Assembly (NCBI GenBank): GCA_013180625.2
Contig: SNVD02013588.1
Span: 1 to 64,000, forward strand
Direction: 5' to 3'
Length of the DNA stretch: 64,000 nt
Source of the DNA: Boswellia sacra
Lineage: Eukaryota; Streptophyta; Magnoliopsida; Sapindales; Burseraceae
The stretch's first letter is position 1. Every line of letters starts with the position of its first letter. Under the pieces are notes generated by a model. It did not search any database and was not told the origin of the DNA. It worked only from the letters and a program-made list of their open reading frames with translations. The position numbers and the translations under genes were made by a program. Of the stretch, positions 1 through 64,000 are shown in pieces.

Positions 1-18
1 AATGAGCTCAAGGAATTC

Positions 19-1363
19 ATGCAAAGTTCTGAGGCCGCCACCGAAGCGCTACGTCAAGAGGTTCATGCCTTCCAAGCAAGGGTGTTGGAGGTCTTGGCTA
101 AGGTCGAAACTCGGATGGACAAGTTAAGTAAGGGCTTGGATGAGACAAAGGCTGAGGTAGCCACGCTCAAGAGGTCGGTAGCAAGTGGCGTTGTGGTAGC
201 GTCACCCACCCTTGCTATCCATAGGATTGAGGCACCTAAAGCCAAAGAGTATAGTGGCAAAAGGGATGCCAAGGAATTGGATAACTTCCTTTGGCATATG
301 GAGAGGTATTTCGACGCATTGGGGATCCTTGATGAGAGGGCCAAGGTAAACACTGCAACCCTTTATCTCACGGATCTTGCAGCTAGTTGGTGGCGTCGAA
401 AGTATGGAGAGGTTAGGAATGGCGTGTGCGTCATAGACACAATGGGCGGATCTACAGAAGGAGTTGAAACGCCAATTCTATCCGGAGAATGTGTCTTTTG
501 ATGCAAGAAGATGCATGAAGGAGTTGAGGCATACGCGCTCAATTTGCGACTACATGGAGGAATTTTCGGGGATGATGCTCCAAATCAATGACATGAGCGA
601 GGCAGATCTTCTCTTCAACTTCATGGACGGCTTGCAACCATGGGCGTATCAAGAGTTGCAAAGGAGGGGAGTGAAGTACATCGCTACTGCACTCACTGTT
701 GCAGAAACTCTTGTCGACTACCATAGAGGTAAGTCTTCGAGACACATTAAAAATCCCTATGACCATGATAGTAGTAAAGAGGAGGATAAATCCCCACGTC
801 ATCAACGTCCTCACGGTGGTAGAGATAGGAGACGTGATGACCACCATAGGAGAAATAATAGGAAGGAGCTATCACCCAACTTAAAGTGTTTCTTGTGTGA
901 TGGTCCACATTGGGCGCGGGATTGCCCAAAGAGACACGAATTGAATGCCATGCTCCAAGAATGTGAGGAGGCACAAGAGCCAGCGTGCATAAGTGCTATG
1001 CAAGTCCTCAATTCCTTGACGCAAACCTCTACACCTCCTAAGCCACTAGACCGATCATTGATGCACTTGGAGGCACGCATCAATGGCAAGACCACAAGGG
1101 TGTTGGTCGACACGGGTGCCACACATAATTTCATCGGTATAAGCGAGGCCAAGAGGTTAGGCCTTCGACTCGAGAAGGGGCGAGCACGGATCAAGGCGGC
1201 GAATGCGGAAGCCATACCCCTTGATGGAGTCGCTCGTGGGGTTAAGCTACAATTGGGTCCTTGGAGAGGTAAGGTCGATCTCTCTGCAGCTTCCTTGAAT
1301 ACTTTAGATGTGGTGTTAGGCATAGACTTTTTGAGGCGCTATGATGTGATGATATGGCCTTGA
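19..1363 (+). pseudogene. gag-pro: Gag-protease polyprotein, frameshifted
   Basis: Two overlapping frames make one gag-protease. Frame one (19-501) holds a coiled-coil-like start and the first half of a Retrotrans_gag domain (ending LYLTDLAASWWRRKYG). Frame two (464-1363) continues that domain (FYPENVSFDARRCMKELRH). The join needs one frameshift near 440-465, so the copy is broken. In frame two, a CFLCDGPHWARDCP zinc knuckle (C-x2-C-x4-H-x4-C, near 892-935) follows a lysine- and arginine-rich stretch. The retropepsin motif VLVDTGATHNFIG (near 1103-1141) and a matching LGIDFLRRYDVMIWP end complete the protease. Gag packages RNA and the protease processes the polyprotein. The protease active site (DTG) is intact. 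Reading stops at 1363, where pol would normally continue. Confidence 0.85.
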
Positions 1364-1668
1364 TGCAACGCGGTTTGCATATCGGAGGGTGGTACATTCA
1401 CTCTTTCCGCCGTAGCCGCACCAAGCTCCTACACCATGCATCTAGGGGTGATGCAATTACAAAAGGATGGTAAAGGAGTACGCGTAGAGGAAGGCTACAC
1501 GAAGAGAGGCAAGATGGTGAATGAGGTTGCTAGGTACACGGGTACACAGGCGAAGGCAACCAAAAGGCAACGTAAGCATGCGAGGAGGAAGCGGCGACAT
1601 GGAGGAAAGACCGCTTGCTCGCAAACGTTGGTGCATCCTCGAAGATGCGACGAGGGCGCCGCGCAATT
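1364..1668 (+). other. Non-coding internal region where pol is missing
   Basis: After the stop at 1361-1363 the translated sequence continues briefly like the usual end of the protease region. It then becomes an arginine- and lysine-rich low-complexity reading (TKRQRKHARRKRRHG) with no RT, RNase H or integrase motif. This is the scar of the pol deletion or the normal internal tail of a non-autonomous family. Confidence 0.6.
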
Positions 1669-1681
1669 GGGTGGGGGAGGA
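1669..1681 (+). other. Polypurine tract
   Basis: The purine run GGGTGGGGGAGGA ends one base before the LTR start TGTCA. This is the position of a plus-strand primer in an LTR retrotransposon, and it fixes the 5' edge of the 3' LTR. Confidence 0.75.
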
Positions 1682-2465
1682 TGTCATGCCCCGCGAGACA
1701 CGCGCACAGTTTTATGCCAAGCTTGCACCAAAGCACACCAAGGATTGGGATTTTGGATCAAGTATTATGGTGATTCGGGATCCTCATGTAGAGAGGAACT
1801 CAAGGGCGCAAAGAATGGGTGTGACGTTCCAGAAGGTTCTAGAAGGTTCCGTAACATTTCGAAACATTTCGGAACGATCCGGAAGAATCCGGAAGGCATG
1901 AGATACATACGGAAGACTCAAGAAGGCTCCGGAAGAGTCTAGAAGGTGGCGAAAGATGATGGAAGGCCGTGGAAGATTCCGGAAGCTTGGAAAAATATCT
2001 CGAGTCTAGAATGTTCTAGGGATATCTAGTGTAGGGTAGAGTTGTGTAGTAACTTATGGATGTCTCTAGAATTACTTGGCCAACAAGTAAGCTTGTAAAT
2101 ATCTAGGAAGTGTCTAGAATAGGAATGTTCTAGGTACTTGGTTGGCCAATAGGATTACGAAATGTGGCGCAATGTTAGCCACACATTGAGGAGATGCTTG
2201 CCTATAAATAGGGGTGAGCACTCATTTGCAAAGCAAGTCATGTAAGTCATGGGATTCATGCTAAACTCAAGGGTTCAAGAGTCTTGCAAGCCTTGTAAAC
2301 TACTTAGTGTATAGTGAATATGTCCTCACCCAACTCTCTCGTATCCTTGTTCTCTTTCGCTTGAACCTCTCTTATAGCGGTTTAAGGCTTACTTAGGTGC
2401 ACTTTGGAGTGTGTTAGCGCCTAAGGCCGCACGGCCTCCGCTTGTGAAATAATAAGGCCGTGACA
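1682..2465 (+). repeat. 3' LTR of the gypsy element (784 bp)
   Basis: The LTR starts TGTCA and ends TGACA, a perfect 5-bp terminal inverted repeat of the TG...CA type. It contains a TATA box at 2203, and U3 has a purine-rich degenerate run of GGAAG/CCGGAAG motifs at about 1830-2000. The following ATATG (2466-2470) is the expected right target duplication, but the left copy is outside the window. Its GC content is higher than that of the surrounding AT-rich host DNA. Confidence 0.8.
2203..2210 (+). promoter_or_regulatory. TATA box of gypsy LTR
   Basis: TATAAATA within CCTATAAATAGGGG, about 520 bp into the LTR, fits the U3/R promoter of this element. Confidence 0.6.
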
Positions 2466-3109
2466 ATATGCAGTGAGTTTGGTTAGCATGTTCATGGCTA
2501 ATCCAAGTAAGAAACTTTTGGAGGTAGTGAAGTAGGTATTTCATTACCTAAGAAGTTCAGCAAGGTTTGGTCTTGAGTTCAAAAGATCAAGTGACAAGGA
2601 AGATCGTGTCATGGGGTTTGTAGACTCTAATTTTGCTAGAAACCTTGACAATAGGAGTTCATTAACAGTTTATTTGTTCATAAATTAATGGCAATACTGT
2701 TAGTTGGAAAGCTACTTTGTAGCCTACTATTGCGTTATCAACAACAGAAGCTGGGTTTATAGCAATCACAGAGATAGCCAAGGAAGCAATTCACTTGAAA
2801 GGCTCGGTAAGTGAATTGGGGATTTCACAAAAGACACTAGTGATTTTTTTATGATAATCAAAGCTCAATACATCTAACAAAGAATCAAATGTATCTTGAG
2901 AGGACCAAATAATTAGATTATACTTTGTGAGGAGTTAGTAGCTCAAGGAACCATAATAATTAGCAAAATTGCAACAAAGGATTACTCAATTGACATGATT
3001 ACCGAGGTTGTTACAAGAGCAAACTTCAAGCATTGCTTGGATTTAGTCAAGATTAAGAAAGTTACACTGTCTCAGAAATAAGGTAATTGAGGTGGAGAGT
3101 TAATGTTTC
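2466..3109 (+). pseudogene. Ty1/copia RNase H remnant
   Basis: Reading across several frames gives the end of a copia polyprotein. First comes the RT-RNase H linker (AVSLVSMFMANPSKKLLEVVK), then the RNase H start (GFVDSNFARNLDNRSS), the LSTTEAGFIAI-like core (near 2738-2772), a degenerate DNQS and TKHI region, and a C-terminal NFKHCLDLVKI. Many stops and frameshifts interrupt it, so it is an old relic. It begins abruptly at the right edge of the gypsy LTR, so the gypsy element inserted into this copia pol. The 5' part of the copia element must lie left of the gypsy insertion, outside the window. Confidence 0.75.
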
Positions 3110-3420
3110 TTGCAACAAGCTGGAGATTTGTAAAGTTGGTCTAATAAACTTCGTATGGTAGTTTAAATTAGTTGTAAGAACATCATACATGAAGTTGCTT
3201 TTCCTCAATTTTCAACCAACGACGTGACTCAAAGCGCTGCGATACTATGCTCTATGTCTAACTTCCAATGTTCATGGCGCCGAGCACTTCAAGACTGGCA
3301 CTGGGGCACTTCAAGCCTAGAGCTGGGCATTACCTAGTGTTGCGGCACTCTAAGACAAGCACTGGAGTGTTGGGCATTTTGTTTAAGACTTTGATTAGGC
3401 TCCATAAATTGACAATTCCT
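3110..3420 (+). repeat. Possible 3' LTR remnant of the copia relic
   Basis: A purine-rich GGTGGAGA (near 3090) followed by TGTTTCTTGC resembles a copia polypurine tract and LTR start. The next 300 bp contain degenerate CGAGCACTTCAAG/GGGGCACTTCAAG repeats (3270-3325). No clear LTR end was found. Confidence 0.3.
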
Positions 3421-5816
3421 TTATCTATATAATTATTTCATTAATATACGATTTATCATAGAAGACATATTGATTAAAATATTTGTGCTTGTTTTACAGA
3501 AAATAATAAATTATAATTTAATCATGCATCTTATCTTACATTTCTATATTAAACAACGGAAAGACTTTTTTTTTTGTTTTTCAGTTTTTCAAATCCCATT
3601 GGGCATCTTTCTATTTTCTATCCATGATATGCTCTAATAAAATTATACTCAAATACTCTAATTTACAAACAAAAAGGCTGTTTAATAGTTTCATTTGAAA
3701 GTTAAATTATATAATTTTAAAATTAGCAAACAGGTCAGAGCACGCCTATCCAAACTCGTAAGGATTGACAACTAATTAATCATTTAATTATCCGCAACAT
3801 GATTTGCCAAGAAAAAAGGAACTATACATTAATATATCTTAAAAAAGATATTATTATGTTTATTCTATTATTGATAAATAAGTAAAACTAATTACTACTT
3901 GAACTTAAGCTATCGTCTAGTGGAAGGTTTAAGGATAAACCAAGAACCTTTCTGGTTATGGATAAGTACAAAAAATTATAAAATAATTAAAGGTGGTGAT
4001 CTTTCAATACAAAATAATTATATTAATAAAAAAGATGGGATTATATAAATCCTTAAAAAAACTCTTCACATCCCAAATAATTGCAGCCTTAATATTTAAT
4101 TTTAATTCCAAAAGTCTAAGAATAAACAGGCGACTCTTTTCAAGTTGCAAATTGTATTAAAGTTGTATTCCACTTTCCGGCCACATGTCATAATTACAAA
4201 TAAATGAATTAAAGAAAACCTATCTATAGTAACAAGTGAATAAAATAATGCGAGAAATAAAAAAAATTTCATATTGTTTGATTACAAACAAAATTCTCAA
4301 ACAACATTATTTATAACTTGAGAAGAAAAGTTAAATACAATAAAAACAAATGAATGAAAAACGGAGAACAATAAGATCTATACTTGTTTTTTTTCCTCTT
4401 TCTAAAAAATAGGTAAAATCTACTTAAAAAAAGTTATTCTAGCAATAAAAAATTAAAAAAAAAAGAACCACAAACTTCTGCATTATTTGTCATCGCCCTT
4501 CTCTTCACCGAACTTGTTTAAGATGACAGGGATGTATTTTTCCAAGTCGCTTATTTAAAACATTGAACGAGCTGAAATCTGTATTTTAATTGTAAGTTAA
4601 CATTTTGCAGAAACTAAAACTAATACCAAAAATTTCAGTAAGTATCATTCTTAACTTGTAATAATCTTAACAATTTCAGTTTAAATTTATCATATGATAA
4701 TTTCAGCCTAACCGATATATAACTCTTGCAGAATGTTGAACAAAGAAGTTGCCTAGCTTTCCCATTTCTTATATATACACTTCCACAAAGTCATTGATTG
4801 CACTCATTGGTGTTATACTCTCAACGTGATCTCCAAAGACGGAAAAGAAAAAGCAAGCACCACGCAATGGAGGAAGCAACGCAGAGCTCAAAATCATGTT
4901 GCAGTTCTGTTTTAGCATTTTTCATTTGAGCAGAGATAGGCGACGCTCATTTCTCAAGGCATGTGTCTCCATTTAATGGTGCGATGTTTTGTATTCAACG
5001 GTGGGATCTAAAAGTTGAATTTTACATCTTCAGCTAAACAAAATACAAGTGATAGATCTAGAAGTGAACTTTAGAGAACGTTTCAGTATGCCATATGATA
5101 CAAATTAGAGGTTGGAAAAAACGTCCCAACAGCATAAACAATCTCCACCTAATTTCTTTATTCATTTTAATTTTATGTAACCACTTTATTATCTAAAATG
5201 TCTGTAATACTATTACCATGTTTAAATTTAACTGAGGTAAATGAAATATAGGATGTGTTTTTTTTTTTTTTAACTATTCGAATAATGGGGATGGCAGTGT
5301 TACCTATCCAATGTTAGAGTTTTATTTAATTATTTATTCTCGTTAAATTTAGATGTTATTAGAGTTTGATCATAATATCTTTCGAATCTATTTTTTAAGT
5401 TACATTTACTAATGTTAGTAAACTGACCATATGTGTTTCCTTAGCAATCAGAGTAGTGATACGCATCACAATACTTGTCACAAGATCATGTATCTTAAAT
5501 GACGTGATATGAAAATAAAGCTTCCACATTTCACATTACTTCATCACTTTCCACTTGACAATAATTAATTAAATTCATATCCTTTGAGATAAATTTCGGG
5601 AAGAGTATAATTATTTTAGAATTAATGTATAGATCCTAAATTGTAGGCTCCATTTAGGATTCTTATAAATATTAAAACAAAAAAAAATTCTAAAAATATT
5701 ATCTTGTAGTATGGTGAACTGTTGCATAATATAAAATTTTGATTCCCAAAGTCGAAGACTTTTTTAATGCATTAATTATGTCATCAACCAGCTGGCCTCT
5801 TCACTATCCAGAGTCC
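3421..5816. other. AT-rich intergenic DNA, upstream flank of the Cys-rich gene
   Basis: No coding potential was seen. The stretch is AT-rich with short poly-A/T runs. Parts are repeated elsewhere in the window: 5365-5440 resembles 13915-13990, 4670-4760 resembles parts of 36950-37050, and 5640-5800 resembles 36600-36780. These shared blocks look like the promoter side of a duplicated gene unit. Confidence 0.5.
5780..5797 (+). promoter_or_regulatory. Conserved proximal promoter block
   Basis: The string TCATCAACCAGCTGGC is shared almost exactly with the degenerate gene copy at 36761-36778. It contains a CAGCTG E-box-like palindrome and lies about 20-35 bp upstream of the TATA box. Conservation in an otherwise diverged flank hints at function, but with only two copies this is inference. 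Confidence 0.4.
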
Positions 5817-5826
5817 TCTATATAGG
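5817..5826 (+). promoter_or_regulatory. TATA box of Cys-rich peptide gene
   Basis: TCTATATAGG lies 78 bp upstream of the ATG at 5904. The earlier in-frame ATG at 5832 is only about 6 bp past this box and so should precede the transcription start. This supports 5904 as the real start codon. Confidence 0.6.
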
Positions 5827-5903
5827 TAGATATGTTCTTCTCCTGCATGATAAAAGCATTCGAGAGAAAGGAAACACACACAGAGAGAGATAAAAGTTCC
5901 GAC

Positions 5904-6161
5904 ATGGCCAGAAATGGTATGGTGAAACTTCTAATGACAACCACGATGTTGTTCCTCCTTATGGCAGTCGTTGTGCAAGCCACAAAATGTTCAGACTGTA
6001 CCACTGAGTGCGTTTCAATATGCAACGACTATGCATCCACTTCTTGCAGCTCAAGCTGCGAGACCATTGATGAAAGTTGTGGGGCTTGCAAAACTGCTGC
6101 TCTTGCATCTTGCGGTGCCACTTGTTACGCAGGCTGCACAGCCAATTGTGAATCAGATTAA
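5904..6161 (+). CDS. Secreted small cysteine-rich peptide (85 aa, 12 Cys)
   Basis: This single-exon ORF encodes an 85-residue precursor. Residues 1 to about 26 form a typical signal peptide: a basic start (MARNGMVK), a hydrophobic core (LLMTTTMLFLLMAVVV) and a likely cut after VQA. The mature part of about 59 residues has 12 cysteines with spacing C-x2-C-x3-C-x3-C-x7-C-x3-C-x6-C-x2-C-x7-C-x3-C-x3-C-x3-C. The repeated C-x3-C pairs suggest helical hairpins joined by disulfides, somewhat like alpha-hairpinins. The exact pattern does not match a defensin, thionin, lipid-transfer protein or snakin that I know. It is probably apoplastic; a defence or signalling role is only a guess. A longer in-frame start at 5832 exists but is disfavoured by the TATA position and by the signal peptide. 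Flanking blocks recur at 13.6-14.0 kb and 36.4-37.5 kb, so the gene belongs to a decayed tandem group. Confidence 0.7.
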   Translation: MARNGMVKLLMTTTMLFLLMAVVVQATKCSDCTTECVSICNDYASTSCSSSCETIDESCGACKTAALASCGATCYAGCTANCESD

Positions 6162-9138
6162 TCTGTGCAAAATCCATTTGTTTCGGTTATATCTATTGTA
6201 TGAATATATCTTAAATTCTATAACATTATCTTACTTTTTCTTTCTTTTTTACTGACATCTTCATATTCGTTATACCACTTTCAAGTTTCAAGCATGGAAG
6301 AGAGAAAATCATGAACTGTGTTTCCACTTTTTAAAGTTTATACGTTTAAAAGTTCCTTACTTTTTATTTTCTTTCTTTAAAAGTTTTCACTAAAAAGTAA
6401 GTGAAATATGAGAAGCCCTTTTTAAAAAATATTTTGGCCTTAATTTAGTACTATAGGATAATTATTTTAATTAAGCAGATCAATTATAGAATATTGTAAT
6501 GTCGAAATCATCATATCAGGAAAAAAGTTTTCTGTCTTCAATGTTTTCTCCACAGATTGCTTCTTTATAACTCAATTCTGTCGTATGAACATGAGATAAA
6601 TTAATGAAAACGTGGTTTCGTATGCCGCTACTGAATTGCCTCTTTTTTCAATTTTTTTTGCAGATCCCAAAAGGTTAAATGATATCGGGGCTCCGTAGCC
6701 TTTTCATCTACTTTCCGAATAAAAACTGTACATTTCGTGTGTACTGTGCAGTTCCTTTGCAGATTGAATAATATGAGGCATTATAACCTCTGATGAAGTT
6801 GACCAATTGTACTTTTTCTCCATTTATTATAAATAAAATATTATGATACTTATCTCTCTCTTTTTCTTTTTCTTTTTTTTTTGCTATATTTTTGCTCTCT
6901 TTCTCTTTCCCCCCATTACCATTGTTCCAATTCCAGCTACTTAGGCTCAAATGATAAGTAAATATTTTAGTAAGAGAAAAATTTATGAATCAGATGCGTG
7001 CCATCTTCCATAAAAAAGTTTTACGTAGGTTAGCTTAAACATATGTTAAATCCTCTAATAACCAAACAAATAATTCAGTAGATAACTCTATAATACAATA
7101 TTTATATATGCCGCCTCTAACAATTGAAGTCATACTAGAACATATAATATATAGATATGGTGAGAATAGCAACTAAAAGGATGAGGACCCAGAAATTTTC
7201 TTATGACAGGGCTAAGTTAAATATTTTTCTTAATGAAGATTAAATATTGAAAAAAGCTTTTGATAAATTCTAACTTAAGCAAAATGAATATAATTTAATT
7301 AAAAATAAAAGAATGACAAAAAAATAATAAACTTCCCCTAATAACAAGTATTTAATCATTAATTGTTAGATCAAGTTTATTTTAATAATTTTATAAAATT
7401 AAAATATAAGTGAAATTAACAAACGTTATTCGGCAACAAATGATTAAACAACGAATGATAATTTATTGCCTATTATCACATTAAATTTGTGTGAAATATA
7501 ATATGTCTCATTTGTTATGTATTTTTGTTTAATTTAATAAAATGAATGATTAGAATATTTGCGTTGATTTAAGGTATATCATACCAAATTTAAATTTATA
7601 ATTAGTTATAAACAAGTACTATAAATTCTATCATTTTTTAATTTTAGTTAAAATATAAAACCTTAATATATAAATTGATAATTTGTCAACTAATTTTTTA
7701 AGATAAAATTATAGTCTATAATTGAAATATTTCCAGCTCGCAAAAATCATATTAGTAGTAATATAAAATTTAGTATATTTTAGATTTGTTATATGTATGA
7801 AATTTTTTGAGAAATATGAATTTAACAACTTATCATAGTTTAAAGAACTTTAATAAAAGAAAATATTTTTATGATTATTTTTTCGAAAATGTTAATTTAA
7901 TTTTTTATAATGTTAAAGTTGCTAAAATAAAAAATTACTTGAAAATTCTGATTTTTTTCCAAAACGCTAGGCCGAGCCATATGCCTGCCTAGCCTCTAGG
8001 GAGGTCCGCCCCTAACTAAAAGCTTACTTATAATTTTATATATGTACAACCAACTTGTACAACCAAACTCTTAAAACCTAATTTGACAAAAAGTCATTGG
8101 ACATGTGAATCCTTCTTCATTTATTTAAAATTCTTTAATTTATTTTTATTTATACTTTCCAAATAATTTTATGCCGTATCAGATTATATGTTTTAAGATT
8201 TCTATTGAGGATGAGTTGATAGCAAATGATAGCGAAATAAATAGAGTCACATACTTATTTAATGTTGCTGCGACTTAGAACATTGAGTTCTTTAATAACA
8301 AGGACAGGTTGTGTGTTCTTGGGTTACTACTTTACCTAGAGAATAGAAATATGAAAAGCTATATATAGGAAATAAACAAAAAAAAGAGTAAAATGAATAT
8401 TTAATCTTAGGATCTGAATTTGTATTTTAATTAATCTCTTTATCAACTTTTTGTTCATCTTGTAGATTCTACGGTGTCTACACACCTAATTATTTGGAGG
8501 GTGTGTTAAAGTCATATCTTGAAGAGTAATGCTACATATACAACTTAATTGATATATAAGTTAATTTTCATGTAAATCTAAATAACTATCTTCTCAAATT
8601 AAGAGTACATGCAAGTACTCAATCTAATAATTTGACTTTCTTTTATTTAAGGGTTGATAACATTTACATACCCTTGATGTTTGCTCAAATTAGTAAAAGG
8701 CAAATTAAAAATATGCCCTAAATTAAATATAAATCCATTCTATTTAATGCCCTTGGAGAAGATTTTAATGGAAGGGGCGTTGTCTTCATTCCAAAATAAG
8801 ATTTCAGTAAGTATTAGAAAAAGTAGAAATAGAAACTATGAAAAGAGCACACTGATGCTACCATTGCAATCGCCGAGCAATGAATCTTCATGTCCCGTGG
8901 AAAAAAAAAAGGTCCAAAAAGCCACTTTTAGATTATAAAGACAAAATAATTAAAATCTAATTTATCAAACTTTAATCAGTGAGGTGTATTTAAAAGAATA
9001 AATACAGAAATCAATTTTTTGTAGGGCAAATTAATAAACCTACTCTAACTTTAAAAATTATTTTGGTCCAATTTCTGTTAAATTATCATTTAATTAACTT
9101 ATTATTTTCTTGAAGTAGAATGGTTGTTCAAGATATAT
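6162..9138. other. AT-rich intergenic DNA
   Basis: No gene is supported. The 3' flank at 6375-6470 is related to 13640-13735. A short GC-rich patch at 7965-8010 (CTAGGCCGAGCC...CCTAGCCTCTAGGGAGG) looks like a fragment of an old transposon. Short ORFs here are AT-biased and have no recognisable features. Confidence 0.5.
9134..9138. repeat. Target site duplication, left copy (TATAT)
   Basis: TATAT directly precedes the TGACA end of the 3.5 kb LTR and is repeated at 12671-12675. The motif is simple in AT-rich DNA, but both copies abut TG/CA termini exactly. Confidence 0.55.
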
Positions 9139-12100
9139 TGACAATACCCGCCCCTAGCTACACGGGCGAATCATGCCTAAAACTGTAGACTACTGACTGT
9201 TTCTTAATTCTTGTCTTTCTCATAGAACAAACTTGAAATAATTTCCATTACATCCATAAATGAAATTTATAAAAAAAAACAATTTAACTAATTACAACTT
9301 TGACCTATCCTTGCACCATCACGTGACTGGGCCTCCACACTTCCTAACTAGATCACATTTTGCTTTCATCCTGGGGGGAAAAATTTTAAAAACAAAGAAA
9401 AGTAAAAACAAAGATGTGAGTATAAAACTCAGTGAGTGGGGATAAAAAAAAATGTAATTGTAATTAAATCCAAAAGAAATCGTATCGTTATAAAATAAAT
9501 ATTTGCTTTATATAAAAAAAATAGTCTTTATAATCTATAACTTTCATATCATCTAAAATGTCATAAAACTTTAAAATAAATAACTATTGAATGACTAAAT
9601 TCATCAAAATACTAGTTATATTTAAAACAATAAAATAATCATCTTCAATCGTATAATACGATGCTCTTGATGATCATGCTAAAATCATCGCTTCAGTTAT
9701 TTACTATGAAAAACATAATTTTCTTAAAAATCTTCTTTCAAAAGAAACTATTGTGAATCATGCTTCTTTTTCAAACTAACTCATATAAACATATTCGAAA
9801 CTCTTTTCATTATACTAAACAAGTACCCCTGAAACTGTCTGATCTTGCCTGACGAGATCTAACATCGCACAGGCAGAGCTATCTGAATTTTCTCATACCT
9901 GGTGAGATCTACATCACTCAGGCAGAGCTATCTATACCTGACGAGATCTAACATCGCGCAGGCCTGCTATCTAGTCATACGCATGCGTAGAGCTGCCCCC
10001 AAAGGGCTAAAGCGCCCAGATCACACGGCCCAAAGCCTCTATGTGTGTCTGAACGGGCCCCAAAGGCCTCTATCTTTCTATCTTAAATCTGCGGTCTCAC
10101 TGTCTAAGTGAGCTGGGTACTAGCTTAGTATAATATAATTAAACTTTCTTCTTTTCTCTAAAACTGATTTCTTTTCAAAATTTATGAAACTTATATAAGC
10201 TGAAACTCATAATATCTGAATCCTTGAAAATCCATGATAAATACTTAAAAGAATAATTGCAAATACTTTGAGAAATCCTTGAAATCAAATTGCTATAAAA
10301 AAAATATGATCATAATTGTTCTGCTTTTACACTTTCTATAAAATGGTAAAATATGCATCTATAATAATATAGAAAACGATTCATATATAAAACATGAATC
10401 TTTCTTAAAAATGCTAGATCATTGTTTAAAACTAACTTTGCAACTAAAATTTATATCTATAACCATTTGGAAAACTAGATTTGAAACATCTTAATAATTG
10501 AAAGCAAACATAACAAATGAGTCTATTTACCCTCGAGAAATAAAAAAGAAACTAACTTGAATTCTTCTGAATTTGCTAAAATTCTCAGAAATTCTATTAA
10601 ATGCTAAATAAACATAGCTAAATAAATACTAAAAACATATTTCTAATTATCCAGAAAAATAAATCTTCTACTCTTTCTAAAACTTTCTAAAATATCCATA
10701 AAATAAAATACTTTTCATCTCACTATAAACCATAATTTATATTTCTATCACAAAATCTCATACATCATACTTTAACTCAAATCTTTTGAATGTTCTAAAT
10801 TTTTCATAATTCTGCATGTAGGTCCCTACAATTTCTGGAACAGCTTTCTAAATTTATAATTCAGCCCCTGCTTGGGCAGTTTTAAAATTTTGCATTATCA
10901 CCCCTACAGAATTTAAATTCTACTTTCCAAAACTTTTTCTTCTTAATTTGCCATTATTTTGAATATACAATCACTTAACATTTTGTTAACCAAAATCACC
11001 ATTTCTTCAACATATGTATTTATTTAAAGAAAATAACTCAATACCTCAATTTCTATACTAATTCATTTAATTATACAATGTCTCTTTTCAAATTATAAAC
11101 AAAAACTTTCTACTTTTCACCAACATATATATTCATGCTACAACTTTCACATTAAATTTATTTTTTTCTCTTGTACTCAATCTTATCGAAATAACAATTG
11201 CTATATTTTCAAAACTAATCTGCTAGCACCACCCATAACCATCTCTTCTATCCAAAATCTAATACTTTACACACTCCTATTCCGAAAATACATAAATCAT
11301 CATGATCTATTCTAAAAACTTTTAATATAACTCAATTAATTAAACTAATAACTTAAATCATATGAAAAGCCATAAATTTAATACACTTGAATATAATATG
11401 AAATTCTCAAAACATAACCCACTCACAAATTTGGGTGCACAACTCGATTAGCTCGGATTTGATTCCAAAATCAACATTCCGCTTATCCGACCACATTCTT
11501 CAACAAAGAATTAATCCTTCCTTGTCCTAATATCATAAAAGAGCTCATCACATCATATTCAATTAGTAAGCAACTTGAATATTTAAAATTCTCAATATCC
11601 AACTTCATATCTTAATCCAATCAATCCTAATTAACTCCATTTTCAAACTTCTTAAACAGAACAGTTCTTGCTCTTTGATTTTTAATAAATAACTGACTTG
11701 TCAAAATTGTCTAAGATTTTATACAGACCTTCTACACATACATATCTAATAACATATAAAATTTCATAGCATTCCAAGTTCATTAAATACCTCAAAATCT
11801 TCATGTTTCTAGATACAAAAATTCTGTAAATTCATTTCCAGAACTGACCTCTCCATTTTCCAAAATACATGACAATTTGTGATAAATTCATAAAATCACA
11901 AAACTCTCCAGATTTAAACTAGACATACATACAAACTCATATCCCAAATTTCATAATTTTTGAAGACCTCTAGATACCTCAAATCACTTACCCAAAACTG
12001 ATTTTCTGTAGAAAAACTGAATTTCCAGTAGTAAACAGTAAACTTCGAAAATTCATATAAAATGGTATACTCAACATTTTTCAATGATTCCAACTTTGAA

Positions 12101-12670
12101 CAAATCCTTCTGATGTCTATTTAACATATATAAATTTCAGAATTAGATTCAAAGCCAATAAATTGTAAAAATTTTCGGAATTGTTACTGTTCACAGAACC
12201 CTAAATTTCTATCATTATCATCAAAACTCAAAATTCCCTCAAACAAATTCTATAACAATCAACAAGAATATGAAATACCTTGAATAATACTTCCAATTTC
12301 ATCATTGTTCTTCCTTCTCTCTCTATCTTCTCTCTCTAAAAATTTTTCAAATGTCTAATAACTCCTCTAAATTCATATCTATAGTTAGAATTCAAGATAT
12401 TGAATTTAATTTGGGTTAAAAATGAAATAATTACCTTGAGAAGGCCCTCAAAAATGCTCCCAGAATTTGTCACTTCCCTTTCTCCTCTCTTCAGCCGTCA
12501 CCCCTCTCCATTTTTCTGGAATTCTCCTCTTTTTCTTTTTTTTTTTTCCTTGTCTTATAATTAATTAAAATGAAAGGAAAGTGGGCTGGGCTATAGGTGA
12601 TGGGCTGATTATAAAAAAATCAGTTGGGCTTGGGTTTCTGTAATTAGCCCAAAAAAAATGGGCTGTTTCA
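9139..12670 (-). repeat. Large solo LTR (3532 bp)
   Basis: The unit starts TGACAATACC and ends GGCTGTTTCA, and is flanked by TATAT on both sides. It has no coding region, no primer site and no second LTR, so it is best read as a solo LTR left by recombination between two LTRs. Minus orientation is favoured: read that way it begins TGAAACAGCCCA and ends GGGGCGGGTATTGTCA, both common gypsy LTR end styles. LTRs this long are typical of Tekay/Del or Ogre-type gypsy elements, but I cannot fix the lineage. The base bias is strand-skewed (C and A rich on plus, few G). It could alternatively be a short non-coding retroelement. Confidence 0.6.
9847..9972. repeat. Three short tandem repeats inside the solo LTR
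   Basis: The unit CCTGACGAGATCTAACATCG followed by CAGGCAGAGCTATCT is repeated at about 9847-9884, 9897-9932 and 9936-9972. The GC content is far above that of the rest of the LTR. Such GC-rich arrays often mark a regulatory or R/U5 part of long gypsy LTRs. Confidence 0.6.
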
Positions 12671-14063
12671 TATATATTGCAGTTTTCATGCATAATGATG
12701 GCATATTTAATTTATTAGTTCAGGATCTGATAAATAAACTGGAAGAATGAGTGCATGATCCACAAATTAATTAATTAAAATTTTATTTTATCCTATTATT
12801 GGGAAACTATTAACCGAGATGCGCAAAACATCAATATGAATGTGATTTGTCACGCACGAACATTAATCAAATTTATTTTTCTATTACAAATGAAACTCTC
12901 TTGCAAAGTTTATGATAAAATCAGCCAATAGTAAGACACTAATTACACATAGAAAAATCATTTTAAACTCTTAAGTAATACCATTATCGATTGATTTACT
13001 AACCTTCCTAATTTTGATAACGTTAATCTACAACATATTTAATCAACTTGTTCTTTAAGATGGATAAAAGAAAACCATGAGTTTTAGTTAATCAATTTCT
13101 TTAATATAATTATAAATTATAACTTTAATAATTTTAGATGTTGTACAATATTTTCAATGAGCAAGATTTGAATGTCACCTTCTTGATATCGAGATTGATG
13201 TCTCAGTTTTGATTTTGTTCTTTTCAAGTTGTTATATTCGAGAGACACATAGCGAGAACAGTGAAATTTGTAATTTCAACTTGTCAAGAGGTAAGCAAAT
13301 TATAATGAAGGACACTTTTGAGGCTTAATTAAAAATAGAGTTGAGTCCACTCTCATTTTAAAATAATTAATTACTACAACTTTCGGGCCTTGCTGTAAAA
13401 CAATAACAAATACCGATAATGAATCAAAGCTTCATTATTTTATATTTATTTCCAAAGCTTAATATATCACAATCAAGATCCAAGAATCATAATTTAATAT
13501 CCAATTGTGGTATTATATTACTTAAGATGGCCTAATTACTCAATTAATCTTTTACATTTATTTTACATATTTATTTTTAAAAAGAACTGTTCACTTCTTC
13601 ATGTCGACTATAACGGTTATGAATATGATTCTCATGCCTCTTTCAGGTTTTCACTAAAAAGTAAATAAAAAATAACAGAAGCTTTTACCAAAAAAAATTG
13701 GAATTAAGTTTAGCACCATAAGAAAATTATCTTAATGTGTGGAAAATAGTTAGATGAATTACATAAAATTATAGTGATAGTTTGGAATGTAATTTGAAAT
13801 ATTGTTATGTAATGTAAAAATCATAAAGAAGTATAATTTTTGTCCATAGAAATTGGAAGCTTTTGCAATCTCACGGGGTTGTTCGTGTTCTTTTCTCTTT
13901 AATCATAATAGTAAAGTTTCATCATAATATCTTTATCAAATATATTTTTAGGCTACATGCATTTATTAGTCTTACCAAACCATTCATATTCAGCTTATAA
14001 AATAGTTATTATATATATCGAAGAAAGCCAGAGTAAACAAGAATACATCCAATAATTAATGGG
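12671..14063. other. AT-rich DNA with fossil flanks of the Cys-rich gene
   Basis: No ORF is supported. The block at 13640-13735 (TTTTCACTAAAAAGTAA and following) matches the 3' flank of the Cys-rich gene at 6380-6470. The block at 13915-13990 (ATCATAATATCTTT...) matches its far upstream flank at 5365-5440. The order suggests the tail of one lost copy followed by the head of another. Confidence 0.45.
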
Positions 14064-14275
14064 TTAGGATATTTTAACTTAATTCTATATTTTAACTTAA
14101 TTCTAGACAACAATTAATCACCACTCATCTAACTAATCCAATGGTTAAGATTAAAAGTAACAAAAAAAATAATGATGTCAACTCATCAACGATCTTAACC
14201 ATTTGATAGGTGAGACGAATGGTCATTAATTGTTGCCTATAATTAAGCTAAAAAATTGAAGTTAAAATATCTCAT
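14064..14275. mobile_element. Foldback MITE (about 210 bp)
   Basis: The arms are long imperfect inverted repeats. The left arm begins ATATTTTAACTTAATTC and runs through ACAACAATTAATCACCA to AATGGTTAAGATT. The right arm is its reverse complement, ending GAAGTTAAAATAT. A central loop of about 40 bp separates them. There is no coding capacity. A target duplication was not clear, so the superfamily is unassigned. Confidence 0.65.
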
Positions 14276-14530
14276 CTCATAATTACTACATATACATAAT
14301 ATTATAATTCTTTTTTTTTAATAATTAAGCACAGTGAAAGTAATGGCATGTATAAGAATAAAAAACTTTAAGACCCTTTTAGTGCATTATTTTCTTTTCT
14401 CATTTCAGTTTAAATGTTGTCATAGGTTAACTAGAAGTTAGGCAACTGTTAAATAATTATTGAATAATCATACCCTTCCCATATTTTATCCCTAATTGAA
14501 TAATAATACTTGTAAGTTCTGGAAGTAGGT

Positions 14531-15381
14531 TGTTATAAGAATTATAACGGTAAACTGCAACGTAAATCGGCACATGAGGATTTTACGTGTTTCGATTATA
14601 AAACCTAAATCCACGGACAGCTATAGAGCTGTAATTCACTAAGTTCTTGTTTGTACAATCTTTAGAATCGTTTACATTGCTGACTCACTCTCACACACTG
14701 ACCTAATCTTTGTAAAACAAAATATCGCCAAGATCTTAAACTCTAGTGACACTGCTCACTCTCTGTCGCGAATAACTTAACAACACACTGTTAAGTATAT
14801 CATAACCATGATATCTAACACTGAATTGCATAAACACTTCACTCGCAAGTTCTCTCAAGTGTCTACTAACTCATACAGACCTAATCAACAGTTCATGTGC
14901 GATTTCAACCTCTTATATATGAATAAAACACTCATAAGATCAAATCAATGAAGCATCCAATTTGCGTTGAAGCTCTCCTTTCAATTCTGGAATGCTTTGA
15001 CTTGAACTCACACAACCAACTTTTTTTTTTTTTTTTGCGTTATGAAAACAAAACGTTATCTATAGATATAGTGAATCTCTAACCGAAATCTCCTTGAGAT
15101 CTTCTAAGAATCCTAATCAAACTCACATTAGAATAAAGACAGATATAATAGGAAGTGATAAATATAACTCCTAAAGGAATTAGGACAAAAATAAATATTC
15201 TCCTATTTTCACTAGAATACATTAAATGTTGTCCTATTCTAAGAGGATATTGATTATGAATCAAATGCTTCCTAAAATATACTTCTAGAAACAGTAAAAT
15301 AATAACCAATATAATTTTCTTGTTTTATTACAAGTTAGACAGAAATATCATGTGCATGGCACATGCACGTTGACACCAACA
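14531..15381 (-). repeat. 3' LTR of SIRE-like element 1 (851 bp)
   Basis: On the plus strand the LTR runs from TGTTATAAG to GACACCAACA, giving TGTT...AACA ends. It aligns along its length with the LTR at 55867-56719, including the conserved run near AAAATCCTC and a shared CACTCTCTGTC segment. The left flank is TAGGT; there is no partner LTR. Confidence 0.7.
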
Positions 15382-15397
15382 ATCTCCCCTTTTTTGG
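15382..15397 (-). other. Polypurine tract of SIRE-like element 1
   Basis: The minus strand reads CCAAAAAAGGGGAGAT immediately before the LTR start TGTTGGTG. The same CACAAGTT(A/G)CCAAAAA motif precedes the LTR of element 2. Confidence 0.7.
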
Positions 15398-15809
15398 TAA
15401 CTTGTGATGAAAACACCAAACTGTTTATGATCAACAAAAAACTCATATAGATAAGTCAGTCATAACTACAAGCAATCATCAAACATAAACATCATGCTTA
15501 TAGAAATAACAGTAGTATGCAGTTACAAAACACATAACAGAACAATGTCTGATTATGTAGATCCTGCAAAATAACACAAAGTGAGGTTGACAAACTTGTC
15601 AAACAACACTAGAACCATTGTCATGATCAGAGCAAATAAAAAACATAAATCAAATAAAATAGGTAGATAAAAACACATAACACAGTAAAGAAATAACACA
15701 AAGTCAAAAATAATTCTAATGCATACAAAGCATAAACATGCCTTACTCCCAACATGCCTTACTCCCCCTTACTCCTTACATACTGCCTTGGAGAAGAACA
15801 ACAAAAATA

Positions 15810-17321
15810 TCAGACAGAATTATCAAAAACAAGATCAGTTCGAAAATAAAACAAAACAGAAAGTTCAGAAGCTCCTTCTCCAAAAACTCCTTCTCTTTCT
15901 CTCCCCCTTGACTCATCTCTCAGTTCTGGAGCTGTTGAGTCAATTTTCTTCTTTCTCTTGTCAGATGGTTTCTTCACCAATTTGATCTTCTTCTTTGCTT
16001 TCAATCCCTTTGTAATTGTCTTGAATTTCTTTTTCTTTTGCTTCTTCTCTGCTTTTATGTCTATCTTAACAGCAGTTTGTTCAGTTGGATATTCTGTAGG
16101 TAGTGGCTTAGCTTCTTCAGGCGGTGGGGCATCAGGTCCTGGTACGTGCTCTGCAGACTTCTGAGGAACCGCATTGTTAGTTTCCATGGGCTGTGGTTCT
16201 TTTGCAGTACCAAATTATCCTGCAAGTTTGGCCTCCAAAACAGATTGTTTAGCCTTGATATCTTTAAGATCCTGCATAATATCTTTCAAGACAAAATTTA
16301 TCTCAGCAAGTTGTTCTTCTACATTGCCCATAGGATGTTTCCTGACTCTCCTGGGTTTTGGTTATGGTGCAGGGAGATCAGTTTTATCATGCAATATATG
16401 TAGAAAACCTTTAGTGATTGACCTGGTTAGAGTTTCAGTATGTTCTTTGAGACTTATAGGGACACCATTCTGTGCTAAAATCCCTTGAATTAAGCATGAA
16501 AAAACAAGTAAATGATAGTCAAATTTGTATGGAGCAATCTGAACAATCATTCTATAAGCCAATAAACCAAAATTAATTGGTCGATTGGTACCCGAATAGA
16601 ACAAAAACTTCACTCTGTCTTCCTTGACTTGGTTTTGGTATGATGAGGAAAGCCAATTAAATCGTGCAATCTTATGCATCACCCTATGCTTTTTTTTGAG
16701 ATATTGCTGGTCAATTCCATCCATCGATTTTCATTCTATATCCTCTCTACCAGTCAGTTATTTAATCACTACAGCCATATCAAAATTCTCAACCAAAGAA
16801 TGCAAACTTCCTATTTGTATATCAAAGAATGTGTTTATGACATTCGATGAGAATTTCACAAACTTTTGTTTACAATATGCACTATGATAATGAAAGCTTT
16901 TCGGATCATCAATTGAAGTAGAGATATTGGCATAGAATTCTTGAATTAATGACTTCATAGGAGGTAGGAAATTGTTTGTTGTATGAGTCCAGTATATGGA
17001 CTCAAGAAGCTCACTCAATCCATAGTTGTTGAAGTCTGTTAGCTTCGTTGGCCTTTCCATCTGCAATTTCCTTTTTGAGGTGTACTTCAAGAATTTTTGC
17101 TTGACGACTATTGTGAGGAACTTGTTATACTTTGGCTTCACTTTGTCTTTCATCTTCTTCACTAGAATCAATTCATCTTCACTCATTACAGGATCAATCG
17201 AGATCTCTGCTTGAGGCTATTGTGAATGAGACAACCGTGCACTATTGCTACTATTGTAACCAGAGTCGTTCTGTGAAGATTAGGAACTATGTGTTTTTGA
17301 AGATTCTGAGGTGGTCGCCAT
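15810..17321 (-). pseudogene. Env-like / putative plant transposon protein of copia element 1
   Basis: This ORF follows pol in SIRE-like elements. The start is ATG at 17321 (MATTSESSKTHSS), with a stop soon after. The body (17186-16758) reads KVKPKYNKFL, ERPTKLTDFNNYGLSELLES and LIQEFYANIS, a pattern of the 'putative plant transposon protein' family. The next block (16724-16362) has FGLLAYRMIVQIAPY and LIQGILAQNGVP, and the C-terminal block (16187-15810) is proline- and lysine-rich. At least three interruptions break it. Whether the intact protein acts as an envelope is unproven; I see no clear transmembrane span in these fragments. It aligns with 51621-55280. Confidence 0.7.
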
Positions 17322-18151
17322 TGTTAGGGTTTCAAGTCTTCAAGAGTTTCTCATAACAGAGAGAGAACGGCAAGACGAAAGAGAAAGTGTCGAAACTATT
17401 GTTGGAGTATAGTATGAACAGGAAATACCCTAACTGTTCTCGTAATATACTAGGCTGAAATTAAAAAAAAAAATTGTTTTCAACAAAAATTTAATTTTAA
17501 TTCCCTTTCCAAAACCGCTTAATAACTGTCATTAATGAATATGAATTCAAAATTTGATTTCCATTAGAATAAGGAATTCTAATAGAGTTAGGATTCCCGC
17601 CACTGAAACTTCTTCCCCTTAATTCAATATAGTTGACATGGCATTTTCACACATAGACACGCAAGATAAATCAAATTTCGGATTGGCACAAAGAGCATCA
17701 TATGATACGAAAAGATAACAGAAAACAGTTAAATTTAACATAACAACAATATCTGAACATCATATGAATCATTCTAAGAAAGCATATTTTAGAGCTATTT
17801 ATTTCTTTCACATGAAAGCTATTTTTCATTTCTCTTTTCAATTGATTGATATGTCAAAAATATTATTTTGACATATTTTAATCCTATTGGATTTTTAAAT
17901 AATGTAGCTTTCACACAATATAGAGATAGCCCTTTTCATTTGAGTGGGTGACTTCAACATATTTCTTAGATACCCTGAGGTTACTCTCAATGATGGCTTT
18001 CACACATCGTATATTAGTAGCCCTCTCTGTTTTTTTCATTTTAAACTAGTATCTTATCATTCATACAATTTTTATATTACAGCTCATACATACTAAATTA
18101 AAAGAAAACTTATGATATTGCAGATATAATTAACATAACAACAAGCAGTGT
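17322..18151. other. Spacer between pol and env-like ORF of copia element 1
   Basis: No coding region. The equivalent spacer in element 2 is 50783-51620. Both contain the motif of a missing 'GGCGGGAATCC' segment just before the env-like ORF (17590-17600 on the minus strand). Confidence 0.5.
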
Positions 18152-19661
18152 TTATTCAGATAACTGACAGATGCCTGAGGCCTTTCTTAGATTCTCAAAT
18201 CTTGTTGTATCTAATTTCTTAGTAAACAAGTCAGCCAATTGTTTATTAGTGGAGATGTGTTCAATGTGTATCTCCTTAGACTCTACAAATTCCCTTATAA
18301 AATGGTATCTTATGTCAATGTGTTTTGTTTTAGAATGCTGAACAGGATTTTTAAAAATATTTATAGCACTAGTATTATTACAAAACACAATTATAGGTTT
18401 CTATTTAATATCATAATTACTCAACTTTTGCTTCATCCACAGTAGTTGTGTGCAACAACTTCCTGCTACTATGTATTCAGTTTCAGCAGTTGATAAAGAA
18501 ATAGAGTTATGCTTTTCGCTGTGCCAAGAGACCGGGTTAGTATCAAAAAAAAAAACCCTTCTGATGTGCTTTTTTTGTCATCTGTATTTCCTGCCCAGTC
18601 AGCATCACTAAACCTTGCAAGATAATTATTTGTATCTTTAGAAAACCATATACCATAATCATGCGTTCCATGTACATACCTGATGTTCTCTTAGCTACTA
18701 CCAGATGAGATTCTTTGGGATTTGCTTGAAATCTTGCACAAAGTCCTACACTAAAGCACAATCTAGTCTATCTACTTGTTGTGAGGTATAACAGGCTGCC
18801 AATAATGCTTTTGTACAAACTTGCATCAACATCTTTTTCTGCATTGTCTTTTGAAAGTTTTAGGTTAGTACTGATAGGAGTTTTCATTGGTTTTGAATTC
18901 TCAAGCCCAAATTTCTTTACAAGATTTTTAGCATATTTTGATTGAGATATGAATATCCTATCATTTATTTGCTTAACTTGCAATCCGAGAAAGAAATTTA
19001 ATATTACTACCGTGCTTATCCCAAACTCTTCCTACATTGACTTAACAAACTCATTAGTTTTGCTTTTGTTAGTTGATCCAATGACAATGTCATCAACATA
19101 TATTTGAGCAACAATAAAATAGTTAGATGCATGTTTGATAAACAAAGTTTTATCATTGCTACCTCTTCTATAGCCCCTGTTGATCAAAAAATTTCTCAAC
19201 CTTTCATACAAGGCTCTAGGAGCTTGTTTCAATCCATACAAAGCTTTATACAATCTGTACACAAAATCAGAATGTTTAGGATCTTCAAAACCCTTAAGTT
19301 GTTCAACTAAAACTTCTTCATTGAGATAGCCATTTAGAAATGTTGTTTTCACATCCATTTGGTACAATTTAAAATCAAGCAAAAGAGCAATTGCAAGTAA
19401 TAATCTGATTGATTCAAGTCTAGCTACTTGTGCAAAGGTTTCATCAAAGTCTATGCCTTCTACTTAAGTGTAACCTTGCGCTAATAGCCTAGCTTTATTT
19501 CTTACTACCTGACCATTTTTATCAGTTTTATTTTTGAATACCCATTTAGTTCCAATGATATTTGCATTTTCTGGTCTAGGAACTAATTTCCACACTTCAT
19601 TTCTTTTAGACTGATTAAGTTCATCTTGCATTGCTTGAATCCAAACGTCTTCTTTTAGTGA
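18152..19661 (-). pseudogene. Copia RT-RNase H, degenerate
   Basis: Reading leftwards, the sequence gives the RT start (WIQAMQDELNQSKRNEVW), [31 protein letters not shown], the catalytic [13 protein letters not shown] (19032-19382), NFFLGLQVKQINDRIFISQSKYAKNLVKKFGLEN, and the RNase H end (TKHIDIRYHFIREFVESKEIHIEHI). Frameshifts and stops occur at about 19465, 19030, 18760 and 18540. The YVDD catalytic motif is intact, but the gene cannot be translated through. Confidence 0.85.
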
Positions 19662-20208
19662 TTAATAATGTTTTCTTCTAGCCTCATTCCGATAGTATTA
19701 TAAGATTAACTATATCTACAATTCGATGTGCCCAAAAATTATGAATAAACTATTTGTTCTAGGTATTAATGCTTCAATATTTCATGGCAATTATATGCGA
19801 AATTTTTTATTAAAAAATATTTAGACCTGAGTTTAATAGGAAGTTAACAAGAGAGATTTGTCATCATCCGACTGTCCATATCGAATGACCAGTTGGTCTT
19901 TTAAAGCACGAAACTTTGGGGCGGCTTTCCAAAATCCTAGGTTAGTAGTCAGAAAAAAATGCCTTTGCAAAATCAAATTCATAAGTAAATAAGGTGTAGA
20001 ACACTTGCTAATTTACCCCGACTCTTTATCATCAATTTCGCACAAAAGCCACGCATACACTCACTAGTACCGTCAATAGGTCAACCATAGTTCTAAAACT
20101 GGCCATTACCCATTGGTTAGGAACAAGTGGAACCATGATCAATCAAAACTACACACTCTCCTATTTTTTATTTATGATCATCAATCAAGTAAACAACTGT
20201 TAAGTTAT
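19662..20208. other. Unassigned spacer
   Basis: No gene or recognisable repeat was found. 19860-20150 is less AT-rich than its neighbours and may be an old transposon fragment. Confidence 0.3.
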
Positions 20209-20217
20209 TAGTTTGGA

Positions 20218-20370
20218 GAGAGGATCTTCGGTGCAACAGAGGCATCATGCAACATGCCCAATTGATCCAATGGATAGCAGTTAGCTCAACTGCTGCAGCT
20301 GAGTAGACTATTGTCCATTGGACCAGCTCGACAAGTTGCACGATGCAGCAAATGCACCGAAGACTTAGCC
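20218..20370. mobile_element. Mutator-like foldback MITE (153 bp, 9-bp TSD)
   Basis: The element is flanked by TAGTTTGGA at 20209-20217 and 20371-20379, a 9-bp duplication typical of Mutator-like elements. About 52 bp at each end pair as imperfect inverted repeats (left TCTTCGGTGCA..., right ...TGCACCGAAGA). The central 35 bp contain a smaller palindrome around CTGCTGCAGCTGAG. The transcript would be a long hairpin. Confidence 0.7.
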
Positions 20371-20379
20371 TAGTTTGGA

Positions 20380-21109
20380 TAATATTATTAACTTTAATAT
20401 ATATTTAGAAGTTTACTATAATCCTATAAAAAAGTGTAACATATAATTTTAAAATCATGATATTCATCCCAATTTACATCATAAATTTTGTATTCCAAAT
20501 TATTTATATTCAATTAATGATTAGTAAGTGAATGGATTGAACGATAAAATAAATAATGTGCTAGCTTTAAAATCATTTTATGTCATGTGGGATACATATT
20601 TTAGAATATATTTTGGGAAATGTGTCATTACCTGTATATATATTGAGAAAATTATGAAGATTATGGACTTTTATGATTGATTGTTGATTGGCTATTAGTT
20701 AAGGTAATCCTAAGACCACAATGCCAATGAGAAAAATGAGAACAATCAAGACAAGTGGTGATAAAAAAAAAATTGACCAAAACCAAATTCATCATCAATG
20801 ACAATAATTATTTTTTTAATTTGAAATTCCTCACATAATTAAGATTATTATGATATTACGACAATAACCATCATGTATATGTGTGTGTGTGGTCTATATA
20901 TATATCTATATATATCTTATAGTTTAAGACAACCATATAAAGATAAAGAAGGTTGTAATATAATAATAGTGCCAAAATCAAGCCTACTCCCTACTTACTA
21001 CCTCACGACTCACTCACATCCTGCCCAAGCGATTTGCAAGTGAAAAAAGTGGCATGTAAGACAGTTGGACTAAGTTGTTGGCTCAACATCAAATTGTGAC
21101 TGTCCACAT
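20380..21109. other. AT-rich spacer
   Basis: No gene. Contains a GT/TA microsatellite at about 20877-20917. Confidence 0.5.
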
Positions 21110-21540
21110 TAGGGGTGTTGATTCGCAGATTTAATTACTCGTGTTGAGAGACAGATACAACATGGTTATTAAACATGTCAGTCACATGGTATAATCATAT
21201 CATATTTGATTCATATTATTTACTTAATTATTTAACATATTTATGCATATAATTTGTTATATTCTATATATTTATATCAATTAAAATTATTATTAAAATA
21301 TAAACAATTATTACTATAAAAAAATAATTAAAATCATCCTAATTTACTATTACATAGATTAATTTACTTCATAATATGTATTTATAAGTAGGTAACAATT
21401 CATATCATTAAATGGGTTTGCAAGTCAAGGATTACCAAAATATGTTTAATATGTTTAACTATTCATGTCAGTAAATGGGCTGGCATGTTGAGCACCCTCA
21501 ATATGAATTCAACCCATTTATAAATTGCGTAAGGATATTG

Positions 21541-21545
21541 TGTCG
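21541..21545. repeat. Target site duplication of Athila-type element (TGTCG)
   Basis: TGTCG lies immediately left of the TGATGCG end. The same five bases follow the ATCA end at 30575-30579. This fixes both ends of a complete insertion. Confidence 0.9.
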
Positions 21546-22950
21546 TGATGCGTTCGAAACTAGCAAGTATACTAGTCGCACAAGTAATAAAGTGATAAGT
21601 AAGATATCGTTCCCACGAGGATTGATTCTAATTGAATTTGTTATTTCCAGCAACAATTAACTAAATGGGGGGGTTTTGTTGAATGATTAACTAAGTGAAA
21701 TAAGAATGCAAATTAAGAATAACAAAACAGAAGTTAATTTGAATAAAAGATCAATGAGGAAAATCTGGTTAAGGGATCCTTCTCTACCACAAGATATGGA
21801 TTTGCGAATTAATTGTAGAATTGTCATCAATTACACCATTGAAATTACCAACCGTAGATAACAACAAGCTCTGTTATCCCAATCTTTCCTTACTTTGTTG
21901 TTAAACAAAACAGGCTCTTTATTTAATCTCTATCCATTAAACAACCTAGAACACGCTCTCTAAATTTAATTCCATGGATGCATTACGATAAGAAAGATAG
22001 GTTGATCTAAGCAATAAACACACAAGCTCGGATTATTTAACTTAGGTTGTATTCTCCAATTGCAATCTCTGATCACAATTTTGCTACTAAGGATTAGAAA
22101 TTAAAGACAATTACGGATCAAGATTTCTAGTCTAGTAATAGACAACAACCAGATTATATTCAGTTGGCCATTCGAAATACAATCCAGCAAGCAATCATAA
22201 GCATTAGATATAGAAAAATACAAGCAACTTCAATTAGAGAATTGGATAACAATTTCTTATACAATCAACTTACAAAAATCATATCAGGGCTTTGAAATCA
22301 CCCTCAACCAATTCAGATTCAGTTACACATGTTTAAGAACGTGGTAAATACAATACAACAAGTAGACATTCCAGAAAATGAAAGGGAAGGGAAAAACTTA
22401 GCAAATTTGATGTAATTCTCTTTGGATTGTAGTTCTTCCTCTTTCCAAGCTTCCTTTCTCCTTCAAGAACTCCAAGATATGAAAGAATTCCAGAGCTGCA
22501 GCCTCTATCACGTTCTCCCCTCTTCAAGTTATGAAATAAAACCCTAAAATGTGTTTAAATACTCTGCTACAGTAATGTGCTACAGTGTCCGTATTATACA
22601 TGCTACAGTGATGTGGAATTACATTTCTACACTTCTCACACTGTTTTGATTACAACTTTCGGTACACTGAATGGATTCATAAACCGTAAATTTCTCCAAA
22701 AAGTAGACTTCGAGAGCTTTTCAACGGTATATGATATGTCATCGGGTTCATTGTATATCAATACAATTAAATCCGAGAAGATGGTTGATTAGCAGAAGTA
22801 AAAATGAAGGGTTTTACTATATTTTTGTGCAAGTTGCTCCAAAACTCATACAAACATCAAAACCACACAAAAATATAAAAATACCAAGGGATATAGCAAA
22901 GAAACATGGACGAATTGATATGAAAGTAATACATAAATAGACACCTATCA
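21546..22950 (-). repeat. 3' LTR (left) of Athila-type element
   Basis: Runs TGATGCGTTCG to GACACCTATCA, 1405 bp. It is nearly identical to 29167-30574. Short ORFs inside it (for example 22333-22527) occur in both LTRs and are not genes. Confidence 0.9.
22548..22612 (-). promoter_or_regulatory. LTR U3 repeats and TATA-like box
   Basis: On the minus strand three ACTGTAGC motifs (plus strand GCTACAGT at about 22565, 22579 and 22601) precede a TATTTAAAC TATA-like sequence (about 22549-22560). The same arrangement is in the right LTR at about 30172-30236. Spaced short repeats just upstream of a TATA-like box suggest the core promoter and enhancer of the element. Confidence 0.4.
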
Positions 22951-22963
22951 AATTCCCCCACAC
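22951..22963 (-). other. Polypurine tract of Athila-type element
   Basis: The minus strand reads GTGTGGGGGAATT directly before the left LTR. This is the classical Athila/Tat 3' tract and confirms minus orientation. Confidence 0.85.
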
Positions 22964-24945
22964 TTAGACTTTGCTAGTCCTCGAGCAAATAAAATGATAA
23001 GAAACAAAACTAAACCGAAACAAAATCAAAGAAAACTTAAAACACACAAATGCTTCAACTTGCAAATAGGCCTCAAAGATTGTACTTAATTATAACCCAA
23101 GGAAAACTTCAAAATAATGCACTTGATCAAGAAATTCATCTCAAATATTAGTTTCGCTTCACTTCAATTCCTCAAGTGTGTGTGTGTAGAGCCATTCTCA
23201 CCTAATCACTTGTAACCCGGATGAGTTTATGCTTAAAAATGAATCATATTTAATAGTGAATATGTGTGTATAAATGAACTCCATAGGCCTGCTTTTCAAG
23301 TCACTCTCCACTAATGTAGACATGCACAACACCAAGGATCAAGTAGGACTTTATTAAGCTTGTAACGTTTGGCTTGGGTGAAGGTATGATAAAGGATAAT
23401 AATTAGGCTCAAATCACCCACAAACATATAAATCATTCAAGGCAAAGTAGAACTCAACCCTATAACACAACTTTATTTCAATTAACCAGGTTACTCCCCC
23501 AAACTTATTTAGAATACTCAATCTTCCTTTTTTTTGTAGAAAACAAAAGAAACTACACCCCCACACTTTGTTGTTTCATTCTTTTTAAGAACAATTAAGG
23601 GTATAGATCTCTTATTCTTCTTCTTTTGTTCTCTTTTTTTTTCTTTTTTTTCTTTTTTTTTTATTTTTTTACTACACTTCCCCTCCCCCACACTTAAACA
23701 ACACATTGTCCTCAATGTGTAAGTAGGTGGACGATAAGTACAGATTGGTTTTTTTTCTGTTTTTCTTTTTTTTTTAAACACAATAGAACTCACTTGTATT
23801 GCTCATGACACATCCCAACCTCCTCTAACTTCCCAAAACCAGAACATAGCTCAAAATTTAATTATGAACGATCTACATGCTCATAGGTAAGGGATAAACT
23901 GTTTGGAATAAATTCATTTGAGGTTAGGAAATCTTTTAGTGAGTTAACAAAGAAAAAGGCTTACAAAGGCTCAAAGGGTAACTAGGGATCAATTTCAGTC
24001 AAGGTTGGCTATTAAGGCTCAAACGGTCCAAAGATGGCCTAAATCATTTCCCCAATGTTGCACAGTCTAGGATTTCGCCTCGAGTGACCATCAAACAAGT
24101 TTAGAATTCATTGAAATCTGAAGAAACATTTAAATTACATAAACTTTCTCTAAGTGAACAAATAACTCAGTGATAATAGCTCAGTGCTCAATGTTGCGCA
24201 AGGAATAAAAATCAAAGCGAAAACCAATAAACATTTCAAGCACACAGATCCATGCATCATTTATCATTTTCCAAGAGTTATTCTTAATTCAATCATTATC
24301 TTATCATCGACCTACCAAATGCAAGAAAAGAGGTACGTGGCATTGTTACACCTGAGTCAAGATTGTATATTTCAACAATCCTTAGGACCAGTAGCCCGCA
24401 GACGTAAGGTTTTCAGCCTATATACCTTTATTATGAAAGAACAACACAAGAAACAAGACACTTCAAACAACGTGAAATAAACAAACTACAAAGTTATTAA
24501 GGAAGAATGCGTTTCAAGGGTTAAGGAAACCCCATATTCTGCCATTCTCAGGTTTTTCCACACTGTTTTTTTTTTCTGAATGGAAACTGATATAGACAAA
24601 AACACACAACAACTCTAAATTACACAAAACTAAACTTACTCATAAAATAACAAAGTCCAACAAGCGAGCAAACAAAAACAAGTCAATTAGAATGGTCTAA
24701 AAAGTTTAGAAGTTAGCCTCCTTATTCAGCCATTATAGATTGAAGAGATCCAGAATGCGTTTCAAGAGAACTTGAACTTTTTAAGCCACCACTCTAAAAA
24801 CCGAGATTAGAAAATATTACCTGGGACGAAAGAAATAACCTGAAAAAGCTCAAAAGAAACGACATAAAAAATCTCAAATAAACACACTAAAAAGAAAGCA
24901 AACAAAAACGAAGCAAACCAGCAAATAGGGATTACAGATGGAGGG
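22964..24945 (-). other. 3' non-coding region of Athila-type element
   Basis: Between the LOG homologue and the 3' LTR lie about 2 kb without a sense gene. It holds pyrimidine-rich runs (23625-23670 and 23750-23776) and the block CCCCCACACTTAAACAACAC followed by ATTGTCCTCAATGTG (23692-23720), a hallmark of this retrotransposon group that recurs at 43290-43310. An antisense 98-codon ORF (24184-24480) is described separately. The same region is shared with 47000-47790. Confidence 0.7.
24184..24480 (+). other. Antisense 98-codon ORF, conserved in the third copy
   Basis: This ORF runs opposite to the retrotransposon in its 3' region. A related 98-codon ORF with the same start and stop positions is present in the diverged copy at 47440-47736; both begin MLNVxQGIKxKAKTNKHFKHTD. 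It shows no domain, signal peptide or known motif. It could simply be chance persistence of an open frame in related DNA, and I do not call it a gene. Confidence 0.25.
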
Positions 24946-25580
24946 TTAAATCCAGTTGACGCCTTTTGTTGCCTTCTCCAAACCAATTATCCGAGCCATT
25001 GTTGGATCAGGTGAATAGACGAATTCTTGTAGTTTGTCAATTAACTCTCCTGCAGTTGAAGCTGTAACCAGCATTTCCCTTGCTGACGGTGAGATGAAAT
25101 TTTTTTCTACAGCTTGATCAAGAAAGGACAACAAACCATCAAAAAAATTATTAACATTTAACCAACCAATGGGTTTCCGATGGATGTTTAGCTGTGCCCA
25201 AGAGGTGATTTGAAATATCTCCTCTAATGTACCATAACCACCCGGCAAAGCTATAAATGCATCGGACTTAACAACCATATGTTCAATACGCTCATGCATG
25301 CTAGAGACTTGTAACTCTTCCCCGATTGTGTTGCCTACGATATCTCGCACAGCTAATGGTTTAGGATAATGCCGAGAACTTTACTTCCTCCCAAGGATGC
25401 AGCTGTCGACACACACCCCATTAACCCAAGACTACCCCCTCCATAAATCAAATGAATACCCCTCGCAGCTAATGTCCTACCAAGATCAAGAGCTGCTGTT
25501 GTAAACTCTCCATCTTTACCAAATTGCGATCCGCAAAATAAGCATATATTGCGGAATCGCCGAATTGGTGTTTTCTCCAT
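24946..25580 (-). pseudogene. LOG-like: LOG-type cytokinin riboside 5'-monophosphate phosphoribohydrolase, one frameshift
   Basis: The LOG enzyme removes ribose 5-phosphate from cytokinin nucleotides to release active cytokinin in the cytosol. Two minus-strand frames, 25580-25353 (75 codons) and 25350-24946 (134 codons), together cover the whole family length of about 210 residues. Key motifs are FCGSQFG near the N-terminus, the nucleotide-binding YGGGSLGLMG, SMHERI, and the catalytic PGGYGTLEE. All are intact. The frames are separated by what looks like a one-base loss near 25366, just after VLGII, so this copy is probably inactive unless the loss is a sequence error. Plant LOG genes normally have several introns; this copy has none, so it derives from an RNA intermediate. 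It lies in sense orientation between ORF-X and the 3' LTR of the retrotransposon. Related copies are at 43452-44077 and 46358-46989. Confidence 0.85.
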
Positions 25581-25776
25581 TTCTACAAGTGCTCTAATCT
25601 TGTGTAAGACACGTTAGATATTATGCTTTTCATTGCAAGACAGGTTATGGAATGACATATGAAAATATGCAGAATGTATATATACACCCATAAAAATCTC
25701 AAATTTTTACACATGGGGACATACTTTCGGTGGGGGTTGCTCGATGCAGATTTATCGCCCCAAGATTTGAAAAAAT

Positions 25777-25895
25777 GAGATATGCTTCGGCGAGGTTTGA
25801 CAAAACCTACACACTTGTCTCCCACGTGAAGCATGGAAAATGGAGATACACTTTCGGCGGGGGTTGACAAAACCTCCACACTTGTCTCCCACGTG
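25777..25895 (-). promoter_or_regulatory. Tandem repeat with two G-boxes upstream of LOG
   Basis: Two units (25777-25828 and 25843-25895) share TTCGGCG(A/G)GG, GACAAAACCT and ACACTTGTCTCCCACGTG. Each carries the palindromic G-box CACGTG (25823-25828, 25890-25895). They lie about 200-315 bp upstream of the LOG start on the minus strand. The related plus-strand copy has one such unit (near 46100-46130) with CACACGTGGG. A promoter role is inferred from the position and motif. Confidence 0.45.
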
Positions 25896-26120
25896 TACTT
25901 ATGCCATAGGGTAGTCATATGGTTTGTCAAAAAGAAAAACTTGAAATTAAAACAAACAAAATCAACAAACAACAACAACACAAAAACAATATTGATAATC
26001 AGATCAAACGAAACAAGAAAAAAAATTCTACAACAACAACACACATTCAAATATACAAGTAGTTGTGATTGTGGCTCAATCTTCCTCTGGTTTTACGTCC
26101 AGTAACGGCTGAAACGCCTT

Positions 26121-26675
26121 CTATGAGTCGGGGATTTGCTTCCCATCCAGTTTTCTTATAAACTGGCAAACAGGGTCGTTTTTAGTCAGATTCCATAGAC
26201 TATAACACTGCAATTCATCACGAAATTGTGTCCATAGATTAAGCAATTCACGCTGAACAAGTCCACAAGAATGTGACTCGAGAGTTAACAAAACATTATC
26301 CAGCGACTCATTACTCAAACCATTCTTAATAAATGAAAGTTTATCTTCTCTATTCCTGGACGCAAAACCTAATGAACGACAAGTCTGGTTACAATTCCAT
26401 CTAGCACATTTATAACATACTTGTAACCTTTTCGCTCTTCGCCTCTTGGCGTAGTAGCTCTTTCCTAGACCAGGCATGTATTTTGCGAGATTAATGTCCG
26501 GCTCACCGGACAATCTCACCTTGGCTTCGATAAGCCATCGGATATCCGCAGGCAGATTTAAGAGCATCAATACCCAAAGTCTAGTCATCCGTACTTTATA
26601 AATTTTAAACACAGCATTTTGAGGAAGTGAAGGAAAATATTTACGAAGATTCGACAGAAAGATATCGGCATCCAT
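26121..26675 (-). CDS. ORF-X: basic zinc-finger protein resembling plant-virus nucleic-acid-binding proteins (184 aa)
   Basis: This intact minus-strand ORF has no match to normal retrotransposon proteins. Residues 1-70 are mostly helical and hydrophobic (IYKVRMTRLWVLMLLNLP, IRWLIEAKVRL). Next comes a basic stretch (YYAKRRRAKRL, about residues 76-86) directly followed by a compact finger CYKC-x4-C-x3-C (about residues 88-99), then a charged tail with FIKNG. A short helical N-half, an arginine-rich patch, then a small four-cysteine finger is the layout of the Cys-rich nucleic-acid-binding proteins of carla-like viruses (Pfam Viral_NABP), several of which are nuclear and suppress RNA silencing. 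Homology is my inference by eye; this protein is longer than the viral ones. It precedes the LOG homologue by about 540 bp. The finger is preserved in all three copies in this window. The ATG at 26675 is supported by the conserved upstream sequence in the copy at 45323. Confidence 0.6.
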   Translation of the reverse strand: MDADIFLSNLRKYFPSLPQNAVFKIYKVRMTRLWVLMLLNLPADIRWLIEAKVRLSGEPDINLAKYMPGLGKSYYAKRRRAKRLQVCYKCARWNCNQTCRSLGFASRNREDKLSFIKNGLSNESLDNVLLTLESHSCGLVQRELLNLWTQFRDELQCYSLWNLTKNDPVCQFIRKLDGKQIPDS

Positions 26676-26710
26676 TGAAGAAGAGAAAAGGAGAGATATT
26701 ACCGATGATG

Positions 26711-26797
26711 TTATTGAGTTTGTTCTTCTCCTAGATATGCACGTTTCAAACCTTCGGGCAATGGTTTCAGCTCCCCTTTGGATGTTTCCTCAAGCTG
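26711..26797 (-). pseudogene. Short pre-RT pol fragment upstream of ORF-X
   Basis: The minus strand reads a 28-codon stretch containing GELKPLPEGLKRAYLGEE then a stop. This is the conserved linker just before RT in Athila/Tat pol. A related linker belongs to the remnant at 27111-27608, so this fragment is out of order and marks a rearrangement. Confidence 0.5.
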
Positions 26798-27110
26798 TTA
26801 CACAAATGGATTCGAAGTACGAAATAATCAAATTAAACAAAAGGAAGGAAAAGAAAAGAGCAGAAACGAAACTAAAGACACATAAAAGAGATAACAACAC
26901 AATAACAAACAAAAGTCAAAAACAAGTAAAAACAAATAAGACAGCTGTCAAAGAGAGATAAAACCTGATCAATTTGATGGCCTACAAAAGAAATTTCCTC
27001 GAGACACAAAAATCGATCATTATTACCTTATTTTATTTTTCTTTTCTTTTCTTTTATTTATTTTTCAAAAAAATTGGGTTGCCTCCCAATAAGTGCTTGG
27101 TTTAACGTCC
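26798..27110 (-). other. Pol-end region of Athila-type element
   Basis: The minus-strand motif GACGTTAAACCAAG followed by TTGGGAGGCAACCCAA (27070-27113) is a hallmark of the end of pol in this retrotransposon group. Here it lies only a few bases after the RT start (QRRLDPAMME), which shows that RT, RNase H and integrase are deleted. The rest is A-rich without genes. Confidence 0.6.
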
Positions 27111-27608
27111 TCAGCCCGACGTTGGTTCCATCATGGCAGGGTCCAATCTCCGCTGTGCTTCTCTAGTGGGCTTGGATCCTTTTTCCAACAAGAATTGGTG
27201 CATGCATATGGCTGGGCCCTGTCTCTTATACACATCTAGATGTGTATAAGAGACAGGTACTCGGACGCGTTTCTCTTCTTGTAGTGGTGCAAGGCCCATT
27301 TCTATTGTAACTAGTAAAGGATCTTTGTCACCCAAAAACGCATGCCTCAAATAATCTGGAAGTAGCTTAAACTCCAAGGTATTGGCTTTCATCACAGAAG
27401 GAAGAAGTTTCTCTTTAGATAAAGGCAATTCAATGCACGAAACATCATACCTGTTTGTGATTATAGCTATAGTCTCATCTAAGGATGCCATAGCTTCCTC
27501 CATTTCTTTGGACACGTGTATCAACCTTCTTGGTTCTTTGGAATTTTCCGTCCCTATGTGCTCACTCATTGCCTCGAAAATATGCAAACGGATCACTTTT
27601 GCCATCAA
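27111..27608 (-). pseudogene. Protease-RT linker and RT start of Athila-type pol, containing adaptor
   Basis: The minus-strand reading holds the usual linker (NTLEFKLLPDYLRHAFLGD) and the start of RT (SKPTREAQRRLDPAMME). Between them is an artificial peptide (SYTHLDVYKRQ) encoded by a sequencing adaptor at 27219-27256. About 25 residues expected between the linker and the RT start are absent, replaced by the adaptor. After the RT start the frame stops and passes straight to the pol-end motif. Confidence 0.75.
27219..27256. other. Nextera mate-pair junction adaptor (assembly contamination)
   Basis: CTGTCTCTTATACACATCT followed directly by AGATGTGTATAAGAGACAG is the 19-bp Tn5 mosaic end and its exact reverse complement. 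Head to head they form the junction adaptor of Nextera mate-pair libraries. It is a library artefact, not plant DNA. The sequence joined at this point may be misassembled or lack bases. Confidence 0.97.
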
Positions 27609-27633
27609 ACTCCATGGTGAAAGTATATGAACA

Positions 27634-29068
27634 TCAATATTGATTCATAGCAGTTTCGAGAATGGCCTCCCTAAAAGAATCGGTGTTGGGATTAGGAGAT
27701 GTCTCATCCTCCATTTCAAGAACATAGAAGGCTGTTGGGAAAACCAATTGATTCACCTGCACAAGCACATCTTCCACAACTCCCTTGGGATATGCATTAG
27801 AACGATCAGCAAGTTGAATGATAATACCAGTTTCCGCAAGGGGTACAAGATTCAAGGAAGCATAAATAGAATATGGCATGACATTAATAGATGCTCTAAA
27901 ATCTAACATAGCTCTTTCAAACTTGGTATTACCAATGGTGCATGGAATGGTGAACGTACCTGGATCTTTGCATTTCGGAGGAATTTTTCTTTGCAATACA
28001 GCTGAAACATTTTCCCCCACACTTACATTCTCATTTCCCTTCAACTTTCTCTTGTTGGTGCATAACTCCTTGAGAAATTTTGTACAACGAGGTACTTGCT
28101 CGATAGCATCCAGAAGTGATATATTTACCTCGATTTTGTGTGAAGTTTCCAGGATTTCTTGTTCTTGTTCCTCCTTCTTTGATTTTGCAAATCTGCTAGG
28201 AAATGGTGGAGGAGTAACATAAGAAGGAATTTGAGTTTTGAGATCTACCTTAGAAGATGATGTGTTGTTCATGGTGGAAGTGGTGTCATCTCCTTCATCA
28301 GTTTGTGATTTCTTTGTCAGGTTTTGGATACTTGCCCCAGTTTCCATTTGCTCTCCATTTCGAATTTGCTCTCCACTTCGCAAAGTTATCGCACAAGCAT
28401 TTTCTCTTGGATTGATCACTGCTTGAGAAGATAATTTTTCTGAGTCTTGGCCCTCGAATTTGCTCATGCTAGTAGCCAATTGTCCCATTTGATTTGCCAG
28501 GATTTTGGATACTTGCCCCAGTTTCCTGCTGGAATTGCATTGTGTTAGTGGCAAGTGCATTAACAATGATCTCGAGAGACATACCTGAGTTTTGTGAAGC
28601 TGGTTGCGGTGCTGGATGTGGCATTGGTGGTGGTTGCATTTGAAAAGGTTGCTGCACTCTAGGTTGATTGAAACCTTGTGGCCGATTTGGTATCACATTT
28701 GGAGTGATTGGTTGATGATTCCAGTAACTGAAATTATGTTGATCTTCCCATCCAGCATTGTAAGTGCTAGAGAAAGGATCATACCATTGCCTCGTTTGTC
28801 CTGGAAATCCACCCATGGCATTGGCTTGTTCCATATATTCTTCTTGTAAAGTTGGATACATGTCGATTGGATGCTCCATCGTAGAATATATCCCACATTC
28901 ATAAGATTTTTGCATATCTCCTACAGCCATGTTTTCCACAAGAGAGGTTAGCTCAGAAAGTTGTTGTTCAATGTTCGGAGTGCTTACCTCATTTACTCTC
29001 CATGGTACTTGTGGCTCAAATCCGCTACTGAATTGATGGAAGTTTACTGCCATGTTGGCTAAACACAA
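27634..29068 (-). pseudogene. gag-pro: Athila-type gag-protease remnant
   Basis: Two frames, 29068-28469 and 28566-27634, are joined by a frameshift near 28500. The first lacks the N-terminal capsid part of gag and starts close to the primer site. Its zinc knuckle is damaged (CGIYSTMEHPIDMYPTLQ keeps the histidine but has lost cysteines). The second frame has the group signatures CAITLRSG, FLKELCTNKRKL, IPPKCKDPGTFTIPCTIGN and the protease region FERAMLDFRASINVMPYSIY. The active-site glycine after the aspartate is replaced (DFR in place of the expected D-x-G), so the protease should be dead. The element is therefore non-autonomous at every step. Confidence 0.8.
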
Positions 29069-29143
29069 ACAATCAAAAAGAAAAACAAACCAAAATATGA
29101 ATCAACAATGAAAACAAAATAACAAATCGATTAGAAAATCAAT

Positions 29144-29160
29144 CCCCGGCAACGGCGCCA
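29144..29160 (-). other. Primer binding site
   Basis: The minus strand reads TGGCGCCGTTGCCGGGG six bases inside the right LTR. This is the Athila-type primer site, usually assigned to tRNA-Asp. It confirms that the right LTR is the 5' LTR. Confidence 0.85.
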
Positions 29161-29166
29161 AAAACT

Positions 29167-30574
29167 TGATGCGTTCGAAACTAGCAAGTATACTAGTCGC
29201 ACAAGTAATAAAGTGATAAGTAAGATATCGTTCCCACGAGGATTGATTCTAATTGAATTTGTTATTTCCAGCAACAATTAACTAAATGGGGGGGTTTTGT
29301 TGAATGATTAACTAAGTGAAATAAGAATGCAAATTAAGAATAACAAAACAGAGTTAATTTGAATAAAAGATCAATGAGGAAATCTGGTTAAGGGATCCTT
29401 CTCTAGCACAAGATATGGATTTGAGAATTAATCGTAGAATTGTCATCCAATTACACCATTGAAATCATCAACCGTAGATAACAACAAGCTCTGTTATCCC
29501 AATCTTTCCTTACTTTGTTGTTAAATAAAACAGGCTCTTTATTTAATCTCTATCCATTAAACAACCTAGAACAAGCTCTCTAAATTTAATTCAATGGATG
29601 CATTATGATAAGAAAGATAGGTTGATCTAAGCAATAAACACACAAGCTCGGATTATTTAACTTAGGTTATATTCTCCAATTGCAATCTCTGATCACAATT
29701 TTGCTACTAAGGATTAGAAATTCAAGACAATTACGGATCAAGATTTCTAGTCTAGCAATAGACAACAACCAGATTATATTCAGTTGGCCATTCGAAATAC
29801 AATCCAGCAAGCAATCATAAGCATTAGATATAGGAAAATACAAGCAACTTCAATTAGAGAATTGGATAACAACTTCTTGCACAATCAACTTACAAAAACC
29901 ATATCAGGGGCTTTGAAATCACCCTCAACCAATTCAGATTCAGTTACACATGTTTAAGAACGTGGTAAATACAATACAACATGGAGACATTCCAGAAAAT
30001 GAAAGGGAAGGGAAAAACTTAGCAAATTTGATGTAATTCTCTTTGGATTGTAGTTCTTCCTCTTTCCAAGCTTCCTTTCTCCTTCAAGAACTCCAAGAGA
30101 TGAAAGAATTCCAGAGCTGCAGCCTCTACCACGTTCTCCCCTCTTCAAGTTATGAAATAAAACCCTAAAATGTGTTTAAATACTCTGCTACAGTAACGTG
30201 CTACAGTGTCCCGTATTATACATGCTACAGTGATGTGTGGAATTACATTTCTACACTTCTCACACTGTTTTGATTACAACTTTCGGTACACTGAATGGAT
30301 TCATAAACCGTAAATTTCTCCAAAAAGTAGACTTCGAGAGCTTTTCAACGGTATATGATACGTCATCGGGTTCATTGTATGTCAATACAATTAAATCCGA
30401 GAAGATGGTTGATTAGCAGAAGTAAAAATGAAGGGTTTTACTCCATTTTTGTGCAAGTTGCTCCAAAACTCCTACAAACATCAAAACCACACAAAAACAT
30501 AAAAATACCAAGGGATATAGCAAAGAAACATGGACGAATTGATATGAAAGTAATACATAAATAGACACCTATCA
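29167..30574 (-). repeat. 5' LTR (right) of Athila-type element
   Basis: 1408 bp, TGATGCGTTCG to GACACCTATCA on the plus strand, followed by the TGTCG duplication (30575-30579). Confidence 0.9.
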
Positions 30575-30626
30575 TGTCGTGTTCGTATCGTGTGTTAGAA
30601 TGTCATGTCAAAAATTGACACCCCTA

Positions 30627-30886
30627 GCCACACTAATCTAATTTTGTGTAACACGTCGTGATTGGATACTTGGGTACTTGATATTGCCAATAAAAGGGCA
30701 TCATAGGCAATACCATTGCATATCGATTCAAGCTTCTCTTATGCTTAATAACAGTTAAATGCTCTATCACATTCTCCCCTTTATATTCTATCTTTTTCCA
30801 TTTACATCTGTCATGCCATATTTCTCTCTAGTTTCATTATTTACAAAATAAGTTATCCACATAAATTTTTCTAGATATCAACACAC
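30627..30886. other. Spacer
   Basis: No recognisable feature in about 260 bp. Confidence 0.4.
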
Positions 30887-31260
30887 CACTAAACCAAAAA
30901 TGGCTTTTAGCAGCATACATTTTGCATGTTGCTGAAGGGATTCTGCAATGCATAGGTGCACATTGTTGTTCTTGATATTGCTGAAACTCTTGAACATTCG
31001 ACAACGCTTACATGCACGTTGCAAAATATGCTTATGCATGTTGCTAACCTTATTTTGGTAACATGCCTGCATGTTTCTAAACGTTATGCATTTATAGAGT
31101 TTCAACAACGCGTATTGTGCATTATGGAATACATTTTCACAACACGCAATGCATGTTGCTAAAATTGAGATATATTTTGAGTTTAGCAACACACGATGTC
31201 TGTTGAAGTATGTTTTAATGGCAACGTGTAGTTGCAGGTTGTTGAAACCTTTACAAGGTC
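30887..31260. mobile_element. CACTA-like terminal region with subterminal repeats
   Basis: The stretch starts CACTAAACCAAAAATGG. It then carries at least eight copies of a short motif in both orientations (GCAACATGCA / TGCATGTTGC and variants) to about 31260. Dense inverted subterminal motifs next to a CACTA terminus are typical of CACTA transposase binding regions. No opposite end was found in the window. Confidence 0.45.
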
Positions 31261-31286
31261 TATAATTTTTGCAACATGCTTTGTAA

Positions 31287-32150
31287 TAAAGTAAATGGCG
31301 AGAATTTAAAAGTGTAGTAAAGTAAATGGCAATAAATTAAAAGTACAGTAAAGTAAAGAAAGTAAATCAACAAATGACAATGAAAAAGACGAATAAAGTA
31401 AATAAGCATATTATAAAGGTGATAAAGATAAAATATGATAAAATGAATAGTGAATATTAAAACGGAGGCATATTAGAGTAGTGGTTTCCTATCAGTCATC
31501 ATCGATTCGCCACCACTCATCCATATTCACCTAATCTCTATTCTAAATGCAAATCATAAAAATATAACAAAAATGTAAAACAAGAGAGAAAATGTGGCGA
31601 TTTGCCCTCAAGCTTTATTGAGTACTAAGTGTTTGTGTGGATTGTTTGAAGACCGATTAAAAATTAGGGTAGTTGTGTGAGATATGGAAATAAAAAGGAC
31701 TTAAAAGTGTTTGGAATAGGGGGCATATGTGTGAAAATTCAAAAGAAAAGGGTTCAGTTTATTGGAAAGAGGTGTTGAAAGAGAATTTGGTAGGGCTAGC
31801 ATGTAACTCGAGGTGAATAGTTGATGTCCCAAATGAAGGAAATGGCCAAAAATCTACAGAATTTTGGGGGGATGGTGCACGCATGTGATGCATGTACACA
31901 TGTGGGTGCAATCTTTAGGCACCACCCGTTGGCTTTATGCATGGTGATGCAGCTTTAGGCACTGCTCCCTTCCCCTCACGCACGCACCTGTTCTCCTTCA
32001 TGCGTAATCTAATTTCCCCTTCAAGCATGGTTTTGGGCTTTTTGGCTTTTCTAGGAATTCTGCAGGGTATTCTCAGGGCCCAACTTGGCCCTTTTCGGTT
32101 TTCATGTCTGTGGGTTTGTATTTTTGGACTAGTTTTGGGTGCTTAGGGTA
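31287..32150 (+). repeat. Diverged LTR-like repeat, copy A
   Basis: The first 345 bp (AAAGTAAATGGC...TTTGCCCTCAAGCTTTATT) match 34494-34870. Weaker similarity continues through a CACGCATGTGATGCATG segment. The two may be LTRs of one old element with an internal region at 32150-34490 that has no coding potential. No clean ends were found. Confidence 0.45.
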
Positions 32151-34025
32151 TTTTCAATCAATTTTTCAAGTTAATGGTACACATCACTCAGTATTAGTTC
32201 GGTTCTTGTAATCAGGCCAAACCTTTTCGTTACCAGGCTCAAACCATAAGCACAAAATCAATGCTTACAGCGCCGATAAGAAGCTGTCAAATAGGCCGAC
32301 CATCCTAGAGGAAAGCATGACTATGCACTAAGGGAACATCGTGTGTAATTTGAAAATATAATGTAATATTTATATCTCTAAGGCAAAACTAAATAAATAA
32401 ATTATAGCATATTCAACTCTTGAAAGTTCATCTGAGACTACATATGTACGCGGTTCAAAGTCAAAATTGAATAGTTAATTAGAGGGTGTTGGCTCTTATT
32501 AATCTTCCTTATTAAATGGATTAATTGTGTAAAAGTAGAAAATAGTATGTTTTACAATATTAGATTTATTGTATTTATTGGCTTATATTTATATTGAAAT
32601 CAATTATGGAGATAAAATTATTCTCTAATGGTATTGTGATTAAATGCAATTTCTAAAACTCTTCTAGCATAGATAATAATCAAGAAAGTGTAAAAATAAA
32701 AAATAAAAAATAAAAACACAAATAATGATAAGCTTATAATTATATTCAAAATTAGAGTAGAAAAAATCTAATTTTCTAATTTGCCAAATAACTATCAACC
32801 CCGAATTGGTTGGAATTACTGGTTGTATTACAATTCTAAGTATGATGGACTCACACGAAAGAAGAAAAGTAAATTACTATTTCATAATTAATAATTATAC
32901 TGACCAGACAAAGAGAAGAATAAAACAATCTTTGATCGTCACTGTTGGTTGCCTTTAGAGTAGAATTATCCCATGGCACTCAACCTTTAATAATGTTTTA
33001 TAGATTGACCATGTTTATGCAAACGCAACTGCAATCCATTCGCAATTAACGTAGCTGTCCGGTTGTCTTTGATAAAATTATACGAGACTTCGGAAATTTA
33101 AGCAACGGCACTTTGGGCTCCTAGGCCCAACCTTGGACCTTTGAATGCCCACTTCATCCTTGTTTCTGGGCTTATCTACAAATATAAAAGCCATGAATCA
33201 TTTACTTATATATTTAGCCCATTTACAAAACATATTATGGGTTTGCTATATTATAGTCCTTATATAATTTTTACTCCAAAATGGTTGTTACGCAGAATTG
33301 ATCACTAATTCACCATCACGATTTCATCACCCCCATTGTCATTTCCTTTCAACTTAACGGGCCACCGAGCTGCAACATCATCCAAGTACTCTTCCCTTGT
33401 GAGCTATTGTTAAAATGCATTGCAGTTTACATGATCTAAATTCCAACATGTTATTCACATTTCTACTTTGTTATTCTCCAATCGCAACTTGACACAGAGA
33501 CGGACTCTCACTTAAGCCTAAGGAGGCCCAGGCCCCACCAACCTTAATAAATATTCTTAATTTTTTTTAAAATAGTATATTTTATATATAGTATATATTG
33601 AGTTTTACTATTTCGATCTCTCTAAATCTTTTATATAATTAAATTCATGTAAGGATATAATTAATATTTTGAATTGATGAATTCACAAATTTTTTTATTA
33701 TATTTAAAAATTAAATATTCTTTCAATACGAAAATAACAATTCCTAATTAATTAATATTTTTAAAAAATAAGTTTTAATTGCAAGAATAATTATTATTCT
33801 CTATATTAAATAAAGAGGAAAGTAATAAATACTCTCGCTCTTCTAGTTTTTGCAGTAATTGTATTTTCAATTATGTATATAGGTTTAATAACAAAATAAA
33901 AGATGAATTTCTCACTAACACTTTAGTTTAGATATATTAAAGAGGAATTGTAGAAGAATTTAGTATATAATAAATTATGAAAAATATGAAATAAGGTCAA
34001 GTTCTTGATTAATACATGACTGAGT
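32151..34025. other. AT-rich stretch without genes
   Basis: No ORF is supported. 33490-33550 (AGGCCCAGGCCCCACC) looks like a fragment of an old DNA transposon. Confidence 0.4.
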
Positions 34026-34310
34026 TGATAAAATAAATAACATTTTTTAATCTATGTTATTGATATTAATAATATTATTATTATTACTTTATTTACTATA
34101 CCATATTTTATTGTCATAAACCCGCCGCCCCCGAAGAAAAAAAAAAGCTTCAATCTTGTGTCCGCTATTGATAAAATAAATAACATTTTTTAATCTATGT
34201 TATTGATATTAATAATAATATTATTATTACTTTATTTACTATACGATATTTTATTGTCATAACTCGCCACCCCCACCAAAAAAAAAACTTTAATCTTGTA
34301 TCCGCTATTG
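34026..34310. repeat. Tandem duplication, two units of about 143 bp
   Basis: GTTGATAAAATAAATAACAT through CCGCTATTG is repeated almost exactly, with small differences in the C-rich segment (CCCGCCGCCCCCGAAG against CTCGCCACCCCCACC) and in the TAA repeats. Confidence 0.75.
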
Positions 34311-34493
34311 ACCTAATAGTTGTAATCTTACTTGTTGAGAGTAGTTTTTCACATTACATCAACACTAAAGTTTTGATCTCAAACATTCGCAAGCTCTTAT
34401 TTCTCTTTAAACAAGTCATTTTTATTTAACTTCTATTAAAAAAAAATGTATGTAATGGTGGTCAATAGAGAGTGCGATAAAGAAAATAGTGCT

Positions 34494-35340
34494 AAAGTAA
34501 ATGGTGATAAAAAGAGAGTGGGATAAAGTAAATGACAATAAAATAAATGACGGTAAATAAAGAGTGCGATAAAGTAAATAATGATAAAGTAAATGGCAAT
34601 AAAGTAAAGAATGTAAATAAATGAACAGTAATTGAAGGCAAGTAAAGTAAATAAATATAAATTTAAGACAATGAAAGTAAAATACGATAAAATGAACGGT
34701 GAATATTAAGATAAAGGCATATTAGAGTGGTGATTCCCATCGATCATCATCGATCCACCACAACTCGCTTGTATTCACCTAGTCTCTATACTAAGAATAA
34801 ATCATTAAAAAAATAAAAATAATAAATAAGAGAGGGGAACTGTGGTGATTTGCCCTCAAGCTTTATCAAATACTGCTAAATGGTGAGTTGTTTTTCTATA
34901 AAAGTCTCTAAAAATCTCACAAAACACGCTAAAAAAGGCTTCTTGAATGTTTGAATATGGGTTGGAAAATGGGTTGTTTATGGAAAATATGAAAGAAATG
35001 GATTGAAAATGGATACTGTTTATGCTAAGCACAAAAACCATGGAGAATGAAAATTGTTCCGAAAATGAAAACATTGGCCGAATTTATAGAAGAGTAGGGC
35101 TAGGTGTGCACGCGCGTGACTACACACGGGTGCCTCCCCTTGTCCTCTTCTTTCAAGTACCTCTTCCTTTCAGGCGCTGGATGTTTCTTTCAAGTGCAGC
35201 CTATCTTGTTACACGCGAAGCCCATTATCTCCGGGCGCAGTCCAACTTCTTCATGTGCAACACAATTTATTCATGTGTAGGCTTTCCTGTTTTGGGCCTT
35301 TCCTATATAAATGGGTTTTTTTTTGTGTAACTGGGCTTTG
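34494..35340 (+). repeat. Diverged LTR-like repeat, copy B
   Basis: Matches copy A at 31287-32150, strongest over 34540-34870. Short ORFs in it (35022-35330, 35255-35449) are not supported as genes. Confidence 0.45.
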
Positions 35341-36419
35341 TGCGTTTCATGTGTGGAAAATTTTGTTTCAGAGAGGCTACTTCCCTTACCCTTGGGAAGG
35401 AGACCTTACCAAGGCCCGCCTCTCAACAACTACGACGACCTTACCGTGAAAGTCGACTCGCATATGCGTTAGCCAAGAGTATTGGGGCGTAGAGGCATAA
35501 ACGTGATCTCAGTTGTGATCCCACTTTGATCGGTGTATTTTCCAAACCAACATTCTATTTCGACTAATATTTTGGTTATCATCATTAGGCTTAAAAACCA
35601 TAAGTAAGATTTCCATACTACAAAGGGCATTTTAGACATTTCTTCAAGGAAGGGTATTTATGTATCTACTTGTCTTTGTCAAAGATAAGGTTGTAATTTT
35701 ATTTCTTCTATAAAGTCGAGACTTAGCTGTAGGTTAACTTATTATTTGAAGTTGCTTATTGCTAAAAGGAGGAAGGTTATAAAATATTTTGAAATCTTAG
35801 AAAATCATTCACCATTGTTTATTTATTTGGACAAATATATTTAATTTTCTACAACATATTGTTCAATAGATCTTAACCAGTGATATTAAGCAAATTTTTC
35901 TTATTATGTTTTGCTATTACATTATATTCTGAGCATTTAATAGGTGTTAAAATATTTGTCTTGGTATAAGTTTCACAATATTTTTCTTATTTTATTTATT
36001 AAAAAATTCTTTTAGAGGTAATCGCTATCTAAATCATACAAATAAATAGATTTATTAATTGATAATAAAAGAATTAGAGCTTTATAAGTTGTTATTATAT
36101 TTATCTTTTTGTACTTAGAGTATAGAGCTATAAGTTGTATGACATACATTAGTCTCTTATTAAATTAAAAAAATAATCGGGTCAAACGGATTGGTTTCGA
36201 GTAATATGTTAAATTAGTAGTTAGATTTGAGTTTTTAAAATTAAACTCAATAAATTAATAGGTCGGATTCGGATTAAAAATATTTAATACAACATGATCA
36301 CGAAAAGAGATGAAACAACTCTAATATGACATATTGCCAGACCAAATATATATTGGAATACTTAGAAAAATATTGCTGCAACTATTTTTTAGTTCATATA
36401 CTCCCTTTTCTTCTTTCTC
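35341..36419. other. AT-rich stretch without genes
   Basis: No recognisable gene or repeat. Confidence 0.4.
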
Positions 36420-36465
36420 TTTAAACATACATACTATTAAAGTTAGCTGATCATAACATCTTCAA

Positions 36466-36476
36466 ATATATATATC

Positions 36477-36505
<29 letters not shown>
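36466..36505. repeat. (TA)n microsatellite
   Basis: Nearly pure TA repeat of about 40 bp with one CTA interruption. Confidence 0.9.
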
Positions 36506-36508
<3 letters not shown>

Positions 36509-37216
36509 TTAAATTTATTAATATTAATAAACTGATAACATGTCTTACATTTAATAATTATTATATATCCTGAAGACGCTATAAAGTAAGGTTGGTTCCG
36601 GAATTGCAGGTGCTATTAATATTTGAGAATCCTATAAATATAAAAAGAAAGGAAATCTTAAAAAAAAAAAAATCAAATCAAATATCTTGCGAGCACGGTG
36701 AAGTGTTGCCTATATAAAATTTGATTGCAAAAGTCAAAGATATTTTTTATGCAATAACTATGACATCAACCAGCTGGCATGATGCCTTGCAGGCCCCATT
36801 TGAGATTTTTGGAAATATAAAAAACATGTAAAAAATCTTCGAATATCTTATTGGCATGGTGAAAAATGTATGTGTAATTTTTTTATTAATACCCAAAGTC
36901 AAAGACCTTTTAATGCATAATTGTTTTCTTTTTATTTTTATTTAAAATTTATCATATATTAATTAAAGGTCAGATAACTATTAAATAATGATTAGGCATA
37001 ACCCCTCACTCTTCCCTTGCAGAATGTTAACTATAGATAGGTTCTCAGCTTGTTAATAAATAAGTTTTTATTCTTATAGATATATATGTTCATAAAAAAC
37101 TATCCCCGCTGGTCGCTTCGCTAAATTAGTGGCATATATATATAGCTAGGTATGTTAGCGTCTTCCAACATCCAACTTTTGCATGATAAAAGCATTTGAT
37201 GGAAAAGAAACGGAAA

Positions 37217-37445
37217 TGGCTTAAGTATAGTAGCTGTATCCATACAGTTACTGTTTATTTTGTATAAAAATCGTAAATTCATATATAAAAGTTGTAAATA
37301 AGTATATAAAAGTGGTAAAGTTATAAATAAGTATATGAAGGTTGTAAATACAACTTTTATTTATTCGTTTATGACTTTTATATATCTGTTCACGATTTTT
37401 ATAAAAGTGAACAGTTGTTGTATGTATATAGCATATGTATTGTAG
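37217..37445. mobile_element. Foldback MITE in the 5'UTR copy (about 225 bp)
   Basis: The left arm (GTATCCATACAGTTACTGTT... ATATATAAAAGT) and right arm (ACTTTTATATATCTGTTCAC ... TTGTTGTATG) are imperfect inverted repeats around an AT-rich centre with three TATATAAAAGT-like repeats. The 5'UTR motif GAAA(G)GAAACACACACAGAG of the intact gene is interrupted here, with AAGAAACGGAAATGG before the MITE and GAAACACAAACAGAG after it. Confidence 0.55.
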
Positions 37446-37470
37446 TCCAACTCGAAAGAAACACAAACAG

Positions 37471-37699
37471 AGAGAGAAACTTTTTATTTTCAAACACATC
37501 CTATATTTCATTCCTACATAGAATAAGAGAAGAATAATTTTTATTTTCAAGAACTTACAAGAGTGTGAAGACATCATGTCTATGTTTAAATGAAGAAGAC
37601 TCACAATGTTACACTACCCTTTAATGTTAATTTTTCTGTCATGATTTGTTATTTTTGAGACACAGAGAAAGAAGAAGAAGAAAAGACATAAGCTTCTTG
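37471..37699. other. Spacer
   Basis: No gene. The minus ORF over 37248-37604 is an AT-rich read-through of the MITE. Confidence 0.4.
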
Positions 37700-38830
37700 C
37701 TATGTGAAATCGCAAGTACACGACATCAAACAAGTAATGAAGTAATGAGTTAAGAATATCATCACATAGAGATTATGTTACTGAGTACCAAACTTGATGT
37801 AACTCCAATTTTATTTGAATAACGATGAAAGAAGGACAATTTAATGAGAAATAAACTAATATTGAAAATTAAACTAACGATTAAACAAAGAAAACACTAA
37901 CGATGACAATTACAAAAATTTCAAATTATTAAAGCTCTAGGGATTTAGATTTCACATAGATTAATCAAATTTCAAATTCCCTAATCCAATCAATTAATGC
38001 TTATTCATATGTTGCTAACAGATCTAACTTAATTAATTATCAGTCTTTCGCAAGCATCAATAGTCTATCTTAATAAGCCAAGAGTACATCTCTGTCAAAC
38101 CTCTAAACTCATTAAAATGCATTAAACCTAAGAAATCTATAATAGTTGCACAAATTCCATAGATATCTATCCGATGATAAATTCATGGTATAACATTCAT
38201 TGGTAGAAACAATTGTCACTTCTTAGTCTCAAATTGAATCCCAAAATCATGTAAAATTTGGCTAGACAATTACAAGCATTGAGCAAAAAATGAGGTACTT
38301 AACAGAATATGGAATAAAACATCAATTGATTAAGATTAGAAGAATCCAAACATCATAATCTGACTACATCTTAGCCCTCGAAAAGAAAAATTAGTTCATA
38401 ACAGATCTTTAACATAAATCATTGTTTGAGTCATAAAACAAATAGAAAAGAGAAAAAACTAGTTAAAGAAGAAGAGTCTCTGCTCTTGTAGACACTAGAT
38501 TTTTTAGGCTCAACGATAAAATAAAGATGAATGTTGAGTAATAGAAATGACCCAATGCCCTTGGAAACCAAAGGAAGAAAGGTGAGAAGGAATTGATTTA
38601 GAGTCTAAAAAATTGACACATGACTTCAAAAAATCATAGAGACTAATCCAAAAGGAATCTAGTAATGATTCATACACTGTTACGAAGCTACAGATGTCTA
38701 GTTTTCATAGAATTTTATAGATTGCAAATTGAAGTTGAACTCAAAGAGTTATGCGCAATCAAATGGACGAAGGTAAAAAAAGACTACATTGAAAACATGT
38801 GAAATAAGAGGGTTCAGTGGGCCACAACCG
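37700..38830. repeat. Old Athila-type LTR-like sequence
   Basis: The stretch reads like Athila-group LTR DNA: CGCAAGTACACGACATCAA, CAAGTAATGAAGTAATGAG, an internal run about wheat-like short words (TCTAACTTAATTAATTATCA, CCAAGAGTACATCTC), and a layout similar to the first half of 21546-22950. Ends and partner were not found. Confidence 0.35.
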
Positions 38831-40584
38831 GCTGGCTATTGATAACAATCGATCGGCTTCTATCAATAGCTGATCAGCTGTTAGAGTGCGGGCTGGCTAT
38901 TCATAGACAATCGATCCATAATCAGAGTATCGGTTGGCGTTCATCCAACAGTCGGCTGGCTGTTGTCTGTGCATAATTGAAAAATCTCAATTGAAACCTT
39001 CCCTTTTTGTTTTTTTTAATTCCTTTTTGAACTTCAACCATTCACTATATAAACACCCCCTCTTCTCACTTTCACTCACACATCACAATCCTCACTTCTC
39101 TCTCTTGAAGACAAGTTTGTGAATTCAAGAAATCTTTTTTATTTTAAAATTTTTTGGGCATCTTATATTGCTCTAAACCTGAAAAGGGTACGTCCTGAGA
39201 ACAGTTCTCTCTTCTCTCTTCTCTTTCCTTATTTATTTTTCTTACTTAGAATTAAGTATGTTTATGTTTGTTTATACTTAGAATAAGCAGTTTGGGTTTT
39301 ATTTTGATGCTTAGAAGCATGTTTAGGGTTATTATGAATTATTCTATCCCTTATTTGTTTTGTGAGATGGATAAGCGTGTCGAGGTAAGTCCACTTTCTC
39401 TCTTTTATTAGAAACATGTCTAGGAGTTAATTTTCTTTGCGAAGGCTTAGAATCACGATTCGAAACACATGTTTAGAATCATGCTTAAGAGCATATGATT
39501 ATAATCATGCTAGGAAAATTAACAATTGCTCTGAAGTATCTGGGAAATAGCATAGAGTAGGGATGAATTACCATGATTGCTTAAATGAGGCTAGAATATG
39601 CCATGATAACCATGCTAGGCTAGAATTGCCATATTTAGAATTAAATCAATTGAATTATGCTAGAGTAGCAATAGGCTAGAATGCCATGATTGAATTATCA
39701 AATCTTGGTTGAAGTGTAATTCAATTCTCCTCCCTCTTTCTTTGTATGAATATACAACTTTTGTTGATTGAATATTATCTCACATGATTAATAAAGATAA
39801 AACTTGAAATGTGTGCATAAAATAAGGAACTTAGGTGGACTTTACAACAACATGAGCTATTCTAATTTAATATACCTAGTGGAGGTCGAATTTTGATCTG
39901 GGCAAGGCGAATGACTCATATCTAACTTTCCAAACCCATCTTTGAAGGGATGAGGATAGTTTAGGTCCTAAAGCGAGGGATCATATTGGCCCCATTCATT
40001 CTCAATTGAATAATTGGGTGGTAACTCCATTTCTCTAAACGTGCCTATGACTTCTTTGTGTTCCCCTTAGTCTCAAAAAAGACTTTGACATAGTGCCGTG
40101 GTCGCCAATGCTTTGGTGGGATGAAAGTCCCATTCACAGTGGTGACTCTACTAGGAATAAGAGAAGTTGATTCTGATTGAGATACCGAATTCTAATACCT
40201 CATGTTGATATTCTAAGTCCTTACATCACTACAATTTGGATATAATGTGCATGAATTACCTAAACTAGTCCGGTGGCATTGGCATAAGAAGTCTTTGGCT
40301 CCATTTGACCCTTAGATGACTCATGTTGGTGTCACCACCTTTAAGCATGTACCATTGATTTGGTATAAAAAGAGACCAGTCTAAAGGAGCATCTCTCACT
40401 CAAAAGAACTCAGACTATTGGACCCATGAGACTCAAGCCCATGTAGATGAATCTAGTAACTTCCAATAAGATGAATATCCAAAACCCATGTTAAAATGCC
40501 TATCCATGGATGTAAATTTTACATGATTAGAATAACATTTACTCAAACCTCATGGAACCATGAACGAATGCCACATGTCAAAAC
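38831..40584 (+). repeat. Unclassified LTR-like sequence with TATA box
   Basis: 38820-38960 has degenerate repeats of GGCTGGCTATT and ATCGATC words. A TATA box (CACTATATAAACACCCCC, near 39043-39060) is followed by a CT-rich leader. 39880-40400 contains a run (GGGCAAGGCGAATGACTCAT, TGCCGTGGTCGCCAATGC) that looks like repeated retrotransposon LTR or UTR DNA of plants. There is no gene. Confidence 0.35.
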
Positions 40585-42115
40585 TGACACATCCAAACAT
40601 AGGATTATCTCCCAAGTATAGGAGTGTCGAAGTAATAAACCCGGTAAGATCGGGTTTGATCCACGAGAAAGGGGATTTAGTGGTACAAACTAAAAGGTGA
40701 GCAAATATAATAACAAGATAATATTAACAAATAAAAGTCAAGATGGTAGGAGGCACTACTAACCATTCAAATATAAAACAAAAATAAAAGGTGGTAAAAC
40801 CATCCCTGAAAATAGGAGGTAAAACCTACCATTGCAAATAAAACAACAAGTTCATAGACAATAAACAAGAATAATTAAATTACACAAGTAAGAGGAATTA
40901 ACACAATAATAATGAAAGATAAGGTTGGAGGATCCGCCCTTGATATATCAAATAAAGATAATTAACCCAATTATAACTCAATTGGAATCCACACATCGAG
41001 GAGGTTCCAATTGGAAGGTATGTCATTTAAGCCCATTTAATTATATGAATTATATTTGTTTCATTACCAATATTTATACCACTTCTTGTAAATGGGTTTA
41101 AGTATCCAATGTACCAATCACCATATATCTACAACAAATCAAGGTTTCCAACTAGACTTGTGTCGGTAAGGAAGAACCATACGACATTTAGAAAGGATCT
41201 AAGCATTTGATGTGCCAAGGATTGTCTACAATGGATCAAGACCTCCACTTTACGAGTAGTGTCAAGATTGATTAGAGAAATAAATATAAATCATATAAAA
41301 TAAATAACAAAAGATTATGATTCTTAAGCACATATTAAAGGTTTAGAGGACTCTTATTCTCATATAAAGGGTTTCACCTTTTCACCTTAGCAAGAGAAAA
41401 TTTAGCAAGATATTATGAAAGAAAGAAAACAAATTGAAAAAAAAAAAGAAGATTTATTAATAACATTCAGAAAACAAAACACAAGAGAGAAAAACAGAAT
41501 AATAAGAGATCCCAGCCAAGGCCAAGATGCCCTAATGGCTCACAATGCACCTCTATTTATAGATATATTTAGGGGCAAACTTGTCAAATTACAAAGGGAC
41601 AATTATAAAATATCTTATTGACAATTTAGATTATCATATGCACTGACTTTGACCAGCAATTTCGATACCAAATTATTTAGAATTTTTGTTACATGTCTTC
41701 ATGAAAATTGTAGATATTTCTCTCAGATTTCTAGAACATCATGATTCATACGATTTGCATACGTATATCAAGAGATATGGTTAAAATACGGAGGCATGGT
41801 TAGTATGGGCCAAAACTGCAGATGGGTTCAATTCAAGCCCATTTTTGGTCTATTAAGAGCCCGAATTTGATGATCTTTGCGAAATATGATCTTGTGAATA
41901 ATTTAATCAGCTTTGCAACAAATTAAGATTTGTACCATTCTGATCTATAAATAGAAAGTTATGCCTATTTTACCGAACCTACAATAAAAACTGAAATTAA
42001 GATAAAACTAATTCAAAAGATGCAAAGATTACAAATATGCTTAAATTTAGTGACACTATTAATGTAATATGATGAATTAAGCTCTTATTAAGTATACATA
42101 TTTAAGTGTTCATCA
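40585..42115 (-). repeat. 3' LTR of Athila-type fragment 2 (about 1.53 kb)
   Basis: The right end ...GTTCATCA at 42115 is followed by CACCCCCCAACTAGC, the reverse of a polypurine tract (GTTGGGGGGTG). The left end is inferred as TGACACATCC at 40585, just before the LTR-start-like text GTGTCGAAGTAATAAACC...GATCCACGAG. An internal short ORF (41415-41621) is not a gene. Confidence 0.6.
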
Positions 42116-43451
42116 CACCCCCCAACTAGCTTATTGCTAGTCCCTAGCAATTAAAGCGTTATTATTTAGAAGTGATTTATAGAATTTTACATATAAGGTG
42201 GTCATTATTGCACTCTCCTTGATTTTATCCAAATAAACAAACTCTCAAAAGATTATTTTTCTCTTTTTTTTTAAAAGACTCGTGTACCTTTCAGTCAAGA
42301 TATTAACAAACCTTCTTTTTGTGCTCAGTCGAAACATGACTATGGGGCTTTTTAGAAAGAAGGCATATAAGTCCTCATATTTGTTAAAGCTAACATCCTT
42401 AGGCAGGGGGCATTCATTCATCATTATTTTTATTTTTTTTGAAACAATACATCTTTAACCTATGTAGCGAGCCTTAGGCTAATGACTCCCACACTAGTTG
42501 GCCTAGGTCATTAGGTGTTAAGACACTCCTACGAGCTTAACGACTTGGGCTGCCGATACTTTATTTTTGTTTAGAAACTTGTGGATAGTGCAATGATTCA
42601 ATCCCCTTAAGCTTTCTCCTTAATCTATATAACGAGCTTTGGGCCAATAGCTCCTAAACCAGTTGGTCTTAGGGTATTAGGTGTTGAGGCACCCCTGGGA
42701 TTTAATTGCTCGAATTAAGAAGGCTGCGAGACCAAACTTATCCATAATTATTTTTTTTCACTTTTTTCCTCTCTTTTTTTTATTTACTTTTCTTTCCTTT
42801 TGTTGTTATCCTAAACAAAACAAAAGAACTCAAATATTGCAACCCACAATCATGCATCAAAGTATGTGTGTGTGTAAAGAAAGAATTCATGAATACTTAC
42901 TTAATGAGTACATAAGCAAACAGTTTATTAAATGATAAGGTCGTGAGAGTTCATAGATTTAAATAATTCAAAGTGAAGTGAATAAAACATTCTTCTTATA
43001 AAATTCAAAAATCAAAACTAAATAATATAAAGTTAGCTAAAATGAGTTTTCAAAAGTGCAAAATCAAAATAAAATGACAAATTGATTAGAATGGGTTTTA
43101 CGAGTTTAAAATGACCCTCTTTACTCTGTCATTCCTAGCCCAGAATGCGTCTCAAGAGGATTTGAACTCCTTACACAACACTTTGAATCTAATTACTAAC
43201 TCCTTTTTTTTCTTTTTTGCAAAAAGAAAATTTAAGAGACACTTATGTCTACTATCCTTTACACACCCTTCCCCCCCCCCCAAACCAAACGAAACATTGT
43301 CCTCAATGTTTAAATGTAGAGAGATAAAGTATAGGAGACATTACCTGGAGCTTCAGTTATTCAAAAGAGACAACCTAAAAGACACATAAAATAAAATGCT
43401 ACAAATAAAATAACAGACAAGAGAAATTATAAATGGAGATTCATATCCAAT
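42116..43451 (-). other. 3' non-coding region of Athila-type fragment 2
   Basis: Holds the polypurine tract (42116-42126), repeated segments around GAGCC/TTTGGGC...TAGTTGGCCTAGG (42470-42690), and the ATTGTCCTCAATG hallmark near 43298-43311 next to a C10 run. No sense gene is seen. Confidence 0.6.
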
Positions 43452-44077
43452 TTACACTTTCTGTTTTGTCCTCCCCGACCAATTAAATTGAGTTATTGTT
43501 GGGTTAGGTTCAAACTCGACTGTTTGTAATTTGTCAAGCAATTCACTAGCAGTAGTTGTAGAAACAAGGATCTGTCGAACCGAATGAGGGATAAAATTCT
43601 GTTCTATAATTGTATTAACAAAACGTATCAAAGGATCTAAGAATTTTTTAACATTCAACAAACCTATGGGTTTTTTATGGAGATTCAGTTGGACCAAGAG
43701 GCAATTTGAAAAATTTTTTCAAGAGTATCAAAGCCACCAGGTAATGCAATAAAGGCATCCGAATTGATAAAAGTATATGCCATGCGTTCATGCATATAGG
43801 AGACCTGTAACTCCTTCCCAACTATTTTTTCAATGATGCTTTCTACAACCAAAGATTTAGGAATAACACCTAAAACTTGACTGTCTCCTACGAGTGCAGC
43901 TGTTGACACACAACCTATTAACCTGAGGCTACCTTCCCTATAAACCACATGAATCTTTCTTTCAGCTAATAGCCTGCCAAGATAGTTTGCTACTGCTACA
44001 AACTCTTCACTTTTTTCAGGTCGAGATCCACAGAATGCACATATCTTTTGGATTCGACGTTTTGAGATTTCCTCCAT
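43452..44077 (-). pseudogene. LOG-like: LOG-like copy 2, degenerate
   Basis: Two frames (44077-43685 and 43697-43452) cover a full-length LOG homologue, with a frameshift near 43690. It keeps FCGSRPEKSEEF, SYMHERM and HKKPIGLLNV. The binding and catalytic motifs are altered: the GGGS motif reads REGSLRLIG, and the PGGxGTxxE motif reads PGGFDTLEK. The enzyme should be inactive. It has no introns. The protein is clearly diverged from the copy at 24946-25580. Confidence 0.8.
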
Positions 44078-44414
44078 GTCTATGCAACTCTCTAACTATA
44101 TGTGTGAAGAGGAGAATAAGAGATGTCATATTTATAGAGTGCAAAAAGGCATTCTAATGATGACATCTCTATAGGTAGCTTGACTGTTTGTTGAAAAAGT
44201 TTGATAATAAAGCATAGAAATTCAAAAAAAATGACAAAAACAAGACACCATAAATGCATAAGTCAATCAAAAGATAGAGATATAAAGTTAAAAATGACAG
44301 TTGTAAGACATAAAAATTCAAAAATGATAGCATGCATGTATATGTACAGGTAGTTGTGACTGTGGCTCACATCTTCCTCTGGTTTTACATCCAGAAACGG
44401 CTTAAACACCTTGT

Positions 44415-44944
44415 ATGAGTTGGGGATATGCTTCCCATCTAGCTTTCTTATATTTTTAAGTCAAATTCCTGAGATTATAACGTTCCTGCTCTTTTCAAAA
44501 TTGTGTCCATAATTTCAAAATTTAATGCTGCATAATTCCACAAGAACGCCTCTCCAGAGTCAATTGGATATTATCCAAAGACTCCCTACTCAGTCCATTC
44601 TTTATGAATTGTAGCTTATCCTCTCGATTGTTAGACAAATATCCAAAGGAGCGGCATTGCTGGTTACAAGTCCATCTTACACATTTATGACAACCTTGTA
44701 ACCTTTTTGCTTTTCGCTTTTTGGCGTGAGAGCTTTTTTCCAAACTTGGCATGTGAGAAACTAGATTATCTAAAAATTCACAAGAAAATCGAACCATGGC
44801 TTCAATTAACCACCTTAAATAAGCAGGAATATCCTTGCACATCAACATCCTTAGTCTTTCTGTGCGAGTTTTGTAAATTTTAAGCAAATCATTTTGAGGA
44901 TAAAAGGGAAAACATGTGTACAGATTCGAGAGAATGGTATCCAT
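44415..44944 (-). pseudogene. ORF-X copy 2
   Basis: Homologous to 26121-26675 from MDTILSNLYTCF (ATG at 44944) to the conserved end (LDGKHIPNS). The basic patch (HAKKRKAKRL) and finger CHKC-x4-C-x3-C are intact even though much of the rest differs. A premature stop at about 44519-44521 cuts the C-terminal part. An upstream in-frame ATG at 44986 is not supported by the other copies. Confidence 0.7.
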
Positions 44945-45129
44945 GTGAAGAAAATGAGAGAGAGAAAAAAAAGAACATGAATGCAAGGTGAGTAACAGTT
45001 TTTAGGGAACTGAAAAACCAACTTTAAAAGTCACGGAGTAATGTATCCGTCTCTTGATCGGAAAAAATCAATCCTTAAAAAGGATTGATTAAAGCAAATG
45101 GACTCTTCATTTTAATCAAAATTTTTAAA

Positions 45130-45207
45130 TAATGGTTTTAACCTTTGTCCATTAACTTTAAAAACATTACCATTCTTTGGGTTCTCAATTTCAACAGCTC
45201 CATGAAA
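45130..45207 (-). pseudogene. Integrase C-terminal tail of Athila-type pol
   Basis: The minus strand reads HGAVEI then ENPKNGNVFKVNGQRLKP, a conserved tail of Athila/Tat integrase. It lies just upstream of ORF-X copy 2 and shows that ORF-X and LOG follow the end of pol. Confidence 0.7.
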
Positions 45208-45322
45208 TTTCAACAGCTCAATTTCAATTTCAACATTACCCTAATGACCCAAACACATTTGAAATTTTCAAAGAACAAACTCAAAAGCATTATCAATAAT
45301 ATCTTTCATTTTCTCCTCTTCA

Positions 45323-45876
45323 ATGGATATCAATATCTTTCTATCCAACCTTCGTAAACATTTCCCTTCACTTCCTTAAAATACTGTGTTCAAAATTTAT
45401 AAGGTACGGATGACTAGACTTTGGATGTTGATGCTCTAAAAAATGCTTGCGGATATCTGGTGGCTTCTCTAAGCTAAGGTAAGATTGTCCGGTGAACCTG
45501 ATATTAATCTCACAATATACATGCCTGGTCTAAGGAAGAGCTATTACGCCAAAAGGCAAAGAGCAAAGAGAATACAAGTCTGTTATAAATGTGCCCAATG
45601 GAATTGTAACCAGAGTTGTCGATCATTAGGTTTTGTGTTCAGGAATAGAGAAGATAAACTTTCGTTCATTAAAATGGTTTGAGTAATGAGTCTCTGGATA
45701 ATATTTTACTAAATATTGAGTCACATTCTTGTGAACTTGTTCACTGTGAATTGCTTAATCTATGGACATAATTTTGTGGTGAATTACAACATTATACTCT
45801 AGGGAATCTGACTAAAAAAGATCATGCTTGCCAGTTTATAAGAAAACTGGATGGGAAGCATATCCCTGACTCATAG
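45323..45876 (+). pseudogene. ORF-X copy 3
   Basis: Homologous to 26675-26121 with several stops (after FPSLP, in the MLML region and after FIKMV). The basic patch (YYAKRQRAKRI) and the finger CYKC-x4-C-x3-C survive. The start ATG aligns with that of the intact copy. Confidence 0.75.
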
Positions 45877-46357
45877 AAGGCGTTTCAGCCGTTACTGGAC
45901 GTAAAACTAGAGGGAGATGTGAGCCACAATCACAACTACTTGTATATTTGAACATGTGTTATTATTGTAAAAATTTATTTTTCTTCATTTATTTGATTTG
46001 ATTATTATTGTTGTCTTTGTGTTGTTGTTGTTTGTTGATTTTTGTTTGTTAATTTCAAGTTTTCTTTTTGATAAACAACATGATTACCGATAACATAAGC
46101 ACACGTGGGAGCAAGTGTAAGGGTTTTGTCATCCCCCGCCGAAAGCATATCTCAATTTTTCAAATCTTGGGCCGGTACATATGCATCGAGCAACCTCACT
46201 GAAATTATATCCTCATGCGTCAAATCTAAGAGCATTGCGTGTGTATCTATCCATTCTCCATATTTTCAAATGTCATTACTATAACATTTTTTGACCTTGA
46301 AAATCATAACATCTAACGTGCATCATTATCTTACACATGGTTAGGGCACATGTAGAA

Positions 46358-46989
46358 TTGAAGAAAACACCAATTTGGTGATTTTGAAATATATGCATAT
46401 TTTGTGGATCTCAATTTGGTAAATATGGAGAGTTTGTAGCAGCAGCTATTGATCTTGGTAAGGTATTAGCTCAGAGGCATATTTATTTGGTTTATGGAGG
46501 AGATAGCCTTGGGTTAATAGTGTGTATGTCAACAGCTACAACCTTAGAAGGGAGCCAAGTTCTCAGCATTATCTCTAAACCATTAGCTGTACGACATATC
46601 ATAGGCAACACAATGAGGGAAGAGTTACAGGTCTCAAGCATGCATAAGCGTATTGCACATTTGCTTTTTAACTTTGATGAATTTATAGCTTAACCGGGTG
46701 GTTATGGTGCATTATAGGAAATATTTCTAATCACCTCTTAGGCATAGCTAAACATCCACCAAAAACCCATTGGTTTGTTAAATGTTACTAATTTTTTTGA
46801 TGGTTTGTTTTCTTTTCTTGATCAAGTTGTAGAACAAAACTTCATCTCACAGTTGGCGAGGCAAATCTTGGTAATAGCTTCAACTGCAGAGGAGTCGATT
46901 GACAAACTACAAGAATTCATTCATTCACTTGATTTAGCAACAGCTCGAATTGGATTGGTTTGCAGAAGGTACTAAAAGGCGTAAACTAG
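46358..46989 (+). pseudogene. LOG-like: LOG-like copy 3, degenerate
   Basis: Full-length homologue with stops after the start and in the catalytic part (A-stop-PGGYGAL-stop-E). It keeps FCGSQFGKYGEF, the PLAVR region without the frameshift seen at 25366, and HQKPIGLLNV. The ATG is changed to TTG (46358). Intronless. This copy shows that the frame broken in the complete element was once open. Confidence 0.8.
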
Positions 46990-47439
46990 ATTTAACGCTC
47001 CACCTGTAATCTTTATCTGCTGGTTTACTTCACTTTTGTTTGCTTTCTTTTTATTATGTTTATTTGAGATTTTTCAAGTTATTTCTTTTGACTTTCACCC
47101 TTGATAATATTTTCTATTCTTGCCTTTTAGAGTGATGGCTTAAAAAGTTTAATTTACCTTGAAACACATTCTGGATCTCTTCAATCTAGAATGGTTGAAG
47201 AAAGAGGCTAACTTTTGAACTTTTGAGACCCATTCTAACTAACTTGTTTTTGTTTACTGACTATTGGATTTTGTTATTTTATGAGTAAGTTTAGTTTTAT
47301 GTAATTTAAAGTTGTTATGTGTTTTTGTCTTTATCTGGTCCGATTAAAAAAAAATTGTGGAAAAGAAATAAAGAATGGCATAATATAGGGTTTATTTAAC
47401 CCTTGAAACGCATTCTAACTAAAAATATTAGTAGTTTGC

Positions 47440-47736
47440 TTATTTACTATTGTTTGAAGTGTCTTGTATTTTGTTTTGTTCATTCATAATAAAGGTATAT
47501 AGATTGGGAACCTTAAGTCTGCGGGCTACTGGTCTTAAGGATTGTTGAAATATATAATCTTGACTTAGGTCTAACAACGCCACGTACCTCTTTTCTTGCA
47601 TTTTATGGGTTGATGATAAGGGAATGATTGAATTGAGAATAACTCTTTGAAAATGATAAATAATGCACAGATCTGTGTGCTTGAAATGTTTATTGGTTTT
47701 TGCTTTGTTTTTTATTCCTTGCACAACATTGAGCAC
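47440..47736 (-). other. Antisense 98-codon ORF, copy of 24184-24480
   Basis: Open over the same length as its relative although the LOG gene beside it is riddled with stops. About four fifths of residues look identical by eye. Function unknown; chance is possible. Confidence 0.25.
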
Positions 47737-47789
47737 TTGACCATTATCACTGAACTATTTGTTTAGTTAGAGAAGGTTTATGCAATTTA

Positions 47790-50782
47790 AGTGTTTCTTA
47801 AGTAAGATTATTGGTAAAGGCACTTTGAATGTCAAAGGCCTACCCAATTTTAGAAATGTTCTTTTAGTGGAAGACTTAAAGGCTAATCTTATTAGTATAA
47901 GTCAAATTTGTGATGAAAAGTATACTGTTAACTTCACACAAAACAAATGCATGGTCTTAGATAATTTTAGTGAATGCATTCTACAAAGTAATAGATCTTT
48001 AGATAATTGTTATCTAGTAGAAATTGCATTTCATGCTAGGATTTTGGATTTAGAATTGTGGCATCAAAAATTAGGACACTTGAATTACAAAGACTTGGTT
48101 AAATTAACTAAGTTAGGTGCTGTAAGAGGAGTTCCTAAACTTGATGATAAAATTGATAAAATTTGTGGACCATGTCAAATGGGAAAACAAATTAGAAGTT
48201 CACACAAATCAAATCCACATCTTAGTACTTCTAAGATACTTGATTTGCTTCACATGGATCTTATGGGTCCCATGCAAATTGAAAGCATTATAGGTAAGAG
48301 ATATATATTTGTTTGTGTGGATGATTTTTCTAGATATACTTGGATTGACTTTATTAAAGAAAAATCTGACACTTTGGTTGCTTTCAGGAACCTTTGTGTC
48401 AAGCTTGAAAATGAGCAAAATAGGAACATTTGAAGGATTATAAGAATAAGAAGTGATCATGGAAAGGAGTTTGAAAACGTTAGCTATGATGATTTTTGCA
48501 AATATCATAGAATTGATCATCAATTTTCAGCTCCTAAAACCCCTGAATAGAATGGCATTGTAGAGAGGAAGAATAGAACCCTTTAAGAGATGGCAAGAGT
48601 AATGCTTAATAGCAAGAAGTTAACCAAGAGGCTATGGGCTGAAGCTATAAGCACTGCTTGCTATATTTCAAAAAGAGTTTTTCTTAGACCTAGTACTAAC
48701 TAGACACCTTATGAAATCTTGAAAGGAAAAAAACCTAATTTGAAATATTTTCATGTTTTTGATTGCATGTGTTACATCTTAAACGATAGAGAACTGTTAT
48801 GAAAATTAGATCCAAGGAGTGATGAAGGAGTCTTTGTGGGATATGCACAAAATAGCAAGGCTTTTCGAGTTTACAATCTGAGAACTGAGGCAGTCATGGA
48901 ATCTGCAAATGTAGTATTTGATAATCATGATGATTATGCAGAATACTCACAAAAAGAAAACATAATCAGCTTCACAGAAGATGTAGAAAAATCTGATCCA
49001 AACAGAAATAAATAGAAAGATGCTATTATGAAAGAAGAAACAGTGGCTGTTACACTCAATGTAACAGTAGCATCTGACAACTCAGATTTAAACCAAAATT
49101 CGATTCAGAATGGTGATGATCAAAAAGATCCACCCATATGGATTCAGAAGGCATATCCAACAAGTTCTGTCATTGGACCACCAGATGACATGAGGAAGAC
49201 TCGGAGCAAGGTAAGAAACCATGTAAGGTTTGCATGTTATGTTTCTTTAGTTGAGTCGAAGAATGTGAAAGAAGCCTTAAAAGAAGAAGTATGGATTCAA
49301 GCTATGCAAGACGAACTTAATCAGTTTAAGAGAAATGAAGTGTGGGAATTAATTCCTAGGCCAAGAAATACAAATGTCATTTGAACTAAATGGATTTTCA
49401 AAAATAAAACTGATGAAAGTGGACAAGTAGTTAGAAATAAAGCTAGGCTAGTTGCACAAGGTTACACTCAAGTTGAAGGCATAGACTTTGATGAAACCTT
49501 TGCACCAGTAGCTAGACTTGAATCAATCATATTATTTCTTGCAATTGCTTGTTTAATTGAGTTTAAGTTGTACTAAATGAATGTTAAAAATGCATTTTTA
49601 AATGGCTATCTCAATGAAGAAGTTTTTGTTGAACAACCTAAACGATTTGAAGATCCTAAACATCCAGATTTTGTGTACAAATTGCACAAAGCTTTGTATG
49701 GTTTGAAACAAGCTCCTAGAGCTTGGTATGAAAGGTTGACTAATTTTTTAATCAACAAAGGTTATAAAAGAGGTAGAAATGATAAAACTTTGTTTATCAA
49801 ACATGCATCAAACTATTTTATTGTTGCTCAAATATATGTTGATGACATTGTTTTCAGATCAACTAACAAAAGCAAAATTAATGAGTTTGTTAAGTTGATG
49901 TAGGAAGAATTTGAGATGAGCATGGTAGGAGAACTAAATTTCTTTCTTGGATTACAGGTTAAGCAAATAAATGATGGGATATTTATATCTCAATCAAAAT
50001 ATGCTAAAAATCTAGTAAAGAAATTTGGGCTTGAAAATGCAAAACCAATGAAAACTCTTATTAGTACTAATCTAAAACTTTCCAAAGACAATGCAGGAAA
50101 AAAAGTTGATGCAAGCTTATACAGAAGCATTATTGGTAGTCTACTTTACCTCATAGCAAGCAGACCAGATTTGAGCTTTAGTGTAGGACTTTGTGCAAGA
50201 TTTCAAGCAAATCCCAAAGAATCTCATCTTGCAGCAGCAAAGAGAATCATCAGGTATGTTCATAGAATATATGATTATAGAATTTGGTTTTCTAAAGAAA
50301 CAAATGATTGTCTTGCAGGGTTCAATGATGCAGATTGGGCAGGGAATGCTGATGACAGAAAAAGCACTTCAGGAGGTTGTTTTTATCTTGGTACTAACTT
50401 GGTTTCATGGCACAGTAAGAAGCAGAATTCAATTTCTTTATCTACAACTGAAGCCGAATACATAGCAGTTGGGAGTTGTTGTACACAACTGTTGTGGATG
50501 AAGCAAATGTTGAGAGATTATGGTATTGAACAGAAGCCCATTACTGTGTTTTGTGATAATACTAGTGCTATAAATATTTTCAAAAATCTAGTTCAACATT
50601 CTAGGACAAAACACATTGATATTAGATATCACTTTATAAGGGAACTAGTGGAATCTAAAGTGATACACATTGAGCACATCTCCATAGATAAATAATTGGC
50701 TGACTTGTTCACTAAGGCATTGGACACAACAAGATTTGAAAATCTAAGAAAAGCCTTAGGTATTTGTCAATTATATGATTGA
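47790..50782 (+). pseudogene. pol: Copia pol (integrase-RT-RNase H), degenerate
   Basis: The domains are in order. Pre-integrase: LWHQKLGHLNYKDLVKL and CGPCQMGKQIRSSH. Integrase: DLLHMDLMGPMQIES, FVCVDDFSRYTWIDF, then RSDHGKEFEN and IVERKNRTL with a stop before [91 protein letters not shown], and the catalytic [12 protein letters not shown]. RNase H: GFNDADWAGNADDRKSTSGG, LSTTEAEYIA, FCDNTSAI. It ends LADLFTKALDTTRFENLRKALGICQLYD. About ten stops interrupt it, at 48432, 48548, 48584, 48702, 49382, 49574 and others. The motif set fits the SIRE/Maximus lineage. This enzyme set copies and integrates the element; this copy is dead. Confidence 0.9.
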
Positions 50783-51620
50783 ACACGGTATTCTGTTATG
50801 TTATTCATATCTGTAGTATCATAATTTTCATTCTAAATTAGCATGTTTTTGAGTTGAGATACAAACTGTGTGAATAATTAAATACTGGTTAATAATGAAA
50901 ATACAGAGAGGGCTGCCAGTATATGATGTGTGAAAGCCATCCATTGAGAGTAACTTCATTGTATCTAGGAAATATGGTGAGGTTATCCACTCAAATGGAA
51001 AAGGGCTACCTCTATACATGTGTGAAAGCTACTGTATTATTTAGCAAATTTATATTGAGACCAACTTTTGTGTGTGTAAGAAGCATACTCAAGTTGTTTA
51101 TTCAGTATATTCAAAATAAAGCTTAAATGAGTGAATCTCTCAAAACCAAAAATTATGCTCTTTAGAATGAGAAATATGATAATTCAGATATTCCTGTTAT
51201 GATATGAATAACTGTGTTCTGTTACGTTTTTCATAACAATATCCTACGTGCTTATTATCAAAAGTTAAGTCACTTGTTTGTCCATATGTCAAATTTTTGT
51301 CATGTCAGTATTATTGAATTAAGAGGGAGATGTACCAATGGCGGGAATCCTTTTTCTATTAGTATTCCATTTTTGAATTTAATTCAAATTTGATTTCAAG
51401 TGTTTTGAAGGGAGTTATTAAACAATTTTTTGGAAAGGAAAGACATTAATTAATTTCTGTTGAAAATAAAAAAAATTTCTCAAAAAATCGGCCTAGTGTA
51501 TATAACAAATAGTTTGTGGGTTCTTTCCTGTTCACATAATCCCTCTTCCACAGTTGCTTCCTTGTCCCGCATCTCTCTGTCTCTATTCTAAAAAATTTCT
51601 GCAGTTTAGAAACCTTAGCC
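50783..51620 (+). other. Spacer between pol and env-like ORF
   Basis: No coding region. Contains the GGCGGGAATCC motif before the env-like ORF, shared with element 1. Confidence 0.5.
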
Positions 51621-53589
51621 ATGGCATCTTCGAACTCAACAACCAGTGATTCTTCTTCAAGCGGCTCTAGTCATGACAATGATAACAGTAGCCAGTCACC
51701 TCCAACACAACACAAACAAGACCAGACAGCAGTTGATCCTGCCAGGAGCGCAGACGAGCAAGTGCCAGTAAAGAGAATCAAAGAAAAGATCAAGCCAAAA
51801 TACAACAAATTTCTCACTGCTGCAATCAAACAGAAGTTTGACAAGTTCACTTCACAGAGGAAGCTTCAGCTAGAGCGACCTGTGAAACTCTCAGACTTTG
51901 ACTCCTATGGTGTCAGCGAGATGATAGAGTCCAATTACTGGACTCGAACGGTATCAAATTTTCTTCCTCCTGTTAAAACCTTGATTCAGGAATTCTATGC
52001 TAACATTTCAAGCACATAGATGATCCTAGGAGCATGCATTATCATAGAGTCTATTGTCGGAGAAAGTTTGTGAAATTTTCTCCCAATGTCATAAATTCTT
52101 TTATGGACATTCCAATAGGAAGCATGCATTCTCTTGATGAAGATTTTGGCATGGCTGACATTATCAAGGAAGTTACTGGTCGAACGGATATCAAATGGAA
52201 ACCCAGAGATGGTCTTGACTAGAAATATCTGAAGAAAAAATACCGTGTGCTACACAAAATCGCTCAGTTTGATTGGTTCCCTTCTTCCCACCAAAATCAG
52301 GTTTGGGAACATAGATTGAAACTCATCTTTTGTCTAGGAACTAATAGGCTAGTAAATTTTGGACTTTTAGCTTACAGAACAATTGTTCAAATTGGTTCTT
52401 ATCAATCGAACTACTATCTGCTTGTGTTCCCCTGTCTGATACAAGGCATCCTGGCTCAGAACAATGTCCCTGTCAGTTCTACTGAACAAACAAAAGTTCT
52501 GTCTAAATCAATCACCAAGGGTTTCCTTCAGAGATTACATGATCAAACTGATCTCCCTGCACCTCAACCTAAACCCACTAGAGTCAGGAAGAATCAAATG
52601 AAATCTGTTGACGAAAAACTTGACTTAATCAATACTGCTTTGACAGAAATCTTGCAGGATTTAAAGGATATTAAACACAAGCAATATGTGTTGGAAAGTT
52701 AGTTTCTTGGACAGTCTCAATCCACAGCACCTCACACAATGGCATCTGAACCTGAACCTGTACCTGTGGTACCAAAATCACCAACTGCTGATATTCCTGA
52801 AACCACTGCACCACTATCTGAGCACACAGCTCTGAGTCTATGAAGTCTAACTACACAGCCTACTGTTAAGAAAGACAAAGCAGTAGCACAGAAGCCAACT
52901 GAAAAATCCACCAAGTTCTCTGTCAAGGGAAGTATCCCAAAGGGAAAGAAGAAACTGAAACGGTGAAAAAGTCATCTGGTCAGAAGCAGTAGAAATCAGC
53001 AAAATCTGCTCCTACTTTGCATGATGAGTCTGAATCAGATGAACCAACAAAAATAGATACCGAAATAAAACAGCCTTCACCATCTACTGAAACAGAATCC
53101 CTGGACATTCCTACACCTACAGCAGCTGCAGACATCCCTCTTCCACCATCAACCTCTGTGCCAGCACCTGAGTTACCAATTAAGTCTTCCCAACTGTCTG
53201 CTCCTGAAATAAGTGCTGAACGAATTGAAAGAGATATACACAGAGTAGTTGCTGAAGTTACAGCTACTTCATTAAAGACAACTGAAGTTCCTTTTAGCAC
53301 CAGCTCCTTCTGCTCAAACAACACCAGTTGCAGCTCCAACCACAATAGCTCCATTTGATCAGCCTGTTAGCCCTAAGGCTACATGATAATTTTGATGATA
53401 ACAATACACATTGATTAATTGAGATTTACTAACATGTTTATTTATGTGCAAGAGTAAGATCATTGAAATAATTTTAAAATCAAGAAGAGGCTTATTAAAA
53501 TGAAGTGTTGAAGCTAAGGAGAAGACTACATGTTAAAGGCACCAAAGTTTAAGAACAAGGATTGACTCAAGGAATGTGACACATGAGCA

Positions 53590-54320
53590 ATGTTCAATCA
53601 ATTGGTCATATATATCTCTACAAATAGCCAAATGACGTGATTCTTGAGCCTTTGGAAAGCTTACTCAATTTATAACATTTCATATGTTTTAATGAAATTC
53701 AAATTTCAAGTGCAATATTGTCCAAATCATCATGCAAGTTGAAAGACAAATGGAAGCAGCTGACATGAGCACCGAATACTCCTTTGGACATATCTTGAGC
53801 TAGAAAAATCAAAATGACTTGATTCTTACGGCATTGGAAAGATGACTTAATGAAGAACATTTCATATGTTTTGAAAAATTCAAATTTCAAACAGAAGGCC
53901 GGCATAATTGACATGCAATTCGGTGGACTGACACAGAGAAGAAAAATCAACTCACATGAGCATCGAATGGTGTTTTGGCCATATCTTAAGATAGAGATAT
54001 CCAAATTCTTTTAATCTTAATGTTTTGGAAAGCTTATTAAAATATGAAGATCTTTTATGTTTTGAAGAAATTCAAATTTCAAACGGAAGGCTGACAGAAT
54101 TATCATTCAAGTCGGTGGACTGACACATGGAGGAAAAATCAAGTCACATGAGCACCGAATTGTTTTTTGGCCATATCTTGAGCTACAGATATCCAAATGA
54201 CTTGATTCTTGATGCGTTGGAAAGCTTATTCAAATTTTCAGATCTTTTATGTTTTGCATATTTTCAAATTTCAAACGGAACATTGACAAAAATGGAAGAC
54301 AAAATTACGGTTTTTTATGG
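53590..54320 (+). repeat. Tandem array of about 180-190 bp units in LTR U3
   Basis: Four diverged units share CATATCTTGAGCTA, AAATGACTTGATTCTT, TTGGAAAG and TTCAAATTTCAAACGGAA. They lie upstream of the TATA box, as enhancer repeats do. Confidence 0.65.
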
Positions 54321-54373
54321 TGGGCAGAAAATTTGGAGTTGGTGTCTTCACTTGATTAAGTTCATCTCATTTG

Positions 54374-54383
54374 CCTATAAAAG
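54374..54383 (+). promoter_or_regulatory. TATA box of the nested solo LTR
   Basis: GCCTATAAAAGGAGCC lies between the U3 array and the 65-bp array. Confidence 0.6.
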
Positions 54384-54585
54384 GAGCCATTCTCCCATGC
54401 ATTCAAGTAGTGCAAGAGAAGCATTTTATCAAGCAAAAAGCAAGAGAAATATCAAGTCTAGAGAGCTTTTCTATTATTTATCTACTCTTTGAAGAGAGTT
54501 ATACTTTTGTTGTAAAAATTATCTTTGTTCTTGTATTGTGGTGAGAGTGAGATATTATTGTAAAGGATAATAGTTATCCTTGAGA

Positions 54586-54843
54586 GAACTCTTGTTGTGT
54601 GTTATCAAGAGTTGAAGAAAGTTGCCTTGGTGAGGTTGTTCATCAAGAAGAACTCTTGGTGTGGTGTTATCAAGAGTTGAAGAAAGTTACCTTGGTGAGG
54701 TTGTTCATCAAGAAGAACTCTTGGTGTGGTGTTATCAAGAGTTGAAGGAAGTTGCCTTGGTGAGGTTGTTCATCAAGAAGAACTCTTGGTGTGGTGTTAT
54801 CAAGAGTTGGAAGCAAAAGTCTTGGTGAGGTTGTTCATCAAGC
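54586..54843 (+). repeat. Tandem array of four 65-bp units
   Basis: The unit AAGAACTCTTGGTGTGGTGT followed by TATCAAGAGTTGAAGAAAGT and CTTGGTGAGGTTGTTCATC is repeated nearly exactly; the last unit differs after GAGTTGG. It lies downstream of the TATA box, in the transcribed leader. Confidence 0.9.
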
Positions 54844-55280
54844 AAGTTGTAAAGATTTCTACAACTTAGTGGAAAGCTTAGCTCGTGGAGCTAGAGCCCG
54901 TGGACGTAGGCAAGGTTTGCCGAACCACGTACATCGAGTTTGCACTCTCTCTATCTCTATACTCTTTGCATTTACTTGCACTTGTGATTGTTCATTATTA
55001 TTATTCTCTTGATTACATATTTGATAACTTCTAATTTCATCTTCTTCACCTTTGTTCTTAAAGAAAGATTTAAATAATTTTGATCTTTCAAGAAAAGTTT
55101 TCTAAATCTGTTTTTATAAATAAAAACCCAATTCACCCCCCCTCTTGAGTTGCCATACCTGGGTCAACACAGCCAACCTCCACTCCTAAGCGCAGGGTTA
55201 AACATTTGGCTCACAAATCTATCAAACGCCCTAGCAGCTCTCCATCACCACCTGTTAGGAAGTCTCCCCGACTTGGTTAG

Positions 55281-55852
55281 ATGTTGGCTCCTTGTGCTGA
55301 AATCAAGGGGGAGAAGACATTAAGGGGGAGAAGATCACTGTTATGGGGTAGGGAGATGTTTTCAGACTTTGATTTGGCTGGCTCTGCATTCTATTTAGTT
55401 GCTGCTGAACTATTTTTAATACTGCACTGTTATTTTCTTTCTTTCTTTTGTTCTGAAGTTCTGAACTATTTTTTTTGTTTGGTTTATTCTCTCTGCTTAC
55501 TAATTTTGTTTTTATGCTACTTGTTTCTCGCAAGGAATAGGTAAACAGTGAGGGGGAGAATGACTTTGTTATATGCACTTAAATGACTTGCTGCATTATC
55601 TGCATCAGTACAGTGAATGCATGTTGTAAATGATCATATTGTGTAGATGTGATTAACATGCATTTTTCCTATAACAGTCTTTTAATCATATATCTTACGA
55701 TAGTGTGCTGATATGTAATTCACAACAGCTTGCTGATTTTTTAATTTGCTTGGGTTATGTGTCTGTCTTACTATTTATGTTAATTTTCAGTGATAACTAG
55801 TTTGTCAAGTGGTGTTCTTAGAAATATTTAAGTGCTTTCATCACAAGTTGCC
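55281..55852 (+). other. 3' non-coding region of copia element 2
   Basis: Several AAGGGGGAGA purine runs (55306, 55322, 55550) resemble extra polypurine tracts, which is usual for SIRE-type elements. No gene. Confidence 0.5.
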
Positions 55853-55866
55853 AAAAAGGGGGAGAT
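55853..55866 (+). other. Polypurine tract of copia element 2
   Basis: AAAAAGGGGGAGAT directly precedes the LTR start TGTTAGTG. Confidence 0.75.
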
Positions 55867-56719
55867 TGTTAGTGATAACGTCAAACATGTGACACATACA
55901 TGTTCAACATTTTGGTTAACTTGTGATAAAAGTAATTAAAGTGTTTTATTCATATTTTACTGTTTATAGCTAATTTTTATAGGAAATACTTTGATTATTA
56001 TCTCTCTTGATCAGGATAATATTTTGTATCCTAATCAAAATAGGAAGATAGTTGATAGATCCTTATTACTTTAGGAGATTAACTATAAAGCATTTCCTAT
56101 TTTATTTTATCCTAATCCTAATGGGATCTTGATTAAGATCCTTACAGGACTTTAGGAAGATGATATCAATTATATAATGAATAAAAACGTCGGCAACAAT
56201 GTGGAAGGCAGTGAGAGAGTCTTTGTACGCAAAAAAGGAGATTGTTGGAGGCATTCCGCAACTTTGTAAGAGACAAGCTTTAACGTCAACGGAATGTCTT
56301 TATGTCTTTGATTCATTGAGTCTCTGTAGTCATGTATGAGAATTAAAAATTGTACATGAGTTATTGATCAAGTCTGATAGAGAGTTAGTAAACACTTTGA
56401 AAAACTTGAGAGTTGAGTGTTTATTCTGTCAGATATCGGGTGTTATGTCTAACTTAATAGTATGCTGTTAAGTTATCTGTGACAGAGAGTGAGTAGTGTC
56501 ACTAGTGTTTAGAATCTTTGTGAAGATTTTATTTGTCAAAGATTAGGTCTGTGTGTGATGGTGAGTCAGCACTGTAAAAGGTCTTAAAGATAGTACAAAC
56601 AAGAGTATAGTGAATTGCAGCTCGATAGCTGTCAATGGACGTAGGTTTTTATAACAGAATCACGTAAAAATCCTCCTGTGTTGATTTATATTACAGTTGA
56701 CTGTATTATTATTTGTAAC
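55867..56719 (+). repeat. 3' LTR of copia element 2 (about 853 bp)
   Basis: Starts TGTTAGTGATAACG and aligns with the reverse complement of 14531-15381. The end is slightly worn (TTGTAAC where the partner ends TTATAACA). Confidence 0.7.
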
Positions 56720-56747
56720 TGCATATCTCCAGAACTTTCAGCTCATG

Positions 56748-56940
56748 CACTACAAAATTTTTTTGCATATTTGTCACTCTTTATTTTATTTATTTGACGA
56801 TTTTCTAAAAAAGTGATAACTATAACTCTTTATTTGACGGTTTTTAAAAATCAAATCCAAGTTTTTATCTTACTCATCATTTTTTATCTTTTCTCATAAC
56901 ATATTTATCACATTTTTTATAATAGTGACAAATATGTTAT
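56748..56940 (+). repeat. CACTA terminus and subterminal repeats
   Basis: CACTACAAAATTT plus a perfect 13-bp inverted pair and repeated TTTGACGRTTTT words. Confidence 0.55.
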
Positions 56941-59900
56941 TTTGTTTCTTTTTTTCCACTTTTTTCATTTTTCCCTCTATCTTTCTTTTTCCCCCTTCTC
57001 ATCATTTTGCCCTAGCCTTCACACTTTCACTTTCACTTTCCCACTCTAACAATTTTACTTTCCCTCTTCTTATTATTTTCAAGACTCATGTCTTTGTTCC
57101 CAAATCTTCATTCCTTTGCCTCACTTTAATCACTTCAACCATCTTAGAACTTCCATATCAATCACAAAACACAGTGCCTCATTAAATCCGATTTTCAATC
57201 TTTCACTTTAGTTTATCAAAAGCTATCGGTTGAAGATCCTTTTAAATCTGAAGCGAATCACTCACTTTTAGTCACCACAAAGCCGTTGGTTGAAGACCCT
57301 CTCAGATTTGAACTTTGTTCATGGTAATTTCTCTAATCTTAAAGCTCTTTCTCATTTTTCTTATTTTGTACTAGTTTTGATCAGATATTAGATGCGTATG
57401 AGCAAGGGAGAGAATTTCTTTTTGTATACAGGAGAAGAGCTGCATCAAAAGCTATGCATTTGGGACAACGGATTTTGTTCATGTTTACTAAGTGAGTTTA
57501 TTTATTGAATTTTATGATAAAGCATTTCATTGAGAGATGAAAACTTTTTTTTTGGGTATTTTGTTCATTTTTAAGATATGAAACTCAGGGCAGTAGCTTA
57601 AGCTATTTTTGTACATATATATAGGTTATTAGAAAACTATTTTGGTTGCTTGAGAAATACCTACAATCTATTTGTGAAAAGTCTTCAATAGATATGGGTT
57701 TTTGTTAAAATGCATGTCTCTTGTGAAAACAATAAAAAAGGATTGACAGAGTAGTTGTCAATTTTTTTTGATGTTTTATGCTTCTAGATATTTGAATCTG
57801 CTTGGTGTTTTTTTTTTTTAAATAACAAGTAGGTTGCCTTGGTCCATCCATTACGTATTTGTGTTTTGATTAATATTTTATATGTATTAGTGTTTTGTTT
57901 TTATCCTATTTATTGCTTTTAAAGTTTATATTTGCTGCATTGGTGATGGTTAGGATGGATATTCTAAGCTTGTGTGAAAATTTTGGTGGTTAATGATTCA
58001 AGCGGCAAGGGGGGTTGTAACTGCACTAAATACATCACTTTTTTATGGTGATTTTAGTGATTGAATGTTATTTAGGTTATGCATAATAGAGTTGTAATTA
58101 ATTTTGGGCTTTAAAGAATATTTTTTCCTTCCCCATTTCCAATATATTAGATAAACTTTACTTGCCTCTTTTGGTTTAGTAATTTCTCTATTTTCATTGT
58201 TTCTTTGTAGTGCTATAGACACTTGGAAATAGTTGAAATCAAGTTTGTTTGTGCATCATTTTGTACTTTTTTGGTGTGCTTACACTAGCTCTCAATGAAA
58301 ATGATCTAAAAAATGCAAAGGAATTTTGATATCCAGTCACCTCTAGATGATAATAGAGAGATATGATACAACTATATGGTTTTTAAGATAGGTTTCATCT
58401 CATTGATTAGTTTTAGTTTAGATATTAAAGTGATATGCTTTTGAGATTGACTTAAATGGCATTGGAGTTTTGAATTTGTTTTTAACTATATTTAATTACT
58501 CTAATAAATATCTTTATGGTTACTTTTGCATAGTATTGTATGTTGAACATGGTTCCAAAACAAGATTCTAGAGCTAGATGTATCATATGATAGGAAATTT
58601 TTTTGTTTTAACTTGAGTTTGTGATATAATTAACTTTAAAATTTTTCTTGAATCTTTTTTTTTTTTGGCTACTAATAGGAGCCTTGGTTATTTAGCTTAT
58701 TAGCATTCCATGTTGTGTTGTTGATAAAGTTATGCTCTCAAGGAAGAATGTCAATTTCAAATGTGTTTATTCCTAATGGCATGCAAGTCTAATTGTTTAT
58801 GTATTCTCTGCACACCTTCCAAGTTTAATCATTTAGGTCTTTGATTTCCCCTTAATCTCTTTTATTTTTAATTTGAGCTTTTAATAACAATTTCTCTTAT
58901 ATTCTTGTATTGAAATGTGTTTGTTGATGGCGTGTAATTATAATTTGCATCAGCATCGGGGCTTAATGTGATTTTATTATCTTTTTGATAACATAATTAA
59001 ATAATATTTCATATATATGGGCTGATTTCTTTAATCTTTGTCACAAATGTATTGCCAACTCATACCCAGCTAATCATGCAAACTTTTTCAAATAAAGAGC
59101 TGGCATTGGTGGGGCTATCCTTAACTGTGAAAAAATGGTCTTTAGAAAGGACCCAAAGTCCCAGAGTCATTTAAGGAATAAAATCTCCCTTATTCACCCT
59201 TTCATTACTCTTTCTCTACTAGAAATTTAATTCAGTACAAAAAACAGTGAAATTGTAACCTATTTGCACAAATGTTACCAAGACCAAATAATCTTTTGGT
59301 GATACCAAATGTGAGCCACTTGTTGTTTTAATGCTGCAACAAAGAAGCTAAAGGAAGTTATTTAGGTCAGACTCGGTTAGCTACTTTTACTTGTAAGTTA
59401 TTGAAATCTCATTCTTTTGTGAACTTTTTGTATTGCCTATATCTATATCCCTCATGTTATTCAAATGCAAGAATAAATGAATAAATGGAATGTACCCATA
59501 TATTTTCTCTTATGTAGACAAAAAGTTTGATAAAATACTTGTTAGAGTTGTACAAAATTAAGAATAATAGGTACCAATCTTAAACTTGAAGTTTTAATTG
59601 AGATTTTATTAAGTTTTAATCTTTAATACTTCTAGCTAACTCCCATGCAGAAGATAGTCACATTTTATTTACCCAATCATTGATATACTAAAATCTTTGA
59701 TATTTAATTAACTTGTAAATTGTTATTCATCACAATTACTCTTTGTTGTTCACTCATTTTCTTTGTTGTAAATTAAAGACTGAGTGGGCAATGATGATAT
59801 ATAAACTACAAGAGAGTGAGCTATAAACATCACAAATATTCATACGAATATGATCATTTGATTTTCTCACATTATAATCACATGAACATTTCAAATTTGT

Positions 59901-59999
59901 GTCTTGCTTATAGAATTTGTTCAAATAGCTTACCAAGTACAACGTTCATGTTTTAGTATTGGTTTCCTCGTTTTAAAGAATAGTTTACTTGATTTGTAG
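56941..59999 (+). other. T-rich interior without recognisable exons
   Basis: 57185-57330 resembles a UTR with a repeated GGTTGAAGA(C/T)CCT word. 57400-57490 could hold a short exon (AASKAMHLGQRILFMFTK reading) that I cannot identify. The rest is intron-like. Confidence 0.35.
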
Positions 60000-60161
60000 A
60001 ATTTGTATCTCAATATGCATGAAGTTGGTCATTTTCTTGTTAGCTACTTGCTGGGGCTTCTTCGAAGAGGTTATAAACTACCAAGCATAGACATGCTTAG
60101 GCAAGAGAAATTTGCTCGAGGAAGTGAAGAATTTATGGTTTTGAATTTCTTAAAAAAATAA
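60000..60161 (+). pseudogene. Captured exon with HEVGH zinc-protease-like motif
   Basis: After an acceptor-like TTGATTTGTAG the frame reads MHEVGHFLVSYLLGLLRRGY then KLPSIDMLRQEKFARGSEEF and stops at 60161. HEVGH fits the HExxH zinc motif followed by a hydrophobic helix, as in plastid-type membrane metalloprotease-like proteins of plants. Only this exon is recognisable. The family assignment is by memory and moderate. It is probably a genomic fragment carried by the transposon. Confidence 0.45.
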
Positions 60162-62869
60162 GTCCACTATTATGTTCTGATGTGTTCCTTCAATAGCTCT
60201 GAGCCTTAGATTGCTTTTCATGATATTGCCTGAAGAACACTACTATCTGCATCCCATTATCTTTCTCATGGTTTTCAGTTGGTTGACTATAGTTATTTCT
60301 ATTTGCTAACATAGTCAATTGTTATTATGTACAATTTTTTCCAGATCCAATTTCTTTTACATCTGTAATTTATATCATTATCAAAATGCAATTATATGGA
60401 TGATTGGTTTGGGAAAACTAAAAGGATTAATTGCTTGAAGAGCCATTTCTTATTTTGTTGATTATGTGGATATATATTATCTAATATTTTTAAGACTGTC
60501 TAGGCCATGGAGGTTGTTATTCGAAGGATGCTAAAGAAATATAGCAGTCATGTAGGCAATAGGGTAATAAATCCCTTCTCTTTTTGCCCAATGTGTAAGG
60601 TTCTTCAGTTTATGTTATATAGACTTCTACTTCTTTGTTGGTTTCTAATTTGTATGTCATGAGGCTATGCAAGTCAATAGAGGTGAAATTTCATCCAACA
60701 TAAAAAGCTTTATTTTTGGTATAATTCTTTAGAAGCACAACATATCATTTCATTGTTGTCAAACAATTTTTTTTTTTTTGGTTATCATATAACCTTTTAT
60801 CACAAACAATACTAGAGTATGAGAATAGAGGGCTTGATTCATCTCAAAGATTGCACAAACCTACAATCCTTAAATTTTTTAATGACTATGACCAAATTTT
60901 TAGATCGTGGACTAAACAGATCTCAAGTACTTTCTTTACACATTTTCTGTTATTGTATTGATAATGGTAATAGCAATTAAGCAATCTTTTCAATATGAAA
61001 TATATTTTCCACTGCTCTTTGTCTGAATCATTTATTGACAAAACCTGTTCTTAAAGTTGCTAGATTTAAACTAGTCGGAAAAGGAAAAAGAAGTAGGTAA
61101 AGACACCTTAAGATAGCCTCCTTTTATATATGTACATAATATCTAATAAATAGCCTTTACCAAAATGATGAGGCACTAAACGGTTTTACTAGAAATTTCA
61201 TCATCTTAAACATCAAGAGTGTTTTTGTTTCATTTCCATTAAGAACTTTCTTTTCTCCCTTACAATTGCAATTGTCTCATTTCTTAAACATAAGGCTATT
61301 GCGTTTGCATCTCATGATTATAAAATCGTAGGATTTGTTGCCCTTAGTGAAGCAACTTTGTGGCATTTTCAATGAATAAGCCATTTCAATGAAAATTACT
61401 TAAAACTACTTCAAGGTTGTTTTTAATACTATGCTTAACGTGTTGGCACTTGTCTCTCCTTCCTTCCCTTAAAGACACAAAATTTAGTCACTACTGTTTT
61501 AAAGTTGATTTGATATTGACAATTTTGAATGTTGTTTAGTTTTGTATAAATTACAATTGTAATTCTATTTCAGGGCTTAAGAACTTGAAAAGTTTACAAA
61601 TTATTTTCCTGCAGTAAGGACACAGATATCAGCATTGCTTACTTGAAAGGTATATTATTTCTATATTGTCACGTGTTTTACAATTTATTTCTTTAATGGC
61701 AAGTTATATAACATCTTGAAGACATGGATGCTAGAAGTTTTCTAATGCACTTAATATCTCGTTGACTGTTTAAGTTAATTAGGCTACCTTAGAAAACAGA
61801 CCAAACTAAATCAAAAGACTGGTTTCATTATGTAAGGGTTAGATGTCAAGTTCCGCCATACCTACATGATTTTCCACTAATAATTTTTATTCTAGTTGGT
61901 GAGATTCAGTAGCTATTACGTTTGCATTGGACACTGGTAGGTAATTCTTAACCTCTAAGTCTTAACTAGATCAGTTAATGTTTTTATATTTCTTATATGA
62001 CTATGTAATCGATCCACTCATATATTCTTTATTAGTTACTACTACAAAAGTCTTCTATCACATGCTTTATTCAAATTTAGCTAATTGTTTAGGTTGGTTT
62101 CTAGCCCAAAAGAATAGCAAAAATTTTGGGCAAAAGCCTGAAAATTGAAATTACATTCTGCAGGTGTGATATTGACACTTCTGAGACTTTTTTAGAATTG
62201 TAAGGAGCTGATTGAGAAATTCTTGAATATGCAGATGTTCAAAAAATGATGTAAGCATAGATTTATTTAATCATTCATTTGTGTTTTTGGTTAATTATTA
62301 TATAAATTATTTATGCAGGCATGGATTTACTTAAGAGTAATAAAGCAACAGAGAAAATCTTGTATTACTTTCACTACAGAATTGTAATCATTTTAAAGAA
62401 AAGAAAATTGAGCATCTATGAAAGAAGCCAAGGATGGTGATTCTAACAATTGTAACTGTTGCTTTGGTTGTTACTCTGATTTATTTTTCAATTTTTTTCT
62501 TCTTTATTAGATGGATTTCAGATACAAAATGCAAGTTTGTACAGTGGGTTACTCGAGTAAGTATGTTAGTTTATTAATGGATATAGCTTTCTTGTTCTAA
62601 GTGAATTTTGTTTTCTTTTCTTTGAGTTTTGTTGATTTAAAGCTCATGTATAGCATTTTTATTGCTCAAATTGTGGATTAATAGATCATTATTTGATCGA
62701 TTGGTAATCTTTTATTGTATGAATATAAGAACTTGATGTATAAATTAAAATTTTGTTTGATTTAAAATGTAACATATTTCTTTATGTTTTTTCTTATTTT
62801 TTTAAATAAAATCATAAAAAGTTAATTACCCAAAAGTAGAATTTTTCTCTTGCTTCTTAAGAAGTTGGC
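60162..62869 (+). other. Intron-like or transposon interior sequence
   Basis: No exon could be assigned. 60505-60565 (GCCATGGAGG...GGCAATAGG flanked by AG and GT) is a possible short exon of unknown origin. Confidence 0.35.
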
Positions 62870-63600
62870 TAGTGACACGCCACATTGAATCTTTCATGTT
62901 GTCCACTGTCTCGAAGAACTATTTGCTTAGGCAAAGTACAAAGAGGTTGCCAAGCTTGTTGCAGAATCCCCTCAAGGACTACTCCAAACACCTAATACAA
63001 TTGCCAAGATTCAGGTGCTCTTTCATTATTTTTTTTCAATTTAAATATTTTTGTTCATTATTAATATTTGATCTTTAAGGATTGAACTCTGTTTAGATCA
63101 TTAAAATGACTTGAAATTAATGTTTAATTCTCCTTCTATTACTGTAAAGTGTTTCCATGGAAGCTGGACAAACACCACCTCGTTGCAGTACTTTGAGACA
63201 CTTTTAACTAGAGATAAAACTCAATGCATTTGAGTCAGTATGGCTATCTCGTCTTGTTTGAACAAGAACAAAAAGAATCTTTTAGAGAACTAGTTGGCAA
63301 AGGATAAGTTGGAGTGCAATGAGAAACTTGGAGACGTTGTTAAGGTTTGTCTTGTTATTTGACATTGAAAATTAGCTTATCCTTTCTATTGAACTAGTTT
63401 TGTTAGCAAATATTACAAATTAATATTTTATTTTGTGTATTTTTTGTATGGCAGAATGTGGATAATGATCTTGCACAAAAAAAAAAAAAAAAATTATATA
63501 AAAGCTAGAGCAACCACAACAGTTTGTTGTTGCTTTTGCTAAGCATAGAGAGTTTGACAAAATTTTTATTTACTCCAATATCACCTCTTTTGTTGACATT
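62870..63600 (+). pseudogene. CHC-like: Clathrin heavy chain fragment, three exons
   Basis: Clathrin heavy chain forms the triskelion coat of endocytic and Golgi vesicles. Exon 1 (to 63014) reads EELFA, a stop, then [20 protein letters not shown] and ends at a CAG|GT donor. Exon 2 (63150-63344) starts after TAAAG and reads EAGQTPP, later NKNKKNLLEN and LAKDKLECNEKLGDVVK, ending AAG|GT. Exon 3 (from 63455, after GGCAG) reads NVDNDLA, then after an A-run KARAT and FAKHREFDKIFIYS in shifted frames. This is the linker after the N-terminal beta-propeller of plant clathrin heavy chain. Stops, frameshifts and a 17-A run make it a pseudogene. Introns with canonical splice signals are kept, so it was captured as genomic DNA, not as cDNA. 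Confidence 0.75.
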
Positions 63601-64000
63601 TGCAAAATTTTTTCTATAGTTAGATATTACATGTAAATAGCAATTGTTTTATTTTTTTTAGGAGGCAAGTTTGAGAGAATAAATATTTCAAAGATTCTTC
63701 CTAATTTTGGCACAACATGTTAACTTATCACCTATGTTGACGTCTAAATACTTTGCAAACTCTAAACAGTGAACAATGATGGTCATTTTTTAGTTATGGA
63801 AGCACTTAAAAATTATTCCCGATTCTAAACCAATAAAATCTAGAAAAAGAATCAGAAGTTGGAGAACCTCGTATCATGATATACTATGATTTGAACCATT
63901 GTATCCATAAAATTTACATGTTATCCTTGTTTACATCCATGATTTTAGAGCTTTTATTTTTATTTTTTGAAAGTGAAAAAATTTCCTAATTTCTGGACTT
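63601..64000 (+). other. Unassigned sequence to window end
   Basis: No recognisable exon or transposon end. Confidence 0.4.

Follow-up and report, generated by a model that had tools for sequence, protein, structure and literature searches.

Athila-type LTR retrotransposons carry an env-like open reading frame (ORF). In the OTA superclade additional ORFs are commonly found behind pol and ahead of the 3' LTR, and for non-chromoviruses a primer binding site (PBS) of the tRNA-Asp type is listed, according to the accessible part of Neumann et al. (2019, PMC6317226). A YgdH/LOG domain has been described in the LTR consensus sequences of Citrus sinensis and C. clementina and, with a filter switched off, of Populus trichocarpa (available part of PMC9289625, which cites Steinbauerova et al. 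2011, Genetica), so that LOG in retrotransposons is already known. The same part of that source describes Gypsy elements of orchids whose AlkB domain is functional as an m6A demethylase, as assayed in vitro; Phalaenopsis is the sole genus in which it was found there.

Cysteine-rich proteins (CRPs) of viruses are silencing suppressors, and one of them, CVB p12, is a transcription factor and induces hyperplasia, as stated in the accessible part of PMC12172455. Plant LOG, for example AtLOG3 (2a33) and AtLOG8 (1ydh), is a cytokinin riboside 5'-monophosphate phosphoribohydrolase. In the available part of PMC4979012, Arg99 and Glu122 are given as its catalytic residues and the pocket is positioned at the dimer interface. 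Met96, His97, Lys100, Glu125, and Trp129, identical in AtLOG3, OsLOG, and CpLOG, form the likely prenyl-group site, and Lys100 and Glu125 are mentioned as residues of the adenine/prenyl site.

In the window, i.e., the whole stretch of 64,000 nucleotides analysed here, we found a CRP gene followed by a LOG homologue in Ty3/gypsy-type elements. The order of this module, its repeated occurrence among divergent copies and among gene models from other species, and the constraint seen in older comparisons are observations in which we have high confidence. As in the Citrus and Populus elements (PMC9289625), a LOG-family domain lies inside plant Gypsy-type elements, whereas the accessible part of that source makes no mention of a viral-type finger ORF, a CRP–LOG pair, an altered pocket, or selection acting on LOG. 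In the orchid elements, too, an enzyme domain was captured and became fixed within a Gypsy lineage, but the enzyme is a different one. Additional ORFs in the region from pol to the 3' LTR and the tRNA-Asp-type PBS are shared with Athila-type elements, as far as these are covered by the available part of the source; in contrast, the additional ORFs here encode CRP and LOG in place of an env-like or ATHILA ORF-1 protein.

The CRP–LOG module downstream of integrase, the constraint on it, and the paired pocket change described below appear to be new as far as we searched. No report of a CRP–LOG pair in LTR elements was present among the literature matches listed, a coverage with subscription journals mostly outside it, and the terms "lysine decarboxylase" and "cytokinin" are absent from the accessible text of PMC7264820, PMC11963269, PMC6317226, and PMC11728184. 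The first-pass annotation likewise knew of no described LTR retrotransposon with this pair; LOG alone had been described before.

Element 1 spans positions 21546-30574, is of the Ty3/gypsy type, and has its coding sense on the minus strand (Table 1). The LTR pair proposed in the first-pass annotation was recovered with 28 mismatches in 1403 aligned bases (K2P 0.020), and the proposed target-site duplication TGTCG flanks the element on both sides (21541-21545 and 30575-30579). The PBS we take to be of the tRNA-Asp type. Paired LTRs, target-site duplication, and PBS, which characterize an LTR retrotransposon, are therefore all present. Reverse transcriptase and integrase, which such an element should also contain, were not found: no domain of either kind was detected by Pfam in six of the eight listed ORFs, and the RNase H-tail/integrase protein of a locus termed L001 (see below) had no significant match inside the element (tblastn, best E 0.26). 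The earlier description as a complete element had to be abandoned, and element 1 can be no more than a deleted, non-autonomous member.

On the coding strand the order of element 1 is 5' LTR, PBS, gag remnant, gag/protease ORF, CRP, LOG, about 2 kb, and 3' LTR, with CRP and LOG in sense with the gag-protease ORFs. The stretch of about 2 kb between LOG and the 3' LTR is free of ORFs of at least 80 aa. An adapter-like sequence is situated within the ORF listed at 27111-27605, about 540 bp from CRP. This palindrome is presumably the Nextera mate-pair junction adapter; its exact halves had no second occurrence within the window. It makes the assembly unsafe in the pol region, and the loss of pol in element 1 may be natural or artefactual. 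The window elements are degraded members of a Ty3/gypsy lineage, probably of the Athila clade, a name that integrase features and the PBS type support only indirectly. Scanning the window for tRNAs and Rfam families gave no match.

Table 1. Coordinates of element 1 and of the further CRP–LOG copies in the window
Feature	Position	Strand	Remarks
3' LTR of element 1	21546..22950	-	1405 bp; starts TGATG, ends TATCA; 97.5% identical to 5' LTR
LOG homologue of element 1	24946..25580	-	frame-broken; pieces 25369-25580 and 24946-25371
CRP of element 1	26121..26675	-	intact basic ORF of 184 aa; four-cysteine finger CX2CX4CX3C
Adapter-like sequence	27219..27256		perfect 38-bp palindrome; two 19-bp halves at 27219 and 27238
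Gag/protease ORF	27634-28560	-	Asp_protease_2 match weak (E 0.02, under Pfam cut-off)
Gag remnant	28469-29053	-	gag assigned by eye
PBS TGGCGCCGTTGCCGGGGAT	29142..29160	-	19 bases; one match, 0 mismatches, 0 expected by chance; adjoins 5' LTR
5' LTR of element 1	29167..30574	-	1408 bp; starts TGATG, ends TATCA
Probable 3' LTR of copy 3	40629..42113	-	boundaries by eye; purine-rich tract (coding strand) adjoins inner end
Copy 3 LOG	43450..44077	-	decayed
Copy 3 CRP	44405..44943	-	decayed; 59% aa identity over 164 aa
Copy 3 integrase C-terminal tail	45070..45204	-	upstream of CRP; 64% over 45 aa vs L001 integrase, E 3.7e-12
Copy 2 CRP	45323..45873	+	decayed; 81% and 76% aa identity, two frames
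Copy 2 LOG	46362..46951	+	decayed; 68% identity to 3' piece

The intact finger ORF claimed for element 1 was found as described, and its assignment as viral-type was supported by Pfam. The protein belongs to a viral nucleic-acid-binding family, with scores above the gathering cut-off for both Viral_NABP (PF05515, E 9.9e-11, 42.5 bits versus 23) and Carla_C4 (PF01623, E 3.5e-5, 24.1 versus 20.9). Like the cysteine-rich proteins of carlaviruses and mandariviruses, e.g., CVB p12 (accessible part of PMC12172455), it is thus a member of a cysteine-rich nucleic-acid-binding family; unlike them, the element CRP is most often 182 aa long and is encoded in a retroelement, and its suppressor role is putative.

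By sequence search 134 proteins out of 165 candidates were found at E ≤0.01, and by profile search 873 out of 2369 candidates, the best 120 being listed in each case. Among the matches listed, the finger CX2CX4CX3-4C is present in 102 of 120, start and end are alike in 62 of 120, and a length of exactly 182 aa recurs in 44 of 120. The hosts named among them are Rhamnella, Xanthoceras, Gossypium, Citrus, Orobanche, Populus, and Acer. The structure models of CRP were poor (mean pLDDT 52.8 and 63.0), and none of the 62 viral matches (E up to 10) of the fold search with these models lay at or below E 0.001. Of the ten best viral fold matches one had no name, and the other nine carried the name of a silencing suppressor, a nucleic-acid-binding protein, or a 15-kDa viral protein; such names of sub-threshold matches weakly support the predicted viral-type finger. 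No relative was found by scans of viral_contigs with CRP, with the CRP alignment, and with one LOG.

The LOG homologue of element 1 proved to be free of introns, in sense orientation, and to carry the motif PGGYGTLEE, as annotated at first, but its frame is not intact: residues 1-70 are in one frame and the remainder is in another, and the listed ORF of 117 aa corresponds to the 3' part only. This 3' ORF matched Lysine_decarbox (PF03641, E 1.3e-30). Intact relatives of the broken window copy exist. With the LOG piece as query, 2333 proteins out of 2384 candidates were recovered at E ≤1e-10 (best 120 listed), a total in which ordinary plant LOGs are bound to be counted. Rhamnella, Rehmannia, Melia, Diplodiscus, Primulina, Populus, Xanthoceras, and Pterospermum are the hosts named among the matches listed; the named CRP and LOG hosts together span rosids and asterids. 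The LOG relatives listed are 56-79% identical to the window piece, and most retain the catalytic residues.

Like AtLOG3 and AtLOG8, the element LOG has PGGxGTxxE and the catalytic Arg and Glu, the window piece showing R and EE. It differs from these plant LOGs in that it is element-encoded, intronless in the window stretch, and has Lys100 and Glu125 replaced. In the window piece, residue 100 is Ile and residue 125 is Gln, while Met, His, and Trp are retained; the conserved prenyl site is therefore not present as such. Lys100 and Glu125 are both absent in 115 of the 120 LOG relatives listed, a listing biased toward query-like proteins and with element context established for only some of the 115 rows. 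In these 115, Lys100 is replaced by Met (49), Leu (36), or Ile (30), and Glu125 by His (69), Gln (42), or others (4), while Arg99 is retained in 109, Glu122 in 113, Met96 in 112, Trp129 in 114, and His97 in only 30. The remaining five relatives listed and three solved LOG-family proteins retain both Lys100 and Glu125.

The changed LOGs also group together. In a tree of 95 rows, which included 90 of the 120 listed matches (at least 180 aa or host-named; 30 omitted), the 85 pocket-changed matches and window copies 1 and 3 formed one clade of 87 (SH-aLRT 98). A slower tree of 40 rows with 36 hand-chosen matches united the 32 pocket-changed rows, including window copy 1, in one clade (support 100/99). 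LOGs with both Lys and Glu in place, of which Xanthoceras P0223 is one, branch next outside the pocket-changed clade. The simplest reading of these trees would be that a plant LOG was captured once and that the paired pocket change came afterwards.

Two more CRP–LOG pairs, both decayed, were identified by tblastn in the same window and in the same order (span 43450-46951). Copy 2 is 82-86% identical to element 1 at the DNA level across the module and the downstream flank, and the similarity ends at 47802. A Copia sequence begins at this position. Copy 3 has retained an integrase tail upstream of CRP; a partner for its probable 3' LTR was not found in the LTR-pair listing of the window. Outside the window, L001 was the sole locus confirmed from 165 pattern matches of a genome_contigs scan with the CRP alignment. 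It contains an open frame of 496 aa for an RNase H-tail/integrase (H2C2 E 1.4e-12, rve E 2.4e-16). About 200 bp beyond this frame lies a CRP that is intact. Two LOG queries gave no significant match in the 983 bp after this CRP (best E 0.032 over 13 aa), so the CRP–LOG pair may not be universal.

Gene models of Rhamnella and Citrus come from other assemblies and are therefore independent of this window. In the Rhamnella model P0066 an integrase C-terminus (70% over 111 aa versus L001) is joined to CRP; P0130 combines integrase (76% over 41 aa), a CRP piece (74% over 46 aa), and LOG (Pfam E 2.8e-34); and P0068 consists of CRP (59% over 97% of the query) and LOG. The Citrus model P0113 contains CRP (Carla_C4 above cut-off) and a LOG-like sequence (46% over 106 aa), and P0110 a LOG-like sequence (LDcluster4 above cut-off) and a CRP under the Pfam cut-off, which is 57% identical over 72% of the window CRP. 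The Gossypium model P0101 was not counted as a pair since its tail is only weakly LOG-like (39% over 41 aa, E 6e-7). The expectation that other insertions contain both ORFs is borne out by copies 2 and 3 and by the integrase–CRP–LOG and CRP–LOG models, with the reservation that copies 2 and 3 are decayed and that LOG was not seen in the L001 remnant.

We determined dN/dS by the Nei–Gojobori count with gap and stop codons excluded, and Fisher tests were carried out on rounded counts. For CRP 1, 10, and 3 codons were skipped in the comparisons of copy 1 with copy 2, copy 3, and L001 (stop-containing: 4, 3, and 0), and for LOG 7 and 5 codons in those of copy 1 with copies 2 and 3 (stop-containing: 6 and 0). 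The dN/dS of CRP was 0.285 for copies 1 and 2 (p 1.8e-6), 0.254 for copies 1 and 3 (p 2.7e-11), 0.218 for copy 1 and L001, which are both intact (p 7.9e-15), 0.266 for L001 and copy 3, and 0.240 for L001 and copy 2, the values being approximate in the older comparisons, where dS is near 1. For LOG, copies 1 and 3 gave an equally approximate 0.297 (p 1.5e-11; two pieces 0.525 and 0.204), and copies 1 and 2 gave 0.656, which is not significant (p 0.081; two pieces 0.878 and 0.559).

As a control the DNA identity of copies 1 and 2 was compared, and amounted to 86.8% for CRP, 84.6% for the 3' piece of LOG, and 85.5% for the non-coding flank (801 aligned bases). The recent LOG pair is hence indistinguishable from neutral, and constraint is seen in the older comparisons; near-neutrality of this pair is expected if copy 2 decayed after insertion. 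The suggestion that dN/dS should lie below 1 therefore holds for CRP and for the older LOG comparison but not significantly for the younger one.

We propose that a lineage in eudicots carries a sense accessory module between integrase and the 3' LTR, CRP first and then an intronless LOG, and that both proteins would be made from the element's own RNA and would both help the element. CRP may bind the RNA or DNA of the element and blunt host silencing, or may act on host transcription, like the related viral proteins. LOG is predicted to release the free base from a nucleoside 5'-monophosphate by hydrolysis with the usual catalytic Arg and Glu, its substrate range being altered through the loss of the Lys100/Glu125 pair; it may still release cytokinin, favouring dividing cells, or use another nucleotide. 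On balance we favour the explanation that degraded Ty3/gypsy members carry a CRP-then-LOG accessory module which would be expressed by the element and would help it. A more far-reaching version would be that a rosid–asterid lineage carries a two-protein host-manipulation module under purifying selection, composed of a silencing-suppressor homologue and a captured LOG re-tuned by the concerted loss of Lys100 and Glu125 into a nucleotide-hydrolase effector with a new substrate, aiding replication or silencing escape; this we regard as possible, somewhat short of probable. The benefit to the element, be it by way of dividing tissue or of weaker silencing, is tentative and on the doubtful side. 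The broken LOG of copy 1, the decay of both genes in copies 2 and 3, the near-neutral LOG comparison of copies 1 and 2, the lack of a significant LOG match in L001, and the poor CRP models speak against the favoured explanation.

We considered whether CRP and LOG could instead be passive passengers, i.e., whether one accidental RNA transduction took up LOG (and CRP) and the genes have since been copied, decaying and functionless. All three LOG copies of the window are broken, the LOG dN/dS of copies 1 and 2 is as expected for such passengers, and coding and non-coding sequence are about equally conserved between these copies. However, CRP has a dN/dS of 0.22-0.29 and LOG one of 0.30 over the longer divergence. 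The similar ends and the recurrent length of the listed CRPs, as well as the catalytic residues in most of the LOG relatives, also argue against passengers, although both points are weakened since ORF databases favour intact frames; altogether we consider this explanation unlikely. That the two are neighbouring host genes hit by the insertion or joined by the assembly, with an accidental element context, was named at the outset as the finding that would end the cargo idea, and the adapter-like sequence near CRP does mark a faulty assembly. Three divergent pairs in one window, integrase adjoining CRP in L001 and Rhamnella, the integrase–CRP–LOG model P0130, and a LOG stretch without intron nevertheless make it highly improbable. 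We give no more weight to the module being an endogenous RNA-virus fragment inside the element and not an element gene set: CRP is a member of a viral family, but no replicase- or coat-like ORF was seen by eye among the listed ORFs, LOG is placed beside plant LOGs in the tree, and CRP directly follows integrase in L001.

A different question concerns the activity of LOG. The label "cytokinin-activating" of the first-pass annotation is in keeping with the retained catalytic residues, but two residues of the cytokinin-type pocket are replaced and the label is therefore unproven and doubtful for the element LOG. LOG could have been re-purposed for another nucleoside monophosphate, e.g., AMP or a modified nucleotide, thereby shifting nucleotide pools or host signalling. 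The joint loss of two residues named for the adenine/prenyl site (PMC4979012, available part), in 115 relatives and not in the other five or in the solved proteins, points in this direction. On the other hand, Met96, Trp129, Arg99, and Glu122 are mostly retained in the 115, and a more hydrophobic pocket could still take the isopentenyl group. Moreover, wheat LOGs sharing the critical residues can differ in product (accessible part of PMC11593424); residues alone failed to predict the product there, and sequence may thus not predict LOG activity. Re-purposing is compatible with an accessory module that helps the element, and we regard it as a fair prospect, though not the likelier one.

If an element-expressed CRP–LOG module works, transposable elements and RNA viruses would share a silencing-suppressor family, and a transposon would have taken over and re-tuned an enzyme of a hormone pathway. 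It would then become testable why plant Gypsy elements retain additional genes downstream of integrase and ahead of the 3' LTR, and whether the hormone or nucleotide state of the host is manipulated by elements. It would also be a warning that part of the plant genes annotated as "LOG" may belong to elements and act on another substrate.

Linkage of CRP and LOG was also considered from the size of database records. P0051 and P0133 were rejected as a linked pair since their shared record of 905 is too short for both. P0001 and P0129, matches to CRP and LOG, have a shared record size of 8723, which would fit a single record with both. The L001 record, 3330 bp in length, is named Nomurabacteria bacterium, yet it carries a plant-type retroelement.

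Within element 1, the LTR retrotransposon on the minus strand that holds module copy 1, a perfect palindrome of 38 bp was found at 27219-27256. Its halves are CTGTCTCTTATACACATCT and AGATGTGTATAAGAGACAG, and we take it to be the Nextera mate-pair junction adapter. The palindrome marks an assembly fault, and the ORF at 27111-27605 is spurious and partly produced by it.

An inverted repeat of 140 nt (44313-44452 versus 45837-45976, 81% complementary) is present between the other two modules, because copy 2 and copy 3, each consisting of decayed versions of the viral-type four-cysteine finger ORF (CRP) and the LOG homologue, are arranged head to head. The end of copy 2 (about 47802) directly adjoins Copia-type pol fragments; this boundary may reflect either natural insertion or a further misjoin of the assembly.

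Among the matches listed in the LOG and CRP searches, the protein clusters P0175, P0244, and P0257, which hold LOG or CRP relatives, comprise 205, 566, and 315 member sequences, respectively. Clusters with hundreds of members might be expected for high-copy or expressed elements. The contig with an integrase ORF followed by an intact CRP (L001, DAIEQH010000041.1) is named Candidatus Nomurabacteria in its record, yet carries a plant-type retroelement; therefore, it is probably a contamination of the Candidatus Nomurabacteria bin.

The remaining features are compiled in the table. The ORF at 51540-52019 gave no family match; judged by eye, it looks related to the minus-strand ORF at 16758-17216.

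Further features of the window
Feature	Position	Strand	Details
Retrotransposon gag and aspartyl protease	437-1363	+	separate element, left edge of window
ORF	16758-17216	-	Transposase_32 (PF20167) match under Pfam cut-off
Copia-type pol fragments	47771-50695		gag_pre-integrase, weak integrase, RVT_2
ORF	52223-52702	+	Transposase_32 (PF20167) match under Pfam cut-off
Two tandem arrays	53572-54874		one with 4 copies, spacing about 182-192 bp; other with 4 copies, spacing 65 bp
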